Shown one piece after another: positions 1 through 64,000 of a stretch of 64,000 nucleotides of DNA. A program made the position numbers and the translations under genes. This stretch comes from Lunularia cruciata (Eukaryota; Streptophyta; Marchantiopsida; Lunulariales; Lunulariaceae): positions 67,956,944 through 68,020,943 of the forward strand of contig OX419755.1 of NCBI GenBank assembly GCA_948567375.1, given 5' to 3'. Below the pieces are notes generated by a model. That model made no database searches. It saw only the letters and a list, made by a program, of their open reading frames with translations, and was not told where the DNA came from. How positions within the stretch are numbered: position 1 is the first letter of the stretch; the number at the start of each line of letters is the position of its first letter.

Positions 1-880
1 AATGTTCCGATCCAACTCATGCCCACATATTTTATTTTTATCATTCATTGACTACTTACTAGCAATATTTTACATAGCGTTACCTATTTCTCACCGTCTT
101 TTGCATAGAGTTCTCAATTTCAAGGTGGTTTACTAGTCTATTAGCCATATGTTATTCTCAATTTGTTTCAATTATGCCTCTGCTTCAAGTTACATTTGAT
201 GCATTCTACTTTATTGGTTTCTCACTATTCTAGCATTGTGAATCTTGTACATCTTGTTTACCAATCATTTGCACTTCATGAGCTTTGGACTTCTGTTCTC
301 ATACATCATATATATATACTCAAGCAAGCCCTAAGAGGTTACTTTGCACAACACTAGGGCTTGCTTTGCACAAACCTAATTAGAATTATGTCCCCACTTT
401 ACTCTAATTAAATATCTAGCAGAACAAGAGAGGAAACTAACAAAATATTAAAAACTAAAGAAATCATTAAATTAGAGATTAACTAAACTAACAAACTTAT
501 ATATAAATATTGTGAAGTAAACACATCTGAAAAAAACTGAATAAATCAAAAGCAAATTGTAAATTGAACTAATACAGAATGTACAATCAAGTAATAACCT
601 AATTGCAAGGTAAACGTAAAGCAAAGGAAGTAGTAAACTACTTGTAAATGAAGACTGATGAGCCAGATATTGACTTATCAACATTTTTCGAACGAACTTT
701 AGGTAGTGAAACAAGAAGTCAGGAAACAGGTACGAACCCTGAAGCGGACCACATTCGGAGTTTTGGTTGAGAAAAATTGGAGTGGGTCGCCGTGTGAGAG
801 AGGAGAGTAAGGTGTTATGGCTAAGACTGGTCGAAACACTCATGGGTGTTTTGGGTATGAAAAAGGAGAGTGGAAATCAT
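1..880. other. AT-rich stretch without a recognisable gene
   Basis: Both strands contain only short open frames with no family resemblance and no convincing splice structure. The sequence is AT-rich and ends where the first copy of the dispersed repeat begins, near 881. I see nothing further in it. Confidence 0.5.
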
Positions 881-1016
881 TCAAAGAACGGGAGAAGTAG
901 AGCACAACTTTAGAAAACTGGATATAGAGAAATGAGGACAGAAGCCGTTCGAGGAACGAGAGATCCAGAGAGATCCAGAACTCATTGAATGCAAATGAAA
1001 TGCATGATATGGAATG
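881..1016 (-). repeat. Dispersed repeat R1, minus-oriented copy
   Basis: Read on the minus strand it contains the R1 core: an end-of-element 'GAGTTCTGGATC' block, a TTC-TCGAA palindromic core and a 'CTTCTGTCCTCATTTCTC' block followed by 'TATCCAG'. The same core recurs at 7390-7460 (minus) and repeatedly at 16.1-17.7 kb and 29.04 kb (plus). No coding capacity is visible. Confidence 0.6.
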
Positions 1017-1339
1017 TATACAAACTATGTGCTAATCGAAACTAGTATAAACCCGAGAAAGGAGATGAAATGGAAACTATGTAAACATAAGTAAATGCAA
1101 CCTAGAAACATTTAAAGAGCAACACCTATATACAAGTAGCATGCATCGAATAAACGGTAACAGATACACATCACATGTAGAGAAATAAACCCAACGGGGA
1201 ATGGACACCTTAGAGCCAGACAAGAAAGATTAAGTTAATTAAAAGTCGGGAATCATAAAGAAGCCTTTAAATCGAAAGTCGTGGTAGATCTTAGAGTCAG
1301 GCATAGAACATGGAAGTAGAGAGAAGCCTTAAAGGACTG

Positions 1340-1585
1340 GATATGGATATATGAAGAGAGAAGCCGCTTGAGGAACTGGATAGAGTGCATCGCAACATGT
1401 GCTATGAACACATGAGTCCTAAAACATTGAGGCAAGCAGTAGGTGGTCATAGTAAGCCTCCTTGGAAGCGCGTACAATTTCATCAATGCCAAATGTAGTG
1501 CCAAAGTAGCTGAGTGAATATCAATAACCCTCAAACCGAGATTCTGATCGAAAGCCCAAGAGTGCCAAGGCAAACTCAGTTGCTT
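1340..1585 (-). repeat. Dispersed repeats R1 and R2, minus-oriented copy
   Basis: The first part carries a diverged R1 core. From about 1384 it carries R2, a unit of roughly 220 bp ending (minus strand) in 'AGGACTCATG' followed by a 'CATAGCACATG' block. R2 also occurs at 7540-7790 (minus), 14660-14895, 15550-15775 and 22115-22335 (plus). It is gene-free; a short non-autonomous LTR or SINE-like family is possible but I see no tRNA-like head. Confidence 0.6.
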
Positions 1586-1807
1586 CCAAAAGTGCTGCTC
1601 AAAGTAATAACAATGCAGAGTTTAGGAAAAGTTGGAACTGCCAAAGCTTAAGTTCCACCTAAAGAACATGAATAGGCATAAGCAGAAGAAATTGGACGGC
1701 AATGCAAAATTGTGAGTAGTAGAACGAAAAGGACTGTACATACCTTTTTAAAACCTGAAGGAAAACATAGGTTAGTCCAGAATGCAAGCAAAATGGTGGA
1801 CTAACCC

Positions 1808-1953
1808 AAGGATGCATTCCAAAGTACATGATAGTAAAACTACTAAGGAGAGGGATCATCGAGAAACAAGAAAGATCAATAAGGATGCATTCCAAAGTAC
1901 ATGATAGTAAAACTACTAAGGAGAGGGATCATCGAGAAACAAGAAAGATCAAT
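1808..1953 (+). repeat. Perfect 73-bp tandem duplication
   Basis: A 73-bp unit starting 'AAGGATGCATTCC' is present twice head to tail, the second copy beginning at 1881. I find no mismatch between the two, so the duplication is recent compared with the decayed repeats around it. Confidence 0.85.
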
Positions 1954-1974
1954 GCAGAATAAGGAGCGATAAAT

Positions 1975-2190
1975 ATGAGAGAGAGGGAGGTAATTTATGT
2001 ACAGGTTGATGTGAGGAAAATGGACCCAAAGACAGGTGTAAAGGGCAAGTTAATGAAGGACGGCAAAGTGTGAGCACAAGAAATGAGGTCCTTAAATTAA
2101 GGGCAATGGAGTACAAAAAACAAGGACCACCAATTAATGAGAACCGTAATGGCAACAGCTGACTGCAAAGTATAATACAGGGTATCCAAG
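1975..2190. repeat. Left arm of an inverted repeat flanking the copia element
   Basis: This segment is similar to the reverse complement of about 7148-7378. Shared blocks include 'GGTAATTTATGTAC', 'GGCAAGTTAA', 'GGACGGCAAAGT', 'GGACCACCAATTA' and 'AAGTATAATA'. The arms lie just outside the copia element. They may be the ends of an older element into which copia inserted, or two oppositely oriented copies of one dispersed repeat. Confidence 0.65.
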
Positions 2191-2681
2191 ACATACTAAG
2201 GAATTATTGGTGTGCTCTGGCAGAAGCTCCCTACCTAGTTGAGAGAAAAAGTTATCTCTGATCTCTATAGACGTAAAGACCAAATTAGGCAAATTCATCT
2301 ATAAGAACCAGAAGGGACTATCTAAGATGCTAGTTTAGTTAATCTCTAGTTTAGGGATTTCTTTTGCTTTTAAGGTTTTGTTAGAATCCTCTAGAAACCC
2401 TACTAAATATCTTCTACTTTGGGTAAAGAAGTGTGCAGGCTTAATAAGGGGTTAAGCAAAGCAACCCCCTAGGGTTTGCTTAAGTGTTTATAAAAGTGCT
2501 TTTTGCTCTTGTTTCGGTTAGTTCTTTAACAAGGGTGATTCACAACATCTCTTCTTTGCATTTCGTGAAATCTTGAGCTGCCTACCACCATCTCAATATT
2601 GGAGGCTACTAGTGCTCCGTGAGAGAACCTATTTGATGCTTGTGAGCTGTGATATAAAGGGAGAAGTCTAGTATTGTAGTA

Positions 2682-3720
2682 GTGATGTTTGATACATCAG
2701 AGATAAGAGGGAGTGATAGACCTTCCACTTCAAAGAGTAGGAAGCATGGTTCTCATCAAGTTATGGGCCCACAATCACCATTGGGGTTGATAGGAGAACT
2801 TAGAGAGCTAGAGAAACTAGGAAACACTAATAACAAAGCTTGGGCTTTGGATGTGAAGTGTATCCTAGACAGTTATGACTGTTTCGACTTGGCATTAAAA
2901 GCTCATGATGTAAATGAGCTTGAGTCCAACAAGGAGGACAGAATCAAGCATTCTACTTCTAGAGGTTTTTGCTAAGGGCTATGCAAGAGCCAGTCAGAGA
3001 CCTAGTAGACACTTATGCTTGGAGTTGTGAGATCTGGCTCAAACTCAAGAATTTTTACTCTGTTGAGAGGGTGGAAAGTTCCAGTAGGATCTGGGATGGG
3101 ATGTGGAACACTAAACTTGCAGATTGTGAAGACTTAACTTTTCACTTGTCAAAGTTACAGAAGGTCTTCAAGAGTGTCAAGGAGGATAGGTGTCCCCTTA
3201 CAAAGAAATATGAGATCAACCATCTGTTGAAGACTCTCCTTCCAAGCTACTAGCCTATCAAAGTAGCTCTAAAAGTTCTACCTGTTGAAGTTGTCACATG
3301 AGATTATGTGATAAACAGATTGCTGGTATTTAGCAGAGATAGCAAGGACCTAGAGATGAAGTTTAATGATTTGGGAGATTCTGCTCTATTCAGTGCTTCT
3401 TCTCTGTCAAGGAGAGTGCCAGATAGAAGACGGAGCAAACCAAAGCAATCCAGAGTTAGTAAATCTGGTAAAGGTGTTAGTAGTGTTGCTAACATGATCT
3501 ATTATTTCTATCATGAGAAAGGTCATGTTGCACCTATATGTCCCAAGAGAGGAGAAAGGAGAGAAAGAGAGCTGAAGAAGGTAGGCAAGGGACCTCAACC
3601 AGTAAGAGGTCAAAATTTGTGAGTTCAGCTTACAACACAAAGGAATGCAATGAGATAAAAAGCGATGAGGAGGGGTACTCAGCAGAAGAGCTAGATTGTG
3701 GAATGTTGGTAGAATTGTAG
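2682..3720 (+). pseudogene. Copia gag remnant
   Basis: An open frame from 2682 is followed by overlapping frames from 2969 and 3308, so the gag reading frame is broken by stops and shifts. It contains a copia-gag-like segment (IWDGMWNTKLADCEDL, then FHLSKLQKVFKSVKEDR) and a zinc-knuckle relic near 3497-3543 (YYFYHEKGHVAPIC). The two N-terminal cysteines of the CCHC knuckle are replaced by tyrosines while the GH and last C remain. A Lys/Arg/Glu-rich tail follows. This would have been the capsid/nucleocapsid protein. Confidence 0.7.
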
Positions 3721-6700
3721 TTGTCCACAAACAGTTTTGGATGGTTCTTGGATTCTAGAGCCACCTCGCATATTAATCACAAGAAGGAGTTGTTCTCAAC
3801 TCTTCAACCTTTGAAGATTCCCAAGAGTCTTCATTGTGGACCTAGGACTCTGAATCCAATGTTAGGAATTGGCAAAGTTCCTATTACCTTCATGGGAAGA
3901 TCTAACCCAAGTTCTTGTAAGAGCTATTTGGAAGATGTGCTCTATGTTCCAGATTACACCAAGAACTTGATATCAGTACATCACCTCATGGAGCATGGAG
4001 TGGATGTTCTGTTTGAGCGCAACAGAAATCTATGCTCTTTGAAGAAAGGAGAGTTGGTCCTTGGATATGGCACTTCTAAAGGGAAGCTGATTGTTCTGAT
4101 TCTACATTGGTAGCAGAAAAAAGAAATGATATCCATCTGTGGCATTTGAGGTTCTTGTCAGTGCAAAACCTATATGCTTTAGAGAAGGTAGTGGATGGGT
4201 TGAAACTGGATCCCAAAGGAAAACTTGAGTTTTGCATTGGGAGTGCAGAAGGTTAGGCACACAAGGCTACTATCCACAAGAAATCTTCATCTAGAGCTTT
4301 TGGTCTTCTAGATGTCATACATTCTGATATATTGGGATACATGATTGAGAAGTCATTGAATAGAGCAGCCTATTATATTTCCTTTGTGGATGATTACAAT
4401 AAAAAGAGCTTTATCTATCTCATGAAAAGCAAGGATGAAGTGCTGCAAAAATTCCAAAAGTTTGTAGCCATGGCTGAGTTGCAAAATGGGAGGAAAGTCA
4501 AGCGATTGAGAATAGATGGAGGCAGAGAGTAAAGGAATGAGGAATTCCTCTCTTTTTTGTTAGAGAAAGGAATTCTCCTTGAATGTATTGCCAGAGACAG
4601 TCTTGTACAAAATGGAGTTGCAGAAAGGTTGAATAGGACACTGGTGGACAAAGCATTGGCCATGCTCCAACATGCCAAGTTGAAGAGAAAGTTTTGGGGT
4701 GTCGTAATTAGCCCTACAAATTACCTTAGAAATATCAGTGGTACCATAGCATTGCAAGGAAGAACTCCTGAAGAATGTTGGAGTGGTAAGAAACCTAATC
4801 TTTCAGCTTTGAAAGTTTTTGGATGTCATGCCTATGTTCATATTCCTAAGGAGCAAAGGAGGAAGTTCACAAAGAAGGCTGAGAGAATGCTCTTTGTAGG
4901 ATATGAAGAGGGACTGAAAGGATATCTTTTGTACAATCCTAAGTCTGGACAGATCATCAGAAGTAGAGATGTACTCTTTGATGAATTGAGGACTTGGAGT
5001 GAGAGCAGTGATGAGTTGCAAAAGCAAGCTGATTAGTTTGATCAACCTATCTTCCCAAGTTGCAGAGTCAGTTTTTTAGATCAATCATCAGAAGAGCAAT
5101 CTCTATTTGAAGCTGATGGTTCACCAAAGGAGAGTTTGAAGGTGTACCAAAGAAGGCCTATACAGACGGTGGTTTTTGATCCTGATACTACAAAAGATGA
5201 CTCCTAAAAGCAGACTATAGATGCATAATCTCTGAGTGTGATTCCAGAGATGTCAAGAGATGACATGAAACTTCTAGGCACAGAGCCAAGAAGATCACAA
5301 AGAGATAGAAAACCTTTTGACAGACTTGGCTTTCTATCAAAAGAGATGTTAGATGAATCTTACATTTGTCATGAAGATTGTGATCCATAAACTCTATAGG
5401 AAGCAATGCTCAGACCAGATTTGAGTTAGTGGGAGTTGGCTATAGCATAAGAGAAGAAGTCTCTTTAGACTAGTGGTACAAGGGTACTAGCTGACTTACC
5501 ACCAGGTAGGAAAGCAATTGGCTATAAATGGGTTTTCAAGGTCAACCGTGGAGTTGAGAATGAGGTCTTGAAGTACAAGGTAAGACTTGTTTCAAAGGGC
5601 TTCAATCAGAAAGCATCAATAGATTATTCAGAAAATTTTGCACCAATTGTCAGGTATGGATCTATTCGCATGCTTCTAGCTCTTGCAACAGAGAGAGATT
5701 GGGAAGTGGAGCAGTTAGATCTAAAAATAGCCTTTCACAATAAAGATTTCACAATAAAGATTTGAGAGAGACTATCTACATGGATGTTCCAGATGGATAT
5801 ACTGAAGGTAAAGGAAAACTATATTTGCTTAAGAAGGCTTTATATGGTCTTAAGCAAGGTCCTAGAGCCTAGTATGAGAAACTAGACTCATACTTGAGAG
5901 AGCAAGATTTCAACCAAGCAGATTCTGACATGAGTGTGTATACTAGAGATGATGTATACATAGTTGTATATGTAGATGATCTACTACTGTTGGGGAACAG
6001 AGAATCTATTAAAAGAAGTGATAGATTTCTTGTGCTCTGTTTTTGAGATGACTATCCTTGGTCCTATAAAGCCCGTTTTGGGAATCAAAGTGAGTAGAGA
6101 CAGAGAAGCAAGATGGACCCGGATTAGTCAAACACAGTATGTGAGATCCATACTAGCTAAGTATCAGATAACAGAGGCGAATCTTGTCTCTACACCTCTA
6201 AGGTGGAAGCACAACAGAATCATAGATGGGGAGGTGAATCTCTATGACCAAGTGTTGTATCAGAGTGCTCTTGGTTCTCTAATGTTTATCATGGTATGTA
6301 CAAGACCAGTTATATGCTATGCAGTGGGAGCGCTAGCTAGATATACTAGCAACCCTACACAAGTACATTGGAAAGGTATGAATAGAGTATTGAGATACTT
6401 AAAGGGTACTCAAGATGCATTCTTGGAGTACAGAAAGCAAGGGAACATATTTGCTTCTAAACTTGAAGCATATATAGATGCTAGTTGGGAAGATGACACA
6501 AATAACAGCAGATCAACTAGTGGATATGTAATAATGCTTAGTGGTGGAGCAATCAGTTGGTGTAATAAACAGTAAACATCTGTTGCATTGTCTACTATTG
6601 AGGCAAAATTTATGGTTGCCTCAAATGCTACTCAAGAAGTCATCTGGAACAAGAGACTTCTTAAGGAGCTAGGTTTTGAGCAGGAAAGTCCTACTACATT

Positions 6701-6900
6701 GTACTGTGACAATACATCAAGTATAGCACTCAACAAAAATCATGTACATACCCAAGGACTAAGCACATTGAGATTTGCAAGAAGATTTGCAGAGGAGAAA
6801 GAAAAAGAGAATGTTGTGAAATTAGTTTACTATCCTACACAAGAAATGACAACAGATGTGTTTACAAAAGTATTACTTAAAAATAAACACATAAAATATA
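3721..6900 (+). pseudogene. Copia pol remnant (protease, integrase, RT, RNase H)
   Basis: The protease motif reads WFLDSRATSHI at about 3742-3775: the catalytic D-S-G has become D-S-R, a single G-to-A change. Integrase follows, with a GAG-pre-integrase region (4130-4250), first Asp in HSD near 4322, second in RIDGG near 4512 and Glu in NGVAERLNRT near 4615. RT begins near 5500 (KWVFKVN, then KGFNQK) and carries YVDDLLLLG at about 5970-5996. RNase H spans about 6450-6870. Integrase through RNase H keep one frame, interrupted only by stops, for example at 4530, 5034, 5763 and 6573. Most stops replace expected Gln or Trp. Confidence 0.85.
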
Positions 6901-7147
6901 TAGTAAAAATAGAAATAATCATAAACTTTCATTAAATGAAAATGTTAATTTAATTAATCTCTAAATTGTTTAAAGATTTTTTATTTTTAAAATTTTATAA
7001 AAACCTTCTAGAAACCTGTTAAATATTTTTTATTTAAAATAAAAAAATACAATCCTAATTTAAATTAATATAATTCTCATCAGAAGATAATCAAAATATA
7101 CAACATCATAAAATACAAAAATAAACCCTATGATGCAACCTGGGTAA

Positions 7148-7378
7148 ATACCCTATATTATACTTCCCTGTCAGCCATTAATGTTCTCAATAATTGGTGG
7201 TCCTCGTTTCTTGTGTTCTATTGCCCTTAATTTGAGGACCTCGTCCCTTGTGCTCCCACTTTGCCCCACTTCGTCGCCCAACTTTGCCGTCCTTCGTTAA
7301 CTTGCCCTTCACATTTGTCCTTCAGCCCTTCTTCCTCACATCACCCGGTACATAAATTACCTCTCCCTCTCTCTCTCT
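7148..7378. repeat. Right arm of the inverted repeat flanking the copia element
   Basis: Reverse-complement partner of 1975-2190. It ends in a short (CT)n run at about 7360-7380, mirrored by the GA-rich start of the left arm near 1977. Confidence 0.65.
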
Positions 7379-7384
7379 CTATTT

Positions 7385-7790
7385 GCTGTGACATTGAGAA
7401 ATGAGGACAGAAGCCTTTCAAAGAACGGGGAAACCAAAACTCATTGAATTCAAATCAGATGCATGATATGTAATGTAACTGAAAATTATGCAAGATTGTG
7501 ATACAAAAAATGAGCAAAATATTGCTGCGATATTGTATATCACAGAATGCGCTATGATCGCATGAGTCCTGCAACACTAAACAACTAAACAACTGACGGA
7601 AGCAGAAAGGCGGTCAAAGTAAGCCTCCACGAAAGCATGTCCGACTTCATCGGTGCCTAATGCAGTGCTTAAAGTAGCTGGGCGAATCCCAGTAGCCCTC
7701 GTAACGAATTTCTGTTCAAAAGCTGATGAGTGCTTCGCGTAGAGGATACTTTGTTTAACTCGCAGTATCTGAACATGCATCATCAGTGGT
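7385..7790 (-). repeat. Dispersed repeats R1 and R2, minus-oriented copy
   Basis: 7390-7490 is R1 and resembles 925-1016 in the same orientation, including the 'GATGCATGATATG' block. 7540-7790 is R2 and resembles the minus-strand sequence at 1384-1585. No functional gene is visible. 7791-8229 contains nothing I can identify apart from probable 3' sequence of the DPH5 gene. Confidence 0.55.
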
Positions 7791-8229
7791 TCCGAACTTC
7801 TGATTCGAAGCTTTTAGGCAAGCATAGCACAATCTCATGACTTCTGTTTGTTGCAACCATAAAATTTCAAGGGAGTCGTGGGTAAGTAGAAATGAGGAGT
7901 ACATCAACCTCGACCAGAGATAAGTATTTCATGGTTGGAGAATGGTTTCGAACTTCTGAGACTGCAAAGGTTGCGTGCAACAACTGCCTAAATGCACATT
8001 CAGACAATCGATACGTTCCTAATCGTTAGTTATACCAAGAGGCTCACCAACTGCTCGCATGAAAATAATCGTAAAGTGACGAGTTGACAAAGTTAGCAGA
8101 CAAAATGAACTGAAAATGGCTCGAGATACCACTTAAACCCGTTTGCTAATCATCACGGACGGCTAAATAAATAATACAGCTCAATTGTGCGACTGCATTA
8201 CACGAGTACCTATCGTGACAAGATATACT

Positions 8230-10608
8230 CTAATGCTGTTTGAAGAAGTTCAGCATTTCCTCTTCCATGACGTGAGTTGCGCCCATAATGATTAGGGAAT
8301 GTAGAGGGGCTCCAAAATCTACAGTCAGCAACGACTTCAATGGGCCGGCCACGATGAGTTGCGTTGGTTGGCCGAGTCTTGCGAGGCCAACAGCCATTGT
8401 TTCCTCGGTGTACACTGCAAAGCATTTTCTGGACTGATTCAAAACGGCAAACTTATACACCTAATACTCCAAGCACACAGAAGTCTGACATTCCGGTTCC
8501 AGCTTGCCCACTTGACAAAGGATTGTACGACCACAAAATGGAAGGCACGATTGAAGAAAATAACAACCGGCGCAAGTTGCAAGTATCACCAACTACTACG
8601 GAATGGAGATTCTCATTTTGTGGACGTTTAAAGAGAAAGGGCAAGTTAGAATAACCACAAAATAATGCATCAACCAGCGAGAAAATTTAAAGTCGGTGGT
8701 CAAACGGACTCTTAACTTTGACCGCCATCTAACCAAATGCTCGCATACCGTAAACAATCGGGATACTATATAATAACTCACCGTTCCCTTGACGATTTTC
8801 TTCGATCTCTAGGAGTTGCTCCACAGCTGTATTCACTGACATGTAGCGAGGGGGTTCATACTCCTTCCTACCTCTGTGAACACGTTGAACATGGTCACAG
8901 TCAGGGCGAGACTGTAGAACTGATACGGGAAACTACTTTTGACCTTATATCGGGACCCTGTGTAGACTACTGCCACTGGATATCACACCCTAGGTCCCTG
9001 AATGCACTTTTGATGACAGATGAACGTTTGCTTTACAGCGTAGCGTCACACAGAATTCTTGTATGTACAGACAGATAGATTAGGTTCCACCCCTGATACT
9101 AGGAGTTGATTAGTTAGACTCGATGTTCTTGCACTACACTGGCACTTAGATCATACAATGACAGGAACTTACAATGAGAGCATTGTACTGTGTTGAGCAG
9201 ATTCCAAAATATCTTCTACCACACTTTAATATCTCACCTACACAAAGCTTCGATCGATGGCTCCTTCACTCGTATGTCTGAGAAAGAAACACGGCCACAA
9301 TTAGTTTATTTTCACTTGTAGGATCAGGATGTGCGCACAGACTGCTTGACCAGATAGTGACTCGAAAACAAGTTCTACTTGAACGTGTGGTGCAAAACAT
9401 CCAGCCATAGAATCAAAGGTTCACAAAGTTTATCAAACCTTGCATGGAAGAATAGGACACAACATGGAAAGAAAGTTCGCGGGTGGAGAGGAAAATTACC
9501 AAGAAGGCACAGGGTATGTAAACCAATGGAGCGGTTAGCCTTGATCTTCTCATAAAAGCTATCAGGCCTCCATGTCTCTGTGAAAAACGGAATCGAAATT
9601 GCCTCACCAAACCGATAGAGTTGTAAGCCACAAGCGCCCACTGCATTCATCACAGAAGCATTATGGATTACTTCAACCTTCACTCCCATGGTTTTAGCTC
9701 GAACCACCAGATCTGAGTGTGTTGTTGCTCTGTGCACGGAAAGAATAAAGAGGTGAGCTTGCAAGCAAAGACACATTCTGAGTAAGAGGAAATAGACATG
9801 ACTGTGAATCTTTCAACTGACAGGATAATCCACCTTGATAAAGACCTAAAGAATGTAGGCACATCCTCTTGCAAGTATGATAGTAAAAATGGTCCGGTCA
9901 AGGCCTAAACATAACGAATGCCTATATGCAGAAGCAAGATATGCGGCAACTGCTTGTTGTCAAAAATGGAGTTCAGAGCTTGAAAAGATGATGCACAAGC
10001 AAACGATCTTGCCCAAAATTGCACGTGCGAAGACGTCCAATACTGCAAGAAATCTCACCCGAAAGGATCCCCAACAACAAGGAAAGCAACGTCACTGGTT
10101 TGTGCTTCGTCTAATATACGCTCGGCCATTTGCTCCACCATCTCTCTGTCAGCCACTATGACTGGTCGGCCATAGAGCTTTTCCTGCGAAGCACGACAAA
10201 ATGATTGGCAACAACACGACGAGCAATGGCACCCATAACCAGTTGCAGAAATTTCTAACCTTAACAATACGGATGGTTGAAATGAAGAGGTACGTAGAAG
10301 CCGAATTCGACCATTCCCTGAGATCAAGAAAATTTTCTATTACTCCGCGGGGACTGAGAAAGTGGTAGCAAGTGTGATGCTCAGCATAGAAGAGGGGGAG
10401 CTGAAAGCAAAAAAAATCATTTTTCTCCAGGTGATAAATTAGCTGCTGAACTACTTACAAGAGTGGTAGTAGCAGCAGAATCCAGGCCTAATGCCAAAAG
10501 TGAAGTGTACGCCTCCAGATAAACCTTGTCACATTTCTGCACAGCATCCAAACCTCTCAACGTAATGTCTCGCTCGTCACCTAAGCCTAAACCCACGATA
10601 TACAGCAT
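8230..10608 (-). CDS. DPH5: Diphthine methyl ester synthase (diphthamide biosynthesis methyltransferase), 6 exons
   Basis: SAM-dependent methyltransferase that methylates the modified histidine of elongation factor 2 during diphthamide synthesis in the cytosol. The exon model on the minus strand is 10608-10459, 10183-10059, 9729-9500, 9277-9238, 8873-8782 and 8414-8230. All introns have GT-AG ends and all phases fit, giving 273 aa, the usual family length. Family signatures seen: [20 protein letters not shown] at the N-terminus, [61 protein letters not shown] and VGLARLG near the C-terminus. The start is fixed by alignment of the conserved MLY. No broken codon is visible. It is divergent from the neighbouring channel gene, with about 1.1 kb between start codons. 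Exon borders were inferred by eye. Confidence 0.93.
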
Positions 10609-10943
10609 CGCGTCTCTTCTCCCCCCACTCTCTCCGTATTAATCAAAACCCCACGCTGTGCAAAGAATCACTGAATCACTGAATCAAAAATCCCTCAGCT
10701 CGTTATTTCGCTCGCCGCTCTGGTGATAGTGGGAGCGCTCACCCCTCCGTAGTTACAGCGACCGTAGCCCAAAGTTTCCCGCAACCCCGGGCACAATAGC
10801 TGGCTGCTAATTTAGTAGGCCCTTGTGCGTCCATTCCAGTTACTATATCATCTTCAACCTCTAAATCATCACCACGTGCTATAATGACCCTCCCATCGTT
10901 CTATCAATCATTGCAAGTGATACACGTTTCCTCTTGTTTCAGT

Positions 10944-10977
10944 TAGTTCTGCTATAATGGCAGTTATAGCAGAACTA
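10944..10977. repeat. Perfect 14-bp inverted repeat, 6-nt loop
   Basis: TAGTTCTGCTATAA at 10944-10957 is exactly the reverse complement of 10964-10977, with a six-base spacer. It could extrude as a cruciform, or be the footprint or a fragment of a small transposon. Confidence 0.85.
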
Positions 10978-10983
10978 GATGTA

Positions 10984-11001
10984 GACGCGTCAGACGCGTC
11001 A
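10984..11001. promoter_or_regulatory. Tandem GACGCGTCA motif
   Basis: The 9-mer GACGCGTCA occurs twice in direct succession at 10984 and 10993; each copy contains the palindrome ACGCGT. ACGCGT is the core of MluI cell-cycle box and calmodulin-binding transcription activator type elements in other systems. A regulatory role here is inference from position between two divergent genes. Confidence 0.4.
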
Positions 11002-11715
11002 GCGAGATGTAGAGACGGTCGTGGTGACTAACCGCCTGTGGACTTCACCGGGATGTGGACTTCACCTCTCGTTCGTTGTCGTTTCTACTGAGTTCGCCAT
11101 GTCGTAACTAACTGTCCAACGATGTACTGTTCGCAGGATCGGAAGAATTCCACTTGTAAGAAAGAAGAGACTGTCAACTTCGAAGGGAAAGAGTGAGGCA
11201 AGTTACATGTAGCAGCGCTTTGTCGATCCAGCGCTGATCACCGCTGACTGTCCGCATCCCTCAATTTATGATAGCCGATGTGGTGACAGGATTATTACTG
11301 TTGAGCCAACTCCCGCGCGAATCCGGTTTCCTGAGGTTTCGATGTTAAGCGGCCTTCGTCAGGAAAAAGCGGGGGAAAGAATGGAGTTGCCATTCATGTG
11401 TCCAGCGTGTGATTTTGCAGTAATGCCTGTGGTTTTGCAAGGAAGAATGCCCTGGACCCCTTAGTTTCACTTCAGGGTTTTTAACTTGGTGCTGAGGAAC
11501 TCTCCCGAGTTCTATGAATCGACGTGTATGAGGTGCGGTGTGTGGATGTTGGAGACTCAGGGAGTCTGGTGAATGCAAAGTGGTTGGGAAGTGGAGCTTA
11601 CTATGTTCCTTGAGTCCAAGGCATGCTCTGATGGGCCATTATCGGAGTGTACGTTATAGGTCTGTGGTGGACAGCCGCCTGTTGCTGGACATTTGAGTTA
11701 AACCGGTCAGGAAAG

Positions 11716-14700
11716 ATGTCGGAACAAGGGGAGTCTTCTGCCGATGAGGCAAAAACTCCAAACGATGAGTCACAAAGCCCTGAAGATATTGTGAAAGAAT
11801 CAACAGACATGCTGCATGAGCATGCCACGAGCGCGCTTGAAGCTTCAAAGAAGACAATGAGACAATCTTTGGAAGGAAACAAGCTGATTGAGTCAGTCAT
11901 TGTGGCTCCGTCTGGGACAAATGATGAAGGTAGTGAGCAGCATTCATCTGGATACAAGGGACATTCTGGTCCCGGCCTCAGTGGGGAGTCTAGTGTTGGA
12001 CCCAGAGGAGAACCTCATGCTGGAGGCGGGGGGCATCCAGGAACAAGGCCTGGACATGCGGGTCCCTCTAATACTGGAGGTGCTGCAGGTGGCGACAGAT
12101 CGACTCAAGCAGAATCTAGATCGCAGGGTGAACACGCCGGTGAGCCAAAGCACGCTAGAACGTCGTATACGCTTCAGACTATAATGAACACTGCGACGGG
12201 GTTTCTCACTCCCGACAGGTGCGTAAGATTAGTGGTTTGGGGTAAAGTTACCTTCATGGTTTAGAGGAACTCTGTCAGTGAATCGTGGACCTAAAACCCT
12301 TCAGCGCTGGTGGAAACTTCTGAGCTACATCTGGCGGGAATAAAACACAGAGTGCAAGAGATTGAACTGAAACTGAGCTTATGTTTCAGTTTATTTTTTG
12401 AGCTTTTGAGAGAACAGGCTGGTGTACTCGTATCCAACCCAGATTCCCAGAGCTCTTCATCGGATGCAGACCTGTTTGTGATGTCCTCTCTCTACAATGA
12501 TAGTAACTAGCACCAATGCAGGCATAACCCACGCGATCTGTCCACGCCAAGGGAAGTAGGAGAATATTGTGGTGGGGAAGCAGGAAGATCCTGCAAGATA
12601 GAGACAGTAGGTTGATTACACAAGTCATTTCCATCTAATTGGCCTCATGTCCAATCTGACAGATAAACCCCAAGTAGATCTGAGTAGGATTAATATACAT
12701 TTGAACAGAGAAGAAGTGTAGAAAGACAGTGTCAAGATACTCAAGGCTTGCTGCTTATTTTAATTTGAAAGGTGCTGATCTCGCCTCAGAGAGACACCAG
12801 AGGTTTACGACATAACTAATCAATATTTGATGCGCAAACATTTCGGTTCCAGAATTCCCTTGGATGACGTAAATTTGTTTGGCGGCTTGCAGGGGAGAGC
12901 TTGTCGACAGAGTTGATCTCGCAGGGGAGAAAGAGGATGCAAAACAGACGGAGGAGGATCGGCAGAAGAGATTGATAGACCTGTTTGGCGGTGCATCCTC
13001 TTCTGGTGCATCATCGAGTGGTGAACGGAAAAAACCGGAGACCTTAGCAACGCATAGGTGGAAGAAAGCTTATGAATTTGTTAAGAAAAATAATGTACAC
13101 TTGTTCTCTCCTGTAATCTTTTATTCAAGCCAAATGCGTCCTACTTTACAGAGCTAGTTGCTTCTCTTGTAGATGCTCTGAAGAAAAGTGGGATGAGGTT
13201 AACTTGAGGCTATCTATTTATATAGTTACTGAAGTGAACTCCGTTGTGCACCATCCTGTGAAAAGGAAGTACATAAATCTTCTCTTTTATAACAGTAAAA
13301 CGTGTCCAATCAAAGTTACTAGTAGGAGGAACCTTGTAGCAACTAGTTGTTCAAATTTCAGTCACTTTCTCATGTATTTCATATATTGTAGTTGCTGTCT
13401 TGGCTACAGGCAATGAAAAAGAAGGCCCTGAGTAGTCCCATAGGGACTGGGGCAACACTGCACGGCTACTCCTTGGGCTTTATGAGCATTAAAAACGAAA
13501 CTCGAACGACTCTCTTTGCATGCCTCTATAATGAGTATCCACCATTCTTTTATGATCAGTTTGTTATGTTTTGAAAACTCTTCAAGAAAGACAGTTTCTT
13601 CTCCAGCCGAATGTTATGCATATTCATGCCCGTCCTATGTGAAATAGTAAGAAAGGATAGGAAGTCCCGCAAAGCATGTTACTGTAGGCGGTGGCCTACC
13701 CTGATTCTTCCTTGATTCTTCTTGAAGACGAACGGAGTATATGCTTCTTGGAATCATATTGAGTCACCTTTTTATACTTATACTGAAAGCTGAGGACAAG
13801 TGGGTGACAAGTTTTCGTCCCTCCAAATACTCGCTGGATGTAGCAGATATCATTCTTACTTCATTGTATACGTAAGCACCTCCATTGAACTTCCATACCC
13901 AAGAACCGCCTTTTGATGTGAACAATGCAGGTCAGTTGACAGGGAAAAGCAAGGTATGGTGCTGTAGACTCCAGGATTTCGTAGAATTTCGCGTCCGTCA
14001 ACATTCTGGGAGGGCAAATCGTCTACTTGCTTCATGGCCAATTTTTTGTGGCTTGGATTCTTCTTCGCTACTCTATTCTCGTGTACGCTTATACTATTTT
14101 TTTGTGCACTACTTCCCGGCATACTATTATGTTCCTCCGACAATAGTTCAATCTGGCTTTCGGCTCGTTGTTGCTTTCGTCAGTTTTTTCCTTTCTCGTT
14201 CTCATTTGTGCCAGCCGAAAACGGAGTTGGGTGAGAGAAACCCAGGTGCGAGGATCCATTGTCTGGCGCTGACAATGTCGATGCACAGCGGTGGTGCCTT
14301 GATGTCCACCACTTGGATTGTTCTTGGATACAGGGGTTAGCATGATGTTTGTGATGCGAAGGTACTGCAGGACATTGTGAGTGCAAGCAAGTGTAACCTT
14401 GAGAGAGAAGCATGACGTGGTGACACCATGAATATATCAATGCATATGACGTTAACTGCCCGAGTCTGCATGCGTAACTCTGCTTGCAGACTTATGCATT
14501 CTTACCATTATTCATTGTTATGCATTCTATGTATCTGATAGTTATGACGATCTTCTCTGGGTTACCATCATAAGTCACAGTCAGAGTCAGTCCTGTCAGA
14601 CGTAGGTATGGAACCGGGTTGTTTACAACTGGCTCTGTGTTTCATTACGTAATATGTAGAACTTTGCCTTAGTACTCATGAGCTTTTGAACAGAAACTCG

Positions 14701-17700
14701 GTATGCGGGGTACTGGCATTCGCCCAGCTACTTCGGCATTGCGTTAGGCACTGATCAAGTCGTTAGTGTTTTCCTGAAGGCTTACCATGACCGCCGGTCT
14801 GCTTCCTTCAGTGTTCAGTCTTTTAGGACTCATGCGTTTATAGAGCATGCTGCGATATACAATATCCAGTCCTGGTCACACACTTGGGTGTTTACACTCT
14901 CATGCCTTCTGCCTGCGGTTCTAATATTCTTTCACACCCTATGTCTGCGGTTACAGCATTAATATACCTACACGTGCCTTTCTAGGCTGGCAGGGTACTG
15001 ACACCTGGTCCCACCCTCCAGGCCCCCTCACTTCTTCCAAGACTTACTTCCTCACTCATCACTTACGTTTTTGTTAGTCACCTGTTTTTTCTTTCGTTCT
15101 GGCTCTTCGCCCATTTGGAGTTGCCCATTTGGAATTGCCTCACCCCCTTTCCTTGCATTTGTGTTGTTTGAATCTCACCCCTCGTATCTTGATGGAGCGT
15201 CTCCTTTTGAACTGCTGCTTTGGAGAACTGTGCCTTGTGATGCTTGCTTCTCCTCTAATCTGTGTTTTTGTTTTCAGGGCTTCTCCAGGTACGTTTCGAT
15301 TACTCCTCCCCCTTCTTCGATTGCTCACTGTTGATGGTTTCTTTGCACATCCTCTGTCAATTGATCGTTTCATTTCAATTTCTTTGATCTGTATGTTCCT
15401 CTCGCGGTGAGTTTGCTCCTTCTTTCCACTCGCTAACTATTCTCGACAGATTCCACTTGCCATCTCCAGTTCATATTGCCCAACATAAACCTTAGCCAGT
15501 TTTCTTTCCACAACATTCATTTGTCATTTTGAGCGGCACTGAAGGGGGCAACCGAGTTTGCCTTGGCACTCATGAGCTTTCAAACAGAAACTCGGTACGA
15601 GGAGTACTGGCATTCCCCCAGCTACTTCGGCACTATGTTTGGCATTGATGAAGTCGTTTGTGCTGTAGTGGAGGCATACTATGACCGCCATTCTGCTTCC
15701 CTTTGTGTTTTTCGTTTAGGACTCATGCGTTCATAGCACATGTTGTGATATTATCGATATTCAGTCCTATAACGCTTTGCTCTTCTTCCCTCGTTCTCTG
15801 AACGAGCTCATTTACTTTTTCCAGTTTTCATACATTCAGGCGGTCTCATGGATCTTCCTCGATTTTCCTTCCTTCGTCCTCACACTTTCATGCTTACATT
15901 CGTTCGGGCTGACTCTAGTTTCTTCCTCGACTTGTGCTTTACTTGCTGCTACATGGTTTTTCTACTCAGGTCTCTATTTATCTTTCGCTTCGAGCTCTTC
16001 ATGTCGATTTCATTTCTCTTCTTGCACTTTTGTTATGTTTCCGCTGTGTAATTGCAGGTCTTTGGTATATAGGTTTTATTCTCCATTTGTTTCCATGTTA
16101 GGTTTATTTCTGCTATCGTTACATCAGAGGATTGACATATTGCTTACTTTACATATCTTGCATCTCATTTGCGTTTTATGAGTTCTGGATCCCCCGTTCC
16201 TCAAACGGCTTGTCCTCATTTCTCTATATCCAGTCCCCTAACGCTTTGACAAGTAACATTTACTTTGCCTTTCATGCGATGATTATTTTCTCTATATATG
16301 CAGGTGTCCTGTTTCTGTTTATTCGATGCATGCAACTAGGAGATAGGTGTTGCTTTTACATTGCTTCCAGGTTACAATTATTTGTGCTTTAATTCGACTA
16401 GATGTTCTTTATCTTGTTTACATTACATGTCGTGCACAGCGTTTGCATTCATTGAGTTCTGGATCCCCCGGTTGATGAACGGCTTCTGTCCTCATTTCTC
16501 TATCTCCAGTCCCCTAACGCTTTGCTCTACTTCCCCATTCTTTGAACGATTTCCACCCTACTTTCACTCTACCCGGAACCAGGGATTGTTTCGATTAATT
16601 CTTAGACATAAAACCTAACTCTCCTCGACGTTTTGTTCTTATTACTTCACATTCGATTTATAAACTGCTAATCGGTCTTCGTTTACACGTGGACAAGTGG
16701 TTATTACTTCCTGACATGTTTTGCTTTAGTTTAACCCTGCGTTTAGGTTTTTACGGGATTTTATATGACTGTATTAGTCTCGCTCTACAATCTGCATTCA
16801 ATTCATTCAATTTGTTTCCAGGTGTTTGTACAGTTTTGAATTAAACTCGGTTTACAATTTGTTCTCAATTCATTCAGTTTGTTTTAATAGTTTCACATTC
16901 GCTTACTTCGCGATTCTTTGATATGAGTTGACTCTTTGTTTTCTCAGTACACATTGGTTCACAGATTCTCTACATGTAGTTATAGATATTTGTGGCTTGA
17001 AAATACATGCTTTTTATGAATTAGATTTCATCTCTTATTCGCATTTTTTTTTTGGTCAGTTCTGCTTTCATTTTATTGCTATTTCATCTACATTTCATAT
17101 GCATTTAATGAGTTCTGGATCTTCCGTTCCTCGAACGGCTTCTGTCCTCATATATCCATATCATATACCTATATCTCCAATATCATGTTTACATTTTATC
17201 TACACTTCATATGCATCTAATGGGTTCTGGATCCCCCGTTCGATGAACGACTTCGGCTCTCATGTCCTAATATTCAGTCCTGTCACACTCCATTCCGCAT
17301 TCCATATGCACTTAATAGGTTCCGGATCTCCCGTTCTTCGAACAACTTCTGCTCTCAGTTCCTCATATCCAGTCCTGTCATACTCGCTCTTTCTCCTCTA
17401 AGAAACTAACATTAACTTACTTTACTGCTCTATCGCGTCGCATTGCTCTGGAATGAATGCTTCTTTGGTTAACTGCGTCATAGTGGTTCTCATATTGAAT
17501 GTATGAATTTATCAATTCCTCATTGCGTACATTGCACGTGTTTTAAGGCAATTTCTAGTTGCTTAGACTTGCATGCGCTTGGTTTGTATCGGTTCCGTCT
17601 TCAGTGCGTGTGGATCCTCCCGTTCTTCGAACGACTTCTGCCCTCATCTCACAGATATCATTCACATCAAATACTTAAATTAACAATCTAAAACCTGAAC

Positions 17701-20700
17701 CACGTCTCTGTAGTTTTGCAGGTTATGTAACTGGTCATTTCTGAGACTCAATGATGTATAACTAACTCTCGATGGACTTTTAGGTTACTGATTCGTTTGA
17801 TTCTTGTTGGGCTTATTACAGAGCGGAAGGTGCTGCCCGGATCGTAACCCTGGGGTTTTACTATGAAGGCCCTCATACTTATCTTCGAAACAGTTATAAC
17901 AGACTTGATCTTGTCATTATTATTGACTCATGGTAACCTGTACTCTTTGAACTCTTGAAAACGTTTTAATTCCCTATTTGATAATTCTAGAACTACACTC
18001 TAATGTCAACCAGCCTGTCGCTATATGCTCATCATGTGTAGTACTCGATTTGGCTCACTGAAGGACAATAATCGTTCTGCCGAGCATTGGTCTGACCCCA
18101 TTCTCTCTGTAAAACGAGTAACAGGGTTCACATTGCGAGGACAATCATCCTATCAAAAGATGCTTGGCTTCGTCTTGCAGTACTACGCGGGTTTCGGGGC
18201 TTGCTCATTCTTCGTCACTATGGTTTTATTGGGAATGTTCTCGTATGTAGATTTCTTGCTTCTCATTTCCTTTCTGGTACACAGACTAATCCAGAAGTCA
18301 CAATTTAGTAATCGTTCTAAAATTGGTTTGAGTAATCTCTTCGGCTTAGGTAGACTTGACGCTCGTCACCTTCCAATCACACTGAAGGAATCCGCCTCAC
18401 TTTCTCTACCTTAGAAATGTAAAGATAACAACATAAGGAGACCGTTCATTATAAGTTATTCAAAACGCGTCAGATCATAAGTCAGGTTATCTTGGCCTGG
18501 TAAGTGTCTCTATCCTAAGTTGAAGACCTCATGCATGCAACTCCTAAACCATAACGGCCACTCAATAGGTTTAATCTGTATCGTGTTAGGCTACACGTCG
18601 ATTGTCATTGCGATATAGACTGACGTATTATGCCGTACCAGTAACTATTACGCTCATGACTATGTGTGGTAGCATGTTTCAGCCTTAGATGTTATAGACG
18701 TTACAGCAGTTCCACGATCTTTAGTTCCTGTGTCTCTATATCTATGCAGGCAATCATCGACGCCATTCAGAAGAGTATCGGCACTTTGGAGACGGTGATC
18801 ATATTCACGATTATCTTGTTGTCATTTTACGCCTTGCTGGGTGTTCATTATTTTGTCGGCAACCTGCATTTACGGTAATGTGCATTACATTGTTCCAAAA
18901 CGAAATAAATGCAACCTGATAGCTGTTCTTTATAGAGTCTGATGGTATTTGTGGAGGTATAGTGCATCAGTTTCTTTGCTACGCGTAAACTCCATCCAGA
19001 ATGACTCATTTAAACTTTTAGTGCTTACTGTATTTGCGTTCTTGGTTGCATTCTATTGTTAGCATAAGGCATAGTACGAATTAGCGCCCATTCACTAAAA
19101 GCACGAGTCTTGTGAGTGATTCTTCGCGTGTTTACTTCTTATTATCATCCCAAAATTAACTGAGACTTTAGCTAAATCACGTGCCGTGTCCATCAACAAC
19201 TAGTGACTCTATGATCTACGATTTACACTAGAGTCACCTCTATTATGTCCGACTTAGCATCAGTACTTTTCTGGTTGGAGAAACAGACATGGGAAAAGCA
19301 TGAACGCGGCGGTTAGTCTTCAATATCTCCTTGTAAAACCTCTCCTTAAGTCTTGTCTTCACATCTGACTGTATCTTTACAGATGTTTAAGAGAGAGCGA
19401 TGGAGAGGTGACCTATCCTGAGTTGCACTGTAACCTTGTTCCCAACCAGTATATGCCAGACATTCAATTCGATTCATGTCCCTTCAGCCAAGGGCTAATC
19501 TGTAAGGTGAGCAGGGAGTAACTTTTATTATTCGACATTAAGGTTGTCAAGTGCACGAAAGTCATTCAATCCGATCATGTGCTCTTGAGTTCAAAATCAT
19601 CCACCATACCATGAGAAGAATTGTTGTTATCTCTGAATCAAGTTGAAGCTCTACCCTCAGTCATTCTGACTTCTGATGTATCAGACATCCTAGCACTCAG
19701 CTTTCTCAGTGTCACCAGAGTAGACAATCCCGATTTCACACAGCAATATCCACCTCACTCTCCCGCAGAGCCTTCAGAGATAGTACACAACAGTTCACTC
19801 ACGCAGCATGAAAGACACCCCAAAGTAAGCAGCACAGAAAACATCTGAAACCATATACAAAGTGCTGGGAATGACCCTTGTAGGAGAACTGAACATTCCA
19901 AGCTCAGAGAACAGTTACATACACAGAAGCTGAAGCTAAGCAGGTGCTTTGTTAACCGCCAAGTGACTGCGCCTCACTTAACACTAATGAGATTTCCTCA
20001 CCTAGAGACACCTAAGCAAGAGCTACCAAAACTAGGGGTTGCTCTAAACTAGAGATTAACCAAATCTAACATACCATATGTGCCTTCTCTCCATGTGTAG
20101 AGAACCATCTTCGTATAGACCAAGCAACCTCTCTTTTGAGTGTCGGTGCAAGAAAGATCTTTTTTACATAATGAACAAGAAATTGTATCGGCTGGCCCAA
20201 AAGTCTACATTAAGCGTCACTCTACAGTGCACCCCGCACTGGAAGACGCTCAGAGTTTTCCTATCAATCAACTAGATGTGGTGTACTGAACAACAAAGTC
20301 ATGATATCTTGTTTGTCTAGAATTTAAGTGACCTTTGCGTCTCTCTTGACTGAGGTATAGTCTCTTATCTGTAGACTAAGGTCTCACGAATTTACGGATA
20401 GCAATCTCATCAGTTGCTTAAGTGTTGGTTTGTACTACAAAGAATGCGTCGATATAAGTCCATGTCCTCTGGGTAAGGTCAGTGGAATGTATCTACTCAT
20501 ATCTGTACTCATTAAGTACCCACTGCTGGCACTTTTGGTTCTAGACGTTGTAAACTTCGGTCTAGCTGTTAAGTTTGCTCCTACTTCGTCAACTGTTGTC
20601 TTCATCCGGAATAGAAATTCGATTGAACATTGCTTTCATGTTAAGGCGTAATTTTTCAAGCAAGCAATTATATTGTCATATGATGCTTACCGCGTACTGT

Positions 20701-23700
20701 TCAAGCTATGAGAAACTGACTTAGTTTGAGAAGAGTATTAACCCAGAATCTCAACCCCGGCTCTGCATTTCTCAGGAAATTGGTAATCCAAACTACGGCG
20801 CAAGCAGCTTTGATAACTTCGCCGCATCATTTCTTCTGATATTCCAGGTTGAATCTATGATCCAGACTAGCCACAACACGTTTACGTCTCCTTGGTTTGT
20901 TTCTGCGTAGACTAATCAAGCTGCTTGTTCATTGTTGCGAACCATGACAACTGAATGCTCCAGCTTTAGTGCTAGCATACGCAAATATTTCTTCGCTGAG
21001 CACATGAGTAAAATTTTCCCTCTCGTTTACATGGTTCCGTAGACGAAGAGGAAGATTTCCCAGGTTTCACCGAAGGTTTAGGAAGACATGAGGGGTTGAG
21101 ATCAAACGACTGTTTCCAAGTACTAATCTCATTCATGTATGACTATTTTGTCTCAAACATTGCTTGTTGAATCGTTTCGCAGATTCTTACTTTTGAAGGA
21201 TGGGCTCTGTTGATGTACAGAGTGAAAAATAGTTCAGAGTCAGGCGGTAAGTGTGCATTCCCTCTTAGTGACATTGAGATTACTGATGAGTTTACTGCAG
21301 TCATGGCGATGGATTTTGTTACTTTCTAGTAACAGCGCGAGAAGACCCCTCTGATGATGTTGCCTGCATATTTGCTGTGACAGGAACTGAGGCGTATTTT
21401 GTCGTCCTGGTTATCGTCGGGAGTTATTTTCTTGTCAACATTTTCGTTGCAGCTATTAGTGGTGTCTTTCTTAGAGTGAGACAGGAACATCAGGTATGTT
21501 TAGCTCTACAATCACGGGACACGACAGGAATGGATTGAGTACCTTCGGACATGGATATAGATGTATTGCTGAGATGTTCTGCTTAGGCATGCACATTGAG
21601 GCACATTGAGTCACAGTCAATCCCCAATAGTAGATATATAAATATAAAGACATCCTCCCAACTCGTCCGCTAACAGTCTTTGAGTCTCATCGTTTCTTGC
21701 TACATAAGGGATGCTTCTCGCTCTCACTAAAATATTATTCACCTACAATGCTTCCTCTATACCTGGATCACTATCTCTACCTGCAATTTTTGTGTTTCTA
21801 TTGCTCTTTTTATCACGATGACTTAGCATACTAGCGTTGTTCTCTTCAGTGTCTGTTTTCAATTATATTCTTCACCCTACAGGTATATATAAGAAGGTAT
21901 GTTCTCCATTCTGACCCTACATAGGTGAGTTACTCACTCTCACCCTTAACCCTCCACCTTGCCCCGCCGTTGACTGCAGGTATTTTCTGCTGCCGTTCTG
22001 ATGTTCTACATACCTGATAATGAATGTTTTCTGCTTTTCTTGTCAAAGAAGGCTACAGCTAATGCTGGCCTCCACATCCCCTCATCTTTTCGGTTGTCTG
22101 TCTGAGCACCACTCTCAGGAAGAACCGAGTTTGCATTGGCACTCGTGAGCAAAAGAACAGGAACTTGGGACAGGAGATACTGGCATCGCATCCAGCTATC
22201 TTGGCACCCCCGCAGGGCACTGACGAAGTGTAGGTGTTATCGTGCAGACTTACTTTGAGAAGCCTGCTTCTTCCTTATTGTGTTTTGTAGTGTTGACGGA
22301 CTCATGCTGCCATAGAGCATGTAGGGGTTAATCCCTTTCCTCAAACACTGCCTCGGGGGGCGTCTCATAATTTTTCATACTCAGGCAATTAATATGCTAT
22401 GCACTAACACCTTCATGCTGTCACCACGTCATGCTTTTCTCTCAAGGTTACACTTGCTCGCACTCACAATGTACTGCATGTACCTATGCATCACAAACCT
22501 CATGCTAACCCCTGTATGCGGACTTACTCATGCTTACTTCTCTATGTAATTGGTAGTTATGACGATCTTTACTTGGTTACCATCATATGTCAGAATCAGT
22601 CCTGTCACGAGTGGGTATCGTACCGGGTTGTGTACAACGGGTCTGTATTACATTACGCAATATGTATAGAGTCATTTGTCAGAGTCATAGTCAGTCCGGT
22701 CGGACGTGGGTATGGAACCGGGTCGTCTACAACGGGTTCTGTATTCCATGACACTACATTTATGTATATTGTTACGCTCATATGTTCTAACGAACGGGCT
22801 CTATAATCATTTATCAATGCATGTATACTGCTACACTAACTGTAGATGATCGTTAGGTTTCTCCATAGTTTCGTTGCAGCATTTCATGCTCCTAACTTCG
22901 TCTTGAACATTCTTGACTTCCACATACTTCCTCCATTCACTCGTTTTCAGCTTCATCCGCTTTCTGTGTCCCTCGAACTCAACCCTCCTCGAAACCATAC
23001 AGTTTGTTTACTGAATCCACTCATTCTCCCTCCCTCCCTTCACAGATTAGTGTCTTCAGACTAGTGACGAGTTCTGCATTCTTAAAACTCAATATGTGTC
23101 ATAGGCATGATTCATTATCTATTCTCTGCTCTTAAAGCAAAGTTCCAGTTCTGGTTCAAAGTCATATTGAAAGATCTTATTAGGATAAAATGTATAGCAG
23201 CTGCCGTCCAAATAAATAGATCAAACGGCATATCAATTGAGCGAATTCGCGAGAAGAAATACCTCCTTTGCTTTCAGTCTAAAACATCTTATTCAAGAGC
23301 TTAACGTGGACTTTTCGGAACTCTTTGACGCTGCTTGAGGCTTTTCATTTAGCAGCCTTACTGTCCTTTTATTGCTGGTCGTCATAATTATAAGTAGCTT
23401 AGTTGTGTGTGCAGTTCCTGGAAGAATATGGTCCACTCTACACGGATACCAGCTGAGTAATCAGCTAATTGTGCAAGAGCCTAACCCTTCAGGATCTAAC
23501 AGCTTTACTTAAATTTTGTTGTTTTTTGAAGTGTTTGACATTTTGTATGCCACGGTTTTCCATCGAACTAACAGACATGTACATTAAAAGAGAAGCAATA
23601 GGCTCAAATTAGTCACACGGCTCCTACTCCACAGCGCTTTTGCTTGTGGAATTTGATGCTCAAATGCCCCTAGCTGCACACAAGTTTTGATCTAGCAGTT

Positions 23701-26700
23701 GCAAATCCGCACTTGATACCACTGACATTGTCAACTTTGCCTGCATATAGCTACTTCTAAGAAAGTACCGACGAGAGAAGGCGTTTTCATTCGCCAACGC
23801 GATTACCATGGCGAATCTGCTGAAGGACGTGATTCTTAGCGACGACGCGAAACTTAACTGGAGACAACGTTTCAGGCGAAGGACCATAAAACTCAGCAAT
23901 AAATTTTCTCATGCTTTAAGCCGTCAAAGCACAAAGTTAAGAAAAAGCTTATCGAAAGCTGTTGATTGGAATGATCCCAATTCTTACTTGAAGCGCCTCA
24001 GCAGCTTTGGGCTTGTAGGAACTGAAGGCCTTGTTGAACCGGAAGATCCAACCCTCCCGCGGAGTTTCTCTCGCACAATGTCTCGCACATTGTCCCGTGG
24101 TGCTAGCTTTGGCCGTTCGCTTTCTCGGCAATTATCTGCGACAACGCTGGCTGCCGCGCATCATGTTTCAACCAAGTGCTGGATCATAGTACACAGCAAA
24201 ATGTTCAGATTTGCAGTTCTGTTTTTTATTAGCCTTAATATGGCAGGTCTATGTTCCTTGAAAGCGAAAATGACTCACCAGCACGAGAGCAGCATTCGTA
24301 TCCTTACCACACGATCTTAAGCTGACAGCCATGGACTAATAGAGCGAAGAGGCGCGGAAGAGAATAGAGGCACAGGAGTCTCCCTATGTTTATACTTCCA
24401 GTTCTTCGAACTTTCTCTGAATTAGTGCTGATGCAATTTCTTCGGTAGAACTTCGACAGGAACCCTTTGAGCTGTCCTGAAAAGACTGTAGCCTGTGAGT
24501 CGTAATTGCAGATGCATCAGCCAGGCCGTACGTGAATTTTCTTTGTTTCTTTACTCGGAACGGATAGGTTATTATTTTATGCTGTGCAAACTTCAACGGG
24601 TTAAATGTTATGAATGTTATTTTATGTTATGAATGCTAGGAGAAGTTCAAACAATCCAATTCTTACACATCATTACGACCTTGACTGTGATCAGAAAGTC
24701 TGGAGATATCCATGATCATTATTTTTGCTGCCGAGCTGGTCGTTCGCTTCTTGGCAGCTGGCCTTGCTGGATTCATAGATGAAAGTGTGATATCCAACTC
24801 CTCTTTTCTGAATGAGAGTGAAACTGTTAATATCATCATGCTTGAAGGACTACAATTTATCAGAACTAGGTCCATCAGATTGTTTCATGACTTGAGTGGA
24901 AGTCGCTTGTCACCGTCTTCTGAGTTCTTGACTTCAGGATTCTTCCCATGACTGAACCTTCCAGCTCTTTTTCCCTCTGCTAACCTTCTAGAGACAACCT
25001 CCTCAACCGACGGGCTATCATCTTGTAGGAATGTTCTGCTTCCTCCATCATTCCTTTGTGTTGACTTCATTTTCATTTGATTTCCGGAGTGTATAGCGCT
25101 TTACCTGTCTTACCCAGATGAGTACGTTCATGTCGTTGAGTAGATCGGTTTTTTCTGTATCTGCAGTGTGGGAATTATAGTTGACGGGTAGTTCTGTATG
25201 CAACTAGTCATGAGTGATCTAAGAAGAACCCCTGAGAAATAGTAGTATAAAATCTAAGGGTCCAATGGTTGGCTCTATTGTCTGTGCTAGTCAGATGTAA
25301 ACGACGCCTGAGACTGATCTCTATGTCATACCTCATTCAATCAGGTCAACGTCCTCTCTATTGTCGTACGCTCAATAAGGGACTTTTTCTTACGGACTGT
25401 TTCTTAGTCGTCTCCTCTGTCATAAGGTGCTCCATACTGTGCTCGAATCTTTTCTCTGTCTGACATTCCTGGGGCCTTTGATACAGTGAGCGCCTCGTGT
25501 GAATTTTAAGTAGAGATGACAAGTCAGGGCTGACCTCTTCTACCAGTTCCAACTAATTCTTGCTCTATTTTCCCAACACTTGGAAGTTCAGTATCACTAC
25601 AACCTTCTATATTATCTGTTGTGTTCTTTCATTCGCTTCCTTCCCGAATACTTTTCTATCTGCCGAATATAGAGAATATGCAACCTGTTTAGTTATTTAC
25701 ATGCATTGGTTACTGATCTTGAACACGTTTCAAAACTCTGCTAAAGAGGAATTTTCCTTGGAGGTAGATGCAAGGTAAGATGCTGTGTTAATAACAAACA
25801 CTCTACTCAGCGTTAAGGTCTCTTGAGTATGTCCGATCCTGTATCAGGCCTTCATGAAAACCTTCAAGCTATTGTTTTGTCTAGAGTATGGGTAGTCTAT
25901 GAGGAAATCACTTAATGATTGCTGTCTTCATTACAGGAATGAACGTGATTGATCTTCTCGTGGTTTTCGTTTCTTGTGGAGCTACTGGGCCAAAGCGGAA
26001 GTACCCAAATCTTACCCCAATTCGAATGCTCCGCTGGTTCTACGTGAAAAAGAGTCGAAGAATTGACAAAGAAGGGCAAGGCACCCCAATACTGGCATGT
26101 TGATAACCATCTTTCAAACTTCAAACGAGTGCCTGAAAAGTGAAAATACTTGCAATTGATTTCATGATATTTGTGTCTCTCTATGTGGAATTACTTCCAT
26201 CTTTAGAAAACCGTGCTAGAAGAGGTTAAGAAGCTGATTACCACTCTCGACTTCAAAGTCGAGAACAAACCAATGTTTGTCGCGCATTGATGGATAATTA
26301 AAATATCAACAAGAGTAGATTAATCATAGATTAGTGCCCTTGTCATGCGTTGACCAGGCATCCATCCTCAGAAGCGTGGGAGCTCTCTCCAGTGTGTACT
26401 TCTTCCTTCTCATGGTCATCATCATATTCTCAGTCTTCAGTATGGAGCTTTACGGTGGTCAGATGTACAATTTTGACGACGGTTATCCTCGTGCTAATCA
26501 TGATTCTTTTCTGCAAACGATGCTGTTGTGGTTCTCTGTCACCACTGGTGAGAGCTGGGTGAATCACATGTGGAATGCTATGCGCCCCGGAGTGAAAAAC
26601 AGGTTCATTAATCTAGCCCTGCGAAATATATCTTCAGATCAGGCTCCTTAATCTGTTTCAAAGTAGAGGAACTAGCTTCACCGAATATCTGTACCAACAC

Positions 26701-29700
26701 ATTTAACAGAGTGTCATGTCCAGTGCATCACCCGAGATCGATGAGGACCTCAGAAAGAGTTTCCCAAGTTGGCGAAATATCCAATTAATAGATGTAACAT
26801 GTAATATAGTTCCTTGTTGTTATCATACTAGCTGAATATGCTACCTGTGCACACATCTAATTATTGAAGTTTCTATCCTCATGTATTTAGGCACTTAAGG
26901 GTTCAAGTTCAGAAAGTCTGGTCTTGCCCCGTTTGCCCCCTAGTGAAGGCGTGTTCTATGATGTATGTATGTATATACGACATACTAAGAACTGTGGATA
27001 TTTCGTCGACCTCTTATCTCGACATAGACATACTAAACGGAGTCTACCGTATAATATTTCATAGAGCAGAAAGGAGTGTCTGATCAAGAGATGCATCACT
27101 TCTTCTCGTCTTCTTCTTTGTCTACCTCTTCAGAGGATAATACCCTGTAAAAACTATGAAAATATTGGCTCTGACTTTCTATTTGGAACTGGCTGCGACA
27201 GATGGTTCGCACCGTTCCTGTTTGTCCTGTACTATATGATAACAGCGTATGTGATCCTCAATCTAATCATCGCAACGATTTTGGAGGAGACAGAGCTAAC
27301 GGACAATCAAAAGAAGCACATACAGAAGGTAAGACCAAAACAACAAACACCAAACACAAACACCTTCGGGTTCTTGCCGTTACTTACTCGTTTAAAATTT
27401 TATTGAGTTAACACGAATAAAACGGAAATGTAATTTGTTCAAAATAACACCTGCAGTGTCTATGGAGCAATTTCTCCGTGTGATTACAAGGTGTACATTG
27501 GGTGTGTCGCTTGTATTTGCCGGTGTCAGGGAGAGAATGATTTGTACATTTTTCTTCCAGATTCGTTCAACTCGTTCCGAGGTGCTAGGTGGTGGCAAGG
27601 TCGCATGCTCATGTTGTAGAACATCACGACATGCTTGAGCTGCCAGCTAACAATCTGGCGTTTCCTACATGCACTTGGCAAGATGCACTAGAAATGTATT
27701 CATTCTCCCCCGAGTCGTCATCACTAAACTTCAACCGGCTTGCATAGGCATACATCTTATGGACATTGCCTGGATCTTACTGTCTTGTTATGCAGCGGGA
27801 ACACCTCAAATGGTTGCAGACCAAGCACCTGCAACATATGTCCTCCACAAGGGGTTCAGATTGGCTGCTTGCGACGGTTTCAGGTGCTCACAAAGGATAC
27901 AAGGATGTAAAGCGACGCATGACCTCTATGCGTGTATCGCGTATGTCGCTTTTCCCCTCGAGACAGACTTCAGAGTTTCAAGGATCACCACCTCAAACAA
28001 CAGCAGAGGGAACTTCCTCAAGTGCAGAATCAAGACCACCAGCAGCTGTCACTCCCACGGAGGCAAGCAGTTCACGGACCTTCCCTCCCTCTCGCGGACT
28101 TTCTACCAAAAGAGCCTCATTTACAACCTCCGACTTACCAGGTTCGACAGACGCTGACGATCGAACAAAAGCAAGAATTTTTCGTCGAAGCAGCGCTAGT
28201 GCTTTAAGCACTATTGCACCAGCCACTGTCCACACACCCTTACACCGCAGGATGAGCCAAGAATCCGATAAAGTATTACAAAGAAGTGGATTTACTGGAG
28301 GCGACTTCGGTGGCGAGAACAGAACTGTTCTTCAAGCGGCCCTATTAGCAGTTGTAGATGACCAAGCCAAAGTTGCTGCTGCCTCAGTTGCAAGAGATGC
28401 TGATGAGAAGATAAAGGCTAAAGCTATTGCTGCAGGAACGGGCACGTATGGGAGAACGAAGAGCGGCCGAACCTCTTTCGTTCTTTCCGATTTTGAAGGC
28501 ATTGAGGCTGCAGAAGAGAAACAGGACCCGTGGTGGATGAATCGGCGATCTCTCTTTCTTTTTGTCCCTAACAACAAGATGAGACTTTTTATTACTAAGG
28601 TGGTCGACCATCCTTGGTACAGATGGTGGCAGGTGTTGTTCTGTGGTTGCGGTACATTCGTTATGGCTTCCACGGACTCCATTGGCAACTACTACTTTTT
28701 TGGCCCAGCACTGCCAACTCTGGACAAGCTCACAATGGCTGTAAGTTCCTTGCGACTAACTACTTCTTATTTCCTTCAACAGTGTTCTTACTACTGAGTT
28801 TGGTTGCTAAAGATTAAACAACACTTAGAATCAAGTAGGAATACCAATCCAACGATTTATAGTGCCTAATTATCTGGTAAGTAACTATAAATCAATTCCA
28901 ATCCACGCTCACAATTCAGCCTGTCTCTATCAAGTTTCCCTTTTGAAGGATCTTCTGACATACCAGAAACCTATAAAGTAACCGTCAGCCAGATGGATGT
29001 ATCATGACTCCATTTGCATGTTTCCGGTGCGATCCTAAGTGGATTTTGGATCCCCTGTCCGGTGAACGAGCTCTGCTCCCATTTTTCAAACATCATGACT
29101 TCAGCATGTAGGCCCAACTGTTGTCTCTTCTACATCAACTGACGAAGTCGCGTGTGTCCAAGCCTCCACGGCACCACGCTAGTTCTTGCTCTTTCACCTT
29201 CAACGAATGTAACCACGTTTGCCACAACCTCAGTGGATAAACATCCAATTGAATCCAACGAGATCTTGTAGACTCAAACGAAGTTGGATACAACACCCTA
29301 TGTACTCACGCTAGGTAGCACTGCGACGTTCCATTGCTTGCTCATAGAGGCGGTGCCTTCTTCTAGTTGTATATAATTATAGACTTGCTGCTTTGGTTCT
29401 CATTTGCCCTTGATAAAACCTTATCATTTGAGTATGTTGAAGGAGAAGTGACGATGCACTTTTCCTAATTCACTGCTGTGCGATATGTAGTAGCATGATA
29501 TCATATGCATGGAACTTCAGGTGGTGAAGCATGAAACTCAGGGCTGAGGTGGAACTAGAAATGAGGTTCGCTAGTTGATGTTTTACTCAGTAGTGATTAG
29601 AATGTTAGAAGTTATTTTCTTGCCAATTTTGCGTTTTATCATTGCAGGTATTTACGCTGGATGTGGTACTAAAGAGTATTGCTTACGGATTTCTTTTCAC

Positions 29701-32700
29701 ACGTGAGGCTTATTTGGGAGATCCATACAACTTTATTGACTTATTGAATCTGGTTATGCACGGTATGTACTTGACGAAATATAGACATGAATTGCCAAAA
29801 AACGTTTTCAATAAAGGGAAGCAAATCTGGCTTCGAACATGGCGGATAATGCTGGCTTTCCGTCCATTTCGATTTATTTCACGATTTCGTGGCCTGAGGA
29901 CCCTGACAACCTCCCTTATTCACACAATGCCGGCCATTGGTCAGATCTTCTTGTTTACTGTTATTGTGTACGCTATCTATGCTGTGATAGGGATGCAGCT
30001 CTATGCCAATCGATTCCGCTTCTGTACAGACACGACTGTGATTGGTCACGTAGATTGTGTCGGTCTTTACCACAATGAGGTTGGAATTTTAATGTCACGT
30101 ACTTGGGTCAATGCACCGTTTCACTTCGATGCCTTTGGTGAGGCTATGTTGGCTCTGTTTGTGGCATCGACTTCCGACAACTGGTTGGAGTACTTCCTTT
30201 ATACATCCATGGATCTAGCACACCATCCTGAGCTGTCGCCTCGACGAAATATAAGTCCTTCACATGCTCTATACTTCGTGTCGTTTATCTGCATTGGTGG
30301 TTTCTTCATCCTCCGAATGTTTGTGGGTGTCTTCATCGATCAATTTGGTATCATCTCCGGCACCAAACTGCTGACCGAAAGACAGAAGTTGTGGCGAGAC
30401 ACCAATCGTCTAATCCAAAGTCTCAGACCTAAGCGTCTACCAGCTGAAGTGCATGGTCCAATACGTGGAACTTGCCACAACATTGTCCATAGTAGGGCTT
30501 TTGAACTTGGCGTGGTTGCAGTTATCTGTGGCAACTACATCTATATTGCAACCGTTCACTATAGGCAGAGCCTGACATTAGATCAGCATAATGCCATCGA
30601 GACCGCGTTTGTCTCCGTATATCTTATGGAGGCGATACTGAAGTTTATAGGAACAAAGGTGAGAAATCGACACTCGTCAGCTTGTGTCCCGTCGATAAGA
30701 CATGTCCTCAGAGACAGAGTATCTTCGCTGCTGACCTAGCTGTTAGCCAACTCTGATTGCGGCTGCACCAAAGAATTATGCATCTCCGAGCTTATCTTTA
30801 CTTTATTTGTACCCTCGAACATTGTAGTACTTGCTGTTCCTGGGCGATGAACATTACCGTGAACTGGTTAAACAAAATACAGAAATCGGACAGTATTGCT
30901 AACGCTGTTGATTGTGTTTGTGTGTGGCTATAGACGGCAGATTGGTGGGATGATAAATGGAATGTCAGTGAACTCATTATGGTGCTGGTATCTGCCACCG
31001 TTCTATGGCCAACTAGATATCCTAAACATGTGCTTAGTATGCACAAAGTCGCTGGCTTTTTCATTATTGTCCGAATCTTTCGCGTCATTCGTTATTTTCA
31101 TACTCTCAACACAATGGTTAAAACGGTGCTGGTCAGTTTGCCCTCTATGGTTAATATTATATCTTTAATGGGGATATTTTTGGCCTGTTTGGCTCAAGTT
31201 GCCCAACAAACTTTTCCAGCCATTAGAGACGGAATATGTATCCATTCAAGAGGCGAGAACTCCTTTGAGGACTTTGCAGCTTCTTTCATTGTCCTTCTCC
31301 AGGTGAGATGGAATAAAACAACTTGGTCCTCTCGATAAGCTTAGAATCTAGTAATAATGCTTTGCAGATGCACAATTTCTTTCCACCTTACTCTTCAGCT
31401 TCCTCTTGCATAACTCTCAACTCTCATTGACTTAATTCGGACGCCTTACTTTAACTAGGCTTATGTTTGTGGGTATGAACAGGTCACCACCCTCGACAAT
31501 TGGTCATGTATAATGATTGATATTACCATTCAACCCCCGGACTGCGTACCGGGCTTAAGCACTGTTGAGAACGACTGTGGATATCCGGTTGGAGGCCTTG
31601 TGTATATGCTGATAGCTGTCTGCCTCACGAATTACATTTTCGCCAACCTTTTCATTGCTCAAATTTTGGACTCTATCACTTTTGGGCTACTCAGTGAAAA
31701 TGCTTTGCTGACACCAGCTAACTTGATTGCATATCAAAACTTGTGGTCTCAGAAGGCATTTGACAGCAAGTACTCCTCACTACTCGCTTTTCTCATACTT
31801 CCCTTTTCCGTTCGTATGGATATGTAGAATGTATCGTAATCGAAGCAATTTTCTCCCTTTTGCATTTTTGGATATATATCACCCTGCGAAACAGATTCTT
31901 AGAACAATTTTTGTTTAAATTTGCTGCTTAGACTTCAGCACTGCAGACTATCACCTGGAGAATCTGATCTGATGTCTAAATCTAAGTGGAATGAACTATA
32001 TCTTTTGAACTGTACAGGTGTACAGGGTACTTAGGACAACATAAACTCAAAGAATTCTTGGTTAAACTGGGTTCACCTTTGGGAGGGAGAAAGTTGATTG
32101 GCTTTGTCAAGTGGTGAGTGACTTCTCCATGTACTCTTTACCTCTGGTTACAAATTTTCTCCATGGTACCCTTTACCTCTGGTTACAGTTGACTATGTAA
32201 CAAACAACACGTTTTCCAGGAGGAAGGTCACCACAATTGATGGAATATGAGTAATAGTAATTACATTACTATCCTCTGCTCCAGTGCACCTGATTATTAT
32301 CAAGATTGTTGACTTAGTCTACACGTAAAGTTGAAATAAACTAACATCAGTGCATGATTGAAGATCTAATCAAAAGATCAAAAAATGAGGTTCGTGCTAT
32401 ATCACTTTAAGATCTGTGGGTGTGATCATTGACTTGTTGTCGAGGTGTGCGCACATGCCCCATTTACTAACAATTGTGGATCATAGCTCAGGTATACGAA
32501 AATAGAATTCGAGGTGTTTCATTTCCGCAGCGATAAGGGCATTGCTTTCCAACCACTGCTCGAAACTATTTGTCTCTACAAAGTTGGCCCGAGGGTACGT
32601 TGAATCGACTCCACAATTGTTTTCAGAGATGAGTATCCAGCTTTGATACCCAGCAGAAATAGAAGGATTCTTAAACTGAATGTTGAATTGCAGGGACTGG

Positions 32701-33095
32701 AACTGCCCATCCGCATAGAGAGAGAACGACAGATTAAGAGCATATATGAGAAGGGTGCTGCGATTAAGATCCAGGGTTTAGTACGTGGGTTCTTACAAAG
32801 AAGGAGAAACAAAAGAGCCAAAGCTGGAGGTATGGAGAAAGATGAAGGTGGAAAAAGATATAGTGAGAACCCAGACAAACCTCCTGATATAGTTTTTGGG
32901 GAAGATCCCCTCCAAGCAAGATCAGGAGTGGCAAGGCCCCATCCTAGGTCACAACCGCTTCCAACAGAAACAGGAACTCCTTCAAACGATGGGGATAGAA
33001 CACCAGAACAATCGTCGACTTCCCATGCCTCAAAGCCACATGAATCACCTTCCCATTCGGAGATTGTTCCTGAAATTGTCCCAGATACACCTTAG
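11716..33095 (+). CDS. Four-domain voltage-gated Ca2+ channel alpha-1-like subunit, 24 coding exons
   Basis: Predicted plasma-membrane voltage-gated cation channel with four 6-TM repeats. Coding exons: 11716-12218, 12893-13094, 13410-13558, 13728-13871, 17822-17932, 18125-18242, 18750-18874, 19383-19506, 20776-20847, 21183-21246, 21330-21493, 23751-24246, 24695-24784, 25937-26043, 26207-26257, 26358-26602, 27202-27328, 27796-28740, 29648-30658, 30934-31302, 31483-31769, 32018-32113, 32492-32594, 32694-33095. Phases fit throughout (6105 nt, about 2034 aa). Selectivity-filter residues read E (TFEGW), E (TGESW), D (TSDNW), D (TLDNW), as in animal T-type channels. The C-terminus has an EF-hand-like segment and an IQ motif. 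The N-terminus is Gly/Pro/His-rich and low-complexity. An upstream in-frame ATG at 11647 is possible. Weakest points: the 12893-13094/13410 junction (a small exon near 13145-13194 may exist), the unusually short S1-S2 loop of repeat II, and the donors at 24785 and 26258. Confidence 0.88.
14260..14895 (+). repeat. Intronic dispersed repeats (R2 and companions) in the large channel intron
   Basis: 14345-14440 matches the reverse complement of about 22420-22505, 14540-14660 matches 22550-22690 directly, and 14660-14895 is an R2 copy. The block lies in intron 13872-17821. No coding exon is embedded. Confidence 0.6.
15550..15775 (+). repeat. Dispersed repeat R2, plus-oriented copy
   Basis: Clear copy of R2 containing 'GGCACTCATGAGCTTT', 'GAAACTCGGTA', 'CCCAGCTACTTCGGCA' and 'TTAGGACTCATGCGTT'. 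It is in the same orientation as 14660-14895 and inside the same intron. Confidence 0.7.
15776..17700 (+). repeat. Array of R1 repeats in the channel intron
   Basis: The R1 core (GAGTTCTGGATCCCCCGTTC, then a TCGAACGGCTTCTGTCCTCA block and ATCCAGTCC) recurs near 16177, 16452, 17110, 17223, 17317 and 17606. Spacing is irregular, about 90-660 bp. The core contains the palindrome CGTTC-NTCG-AACG in its best copies. Long hydrophobic-looking open frames here are side effects of T-rich sequence. Confidence 0.65.
22115..22335 (+). repeat. Dispersed repeat R2 in the channel intron 21494-23750
   Basis: Diverged R2 copy with 'GAACCGAGTTTGCATTGGCA' at its start and 'GGACTCATGCTGCCATAGAGC' minus a base or two at its end. 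It lies in the intron between repeat I S6 and the I-II linker. Confidence 0.6.
22420..22770 (+). repeat. Repeat block with two tandem ~90-bp units
   Basis: Two imperfect tandem copies begin near 22588 and 22677, each with 'CAGTCC', 'GTGGGTAT' and 'ACCGGGT' blocks and 'TACAACGGGT'. The first part (22420-22505) is inverted relative to 14345-14440. Confidence 0.55.
23751..27328 (+). other. Channel I-II linker and repeat II
   Basis: Residues about 592-964. The linker starts with LLLRKYRREKAFSFA and contains six R-x-x-S motifs at 24060-24137. S1 is FRFAVLFFISLNMA, S2 IIIFAAELVVRFLAAG, S3 VIDLLVVFVSCGAT. S4 is weak: PIRMLRWFY has only two arginines. S5 is SSVYFFLLMVIIIFSVFSM, the pore Glu codon is 26550-26552, and S6 is VLYYMITAYVILNLIIATI. 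Confidence 0.82.
27796..30534 (+). other. Channel II-III linker and repeat III
   Basis: Residues about 964-1575. The long II-III linker is Ser/Thr/Arg-rich and probably disordered. Pre-S1 reads LFLFVPNNKMRLFITKV. S2 spans the 28740/29648 junction. S4 is the strongest of the four (RTWRIMLAFRPFRFISRFR, seven arginines). S5 includes LFTVIVYAIYAVIGMQLY; the pore Asp codon is 30176-30178; S6 ends ILRMFVGVFIDQFG. The linker to repeat IV is short, about 50 residues, as in animal Cav/Nav channels. Confidence 0.88.
29035..29100 (+). repeat. Isolated R1 core in channel intron 28741-29647
   Basis: A single diverged R1 copy ('TTTTGGATCCCCTGTCCGGTGAACGAG') broken from the main array; the intron otherwise shows no gene. 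Confidence 0.45.
30535..33095 (+). other. Channel repeat IV and cytosolic C-terminus
   Basis: S2 is AFVSVYLMEAILKFIG; S3 follows at 30970-31010; S4 is VRIFRVIRYFHTL with three arginines at third-residue spacing. The pore Asp codon is 31495-31497 and S6 includes YMLIAVCLTNYIFANLF. After S6 comes an EF-hand-like region (NLWSQKAFDSKCTGYLGQHK, then LGSPLGG) typical of Cav C-termini. The IQ motif AAIKIQGLVRGFLQRRR lies at about 32757-32808. The tail is polar and ends at TAG 33093-33095. Confidence 0.87.
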
Positions 33096-34124
33096 AGATC
33101 TGCGTGTGTTAAAATGTCCATTATCTAGAGTAAGAGTAAAGATATTCAGTGCACTGAATGCGTGCATAAATGTCAAAGTATATATATTGATATATATTCC
33201 CAGTTCCCATTTATGGGATAGACAGGTGGCTTCTACAAATTTATGCGACAGAAGCAACGCACAGGCTGCCAGACCTATTCAAAGTTTTGACTAAGTTACC
33301 ATTACACCGTCATCATGTCCCTTAGGAAAGACATCGAGTGTAACCTTGTATAAATGAGGTGTTGTAATCAATGGCAAGAGTTTGATAGAGTGATGGTCTC
33401 ACTATTTTCTCGAGGAAAATGTTGTCCATGACACTGTGCACCCACTTCTCCACTTGTAACATACTTGTCTATTAATCCTCATTCACGGTTGTTTACTCGA
33501 ATATCCTCTCCAGTCAAAATTGAGTGGGGAAAGTAGTAGAGGCTGAGCGAGAAGGAGTAGCGAATGTGGGAGTAGAAGTCAAAAACTTCATCGGTCAGGT
33601 CTCTCGACCGTTGAGACACCACTCAAATACATAAGGATGACATACATGGTCTTTTAAGGAAAACGACCGATCATCCGGTTCATCACAGAGACTCTTCCTT
33701 CTTGGAAGAGGGTACAAGGTATGAAACGTATTGTTATCAGCACAAACATGAACTTCCTAACACAACTCAGTAATCTATCTAGAGTTGTGAATTTTTCCAA
33801 TTCCTGAAGCTCTAAAGTTTCAAGACAGAAAAATTTCTCCACCCCTTGGGATGCTCTCAAGACGTTCAAAACGTAGTTCTGTACGGGCCCCACACTCTAA
33901 TTTTCGCCTACAGGACTCTGTTCCTTGTAGGCAGGAAACAGTCTTGGCCTTCAATTGAAAGTAACTGCAGCAAACCTCTCTACAAGGACCAACAGATAAT
34001 TGCATGGCCATGGATGAAGGCTAATTTCTTCATGTGACTAGCCTATTCAAAGAGGAGAATAGCTCGAGTAGCTCAGCCGATGGCCATCTCCAAACTAGGT
34101 ACAAAGTTTTCGACTCCTATATCA
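33096..34124. other. Tail-to-tail intergenic region, channel / PP2A-A
   Basis: It separates the convergent 3' ends of the channel (plus) and the PP2A-A gene (minus). It probably contains both 3' UTRs and polyadenylation sites. Short frames on either strand show no family resemblance. Confidence 0.5.
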
Positions 34125-37100
34125 TCACGCGCACATAACTTGATCACAGGCTTGTAGAGCCTGCCCGGCGAAAAATCTCACATCTACATCAGGATCTTCG
34201 TTCAACTCCAGTAAACATGGACGAATCGTTTGCTCTACTACCTGCAAATCAAAGCTCCATACTTAATATATTGAGTACTGGAATATAGAACCCGTTGCAA
34301 AACAACCCAGCTCCATGCTTAATATACTTTTAAATTCATTCATGGTAAGCACCCCCATCTTGGACTAGTCTAAAACCTCAGCAACAAAGAACTCCAACAA
34401 ATGTTAACCATGAAGTGAATTTCTAATCTTGCCCAATAGAATCAACCATAGTGAAGCTAAACAATCTGCAATCCAAACTAGTTAGTATATACTGTCCAAG
34501 AAAGAGCCATACCGTCGAATCTACAATCGGAATCATTGACTGGAGCATTTTAGCCACATTGAATTTGATGTTGGGAACCCTGTACACAGATTTTCAAGAC
34601 ATTAATAAAAGAAGTTCCTGGTGTTAAAGGTCAACTGTAATCACTGGAATACTTACGCAGAATAGAACAACATCAATGTCTGTATCCATCTAAAGGAGGT
34701 AAGATAGACCAAGGTGGCAGACTCTTACTCCAACTGAAGCGAAGATTCTTTATACCTGTCTTTTGCTGCGTTTATGACGACGGGAAGCATAGTCTGGCAG
34801 GTAACTTCTGCACCAACAACCGGCGCCAGCATGGATATGGCAGATAGCACAGTCATGCGGTAGAGATAGTGAGGATTGTTTATCATTTCAAGCACCTGCG
34901 AATCACCCCACCCGAAAGAGATTAAAACCAAAAAGGTCGTACAGGACAGTCTCGCCATGGCACCACTATTAAAGATCCCCTGATTCTGAAGGTTCGTTCT
35001 AGAAACCCACGCCACAGAGCAAACTTTCACATGCCGTGAAGTCTTTGACTTAAAATACAACGTGCAGCCTGGATTGAAGTGCTGTACTAGCTAGCTCTGG
35101 AACTTTGTGTCCAACAACAAGATGACCAAAGACACTTTACATATGAGATGTTCAGAAACCCGCGACTTACAAGCACCACCACATCACCAGCAAAGAAATA
35201 GAACTATATAAGTATTTATCAGCATATTTCCTCTCAGCCGGTACTACATACAACGCACCTGTGGAATGATATGCTGCATGGCCCACTCTCGACCGAACTC
35301 TTCAGCCAGCCTCTTCAAATTGTTTGCAGCTGCTTCTCTAATAGAGTACACCTACATGAACATTTGGTGGACCACAGGGTACATGTTACAACAGATGTGG
35401 GAATCTGCATATGGTTTCCCTGACGTATAAACAAGTCATTTCAGAGCCCTCGACACTATCTGTGGCTTCTTGTGATCCTCCAACTTGGAGAACTCTGCAA
35501 AAGATCAGCAAGGAGTGCAAAGACAGCGAGGAGGTTCCCAAAGTAACGGAAAGTAGCACAAGGTGCGTGAGTTCTGAAAACCTGATCGCCAAGCCACTGC
35601 ATGCAGAGGTTGCCAAGCTTCTCATCAAAAAAGTCCACACCCAGCTGACTTGCTAGTAGAGGAATGTATTCTATGATGGCTAGCCGAACACGCCAATGTC
35701 TATCTTCTGCTAGCTCGACAATGGCAGGCAGCAAAGATTGTGATAACAGATCGATACCAATCACCTGTGAAACCAGATTAAGCTGTCTCAGTCAGTACAA
35801 CAAAGACGCAATCAATCGCATGTTAGGATACTGATCCCCGGGAGCGGGACATCACAGGGAAGGAGCGATGATTGACCTTCAACGAATACTACATGCGGAG
35901 GAATAAGTAGGCATATGCCCCACTCTCTGCAGTTACAAACGACAACTAGCATAGCAAACACACAAAAAATAGACTGCTAAGTGGGGGCGAATTACTTAAA
36001 GCAGGATCTCTCTGCTACCTTGACTGCCATTTGCTAAAAGAATCACTGTCATCCTGCAGGTAGAAGTTAGAGAAGTGGCCGGTACCTGGTTCACTTGATC
36101 AAGTTTGCTAATTATGTTCAGCCTCACATCCGGGAACTCGTCTTTTAAAAGTGCAAGAAAGATCGGCAAGAGTTGCTCAATCGTCGCCTCCTGAACAGAG
36201 ATAGAAGAAGATATATGGGTTGAGATAAAGTAACGTGAAAGCGTACTAATTGTCAGTTGCAATATTCGATAGGCACTGCATTAAAACAGACGAGGTTTCA
36301 AGTACCTAGTAGAGACCTAAACGATCAAATGCCAGTATTTCATAAAGAGACATACTTGAACCACCAACATTTGCCCAAGTAAGAAACCAAATATTTTACC
36401 ACACCTTTCCTAAAAGTGGAGCCATCCCCATGATGACAGAGGCCAGGGCTGCACGAACGTGCTGCGAAGAGTCTGTTGACAGTTCCTGCAATGATCAACC
36501 GCAATGAATTGGTGAGAGAGGTACTGAAGCTTTAACTTTGACGGTACTGAAGCTTTAACTTTCACATGTCTTGGGACAATTTTCGTCGGAGAAAGGATAT
36601 ATTAGGACGGGAAGCTAAAGTACTCCGGAAGAGAAAGAGTGAGCTGCTAGAACGGTCAAGTGACTCGCGTTGTGCTTCAGCTTGAGGATGTGACAGTACG
36701 TCTAGAGTTCTAATGACTGAATAAAGCTTTAAGAAGGTCTTCAAATTACAAAGGTGTGAATTGATGACGAACCTTAACACATGGCAGGATATGCTGGATA
36801 GCAGATGGGGGGCTGATGATACCACAGAACTTAGTAACTTTCCCTGCTGCCGCAATCCGTACTTCAGCCTCGTTGTCACGGAGTAAACGCACGTATGCTG
36901 GAACAAGCTCCGTTCTTCATTTTCAAGAGAAGTACATGATTGAGTCAAACTGCAAATACATCTGTATGGCCGTAATCTGTGGGAGAATCTTGACCTAGGT
37001 ACAAACTTTAAGGGTATATCAGGCAAGGGTATTACTTAAAGAAAAAGAACTGCTCATACAGGGTCATCAAAGAAATGGTTCGAACTGGGACACCGAGACA

Positions 37101-39598
37101 AAGTACACCTCAAACGATGCAGAAGCAGAACAGAAGATCTTTGTTAAGGAGAAGATATAACCTATTCCCAAATGTGAGAACGAAGGCCCGTGGCAGAGTA
37201 ATGTCTCTGAACGCTCTAAACATGTCACTACAGTTTCAGACAAGACCACTAAAATGACGAAACAAGAGGTCCTTACTTTGTGGGCTCTGGCCCAACTGCT
37301 TCACAGAGCTCGTACAGTTGATTGGCTACCATGTATCTTACCCTCCATGACTTGTCCTGATCATTGGAAATATTTAGTTAGTAACGACAAGGTCCAGCAC
37401 CTTTGACAAAGAAATCTGCTAAAACTGACGAACAGTAGGGCTGCAATGAAACACTCGATGCTACAGTACAAAGCCGACAGTAACTCATAGATTGAGTAAG
37501 ATAAGGTTAAGGGATAACGACCCCATCGTCTAGTGGCCTAGGACACCTCTCTTTCAAGGAGGCGAACACAACATTTAATCAGATTTTGAGCAAGAGTACG
37601 AGCTGCAAGGAACTCGCTAGCCTAGAAACTGGGTTGTCATACGGCAAAGTACAGTACGACAGTACTAATAACCATGAGGTAACAACCATCCAAGAATAAT
37701 AGTTAGACATGCGACATACCTGTGAAAAGGAGACAATCACTGGCAAAATGTTTGTGATACAGTCAGCAGGCTCAAGTAGCTTTCCTAGAGCGGCACATCC
37801 TTCAACTGATAGTAATCTCACAGAATCTTGATCTGCCAAAACGCACTCGAGTCAGCAAAGTGAACCAAGCTGAGACCATTAGAAAAGAAAAGCTTGAAAA
37901 GTTGGAAATCCGTACAGAAAGCTAACGTATAGAGCCACACCGTCTTGAGTAAGATCCCTGAAGAGAGTCATGATGTCCGTTTTCAAATAACTTGATTCCA
38001 CGGTTGCTGCAAACTTTCCCAGGTTCAAGCCAGCGGATCTCCTGACCATGGGCATATCATCATGACACAGCTGATTGTAGACTGATCTCAACTCAGCACG
38101 AAGAAGATCCGGGGCACTCGGATAAGCAATGTGGAAGAGCCCACAGGCGGAAACACGGGCGGTGAACCACTCGCCAGCACCCAGTCTCTGCGAAATGCAG
38201 AATAACTTAAGAGGAGTTTTGTGTATTTTTAAACGGACAACTTGAATTCTTTTAAATCATGTTGCAACCTGTGGTGAGTGAAGTGTGATTATGCATAAGC
38301 CAGGTACATGTAGACTATCCCATAAATGACGATTAAGCCTTGTACATTCACCTAAAGGAATCCGCATCCAGCCTTAAATATTCTCCTCGGTATCAGCGTC
38401 ACCAAAACAACAGGTTACAATTTTGTATCCATCTTAATGCCAGTGCCCCTGATATGTCCACATAGTAACAGGATTCTTGGCCTGGAATGTATTTACTTCA
38501 TAATCCTTTTACTGGTCTAATTTCACAATGAAACCTTGATACCCAGAAAAATTCGGATCCGATGAAAATCGGGAGCCACCACAAGCAGAACCTCACAAGG
38601 CCCTGCGAGACCATCTAGTAGAAGAAGAGGGAGGAGAACGAATTCTTGAAGGTCGGGAAGGCCTCCCAACCCTTGCAGAATTTTGTTGAATATTCCACTC
38701 GCATTAAGGGATAGAGATAAAATTTTCAGACAATCCCATAAGACCATTGTCACCCTTTCTACTCCGTGCCCGAACGTGATCCGTATCAACCTCAGGATAC
38801 GTACATTGCGCACACCCACGATGTCTCTATCTCAAGATGAGTGCCCCTCGCCCGTTGAGCTCGAGCTCTACAGAATGACTAGGGTTCATCTGAATTTCTC
38901 CCAAAGACCCAAGAAAATAATGCTAATGCTCACGAGGCACAACGGCAGTTGCTGAAGACGGTGAAAAATTGGAATGAAGTTTAAAGCATGTACGGACCAA
39001 TACAGACCAACCAGGGGACACGATTAACATAAATTTAATAAACGATGGAGTTGGAAGTAAAAAGTTGATTGCTTGAACCCGAAATCGAGGTGGTACGACC
39101 ATTTGATCGCCATCCGACTCTCGAAGTACGGTTGGCGCATTAACAGACTTCACTAACCAGCAGTTTAAAAATGGAGAAGCACGCAAGAAGAGCATAGTCT
39201 CTCACCTTGACCAAAGGAATAAACCAGTCGACCACATCTCGCTCCTTCATTTGAGATCCAATCTTACAAAGAGACTCCACAGCCTTGTCCCGCACGACAG
39301 TCTCCTCGACCGTGCACAGAGTTTCCAATGGCGGGAGCAGCACATGTGCATGCTCAACCCCTCCGACATGAGAAATGAACGACCCCAATTCTTCGGCCAT
39401 CGCGAGCAGAACCTCGTCATCGTCATCGTTGTTCTCACTCAGAAATGGGATAAGCTCCTTCCGCGTCCTGTCCTCTCCAAGCGCCCGCGCGATTGTCGAA
39501 AGGCGGCGGATGGAATTCAACCTCAGCTGAATATCATCGTTCTTTAGCTCGTCTATCAATATTGCAATCGGATACAGTGGCTCATCCACCATGGCCAT
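34125..39598 (-). CDS. PP2AA: PP2A 65-kDa scaffolding subunit A (HEAT-repeat protein), 12 exons
   Basis: Structural A subunit of protein phosphatase 2A; it holds the catalytic C and regulatory B subunits through about 15 HEAT repeats. Minus-strand exons: 39598-39206, 38187-37941, 37832-37720, 37356-37277, 36914-36773, 36485-36405, 36190-36086, 35764-35582, 35351-35259, 34895-34756, 34579-34513 and 34241-34125. All introns are GT-AG and the phases fit, giving 586 aa against 587-588 in flowering plants. Signatures include [20 protein letters not shown] at the start, [40 protein letters not shown] and [18 protein letters not shown]. The start codon is fixed by the conserved MAMVDEP. No lesion is seen. 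It is very conserved, so expression is probably housekeeping. Confidence 0.96.
37519..37564 (+). tRNA. Truncated plastid-type tRNA-Glu (UUC) fragment
   Basis: The segment begins GACCCCATCGTCTAGTGGCC, then has a D-arm and an anticodon arm with stem CCTCT/GGAGG and loop CTTTCAA, whose anticodon is TTC. This matches the 5' half of bacterial/plastid trnE-UUC, not the nuclear type. The T-arm and 3' acceptor strand are absent: after 37564 the sequence departs. It sits in the PP2A-A intron 37357-37719 on the opposite strand. It is a fragment, probably from plastid DNA transfer or a tRNA-derived repeat, and is not a functional gene. Confidence 0.65.
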
Positions 39599-40224
39599 CG
39601 CGACCTCAAACCAAACCTCAAAATGCTCCCCGTCCTCCCTTTCCCTGTCCTACAACCTCCACCTCCTCCTCCTCCGCCCCAGTCTACAACCCAAACTTCT
39701 CTATTCCTCCTCGCCCTGGACGAGATCTGACAACCAAAACGATCGCTCTCGCTCCTTCGCTGGCGCGCTTCCACGAAGACTGACCCCCACTCGACAAATC
39801 GTTCGTCCCCAGCAGAATGTCGTTGTTTACTTTTCTCCACACCTGTGCTTCAGCCTCTCCCTCTTCCTCACCGCCAGCACCACCACGACCACCACCAACA
39901 ACAACAACAACAGCAGCAGCAGTGGCAATGCCGAGCAGCGAGACTTCAGTCGTCTTCGTAGTAAGCCGGCATCCGCTCGTCCTCGTCCTCCTCCTGTTCT
40001 GTTCCTGCTCGTCCCGACCTCGTCTGTTCCTCGTTGGAACGCTTTCGAGCTCCTTCCGCTCGCCGCTTTTTCCACCCCTAAACTCCTTAATGTATCGCCG
40101 GAAATGGACGCCGCGTTCCAAACTGGTTTTGCTCAACTAATTCCCATCCATAAGTCGAGTCTTGTGGACTGGGCCAAATTTGTCACTTTGATATGTCATA
40201 TCTATACGGTCGATGCCCATCAAC
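39599..40224 (-). promoter_or_regulatory. PP2A-A upstream/5' UTR region with trinucleotide runs
   Basis: It lies just upstream of the PP2A-A start. On the plus strand it is CT-rich, with (CCACCA), (CAA) and (CAG) runs at about 39883-39925. Several overlapping frames on both strands are low-complexity shadows. The compositional change to AT-rich DNA at about 40225 may mark the end of the gene's regulatory region. Confidence 0.5.
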
Positions 40225-43200
40225 TCACATTGACGAGAATAATATTTTAATCGATAGAGGGTTCCCTTCAATCGACCACTCTAAAATCGAAATACCATTT
40301 TTCTCTAACAAGGAGATATGTTTTGTTGGATTTCCATAATTTTTATCAAAACTTAGTATGAAACTGAGGGAGGAGATGCACATTTTCGCGTGAGATATTC
40401 TTACATACAGAAAGTAGAAAGGAAGTAGATGTTGGTGATAAGAGTATGGGGATAAGGTGTTCATCTCTTTGTGATGTGTTCAATACTTTTTGATGCTTCT
40501 TTCCTTTTTACTTATAAGAAATAGATTTATCTTTATGTGTCTCAAAGAACAAGAAGCGATATACTCTTTTGTTTTATAAAGGCGGTGATTCTTATATTAA
40601 TTAATGTAAAATGAATTTGTTAAATTAATGAACTATTTTTCTTTATTAATTTTTATCATTGCACCGTAATAATTATATAAATATATTTCCATATGATGAT
40701 ATTAAGACCGAGTCCATAAAATATTCTGCTCAAAATTCAAAGCCATAAAGAAAAAATCACATAGATAGTCCCGTATCTCTATGTCTTTACATTAGCAATC
40801 TTGGGGGTTGAATGCTTGGAACAAGGTTGCTTGAACTTTGATATACCTTAGCGGTTTTATTAGAGAAAATTTATAATAATCATAGAATAATGATGAAATA
40901 GTTATTATTTTCTCTTCTATGAGTTAACTTAATTATTACTTAAAACTACCAAAGTTATAACTAGCTTAATTGAGGACACTTTAGCTTCAACTAGGCAAGC
41001 GGTAAATACCTTATACACAACTTACCTTGCTAAGACTAAAAACAATGAGGTGAACATGGACAATATTCCATATTTTGTTCCTCTTTCAACCTATATAATT
41101 ATATCATATTAGCTCCTGAAAGTAAGAATCTAAGTACCTATAACCACCTTTTGAATATTTATTTATTAATTATGTTATTTAATTTTTTATAAATACAATG
41201 TAAGCTTCTTTTAGTGTTTATATATGAACTAAACTATTTTTTTATTTTTTTATTACTATAGCATTAAATAGGAACTTGATATCAGGCTATCTTATCTTAC
41301 AAGATAACTGAATAAAAGATAGTAATTTTTAACCTTTGATTATAGCGTGTATTTATATTGTTAAAGTCCATACGTATGCCCCGTATAATCACGTTTATAA
41401 ATAGATTTTCATCTATATTTTATAAAATAATTTACGAATATAATTTAAGCCCTACAAATGTAAAGGTAGTATCAGGTCGTCGGTTAGAGGAGGATGGTGA
41501 TGAAGATCTTAGTTATCGTGCTCCAACTTAGAAAATGTAAACAACAAACAAAGTTGGTTTATCAAGGTAGGTAAGATTCGGAGGGAAAACTCACGCACGA
41601 GTACGAGTACCAACATATCAATTAAGAAAAATAAAGAATAAAAAGAATGTTTAATATTTTATAATTATAACTAATATTAATAATTTATTATAAATCGTCT
41701 TTAAAATTTAAATTTATACTTTAAACTCCTTAGTTTATGTTACTTTAGCTTAAAACCATAACTAAAATCATTACCATAATCATCAAGGTTTAGTTTAGTT
41801 TAGTTTTAACAATACATTTTCTTAAGAATCAAATGTGTACATAGTCATCCTGTATCATTATTCTAATTTTTTGTTTAAATTTATTTTTTAATTATCAGAT
41901 TTAACTTAGAATATTATATACACACTAAAACTATTTTTTATTCACATATGATTTTTAAATAGTAAATATTAGTATAATTTAAATAATTTGTGTTACTTTT
42001 CATCATATTATTAGGATTAATAAGCATCTAATATTAGATGAAAAATATAAAATACAGTAAAAACTAGAAGAAAAAGAAGAACCCACCACCAAATACTAAG
42101 TAACTAGAAAGGAACAAAAATAGAAGCTAATATTTTAACATATGTATTTTAGAGATTTGCAAAGAAGATGACGATCTTACATCTCATATAAGACCTATTC
42201 AGATTTAGGAGAATTAAAAAGTTAAAAAATATAGATTAATATATTTTTTACTATCAACTACATAAATTTGGAATCAAAATACTACAAATATATAAATACT
42301 ATTCCATGTGATATCTATTGAGATCAAATAATTTTAAATTTAAGTTTGAAAATACAATAGTCAGATTAAAAGAGTAGATACCTTGATTATATGTTGTTAC
42401 GGTTAGATGATTCCAAAACAAAAGTTGAGTTTTTTGATATAAAATATTGTTCATATATCAAACTCAATCCAATAAGTGAGCCAATTTGGATATTTAAACT
42501 TCAAATAGAATCAGATCTAGTTTAATACCTAAAAATTGAATATCAATAAACAGAATTTTGATTTAGTTGTTATACTATTTGTACTATTTTTTTATCTAGT
42601 TTGCAAGGAGAACTATCTAATGGGTGTGGTTCTCATGAAGAATTGCGATCAAAATGCTTGATGATGGCTAATCTGTATTAAAGGTATCATTTTACATCAT
42701 ATGAGGACGGTTGATGGGGCCAATAGTATAAGTTCTCTTAGTTTTCCAACATAGTATATGGCAAATTTGGATTTGAGGGAGCTTGGTTTATCTAATTTAA
42801 GCATTTATAACTCTTTCTTGTGGTTAATGAAAGTAATCTAAAGGCTTTGTTTTGTAAGTATATGTTGGTTTGGAGCATAAAATGAGTTAGTCAAAGGAGT
42901 TTGAACTTTTGAGTTTGAGTTGTTAGTTATAGTGGAGGAAGCTAACTATTTATAGTTATAATATAGAGATTATTGTAGTAAAGTGTGTTGGGCTTGACTA
43001 TTTGTGATCAAGATCATTTGTTGCTGTGAATATCAAAATAATAAAGACTATATAGAGACTGTTGTGCTAAATTGTACTAGGCTTTGTGGTTTATGATAAT
43101 AGTAACTTTGTTGCAAGGTATCATGTACTATTATTTACACTACTTAGACAAATTGAGAGTACATGCCTAAAGCCATAAAACAAGGTTCTCATCTTTGATG

Positions 43201-43332
43201 TTGGTAGTATCTTTAGAGCTTATTTGGATGGGTGGTATCTATAATTAACTTAGCTTTGACATTCACTTAATGCAATTGACATGCTTGGTATTTTTTAAGA
43301 GGTGTTTGAAAAATTCATCAATTAATCATCAA
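40225..43332. other. AT-rich block of about 3.1 kb with no gene
   Basis: Base composition shifts sharply to A+T and no open frame or family motif is recognisable on either strand. It looks like heavily decayed repeat DNA, comparable to the AT-shifted 3' LTR of the copia element. It directly abuts the gypsy cluster. Confidence 0.55.
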
Positions 43333-43873
43333 TGTTGTGCGTATATACATCGCTACACAACATACATCTTTGTCAACATCATACACTATAGAAGCACAAC
43401 TCACACATAAGTCATACATAGACTCTAAAGTGCCACAATAATCAGATTGTTTACCACTCTCAACTCAACTCAAATCAGTACTTGATCTGTCACTCTATAA
43501 ACTGCCAACAACTAGGTATTGATTACAGTCAAGCCACACACACTCAAGCATAGAGAATCCAGGTGACGCTCGCCGGCCTCTATCCACCATAGCTAGGAAC
43601 TAGAAGGCTCAACATCAGAGAAGTGAGCTCTATGGAGCTGCACTTTGAAAGTATACCCCCTGAACTTGAGCTAGGTCTGAACCCTAACGGTCCTACTGAT
43701 GGCACACTTGACAATGAAAAGTGACGGTGGGCCCTACCGTGAAGTCAGTACCCCAAACACAAAATCTGACTGTCGAAAAGTAGTCTCTGAGAAACTGCTC
43801 AAATAACTCTAACTATTATCACTGCAACTCTAGTGTTCGAGCATCTAGATACGACACTACAAATGACGTGACA
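43333..43873 (-). repeat. Terminal (LTR-like) repeat of the PHD-bearing gypsy family
   Basis: It begins TGTTGTGCGTATATAC and ends GTGACA, so it has TG...CA ends. The first ~305 bp match 58568-58875, at the 3' side of the second copy. The remaining ~230 bp have no counterpart there. Immediately beyond it, 43876-43982 restarts the same terminal sequence. Confidence 0.6.
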
Positions 43874-43875
43874 GT

Positions 43876-43982
43876 TGTTGTGCGTATATACATTGCTACA
43901 CAACATACATCACTGTCAACATCATACATTATAGAAGCACAACTCACACATAAGTCATACAAAGACTCTAAAGTGCCACAAT
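43876..43982 (-). repeat. Second, partial terminal repeat in tandem
   Basis: It restarts with TGTTGTGCGTATATAC only two bases after the previous repeat and runs for about 107 bp before switching to the element's 3' untranslated sequence (CTAGCTGGCGGTTAGG...), which is shared with 58875-58910. Confidence 0.65.
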
Positions 43983-44149
43983 CGCTCCTCTAGCTGGCGG
44001 TTAGGTCCCTCTAACTCCAAATAGCCATCTACTCCAAGTATATGGTATACCCTATAATGGGTAAAGATTAGGAGGCCGAGTGCTATGGAGCCCCATCGTT
44101 AGTCGCTTGTCTGCAATCTATACCATATAAAGAATGAACTAGCTATAGG

Positions 44150-45543
44150 TCAAGTACATCTAGGACATAACCATTGTCCTTGAGGAACCACCGTGAGGGG
44201 AGGAGTCATACATGCCATATGCCATCCTCTCAAACAACCATCACACACTAACATAATAGCAACTCTACCAGAAGAGCCACATAACATACACCTCAAGCTT
44301 GCATGTACAAGTGCCAAGCTTGGGTCCATAGTACCATCAATGTTTGGAAGGTGGCATGGCGCACAATTGTGCACATGATCCTTCCAAACAACACCATCAC
44401 ATCCTTCCAACACAAGGAATCCAGATGGCAAAACCTCACGCACTCTCAAGATAGTGCGACATGTCAAAACATCAAGTGTCATTGGTACTATATGTTGTAG
44501 ATATACATAGTTGCATGGACAAAATTGATGGATTGAGGGTCTATAACCTCCTCCTTGAATGGTAGCATAGCGTAAAGTATCTCTATGCTGAGCAATTGCC
44601 AAGTTCTCAAAGGCCATCGACATCACTCTCCAAAAGATCTCTGCTCACTGAGAACATGCGCTCATCCATACATTGGGGTCATCCAAGTCCAAAACTACAG
44701 TAACATCTCAACAAATGGCTATAGGTAAATCTAGATCTCGTCCATAGAGTAGAAAGTACGGAGAGAAGGATGCTAAGGAGGCTTGCCGGCTGAATTGATA
44801 GCCCATGGCCAACCAAGGTAACTGGAGATCCCAATCTCCCAAGTGGCCTCTTTGCAAACCATACTTTGCAATCCTCTCTTCATTATCTGTACCACTCTCT
44901 TTGCTAAGCCATCTACCTTAGGGTGATCTCGAGATGTAGTACAATGATCAATCAAAGCCTTGTCACACAAGACCTAAAACTCTCCCAAGAACTATGTACC
45001 ATGATCAGTCAAAACCTCAGTTGGTGCACCAAAATGACTAAGAACTCGATCCAGGAATGAGTAAGCTGTCCCTTCACTAGACTTGTCAAGAAGTGCCACC
45101 AACTCAATCCACTTGGAGAAGTGCTCCACCATCACCAAAACATACCAATGATGTCTCATAGTCAGCGGTAAAGGTCTAGCAAAGTCCAAACTCCAACGGT
45201 AACCCAATCCCATGATAGGTAATGGGTGTAATTGTGCCGTAGGAGCATTGAATGATGCTCTAACTTGATCACAAACCACACATCTGGCAACAAACTATTG
45301 TACCTTGGTCTGCATACCGCACCACCAATAATGGCTCTGGAGTAAGCTATATGTAGGCTTTACTCCAAAATGTCCTAGCTCCTCATGAGCATGACGGACC
45401 AATTGTGGTCTCTGAGATGGAAGTGGTACTACTCGCACTCTACCATCCTCCCATACATGCAAAAGGTGTCTACCCTCCAATCTAAACCATTTGGCTCTCT
45501 GAAGAACACGGTCTCTCTCCTTGGCCCCAATTGTGCCACCCAC
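44150..45543 (-). pseudogene. Integrase and PHD finger remnant of gypsy copy 1
   Basis: The H2C2 zinc site reads HAHEELGHFG then CVVC. The integrase core has LDFARPL (first Asp), LTDHGT (second Asp) and DGLAKRVV, where the third catalytic residue, Glu in copy 2 (DGLAERVV), is Lys. Stops at 44992 and nearby replace GAG (Glu) and CAG (Gln) of copy 2. A frameshift lies between 44773 and 44626. The C-terminus holds an intact C4HC3 PHD finger (44153-44290): CMLC, CDGC, HMAC, CPRC. The integrase is inactive. Confidence 0.85.
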
Positions 45544-45729
45544 AACTAGTGCAAAGATAGTCCATCACTAAGACATCATCATGAATGTCTCACTAAACTT
45601 TACCAATATCTTCACTCTTTGGATCTGTGACCTCAATAACTTCTCTTGTATGCACTAAGAGAGATACCACCAAAGCCTCTGAAAATATACACGGAAAGGC
45701 CGATGCATGTCAACTTGGCACCATCTATT

Positions 45730-46590
45730 ATGACAACCCAACAAATATCACTTTGGCGGCAATCGGGTAAGTTAAGTTTGTTCCCGTAGAGATACGAGTC
45801 AAAATTGGTCAAATATGAAGTCAAACAGTAACAATGTAGTTCTTCTTGGTTGCGTCTTTAATCTCTTAGGTAGAAACCACACCCAGAAGAGAGTAATAAG
45901 CACTGATTTGCAATCTTGTCACAAATTCACACTTCTTAATCACAACACCATCAATTCTTTCCAAACAATCTTGATTGTGATGATTCAGGCTCCCCCAAAA
46001 ACGGCACTTCATTTCAAAACAACTTTGTCTCAGAATTATGTTCTACCCCTCCATTGAAGGCACAACTTCCTCAATCAAAATTGCTTCACATCAACTTGGC
46101 ACTGCACTCATAAATGCAGAATACTATCAACACTACAATTCCTCTCAAATCTATTGAGGCATTGCTCCACTTGCACTTCACTCAGGATCAAACACACAAA
46201 ATGAAGATCAAGGCTACAGAATCCAATATCCAACAAGCACACTGACTTGCACTTTGAATTTCTTCACACACTCACAATTACAAACACAAAGTTGATACTC
46301 AAAATCAAGCTTAAGCGACAAGCATTGCTTCACAACACTTTGCTTTATCTATTCTCAGAAATAATGAGCACTAAACAACAATTCTCTATAAATGCCACTC
46401 TTAAAGAATGAAGCAATTGACAATTATCTTCCTAATGTACCACTTCCTTACAACTCTACAAACTTGCATATCCAAAATGACAATGCACATCTTCATATCT
46501 GCCTCTTCCTATCTCAAAACTGTTGCTAATCCGATCCAATGTCTACTTCTTCCTTAGCTTTCAAACCCAAACCCGAAGTATCTTTACTTC
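45730..46590 (-). other. 3' flank / probable LTR region of gypsy B
   Basis: It starts TGACAACCC, the reverse complement of a typical LTR end (GGGTTGTCA), right where gypsy copy 1 is interrupted. It has no coding frame. I could not find a matching 5' LTR around 52.4 kb, so the LTR call is inference. Confidence 0.4.
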
Positions 46591-46593
46591 CTA

Positions 46594-47900
46594 CTACTCT
46601 TTCCTCGGGTTTCTAACTCCTACATCCTCTACCAAATCTAGTAAATCTCTTTCTTGATCTGAAATTCCACTAGTAGGTAATCTTTCTAACTCCCTGTCTC
46701 CCAACCCACTTCTCTCTAATGTCTCCAATGGTAACTCCAAAGACATTTGCACTCCTACTTCATCTACTTCGGGTTTTGCTCTAACATCTTTTTGAAGTTT
46801 ATCTATCTCCAATTTCACTAAGTCTAATCTAATTGTAATATTGTCTTCTACTTCCAATATCTTCCTATCTACACGAGTTCTAAGACTGATCAACAAAGCA
46901 TTCAAGTGTGTGTCCTTTGCATGTCTCTTCCTCATCTCTTGCACCAACAACTTCAACTCGTGCAGCCTCGTTTCTTCAATATGCACACTGGCCTCTGTAC
47001 TTAGCATTGCATTCATCCTGATTACGATCTCCTTCAATGGCTCCAATCTCATTTTCCTCTCCCATTCCCGATCTGCAAGCCAATCTTCTTGGTACATTGC
47101 CAATTCTGCTTCAAACTCGGCTTTCATAGCCTCCTTCTCCTTCTCCTTCTATACAATCTTCTCCTCTTGATTATGAAGTAACTCTCTCAACCTCTCTTCT
47201 TCTCTATATCGCACTATCAACTCTCGTTGCCACAATTGCTTCTTCTCTTCTACACTCTCCATCACTTGATCGAGCTCTTGTTCCTTCTCGGCTACTCTTG
47301 CCATAGCATGGATAATCTCTAATCTCGAGTCAGCAAACTATTGCTTCAAGATTTCATTCTCAACTACTTGTCTTTCCCTTGCTATGTCACTCTTCTTTAT
47401 GAATTCCTCTTGATTCCTTGCTTCTCTCTTCAAGTTCTCAATTACTTGATTCTGTACTACTCCATCTACTTGTAGTACTTCCCTTTCCTCCTCACCTCGG
47501 ATTATACTCTTCTTCAATTTTGAGTTCTCTTCATCTAATCGGGCTAACACCTACAACACAGTCTTCACCTCTGGACACTTAGACTGCATCTCCTTCTTCC
47601 GGTGTTCTAACTTCACCAATAAAGGACACACAACCTCTCACATGTACTTCACTCCTTCACTCATGGCTACTTTGACTTGCAGAGTGATCTCCTTCTTCAC
47701 CTCTTCTTCTCTCAATACTCGCCTTCTTTGCTATAGCCGTCATATCAGAATAGATGCTTCACTTCCAGAACTTGCATTCTCCTCTTCTCTTACCTTGCTT
47801 GGACCCGCTTCACACTTCACCTTTCTCTTGGAACAAACTCTTCTCTGAATAGTAACTTTTCTCTCTTCCTGCTCTGGCACTTCATCTTCACCAATGTCAT
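46594..47900 (-). pseudogene. Coiled-coil extension after gypsy B integrase
   Basis: Open segments 47550-47338 and 47127-46594 share one frame with the integrase segments (48960-48508 and 48339-48082), separated only by in-frame stops. The sequence is rich in Glu, Lys, Arg, Leu and Gln with heptad-like spacing (for example RMNAMLSTEASVHIEETRLH and LEIDKLQKDV), predicting a long coiled coil. The position is that of env-like or extra ORFs in some plant gypsy lineages. No transmembrane segment is visible. Function is unknown. Confidence 0.65.
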
Positions 47901-48081
47901 CTCTCCTCCATCGTTGCTGTCACTACTCTTGTCTCCACTTTGCAATGTGAGCTTGGGTTCTTCTTCTCGTTCTGAGTCTTTGGACTTGCACTCGGCTTTG
48001 CCTTCAGATTCTTCACATTGTTGTGCTTCTTCTTCTCTATTTCAAAAAAACAAAAAATGTGGGTACCACATACCCCCTCCT

Positions 48082-49550
48082 TCAAATGTGAGCGTCCCCG
48101 TGAACATAGACTTCGGGTGTCTTAGAGACTTTCGAGTCTATGGTCCAATATCTCCAAACTCTCCACTCGTTTACTCGAGTGGAAAAAGGATTGCCTTCCA
48201 GGTCTGCAAGTTGAATGGACCCATTTTCATAAAGATGAAGAACTTGATAAGGCCCCATCCATCTCAAATGCAGCTTGCATGGGAAAAATATTTGGTGATT
48301 GTTGTATAACAAAACCAAATCTCCTTTGCGCATAGCCATAGGCTTGATATGCTTATCGTGCTTGAATTTCCTCTACTCTTGTACTTCCTTCGTGGTTTGC
48401 ATTGCATCGTCTCTTTTCTCTTCTAACCACATTAGTTGATGGATCCAAAGATCTTGGCTTTCTTCCTCCGACAGTCGTTCTTCGCAAAGAATCTGATATG
48501 TCGGTACTTAAAATTCAATTGGTAGTATGGGATGCAAGCCATATGTCAAGAAGTATGGAGTTTCTTTGGTTGTAATCTTTTTTGTCATTCTATATGCCCA
48601 CAAAGCGGCTGGTAATTTTGTGTCCCAATCGTAGGCATAATTGACTATCACCTTATTCAAAATTTTGCAAAGTAACCCATTCGCCTTTTTTGTTAAGCCA
48701 TTTGCTTTTGGGTTATAAGGAGTTGTCTTCCGATGTTTAATCTGGAAGTACTTGGTTAATGCCTCCATCATAGAGTTCAAAAAATGTGTCCCATTGTCAC
48801 TGACCAATTCCAGAGGACACCCATATTGGGAGATGATGTTTTGAAAGAAAAATTCCGCCATAGTTTTGGCATCATCTCTGCGAGTTGCTTTAGCTTCGAC
48901 CATCTTGGTAGCATAGTCAATGCAAACCAAAATGTATTGCTTCCTTATGACTAAGGTCATTGGTTGAATGGGCCCACAAAATCAATTCCCCATTTCTCAA
49001 ATGGGGCCAATGGTAAAACTGGTCTCAAAGGCCATTGAGAAGTAGCCATCGGCTTCCCCGTTCTCTAACAAGCATCACAGCTTTGGATATGAGCATGCAT
49101 GTCTTTGTACATTGTAGGCCACCAATACCATGAGGAAAGAATCTTCTTTACAATATTCTTCAGAGCATAGTGTCCTTCCGATGCTTTGGAACATAAAGAC
49201 TCAATTACGCCTCCGACTTTGTATGACTCCAAGCATCACCAAAGTACTTTGTCTTTGCCCATCTTGAATAGAATGTTGTGTTTGAGCTGATATGGCCCCA
49301 TTTTCCTAAGAAAGACTGCCCTCTGCTCCGGGTCTAGCCCTTCAAGACAATGGAGAGTATGCAAATAATGATATCCTGCTGCATACCTCGTACTTTGCAT
49401 TGCTATTAATTGGTATAACTCTTCATCAAGGAACTGATCATCAATTTCCCACTCCTGGTCTTGAGTTTCTAACCTGGACAGGAAGTCTGCATTTGAATGC
49501 AAAGCTCCCTTCCTTACTTGTATAGTATATGTGAATTCTTGTAACAACAA
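48082..49550 (-). pseudogene. Gypsy B RNase H end, integrase and GPY/F region
   Basis: The integrase core 48960-48508 contains ILVCIDYATKMVEA, ELVSDNGTHF and TTPYNPKANGLTKKANGLL. Catalytic Asp residues are present but the Glu of the D,D-35-E triad is replaced (NGLTKKAN instead of NG..E..N). 48339-48082 is a GPY/F-type region (FFPCKLHLRWMGPYQVLHL). Integrase inserts the cDNA. Confidence 0.8.
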
Positions 49551-49565
49551 GATCTATCTTGCAAT

Positions 49566-50580
49566 TCACCCGGACAAATCTGCCTTCTTGACCAAATGTT
49601 GCAATGCGTAATGGTCAACATAGAAGACAAACTCGTATCCTAGCATGTAGTGGCGGAATTTCTTGCAAGCATACACCATTCCGAGTGCTTCTCTTTCAAT
49701 AGTCGAATAGTTCTTTTCAGAAATTGAAATTTGTTGGCTGGCATAATACACCGGGTAGTCCTTCTTCTTCTTGTCCTCCCGACTTAAGACAACGCCGATG
49801 GCCATGGAAAAAGTGTCCATATATACATGAAAAGGGACATCCCAATTTGGGGCCCTCATAACTGGTGCTTCAACCAGTTTCTTCTTCAGGACCTGGAAAG
49901 CTTCTTCTTGATTTGCTTCCCACAAGTAGTCTTCGGATTTCTTCAGAAGCTTTGTAAGGGGTGCAGCAAGCACCACATAGTTTGACACAAAGCGTCTGTA
50001 GTATCCAACATATCCCAAGAAGGCTCTTAACTCTCGGATGTTCTTCAGGGATTCCAAAGCTATGATTACTTTAACCTTCTCAACATCAACTTCAATACCT
50101 CGGCTTGACACCCGATGCCCAGAAGAATTCCTTCCTTCATTGCAAAGAAGCATTTCTTTGGATGTAGTGACAATCCGGCAAAATGACACCTTTCAAAAGT
50201 TTGGCAAAGGTAATCCAAATGTACATCTCTTCACCCAAACACACAAAAATCATCAATGAACACTTCCACAAATTTGCATAGGAAATCCTTGAAGATTGAA
50301 TTCATCATCCGCTAGAAAGTAGTGGGAGCATTACACAACCCAAAGGGCATTTCATTGTAAGTAAAAGTGCCCCAATCGGTTGTGAATGTAGTTTTATCCT
50401 TGTCCTCTTCTCGGATGGATACTTGATTGTACCTTGAGAATCCATCGAGAAAACTATAACAAGGGTGACCAGCTACTTGGTCTAGAATTGTATTGGTAAA
50501 AGGCAAGGGATGATGATCCTTCCTTGTGACTATATTCAACTTACGGATGTCTTGGCACACTTGGATCTTCCCTATTTTCT
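49566..50580 (-). pseudogene. Gypsy B reverse transcriptase and RNase H
   Basis: RT motifs are RKLNIVTRKDHHPLPF, YSFLDGFSRYNQVSI, MPFGLCNAPTTF and the catalytic FIDDFCVFG near 50250. RNase H follows in 50189-49566, with MDTFSMAIGVVLSR (first catalytic Asp), the YSTIEREALGMVYACKKFRH block and FVFYVDHYALQHL. A stop follows PTTF at 50312, where the family usually has Q. Confidence 0.85.
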
Positions 50581-50717
50581 TCTTTGGGACAATGAAAATG
50601 GGGGAAACCCATTCATTGCTTAAGACAAGGAAGATGATTCTAGCTCCTTAGTACTTGTTGATTTCATCTTTCACAAAAGGGAGTACTTCGGGTTCAGGCG
50701 GTATTATCTCTGCCAAA

Positions 50718-52352
50718 TCAAAACTGCATCTTCAACCAAATCAATCCGGTGTTCTCCAAATTCTTGTGGTATGCCCGGCATTTGATCAATAGACCAGGCA
50801 AATACATCCTGGAATTCATAAATAGTGCAGTGTATCCTGCCAACTCCTCCGAAGTGACTGTCTTCAAAATTTTTAAAATTTTCCCTTCAGTCAAAAAAAC
50901 ATCTTGACAATTATCGGGGTTGATGACTCCTTCAACGTGGCTTACTTGGCTTAACCCGAGGCAAGTTGCCATCAAACCCCCTTCCTCCAAGTCAGGTTTA
51001 CCCAAGGTGAGGTCATATGGATCTTTGTCTTTGACATCCACCTCGTAGCATTCCAAGTAATTGACTTGGACTTCATCTTTGGATTCGTCTGAGGACAAAG
51101 ATGACGAGTCTTTGGATTCGTCCTCATCTTCTGATGAACTAGTTTCCCCAAGATGGGGAATCTTTGTCCAACTCACGGTCACCAGCTTTTGGTCTTCGGA
51201 CAAAATGTCCTTGAACCGTAACTTCTGCTGGTGCCAATCCACCACAACTTGGGCATTGTACAACCAAGGTCTTCCGATCAATAGAGGGTAACCAATCTTG
51301 GTCACTCGTCACAACACAATGTAGTTCAAATTGAAGGGCACCCCTCCAATGATCGTGGTAATGTTTGACAGCATGCCCAAGGGCCGTCTCTTGGTTTGGT
51401 CTGCAAATTTCAAGACTCGGGGTGTTGGCTGAAGCGTATGATACCCTAGTCGATTTGTAGTATCTTTAGTCATGACATTCACACCGGAACCCGAGTCAAT
51501 GGATATTGATGTGATCATGCACCCTGCAATCTCCGCATTGACCTTGGGAGATCCCAAATCTTCTTGTTCAATACAATAGATAGCGGGCAGGTTCTTCTTT
51601 GACATTGACCTTACTTTCTTAAGGGCCAAATTCAATTGCTTCTTGTACAGCTTGTTATCTTCCCACAATTGCTTAAATGTGATGTTGGCATTTGTGGCTG
51701 CCAAATTTGCTACAATATCGAATTGGGGTACTCCTCCCAATTTGACCATCCTCGCCTTTGGCTTCGGGTTTGAAGTCTCTCCATGTTCAATTTTGACTTT
51801 GGGACGTTTCAAAATGGTGACGGGACTACTAGTGGTCTTGACCCGAGGTTCCTCGGGTTGGCCCACCTCGGCTTGGATTAGACCCTTTACTTTGGATCAA
51901 ATGTCCGCCGGAAAAACTGGAGGCTTCATCTTTGTCTCCTCCTCCAAACTAATTTCCTGAGTTCTAAGTATTGCTTCCTTAAGTTCTTTCTGCAAGGCTT
52001 TAGCAAGGATCTTTTCCTCCTTGGTAGAAAGAATTGTCTTTGGGCGCAGTCTCTTTGCCTTTCTGGAAGACGACAAGATCATACTCAACTCTTTGGGGTC
52101 ACGCTTCTTCTTACTTGCACGTGTCTCAACCTTCAAAATTTCAAGGTCCAGCCGTTCTCCTTCCGAGGCCAGACGCCCTTCTTGAGGTCTCTCCTCCTCA
52201 AGTGTTATACAATTTACATTCGTATCACCCTTTGCTTGAAGCATTGCACGCTCAGTAGGGGTCTGTACATATTTTATAGGCGGCTTTGGGTTTGGTGGGT
52301 GAGGGCATTGGTTGCCCATTGTTGGGGAATTTTTTTGGCCTTGAGAGTGCAC
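50718..52352 (-). pseudogene. Gypsy B gag C-terminus and aspartic protease
   Basis: 52352-51897 is a Lys/Glu-rich gag or linker segment. The protease carries an intact DSG triad (SISIDSGSGVNVM) near 51500 and a second conserved block (GYPLLIGRPWLYNAQVVVDW) just after a stop at 51309. An acidic Ser-rich spacer (SSSEDEDESKDSSSLSSDES) lies near 51120-51060. Retropepsin processes the Gag-Pol polyprotein. Several single stops and a shift inactivate the frame. Confidence 0.75.
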
Positions 52353-52400
52353 CAGGCACCTGGCTGCTTGTGCTTAGTTTGTCCTTATAGTAGCTGATTT

Positions 52401-54340
52401 AGAGTCTTTGTAGATTGACATTCTCTTCCTATTCCGGGTGTGTTGGAAATCTCAACTCTATAAGAATTCAGGGTTTTCTTTGCTTCATGGGGTCGGGTTT
52501 CTCAACGGTTTGTGTTTGTCCTTGACCTTCACAGAACTGTCTAGCTCATGCGGTTTTAGCTATGGTTTTGGACTTGACGGTTCCTAAGACAGGCTGGGAT
52601 TTTTACGAACAATAAATAGTATTCTATTTAGCTCAACCCGGCCAGACTACTGAGTCGAACCATTCATATAGATGGAATAAGAGCTCCTAAAATGGAGCTT
52701 CCTTGATGCTAGTCACAGATCAAACACACCATCATCTCAGGATTTGTCATTCATAAAATTTTCAGATGCAAGGTTCACAAGATCAACAACCCAACCAATT
52801 CTAGTTCATATAGTGTCTGCACTAAATTATGACATAACTTCACTTCAGTTGGTGCTTCTCACATACACTCTGTTTGATAAGAGTAAAGGCAACTCACCCT
52901 CCGGACCTCTTCTTCACCTCCTAGTTGCACTCCCATCAATGTTTCCTTGCAAAAACTTCTGTTATCAGCCAAATATCCTTCATGAAACGTCCTCAGCTCT
53001 CCTTTTAGAGAACTTCTATTAGCAGCTCAATGCACCACTATCTTGACCTCCATTCTCAAAGTCCTATGCCAGCCTTAACTCCGTCATTCATGTCACATGT
53101 CAACTTTTCCCTTGAAAGTTCTCCCTGCACCGACACCCATCAGCTCTTCAATTTCAAAATTTTCTCCTTGGTCATGTCATTGCCCAATGGCCTCTCAAGG
53201 CATCTCTCTCTCTCCTTCCTCTGTCTTGTTGCAAACGAGCCCAAAAAATGCTTGAAACTACACTCTCTTTCAATCTCCCTACCAATTTGTGAAGCTCCAC
53301 ACTCAGCCCTACTGCTCTTCTCTATTGCTCTTCTCAAAACTTATGCTGTCCAAGCATCAACTCCTAGGGAACATTCTTTCTACAAAACCCTTTCTCTTCC
53401 TGAACCCTCTCTCAACCCTACTAGTCCTGTGAAATTTTCTTTCTTGTCTAGCCCTCTCTCTCTTGCAAGGTCCTTCATTCTCTTGGGAAGAAACCCATTT
53501 TCTGCTTGCACTCTCAAGGCCTTTGCTTTCTTGCAAAAATTTCTCTCCTATACACTACACACCTTCAAGGCATACGCCCTGCCATTTGTTCATCTGGCCA
53601 CTGTCTTGCTCAATAGCACTTTTGAAAGTTTCTCTCTCCTTCTATCACAGACCAAGGCCAAGCAACCTTCAAAAATCTCTCTTCAATAGTTCACTCCTGT
53701 CCAGACCAAGCCCTAGAGACTCTCACTCCTTCACTCTGTACAGTCTCTCATTCACTTTGTCCACGCTCTCATTCACTCTGTCTAGTCTCTCATTCACTCT
53801 GCTCAGCCTCTCCTTTGTGAGAATTCTCCATTGTCACATTTTCAAAAGCACATCCTCTACATTCAAATTTCATTCCATGTCTACCTTTTCACAACAAACA
53901 TTCTCCATTCAAAATTTGCTCTCCTATCAACACTCTCACAATAAACATCCTTCCACATTCAAAATCATTCCTTGTCCAGTCAGAGCAACCCTAACTCGAA
54001 TTTATCCATGTCACTGGTTATTGCTCACGAAAGCCAACCTTCAAAATCTCTCCTATCCAGTGCAAGGCAAAGTCAGACTCTTGAATTCCTTCTCTTGCTC
54101 CTGCCCTAGTTCAGTCCTTCCTACAAATTTCAACTCCTTCTCTTCTCCACTATTCCAAATCAATGACTAAGCAAAACTTCAAATCTCTTGCTCCTATCAC
54201 AACCAACCCTCAATTTTCTTTCCTTCTTTCTCCTCTCCTCTGTTCTGATCAATGACCAAGCAAAACTCAAAAATATCCTGCTCTTGCAACAACCATATAC
54301 CTCCACTCTCAAAAAATTTCCCTCCTCTTGTCACAGCCCT
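52401..54340. other. CT-rich region between gypsy B and the tandem arrays, no supported gene
   Basis: The plus strand is pyrimidine-rich with Ser/Leu/Phe-rich open frames (53030-53689 and 53463-54170) that look like composition artefacts. It may hold LTR or untranslated sequence of gypsy B or C, but I could not match any pair of LTRs. Confidence 0.5.
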
Positions 54341-55460
54341 AAGGCATCCTAACTCAAAATTTCCTCTGCCCCTGCAATAGCCTCTCTCAACTCTCAAAAA
54401 ATCTTTCCCTGGCCATGTCACAGCCCTAAGGCATCTCAAAATTCTCCTCTGGCCATGCCAGAGTCCTTGTCAACTCTTGAAAATCTTTCCTTTCCTGTTA
54501 CAGCCCTAAGGCATCTCAAAATTCTCCTCTAGCCCTACAACACTCTCTCTCAACTCTTGAAAATCGTTCCGTGGCCCTGTCATAGCCCTAAGGCATCTCG
54601 AAAATCTCTTTTGGCCCTGCAAGAGTCCTTGTCAACTCTCCAAATCTTTCCTCTCATGTCACAACCCTAAGGCATCTCAAAAATTCCCTCTGGCCCTGCA
54701 AGAGCCCTTGTCAACTCTCAAAAATCTTTCCTCTCTTGTCACAACCCTAAGGCATCTTGAAATTCTCCTTTGGCCCAGCAACACTCTCTCTCAACTCCCA
54801 AAAATCTTTCCTTGGCCCTATCACAGCCCTGAGGCATCTCAAAAGTCTCCTTTGGCCATGCAAGAGTCTTTGTCAATTCTCAAATACCTTTCTCTCCTAT
54901 CACAACCCTAAGGCATTTTGAAAATCTCCTCTGGCACTGCAACACCCTCTCTCAACTCTCAAAAATCTTTCCCTGGCCCTGTCATAGCCCTAAGGCATCT
55001 CAAAAATTCCCTCTGGCCCTGCAAGAGTCTTTGTCAATTCTCCAAAACCTCTCTCTTGTCACAGCCCTAAGGCATCTCAAAAATCCCCTCTGGCCCTACA
55101 AGAGTCTTTGTCAATTCTCAAATACCTTTCTCTCCTATCACAGCCCTTAGGCATTTCAAAAATCTCCTCTGGCCTTGCAACACCCTCTCTCAACTCTCAA
55201 AAATATTTCCCTGGCCTTGTCACAACCCTAAGGCATCTCAAAAATCCCCTCTGGCCTTGCAAGAGTCTTTGTCATTTCTAGAATACCTTTCTCTCCTGTC
55301 ACAGCCCTAAGGCATTTCAAAAATCTCCTCTGGCCTTGCAACACCCTCTCTCAACTCTTAAAAATCTTTCCCTGGCCTTGTCACAACCCTAAGGCATCTT
55401 GAAAATCCCCTTTGGCCCTGCAAGAGTCTTTGTCAATTCTTGAATACCTTCCTCTCTTGT
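54341..55460. repeat. Tandem array, ~80-bp unit, about 14 copies
   Basis: The anchor CCCTAAGGCATCTC recurs at spacings of 87, 80, 82, 79, 80, 82, 79, 82, 77, 79, 82, 79 and 82 bp. Two unit types tend to alternate: one with 'CTCTCTCAACTCTCAAAAATC', the other with 'GCAAGAGTCTTTGTCAA'. The array therefore has a ~161-bp higher-order period. It is satellite-like and non-coding. Confidence 0.88.
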
Positions 55461-55466
55461 CACAAC

Positions 55467-55930
55467 CCTATTCCTTCTCCAAGCAGACCTGTCTCCCCCC
55501 CGAAACTTCCCTTTCTCCTTTAGCCTTTTCTCTCGAAGCATAAACCTCCTTGCTGTTCATGCAAAAGCCTAAGGGATCCTCTCAAAATATCCATGATCAG
55601 CCCTATTCCTTCTCCAAGCAGACCTGTCTTCCCCCCGAGACTTCCCTTTTTCCATCAGCCTGTTCTCTTGAAGCATAAACCTCCCTGCTGTTCCTGCATG
55701 AGCCTAAGGCATCCTCTCAAAATATCCCTGTTCAGCCCTATTCCTTCTTGAAGCAGACCTGTCTTCCCCCAAAACTTTCCTTTCTCCTTCAGCCTTTTCT
55801 CTTGAAGCATAAACCTCCCTGCTGTTCCTGCACAAGCCTAAGGCATCCTCTCAAAATATCCTTGTCCAGCCCTGTTCCTTCTCCAAGCAGGCTTGTCTCC
55901 CCCCAAAACTTCTTTTGCTACTGCAACTAA
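55467..55930. repeat. Second tandem array, ~135-bp unit, about 3.3 copies
   Basis: The anchor TTCCTTCTCCAAGCAGACCT (or close variants) recurs at about 55471, 55605, 55741 and 55875. It shares the phrase 'CCTAAGG(C)ATCCTCTCAAAATAT' with the neighbouring 80-bp array, suggesting common ancestry. Confidence 0.85.
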
Positions 55931-56161
55931 CTAAAATACTCTTGAGATCCCAATAATATAAACAAACTCCAATGCTTAATTGACATCCAAATAAACCCAA
56001 GCTTATGTAACATTAAAGAAAATCCACCACTCAATTTCCTCCCTCCCTTAACACAAGATAAAATCCTTGAGCTTACAAGAACACAAAACAACTACCAGTT
56101 TCACCATAACATAAACCCTTGAGTTCACTAACGTGAAGACTCACACCAAATGGCACCAATA

Positions 56162-58565
56162 CTACATGTAGATTAATCTCCCGATGACATCCATCCCACC
56201 AATCTTGTGCAGCCACCGGTCTGCACCAGCAAGTCCGGAGTGATCAATATCAGCTTTCTTCAGTGGCATCTTCCAAATCACCTCCAAAGCTGAAGTCACA
56301 ATCTCTTTCCTCCTTGGTTCCCGATTGCCTCTTGAAAAGTTTAACCCTTTTCCCCGCGTAAGGCAGACAATGTGTAGCGCCATCTAGCTCCCGCACACTA
56401 TAGGTGGCATTCTCGTGAACTTTGGTAACAAAAAATGGACCATGCCAACAGCGGGCAAACTTCTTGAGGGTCAAATGATGTATGTCTAGGCTGTTATCAA
56501 AAACCAGCACCCAATCCCCTTCATTGATAGGCACTAGTCGCAACCGGTGAGTCTTGTCAAAGTAACTTTGTTCCTCAGCCGTGCTTCCTTCACCTTCTTG
56601 CGTGCCACTTGTAATTTCTACGGTGTTAGGTTGAAGTGCTTGATTCTACGCATGATCAATTCCTCTGTAGACACATTATCCTCCCACTGAACAATTCTCC
56701 AACTAACAATGTCCTCTTCCATAGGCATAGTAGGTAAGTGCCCTGATACTAACTCAATAGGTGGTATCCCAATTACCGAGCTGCAAGTTAACCTATCAGC
56801 CATGAGTGCTAAGGGCAGCAAATCAGGCCATCTGTATGTCTCACCTTGGCAAGCCTTCACCAAAGCATTCACTATTGGCGGATGACCTCATTCACTCTTA
56901 CCGTTGGCTTTCGGATTGTAGGAAGTAGTCAGGTTCAGTTTGATGTTGAACTTCGCAAAGAAGTCAGATGCTTCCCTTGCATCCAACTCTCCTTGATCTG
57001 CCCTCATCCGGTAGAAACATCCGTGCCTGGCAATGATATCCTCTGAGACAAACCAACACACCTGCTGGGTATGTGTAGATGACAACGCTCTTCCTTCCAC
57101 ATAATTAGATAGATCTTCCCTAGCTAGTACTAGATATTTAGCTCCTCGGACTCCTAAAGGCATATGAACCAAGTCCAAAACCCACTAAAAATGGAGATTT
57201 AGCGGATAAGTAGGTTTCAAACCATCTCTGTGCCTTACCTTGGAGTAGATCTGACAAATCTCATAGGTTTCCACATACCGTCATACCTTTGTATAAATAC
57301 CTGGCCACCAATACAAACCTCGGATGTGCTCGTATGTACCCTGAACCCCATGATGTCCGACAACATCTGCATCATGCAACTTCCATAGCACTCTCTCCTT
57401 CGTCTCCTCATCTCCCAACACTCTCAGTGGAACTCTAGAGCTGCTCTTGGGCCTTTGCCAAAGATACCCGTCCTTCAACAAGAATTTTCCGGATCTCCTT
57501 CTAATCTTCTCAAACTCTTCCCTGGTCCATTTGGAGTTCTTCTCTTGAGAACTAAGATACTTTCCAACAACTAGAAGATCATCCTTGTACAGTTCTTCTC
57601 TAAAGGGTAAGTTCAAGTCCAGCTCATACACATCCACCATATAGTCATTTTCAGCTCCTTCATAACATGCTCTAGACAACAGATCAGCTACTAGATTGTC
57701 CTTCCTAGCTATGTACCTTAGCTCTGGATTAAACATCCAAATGAATGCTATCCAATGCAACATGGCAATGTCTGGAGTGTCACAATTGGCAACTATTCCA
57801 AGCAACGGCAAGCAATTTGTCTCTAGAATGACATAGGTCCCTATTAGGCAATTTCTATCCTGTCTTAGCGCTATCTTGGCACCCCACAATTCCTATTTGA
57901 CCTGAGGGTACCTTTGTTGCCATTTTGTGAAGATCCTTGCTCCAAACCTTGCTACAAATCTGTTGCCGTTCTCGTCATCTTGGCCCACAGCCCAACCAAA
58001 AGCATAAGGACTTGAGTCAACCATAACTATAATCGGTCGTCCACAGCGGTAGTCAAGCGAGTGGAGCACAGGCGGGTTCTGTAATGCTTTCTTTAGTTTT
58101 GCCATAGCAACCAAATGTTCTGGTCTCTAGACAAACCTGATCCTTTTCCTCAAAAGCTGGTAGAGCGGCTCTACAACATGACCAAAGTGCGGAATCGAGA
58201 TATGATAGAAAATACATGCCCCTAAGAAACCTCTTCTTGGTTCTATCCCGGAACCCAATCAATCTACTGCACTGGGAATGCATTACGAGTATTGCATTCT
58301 GTGTTTGCATGGATTGACTTGCCACATGCGGTGCACCATACATTAGATCTACCAAATGTTGGGGCCTTCCTTTTGTCCTTAGCCCCAATCATCTAGATCT
58401 TGATCCAAAAACTCCTTGATGAGGGCATCCAGCTTAGAATCCGCCTTATGTACACTATTTGTTGGGGGAGTCACTGGTTTCTTACCCCATGTCTTTGTAC
58501 TTGTCTTGGCTTTGATTCCTCTTTGGATTCCAAAGAAGAGCTTGAAGACGTGGAGGATTCCTCCT
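56162..58565 (-). mobile_element. Ty3/gypsy retrotransposon C, internally deleted
   Basis: Minus-strand remnants: gag end (58565-58379), RT thumb/RNase H (58250-57650), H2C2-like region (57400-57250), integrase (57178-56618) and GPY/F region (56543-56250). Protease and the catalytic RT palm (no DD motif) are missing between gag and thumb, so the element has a large internal deletion. Its 5' end abuts the terminal repeat of the PHD-bearing copy 2 at 58568. Confidence 0.8.
56250..58388 (-). pseudogene. Gypsy C pol remnant (RNase H, integrase, GPY/F)
   Basis: RNase H has IIVMVDSSPYAFGWAVGQ and RYIARKDNLVADLLSR. The H2C2 site is degenerate (HHGVQGTYEHIRGLYWWPGI; only one of the two cysteines remains downstream). 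Integrase contains MDLVHMPLG, MRADQGELD, TTSYNPKANGKSE and then a stop. The GPY/F-like region contains KKFARCWHGPFFVTKV. This lineage keeps NG..E in the integrase, unlike gypsy B. It is non-functional. Confidence 0.8.
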
Positions 58566-59040
58566 GTCGTGCGTATATACATCACCACACAACATACATC
58601 ACTGTCAACATCATACACTATAGAAACACAACTCACACATAAGTCATACATAGACTCTAAAGTGCCACAATAATCAGATTGCTTAACACTCTCAACTCAA
58701 CTCAACTCAGATCAGTACTTGATCTGTCACTCTATAAACTGCCAACAATTGGGCACTAATTACAGTCAAGCCACACCCACTCAAGCATAGAGAATCCAGG
58801 TGACGCTTGCCGGCCTCTGTCCACCATAGCCAGGAACTCGAAGGCTTAACATCAGAGAAGTGAGCTCTCTAGAGCTGGCGGTTAGGTCCCTCTAACTCCA
58901 GATAGCCATCTACTCTAAGTATATGGTATACCCTCTAATGGGCAAAGATCAGGAGGCTGGGTGCTGTGGAGCCCCATCGTTAGTCGACTGTTTGCAATCT
59001 ATACCATATAAAGAATGAACTAGCTATAGGTCAAGTACAT

Positions 59041-59556
59041 CTAGGACATAACCACTGTGAGGGGAGGAGTCATACATGCCATATGCCATCCTCTCGAACA
59101 ACTATCACACACTAACATACTAGCAGCTCCACCAGAAGAGCCACATAACATACACCTCAAGCCTGCACGTACAAGTGCCAAGCTTGGGTCCATAGTACCA
59201 TCAATGTTTGGAAGGTGGCATGGCGCACAATTGCGCACATGATCCTTCCAAACAACACCATCATGTCCTTCTAACACAAGGACTCCAGATGGCAAAACCT
59301 CACGCACTCTCAAGATAGTGCGGCCTGTAGAAACATCAAGTGTCATCGATGCTGTCTGCTGTAGATATACATAGTCACCTAGATGAAATCGACGGATTGA
59401 GGATGTATAACCTCCTCCTCGAATGGTAGCATAGCATAAAGTATCTCTATGCTGAGCAATTGCCAAGCTCTCAAAGGCCATCGGCATCACTCTCCAAAAG
59501 ATCTCTGCTCGTTGAGAACATGCGCTCATCCATACATCGGGGTCATCCAAGTCCAA
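59041..59556 (-). pseudogene. GPY/F-like region and truncated PHD finger of gypsy copy 2
   Basis: The segment contains HLGDYVYLQQTASMTLDVST and VREVLPSGVLVLEGHDGVVW, then CMLC, CDSC and HMAC of a PHD finger (59044-59154). A short deletion relative to copy 1 (around 59052) removes the last CxxC pair and replaces the tail, so this PHD finger cannot bind its second zinc normally. Copy 1 has the full motif. Confidence 0.85.
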
Positions 59557-59579
59557 AACTACAATAGCATCTCAACGAA

Positions 59580-60440
59580 TGGCTGCAGGTAAATCAGGAT
59601 CTCATCCATAGAGTAGAAAGTATGGAGAGAAGGATGCTAAGGAGGCCTGCCGGCTGAACCGATAGCCCATGGCCAACCAAGGTAATTGGAGATCCCAATC
59701 TTACAAGTGACCTCTCTACAGGCCATACTTTTGCAATCCTCTCTTCACCGTCTGAACCACTCTCTCTGCTAAGCCATCTACCTCAGGGTGATCTTGGGAG
59801 GTAGTACGATGATCAATCAAAGCCTTGTCACACAAGACCTGAAACTCCCCCAAGAACTCTGTACCCTGATCAGTCAAAACCTTAGCTAGTGCACCAAAAT
59901 GACTAAGAACTTGATCTAGGAACGAGTAAGCTGTCCCTTCACTAGACTTTTCAGGAAGTGCCACCAACTCAATCCACTTGGAGAAGTGCTCCACCATCAC
60001 CAAAACATATTGATGATGTCTCACAATCAGTGGTAAAGGTCCGGCAAAGTCCAAACTCCAACAGTAACCCAATCCCATGATAGGTAATGGGTGTAACTGT
60101 GGCGTAGGAGCATTGAATGATGCTCTAACTTGGTCACAAACCATACATCTGGCAACAAACTACTGTACCTCGGTCTGCATACCGCGCCACCAATAATGAC
60201 TATGGAGTAAGCTATATGTACACTTTACTCCAAAATGTCCTAGCTCCTCATGAGCATGACGGACCAACTATGGTCTCTGAGATGGAAGTGGTACTACTTG
60301 CACTCTACCATCCTCCCATACACGCAAAAGGTGTCTACTCTCCAATCTAAACCATCTGGCTTGTTGAAGAACACGGTCTCTCTCCTTGGCTCCAACTGTG
60401 CCACCCACAACACCAGTGCGAAGATAGTCCATCACTAAGA
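59580..60440 (-). pseudogene. Integrase of gypsy copy 2
   Basis: The core in 60144-59716 carries WSLDFAGPLPL (first Asp), VLTDQGTEFLGEF (second Asp) and VDGLAERVVQTV (Glu), an intact D,D-E triad. The N-terminal zinc region lies just upstream (plus-strand copy at 60180-60260), with a stop where copy 1 reads KVQ. Compared with copy 1 this integrase is better preserved. Confidence 0.85.
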
Positions 60441-60699
60441 CATCATCATGAATGTCTCGCTGAATTGTACCAATATCTTCACTCTTTGGATTTGTGACCT
60501 CAATAACTCCTCCTGTATGGGCTCAGAGAGATACCACCAAAGCCTCTGCAAATATACACAAAAAGGCCGATGCATGCCCACCTGGCACCATCTCCTCATC
60601 TGTCTCACCATGCCAACGTGCTCCGGTCTGATCCTACTGGCTGGGACATGGGTTTCTACTCAACCCATCTGCATCACGGTTCACCACTTCAAGTTTGTG

Positions 60700-61017
60700 A
60701 ACAACCGTGAAATCATACTCCTGTAAAATCATAGCCCATCGTGCAAGCTTCCTTGAAAGCTTGTCGGACTCCATCAACCACTTCAGTGGCTTATGATCAG
60801 TGATTAGAGTGAAGGGGTTACCAAATAGGTAACATCAGAAATGTGCTACTGCCCAAACTGCTGCCAAGCACTCTCCCTCATATGAACTATACTTCACCTC
60901 CACTGAATTGTTGGAGCGACTAGCATAGGCCACCACAAACTCCTTCTCCTCATCATCATGCTAGGTGAGCACCGCTCCAAGCCCCAACATACTCCAATCA
61001 ATGTGAACCTGAAATGG
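60700..61017 (-). pseudogene. RNase H of gypsy copy 2, degenerate
   Basis: On the minus strand the region encodes an RNase H-like block: the plus-strand text around 60715-60790 gives KWLMESDKLSRKLARWAMIL in reverse, a typical gypsy RNase H feature. Stops interrupt it, so there is no long open segment. It is the expected domain between RT thumb and integrase. Confidence 0.6.
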
Positions 61018-61900
61018 TCATCCCCTGATCGGTCTCCTCAAAATAGGAGCAAATGTCAACCTCTCCTTGAGCTCTACAAAAGCTCTCTCCTGCTCATCTC
61101 CCCAACACCACTCCTGTGTAAGCTTGGTCAGCTTCATCAAGGCCTTGGCAATGGCACTAAATCCTCTAACATAGCAGCAATAGAAGTTTGCCAACCCAAG
61201 GAATGCTTGCACTCTACTCACATCCGTAGGCCGAGGAATACGTGCAATAGCCTCCACCTTGGTATGCTGAACACCAAGTCCTCCAGGGTAGATAGTGTGA
61301 CCCAAATACTCAACCTGCTTGTGGAAGAACCTACACTTCCCAAGATGTAATTTGAGTCCATGAGATCTCAACCTCTCAAACACCTCCAACAACTGTCGCT
61401 CATGCTCCTCCATAGTAGTGCTATAAACCAAAATGTCATCAATATAGCACCGAGCAAAATCCAATCCAGCTAGGATCCTATCCATGACCCTCTAGAACTC
61501 AGCAAGAGCATTCTTTAACCCAAATGGTAAGAACCTCCACTGATATAACACATCCTTACCGTGAGGATCAATAGCCCAAAATGCTATCTTGGACTTATCC
61601 TCCTCCTTGATCGGCAACTGATGATATCCTACTCAAAGATCCAAAGTACTGAAGACCTTTGCATGCCCAATCGCATCAAAAATCTCCTTTGGTGTAGGCA
61701 TGGCATACCGATCAGCCCTGGTCTGTCGGTTGATAGGACAATAATCTCCACACATCTGCCTATTTGTATAGTTGCCATGCATATCCTTCTTGGCTGGCAT
61801 CACTGTTGCTGATGCATACTCTCCATGTGAAATCTCCACCAAACCAGCCTCAAAAAGGTCACTACTCCAGCTCTGAATCAATGTCCTCTCCATATCACTA
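61018..61900 (-). pseudogene. Reverse transcriptase of gypsy copy 2
   Basis: Motifs in order: ATVMPAKKDMHGNYTNRQMC, CGDYCPINRQTRADRYAMPT, KVFSTLDL, then after a stop at 61633 the palm motif CYIDDILVYS at about 61429-61449, and the thumb (HGLKLHLGKCRFFHKQVEYL). These are classical Ty3/gypsy features. The frame agrees with the methyltransferase upstream and the integrase downstream. Confidence 0.9.
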
Positions 61901-62429
61901 TATCAATAAGGACGTCGGAAAACTAATGTGTCGCTAGTCAGCTCAATCCATATACTAGGTCCCTTCAGAGCACCCAAATCCTTCATACTGAAGGCAAAAC
62001 AACTTGTGTGACTCCTCAAGAACTTCCAAACCCTCCATCTTTCCTCTCTAGTGGAAGACGTGCTGACTGACTGCTACAGTGGGCCCTTGGGAGCAATAGT
62101 GTCATGCTCCCAACCACTAGAGATCCCAACCTTTGTGCAAAAAACTCCCTCCAGTTTGGCTGCAAGCTCCACACGTCCTCTAGCTGCATCCCATGTGGAC
62201 CAAGGGTGTAATCCAAGTAGCCCACGCTCACATGGATGGACTCCAAGTAGACCACTCTCCCTAGTAGCTACTGGATGTGTCCCAAGAATACCATGTCCAC
62301 TCGGTCCATTGCCCCCAACATGTGCCTGAATCGTCTCAATAGGCACAGGGCTCACAAGTGTCCGAGTGGTGATACCTATCAAGTGCATCCTATGCTGCTC
62401 TGCCAAGCCAAGGCTCACAATCCAGGTCA

Positions 62430-63681
62430 AACAGTTCAGGTCCATAGCCTGACCTAACACCTGATGCCTGGATGCCTCTAACATTGTTGGAATAGTAGTA
62501 ATACCGGTGCAAAAACCCATTGCCCGCTCTCTCTCTTCAGCATTGAGCTCCACCAACTGCTGTAATTGTGAGTCCCAAACACGTCCAGGTCCTCCCTCTC
62601 AAAAAGCATGAGAGCCTAGGAAACTCATGAGTGTGGGAAATGTGGCTCTAGGCTGTCCAACTAGATTCACCACTACCATAGGTGACCTATCAGCCACTAC
62701 CACTGTCTGAGACTGATGCCTAACATCCAAGATGTCATCAACAAGGATGTGGTCAAGTCGTTGAATCCCATCATAGGCACGCTGTAGAACCTCTTTGGGT
62801 AAGAGGTTCATCCACCAAAGACGAAGACGATGAGCCCGTGATCCCACTCTGGCTGCATCTAACAATACAGCAAGTCCCATTCAAGAATGGACTTGATGTG
62901 TACTCGCCACCACTCTGGTGCAAGAATCACCCAACACAGGAACGTTCTCCAAAAGGTAAGCTAGAGAAACAGACTGATGAACCTGGAGATGTTGTAGTAT
63001 CCGTAACATCTCCCAAAACACACTAGAACAAGGATCCTGAAGATCCAAACCGCGTCTCGCACGTGTATGTCCCTAACATGGCCATCCAGAAATCACCAAG
63101 TGAATAGGCCCATGTCTCTCTAGGTCATGCACCCCCAGTAAGGAAATGTCTCCTGGTAAGGCCTTCTGGTAACCTCTGACTGCTGACATCAATAATAACT
63201 CCGGATACCGATAGGCCAAGTGTGCCACATGATGTAGAAAGACTCGCCTAGCAGTCTCATCTCTCTCTACATACAAGTACCTCTGTACTTGTATACCCGC
63301 TTGTAACACCATAGCTAGTCCGGTGCTGATCCCACCAAACAACGCCAATAGGCATATCCCCTCTACTGGATACTGCCAAGCAATGAGTGTGGTATCCAGA
63401 GGTGTCAAAGCAATCGCCTCTAGAGGCTCATCCTCACACTCATCTCCTGATGGTACGAAGGCTCCACTCCAAGCTTGCTGCACAAACTGATCTGCATGTT
63501 GTTGCAATGCCTCCTTTGAACTCCACAATGGAACATCCAAAGTGGATTGAACAATCCCACTCATACTCCAAAGCCAAGTGATCTCCTCTGGTACAGGAGT
63601 ATCCTCTACATGGGCGTTCCTCTCCAACAAGTCACCAGGCCAAGTAACTGCACCACTGAAAGCTAAAACTGATGCTGCCAT
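62430..63681 (-). pseudogene. C5-cytosine DNA methyltransferase domain (DNMT3/DRM-like) inside gypsy Pol
   Basis: The SAM-binding motif I is LFGGISTGLAMVLQAGI near 63322-63342. Motif II-like YVERDETARRVF follows. Motif IV is WPC then a TAG stop at 63073-63075, exactly where the family has PCQ or PCN; the catalytic Cys codon is intact. Motif VI is LLENVPVLGD, with ENV at 62941-62949. A SRAHRLRLWWMNLL block near 62840 resembles the 'R.R.FW.N' motif VIII of DNMT3/DRM. C-terminal blocks are ERERAMGFCTG and LGQAMDLN (about 62520-62440, motifs IX-X). No separate target-recognition domain of the large DNMT1/CMT type is seen. In life it would have methylated cytosines in DNA, perhaps the element's own copies. 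The 112 residues before motif I are unrecognised. Confidence 0.85.
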
Positions 63682-64000
63682 GGTCCCAGACTATAGTGAG
63701 CCAAGACTGCCTCTACTAAAGCATACTGGTAGGCGACATACCCGTCCCTCACCAGACTGCCAACCAGGTCTATAAGAGGTTGTCTCCTCCCAATAGTCGA
63801 TGCTGAAATCCATGGGGTATAACAGTGCTCTCCCAACTAGCACATCATATGACTCAGCTATCGTTGCAATAGCCTAAGCTCTCACCACCAAGCTATCAGT
63901 CGGATGACCAGGCTGAACCTAGACAACAAGCTCCCCATGTGTGATGTACTGTGTCAAACCACCACCTAGAGATGTCTGGATCTGAAATGGACACCTCTCC

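What the first reader, a model, noticed from the sequence alone, without database searches (positions are those of the whole stretch)
62430..63681. A DNMT3/DRM-like cytosine methyltransferase is built into a Ty3/gypsy polyprotein between protease and RT
Motifs I (LFGGISTG), IV (PC, with a stop at the next codon), VI (LLENV), VIII-like (RAHRLRLWWMNL) and IX-X (MGFCTG, LGQAMDLN) occur in order and in the same frame as the flanking protease and RT. Retrotransposon-borne DNMTs have been reported from a charophyte alga and from dinoflagellates, so the concept has precedent. The position inside Pol and the pairing with a PHD finger look unusual. Methylation of its own copies could hide the element from host recognition or limit its own copy number.
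Basis: partly seen in the sequence, partly recalled or inferred. Interest (0 to 1): 0.95.

Follow-up and report, generated by a model that had tools for sequence, protein, structure and literature searches.

The report
Retrotransposon carrying its own DNA methyltransferase
A jumping gene, found at thousands of places in this plant genome, builds a DNA-methylating enzyme of the DNMT3 type into its own polyprotein, which bears on how mobile DNA lives with the silencing mark normally used against it.

Summary
Confirmed, on the minus strand. Window 62391-63390 encodes a DNMT3-type cytosine methyltransferase (MTase) in frame between protease and RT of a decayed Ty3/gypsy element. It is no separate insertion: probes find 3,812 MTase and 4,833 PHD sites in this 566-Mb genome, and 16 of 20 PHD sites have the MTase at the expected place. 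In 20 fetched copies the plan is Gag-protease-MTase, a conserved UAG CAR YYA stop (plant-virus readthrough signal), then RT-RNase H-integrase-PHD in the same frame. Ends are TG...CA with 4-bp duplications and DIRS-like split repeats. Relatives: Marchantia, Calypogeia, Sphagnum, Closterium, metagenomes. MTase and RT trees share 12 of 16 splits: long co-inheritance. The kind is known: KnitGypsy-Dnmt3 of Klebsormidium (PMC5890265). My paper searches showed no land-plant member, leaky stop or PHD finger in such elements. Most likely the MTase rides in the particle and methylates the element's own cDNA; this is inferred. The window's copy is dead.

The parts
62391..63390 (-). DNMT3-type cytosine-5 methyltransferase domain (broken in this copy by stops at 63073-63075, 62881-62883, 62599-62601)
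   Evidence: family on relatives; boundaries from the map of other copies
63691..64000 (-). C-terminal part of the retropepsin-like protease and linker (ESYDVLVGRALLYPMDF...), runs off the window; premature stop at 63691-63693
   Evidence: same stretch joined to the start of the MTase in P0005, P0013, P0020, P0023
62074..62076 (-). conserved in-frame UAG followed by CAG UCA (UAG CAR YYA), proposed leaky stop between Gag-PR-MTase and RT-RH-IN-PHD
   Evidence: TAG in 27 of 27 distinct copies (28 loci, L006 and L009 are one copy); TAG in 95 of the first 100 listed of 1001 genome matches; motif definition from passages of PMC5382211
61018..61902 (-). reverse transcriptase (broken)
   Evidence: RVT_1 E 2e-14 in 61018-61491; no Pfam match in 61636-61902; frame
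60637..60834 (-). RNase H part
   Evidence: RT_RNaseH E 1.1e-11
59719..60159 (-). DDE integrase core
   Evidence: rve E 3.9e-12
59056..59154 (-). PHD finger at the integrase C-terminus (cut by a stop in this copy)
   Evidence: PF00628 E 1.4e-7
58565..58671 (-). terminal repeat B2 (107 bp), element end
58672..58876 (-). remnant of repeat A2; B1 and the rest of A2 are missing in this copy
   Evidence: one search compared
43333..45726 (-). 3' part of a second copy of the same element: B2 43333-43439, A2 about 43440-43875, B1 43876-43982, complete PHD about 44156-44290, integrase part

Best explanation
The segment is an integral, long-inherited part of a Ty3/gypsy-type retrotransposon lineage of streptophytes. 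Shown: in this genome the element's plan is Gag-protease-MTase as one ORF, then a conserved UAG CAR YYA stop, then RT-RNase H-integrase-PHD in the same frame; it has TG...CA ends, 4-bp target duplications and split direct repeats; the MTase is DNMT3-like in sequence and predicted fold, with catalytic motifs mostly kept. Inferred: most ribosomes stop at the UAG, so the MTase is made at the level of Gag and enters the particle in quantity, while the enzymes needed in small amounts come from readthrough. There the MTase, a de novo type that needs no template methylation, methylates the element's own double-stranded cDNA before or at integration, so that the new copy arrives marked like the surrounding silent DNA; the PHD finger on the integrase, which resembles fingers that read unmodified H3K4, would favour silent chromatin as target. 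The window's copy is a decayed remnant.
Against: The KnitGypsy-Dnmt3 domain, the closest one tested, gave no methylation in yeast; the authors call this inconclusive, as DNMT3B failed too. No methylome, RNA or protein data for this host. Of 20 copies fetched, chosen for long frames, ORF1 is open throughout in 6 and ORF2 in 2, and none is open in both, so current activity is not shown. Selection inside this genome is weak: distinct changes in the MTase give N/S 0.51-0.63 of expectation, p 0.044-0.17 by reference copy; no other segment departs from expectation (p 0.41 or more), integrase 1.34-1.46. CG and CHG footprints fit host methylation alone. The flank result may reflect survival rather than targeting. 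In 7 of 28 proteins with both domains the MTase lies after RT, so Gag-level dosage is not needed everywhere. PHD-bearing relatives without a detected MTase exist (P0168, P0182, P0205). Readthrough is not measured.
Confidence: 0.5

Rival explanations
1. The MTase acts in trans on host chromatin or on the target site, together with the integrase-PHD module, so that the insertion site is silenced again; a reader-writer pair functionally like DNMT3 plus its ADD domain, split over one polyprotein.
For: PHD of a kind near H3K4me0 readers on the same element in at least 15 of 18 long MTase-bearing proteins; insertions lie in CpG-poor DNA.
Against: MTase and PHD would be made in different amounts if the UAG is leaky, and a protease lies in the polyprotein, so they may be cut apart; no histone-binding data; in P0088, P0159 and P0169 neither the regular expression nor the Pfam column shows a PHD.
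Confidence: 0.2
2. Self-restraint: the MTase methylates and so silences the element's own copies, limiting copy number and sparing the host.
Against: Thousands of sites, with repeats A1 and A2 still 96.5-99.6% alike in the six copies examined, so the family has spread widely and not long ago.
Confidence: 0.1
3. The domain is kept for a non-catalytic role, such as DNA or RNA binding in the particle.
For: No activity seen for the KnitGypsy domain in yeast; 5 of 49 near-full domains lack [WF][PE]CQ and 9 of 49 have ECQ for PCQ.
Against: The cysteine of motif IV is kept in 45 of 49 and ENV in 41 of 49, although domains differ down to 43% identity.
Confidence: 0.12
4. A captured host gene fragment or a nested insertion that happens to be in frame.
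For: None found beyond the decay of this copy.
Against: Same distance to the conserved stop in 27 distinct copies (the window's included) and MTase domains in 53 proteins of other sources; RT and MTase trees agree.
Confidence: 0.01

Closest known systems
KnitGypsy-Dnmt3 elements of Klebsormidium nitens (de Mendoza et al. 2018, PMC5890265; outline with abstract, search passages, and sections 10 and 11 read)
   Same: DNMT3-type unrearranged MTase in the polyprotein of a Gypsy element, without introns; repeats arranged as in DIRS elements but Gypsy domain content. K. nitens RT proteins are in the same hit list (P0121, P0158, P0164, 45-49% identity in the RT-RNase H region to the Marchantia element), and P0158 ends in a PHD finger.
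   Different: Reported from one charophyte as a separate acquisition in that lineage; 'PHD' does not occur in the main text and no leaky stop is in the parts I read. Here: land plants, thousands of sites, MTase in the Gag-protease ORF. The KnitGypsy MTase sequence was not recognisable among my hits, so the two MTases were not compared.
SymbioDIRS-Dnmt3 of dinoflagellates (same paper)
   Same: DNMT3-type domain in a retrotransposon polyprotein
   Different: Tyrosine recombinase in place of a DDE integrase; described there as independent
DIRS/PAT elements (recalled)
   Same: A1-body-B1-A2-B2 split direct repeats
   Different: Here rve integrase and 4-bp target duplications
Ty3/gypsy chromoviruses (recalled)
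   Same: Integrase with a C-terminal chromatin reader
   Different: PHD finger instead of chromodomain
Ginger1-9_HM DNA transposon (PMC2836005, passages)
   Same: PHD finger at the C-terminus of a Gypsy-integrase-like transposase
   Different: DNA transposon of Hydra, with a Ulp1 domain; no RT, no MTase
Orchid Ty3/Gypsy elements with an m6A demethylase domain (PMC9289625, search listing only)
   Same: Plant Gypsy element with an added epigenetic-type enzyme
   Different: Unrelated enzyme, recent acquisition by its title

Membership tests
C5 cytosine DNA methyltransferases (PF00145) | Match to the curated profile above its cut-off | tested here: met
   P0037, P0040, P0011, P0012 at 25-32 bits (cut-off 22), 4 of 8 relatives scanned; not reached by the window's own broken pieces
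DNMT3 | Closest in sequence and fold to DNMT3 catalytic domains | tested here: met
   on relatives of the window's copy
DNMT3 | Motif order I-IV-VI-VIII-IX-X, unrearranged | tested here: met
DNMT3 | PWWP and ADD regulatory domains next to the catalytic domain (recalled, animal enzymes) | tested here: not met
   None among Pfam matches of P0037, P0055, P0057; so only the catalytic domain is of DNMT3 type
DRM | Rearranged motif order (recalled; the paper also notes that DRM is rearranged) | tested here: not met
   DRM2 structures align over only one part of P0037
KnitGypsy-Dnmt3 | DNMT3 domain in the polyprotein of a Gypsy element | tested here: met
   but upstream of a conserved stop, with Gag and protease
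KnitGypsy-Dnmt3 | DIRS-like arrangement of repeats | tested here: met
   6 of 6 copies with both ends fetched
[quoted passage not shown]
   Weak inside this genome; no DNA of relatives to compute Ka/Ks
KnitGypsy-Dnmt3 | Common descent of the MTase with the K. nitens one | not tested
   Its MTase sequence was not among named hits; K. nitens RT proteins were
Ty3/gypsy (Metaviridae) | RT-RNase H-integrase order with DDE integrase | tested here: met
Ty3/gypsy (Metaviridae) | Two direct long terminal repeats | tested here: not met
   A1...B1-A2-B2 instead, 6 copies
DIRS | Tyrosine recombinase | tested here: inconclusive
   rve integrase found; no dedicated search for a tyrosine recombinase
Type I stop-codon readthrough | UAG followed by CARYYA | tested here: met
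   (27 of 27 distinct copies); definition. In one search the CAG YCA was fixed by the pattern, only the stop codon was free
Type I stop-codon readthrough | Extended product made | not testable with these tools
   Needs reporter or ribosome data

The most novel reading that the evidence does not exclude
A single ancient capture of a DNMT3 catalytic domain founded a streptophyte-wide lineage of PHD-integrase, split-repeat Ty3-type elements in which writer (MTase) and an H3K4me0-type reader (PHD) sit at the two halves of one leaky polyprotein: the particle pre-methylates its cDNA and the integrase steers it into silent chromatin, so that the element uses the host's silencing mark as camouflage. 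The B1-A2 junction (CA-GC-TG palindrome) would be the integrase substrate in a circular or two-repeat DNA.
Probability: 0.25. Interest if true: 0.88.

Novelty: new variant of a known kind. Interest (0 to 1): 0.7.

Why it matters
DNA methylation is a main plant weapon against retrotransposons, yet this lineage has carried a methyltransferase for as long as its RT tree could be followed here, in elements of Closterium, liverworts and Sphagnum, and reaches thousands of sites in one genome. Marchantia polymorpha, a laboratory plant, has annotated ORFs of the family (P0057, P0059), so the open question of why a transposon would methylate DNA becomes testable outside dinoflagellates and Klebsormidium. 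Counts of DNMT3 genes in bryophyte genomes may also include element ORFs (inference).

Tried and rejected
Pfam on the window's four MTase pieces: no MTase match. Two scans of viral contigs: no relatives. An N/S test on pairs of copies gave 0.60-0.62 for the MTase but 1.5 for the integrase; pair counts are not independent, so I rest on the count of distinct changes, which is weak. L020 and L026 were dropped because their 3' parts do not align well. The 20 copies were chosen for long open frames and are not a fair sample of decay. The PHD count rests on a regular expression that misses at least P0129 and P0138; without the MTase it found 33 of 64. Considered and rejected: DRM (motif order); a separate insertion (no ends of its own); the stop at 62074 as decay (TAG in 27 of 27 copies); a merely convergent likeness to KnitGypsy (K. 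nitens RT proteins are in the same hit list, one with PHD; not proved for the MTase). Host: probably a liverwort, since Calypogeia proteins are among the nearest and eight contigs seen add up to 558 of 566 Mb; not established. Blasia pusilla does not fit by assembly size (passages). No paper on land-plant MTase-bearing Gypsy elements, or on a PHD in such elements, or on split repeats in Gypsy elements beyond PMC5890265, showed in searches; these cover open-licence papers only, several listings were cut (26: 15 of 129; 65: 15 of 70; 14: 20 of 36; 102: 12 of 37), and I opened four papers (PMC5890265, PMC2836005, PMC13182070, PMC5382211), in parts. The 50 rows printed by pdb_via and Foldseek show no DRM or DNMT1; that is no proof of distance.

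Full report
What is in the window. From 64000 downwards one frame carries the end of a protease, the MTase (62391-63390), RT, RNase H, integrase core and a PHD finger, interrupted by stops; these pieces share one frame. The 3' end of the element is at 58565; a second copy of its 3' part lies at 43333-45726, 91-92% identical where aligned.

Is it part of the element. In the window's own genome the 205-aa piece gave 150 scored matches, out of 10,644 first-look candidates; apart from the window's own they are 91-94% identical. A 30-mer in the MTase has 3,812 sites and one in the PHD 4,833 sites with up to three mismatches, reversed controls 0; the MTase probe holds a CpG and so may decay faster. 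Of 20 PHD sites (every fifth of the first 100 listed), 16 have at least 300 bp of MTase at the expected distance, three have no match there and one has another part of the element.

Anatomy from fetched copies. Twenty copies were fetched for their long frames. ORF1 runs to position 5114 (5111 in one) of the oriented stretch in 14 of 20 and is open throughout, 1428-1448 codons, in 6: Gag-protease-MTase. ORF2, 5118-8228, up to 1037 codons, RT-RNase H-integrase-PHD, is in the same frame; it is open throughout in 2 of 20, and no copy is open in both. The stop between them is TAG followed by CAG and CCA or TCA in 27 of 27 distinct copies, the window's included (62074-62076). Genome-wide, with the stop codon left free but CAG YCA fixed, 1,001 sites match; of the first 100 listed 95 have TAG, three TAA, two a sense codon. 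UAG CARYYA is the type I readthrough signal of plant viruses (PMC5382211, passages). Of 53 MTase proteins whose match reaches the domain's end, 25 end 11-164 residues after the MTase without RT and 28 have RT in the same chain, so both layouts exist in the clade, though annotation and contig ends may blur this. P0072 (Gag-protease-MTase) and P0100 (RT to PHD) share a longest-contig length of 8955 bases, which suggests, but does not prove, two ORFs of one element.

Ends. For six copies the 5' side was also fetched. A repeat of about 450 bp, A1, at the 5' end recurs as A2 near the 3' end (96.5-99.6% identical), between two copies of a 107-bp repeat B: A1-body-B1-A2-B2. A1 begins TGTC, B2 ends GACA; read by eye, the four flanking bases are duplicated exactly in five of six and in three of four positions in the sixth. 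The B1-A2 junction reads CGACA-GC-TGTC in all six. A G-rich tract stands just before B1. This is the DIRS-like layout noted in a legend for KnitGypsy-Dnmt3. My reading, untested: A1-body-B1-A2-B2 is what results if a molecule with two B-A repeats joined end to end is opened at the palindrome between B and A.

Wider family. The 42 long relatives include Marchantia, Calypogeia and Sphagnum fallax and metagenome proteins. An RT search lists the best 120 of 397; they include K. nitens (P0121, P0158 with PHD, P0164), Chara and Closterium; 25 of the 116 new ones carry the MTase by a family profile. Of the 91 others with RT, 58 start within 150 residues of it, so their lack of MTase says nothing about the element; 18 have over 400 residues before the RT and no MTase, among them a Chara protein (P0145), flowering-plant and animal Gypsy proteins, and three with a PHD (P0168, P0182, P0205). 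So PHD-bearing relatives without a detected MTase exist. In 19 proteins with both domains the two trees share 12 of 16 splits, at most 3 in 1000 shuffles. Seven proteins with the MTase between RNase H and integrase form one clade in both trees. So the domain has been inherited with the element, with one change of place whose direction is not settled.

Selection and setting. Protein identity of copy L015 to Calypogeia is 74% for the MTase, 80% RT, 73% RNase H, 87% for part of the integrase; to Marchantia P0057 74% MTase, 60% Gag, 56% protease; against more distant P0088, P0092 and P0104 the MTase (43-44%) lags behind RT (47-61%) and integrase (51-60%). So it is constrained about as RT at short range, less at long range. 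Inside the genome the signal is weak. All six motifs as I wrote them are intact in 16 of 27 distinct copies, motif IV in 26 of 27, the window's copy being the exception (one search counted 28 loci). C-to-T differences are concentrated in CG and CHG sites, the footprint of methylated DNA; this cannot tell the element's enzyme from the host's. The 3' flanks are CpG-poorer than background, p 0.024.

How it works. The placement before a leaky stop argues for a particle protein made at Gag level; a DNMT3-type enzyme acts on unmethylated double-stranded DNA (recalled), and the first such DNA it meets is the element's own cDNA. The PHD finger is nearest to fingers of CHD4, PHF12, KDM5, KMT2D and PHF21A, several of which read unmodified H3K4 (recalled). 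Function remains inference: KnitGypsy's domain was inactive in yeast, which its authors call inconclusive.

Verdict. A real and well-supported feature, of a kind known since 2018 from Klebsormidium; here it is shown in land plants at high copy number, with a conserved stop in readthrough context and a PHD-bearing integrase that I met in none of my paper searches for such elements.

Noticed in passing
59056-59154 and 44156-44290; L009-L028 about 8085-8228: PHD finger at the C-terminus of a Ty3-type integrase, shared by many of the relatives including K. nitens P0158; possibly a target-site reader in place of the chromodomain.
   Followed up: partly
L010, L013, L017, L022, L023, L028 with L029-L034: Split direct repeats with a DDE integrase and 4-bp target duplications; the replication scheme that yields A1-body-B1-A2-B2 is unexplained.
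   Followed up: partly
P0104, P0129, P0138, P0147, P0159, P0169, P0191, P0195, P0198: Motif IV reads ECQ instead of PCQ in 9 of 49 near-full domains: the proline before the catalytic cysteine is replaced.
   Followed up: no
P0092, P0190, P0191, P0195, P0198, P0199, P0208: MTase placed between RNase H and integrase in one subclade.
   Followed up: partly
window 29609-30736 (+): Exon of an ion channel (Ion_trans E 1.2e-41); looks like a voltage-gated calcium-channel type gene, a type said to be lost in most land plants (recalled).
   Followed up: partly
window 39143-39649 (-): HEAT-repeat exon, PP2A A-subunit-like by recall.
   Followed up: partly
window 54264-55470 and 55463-55912: Minisatellite of about 80 bp in 13 or more copies, followed by a unit of about 135 bp repeated three times.
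   Followed up: no
window 4533-6575 (+); 49566-51896 (-); 56250-58126 (-): Remnants of other retrotransposons (Ty1/copia-like and other Ty3-like); no MTase noticed in them, not searched for.
   Followed up: partly
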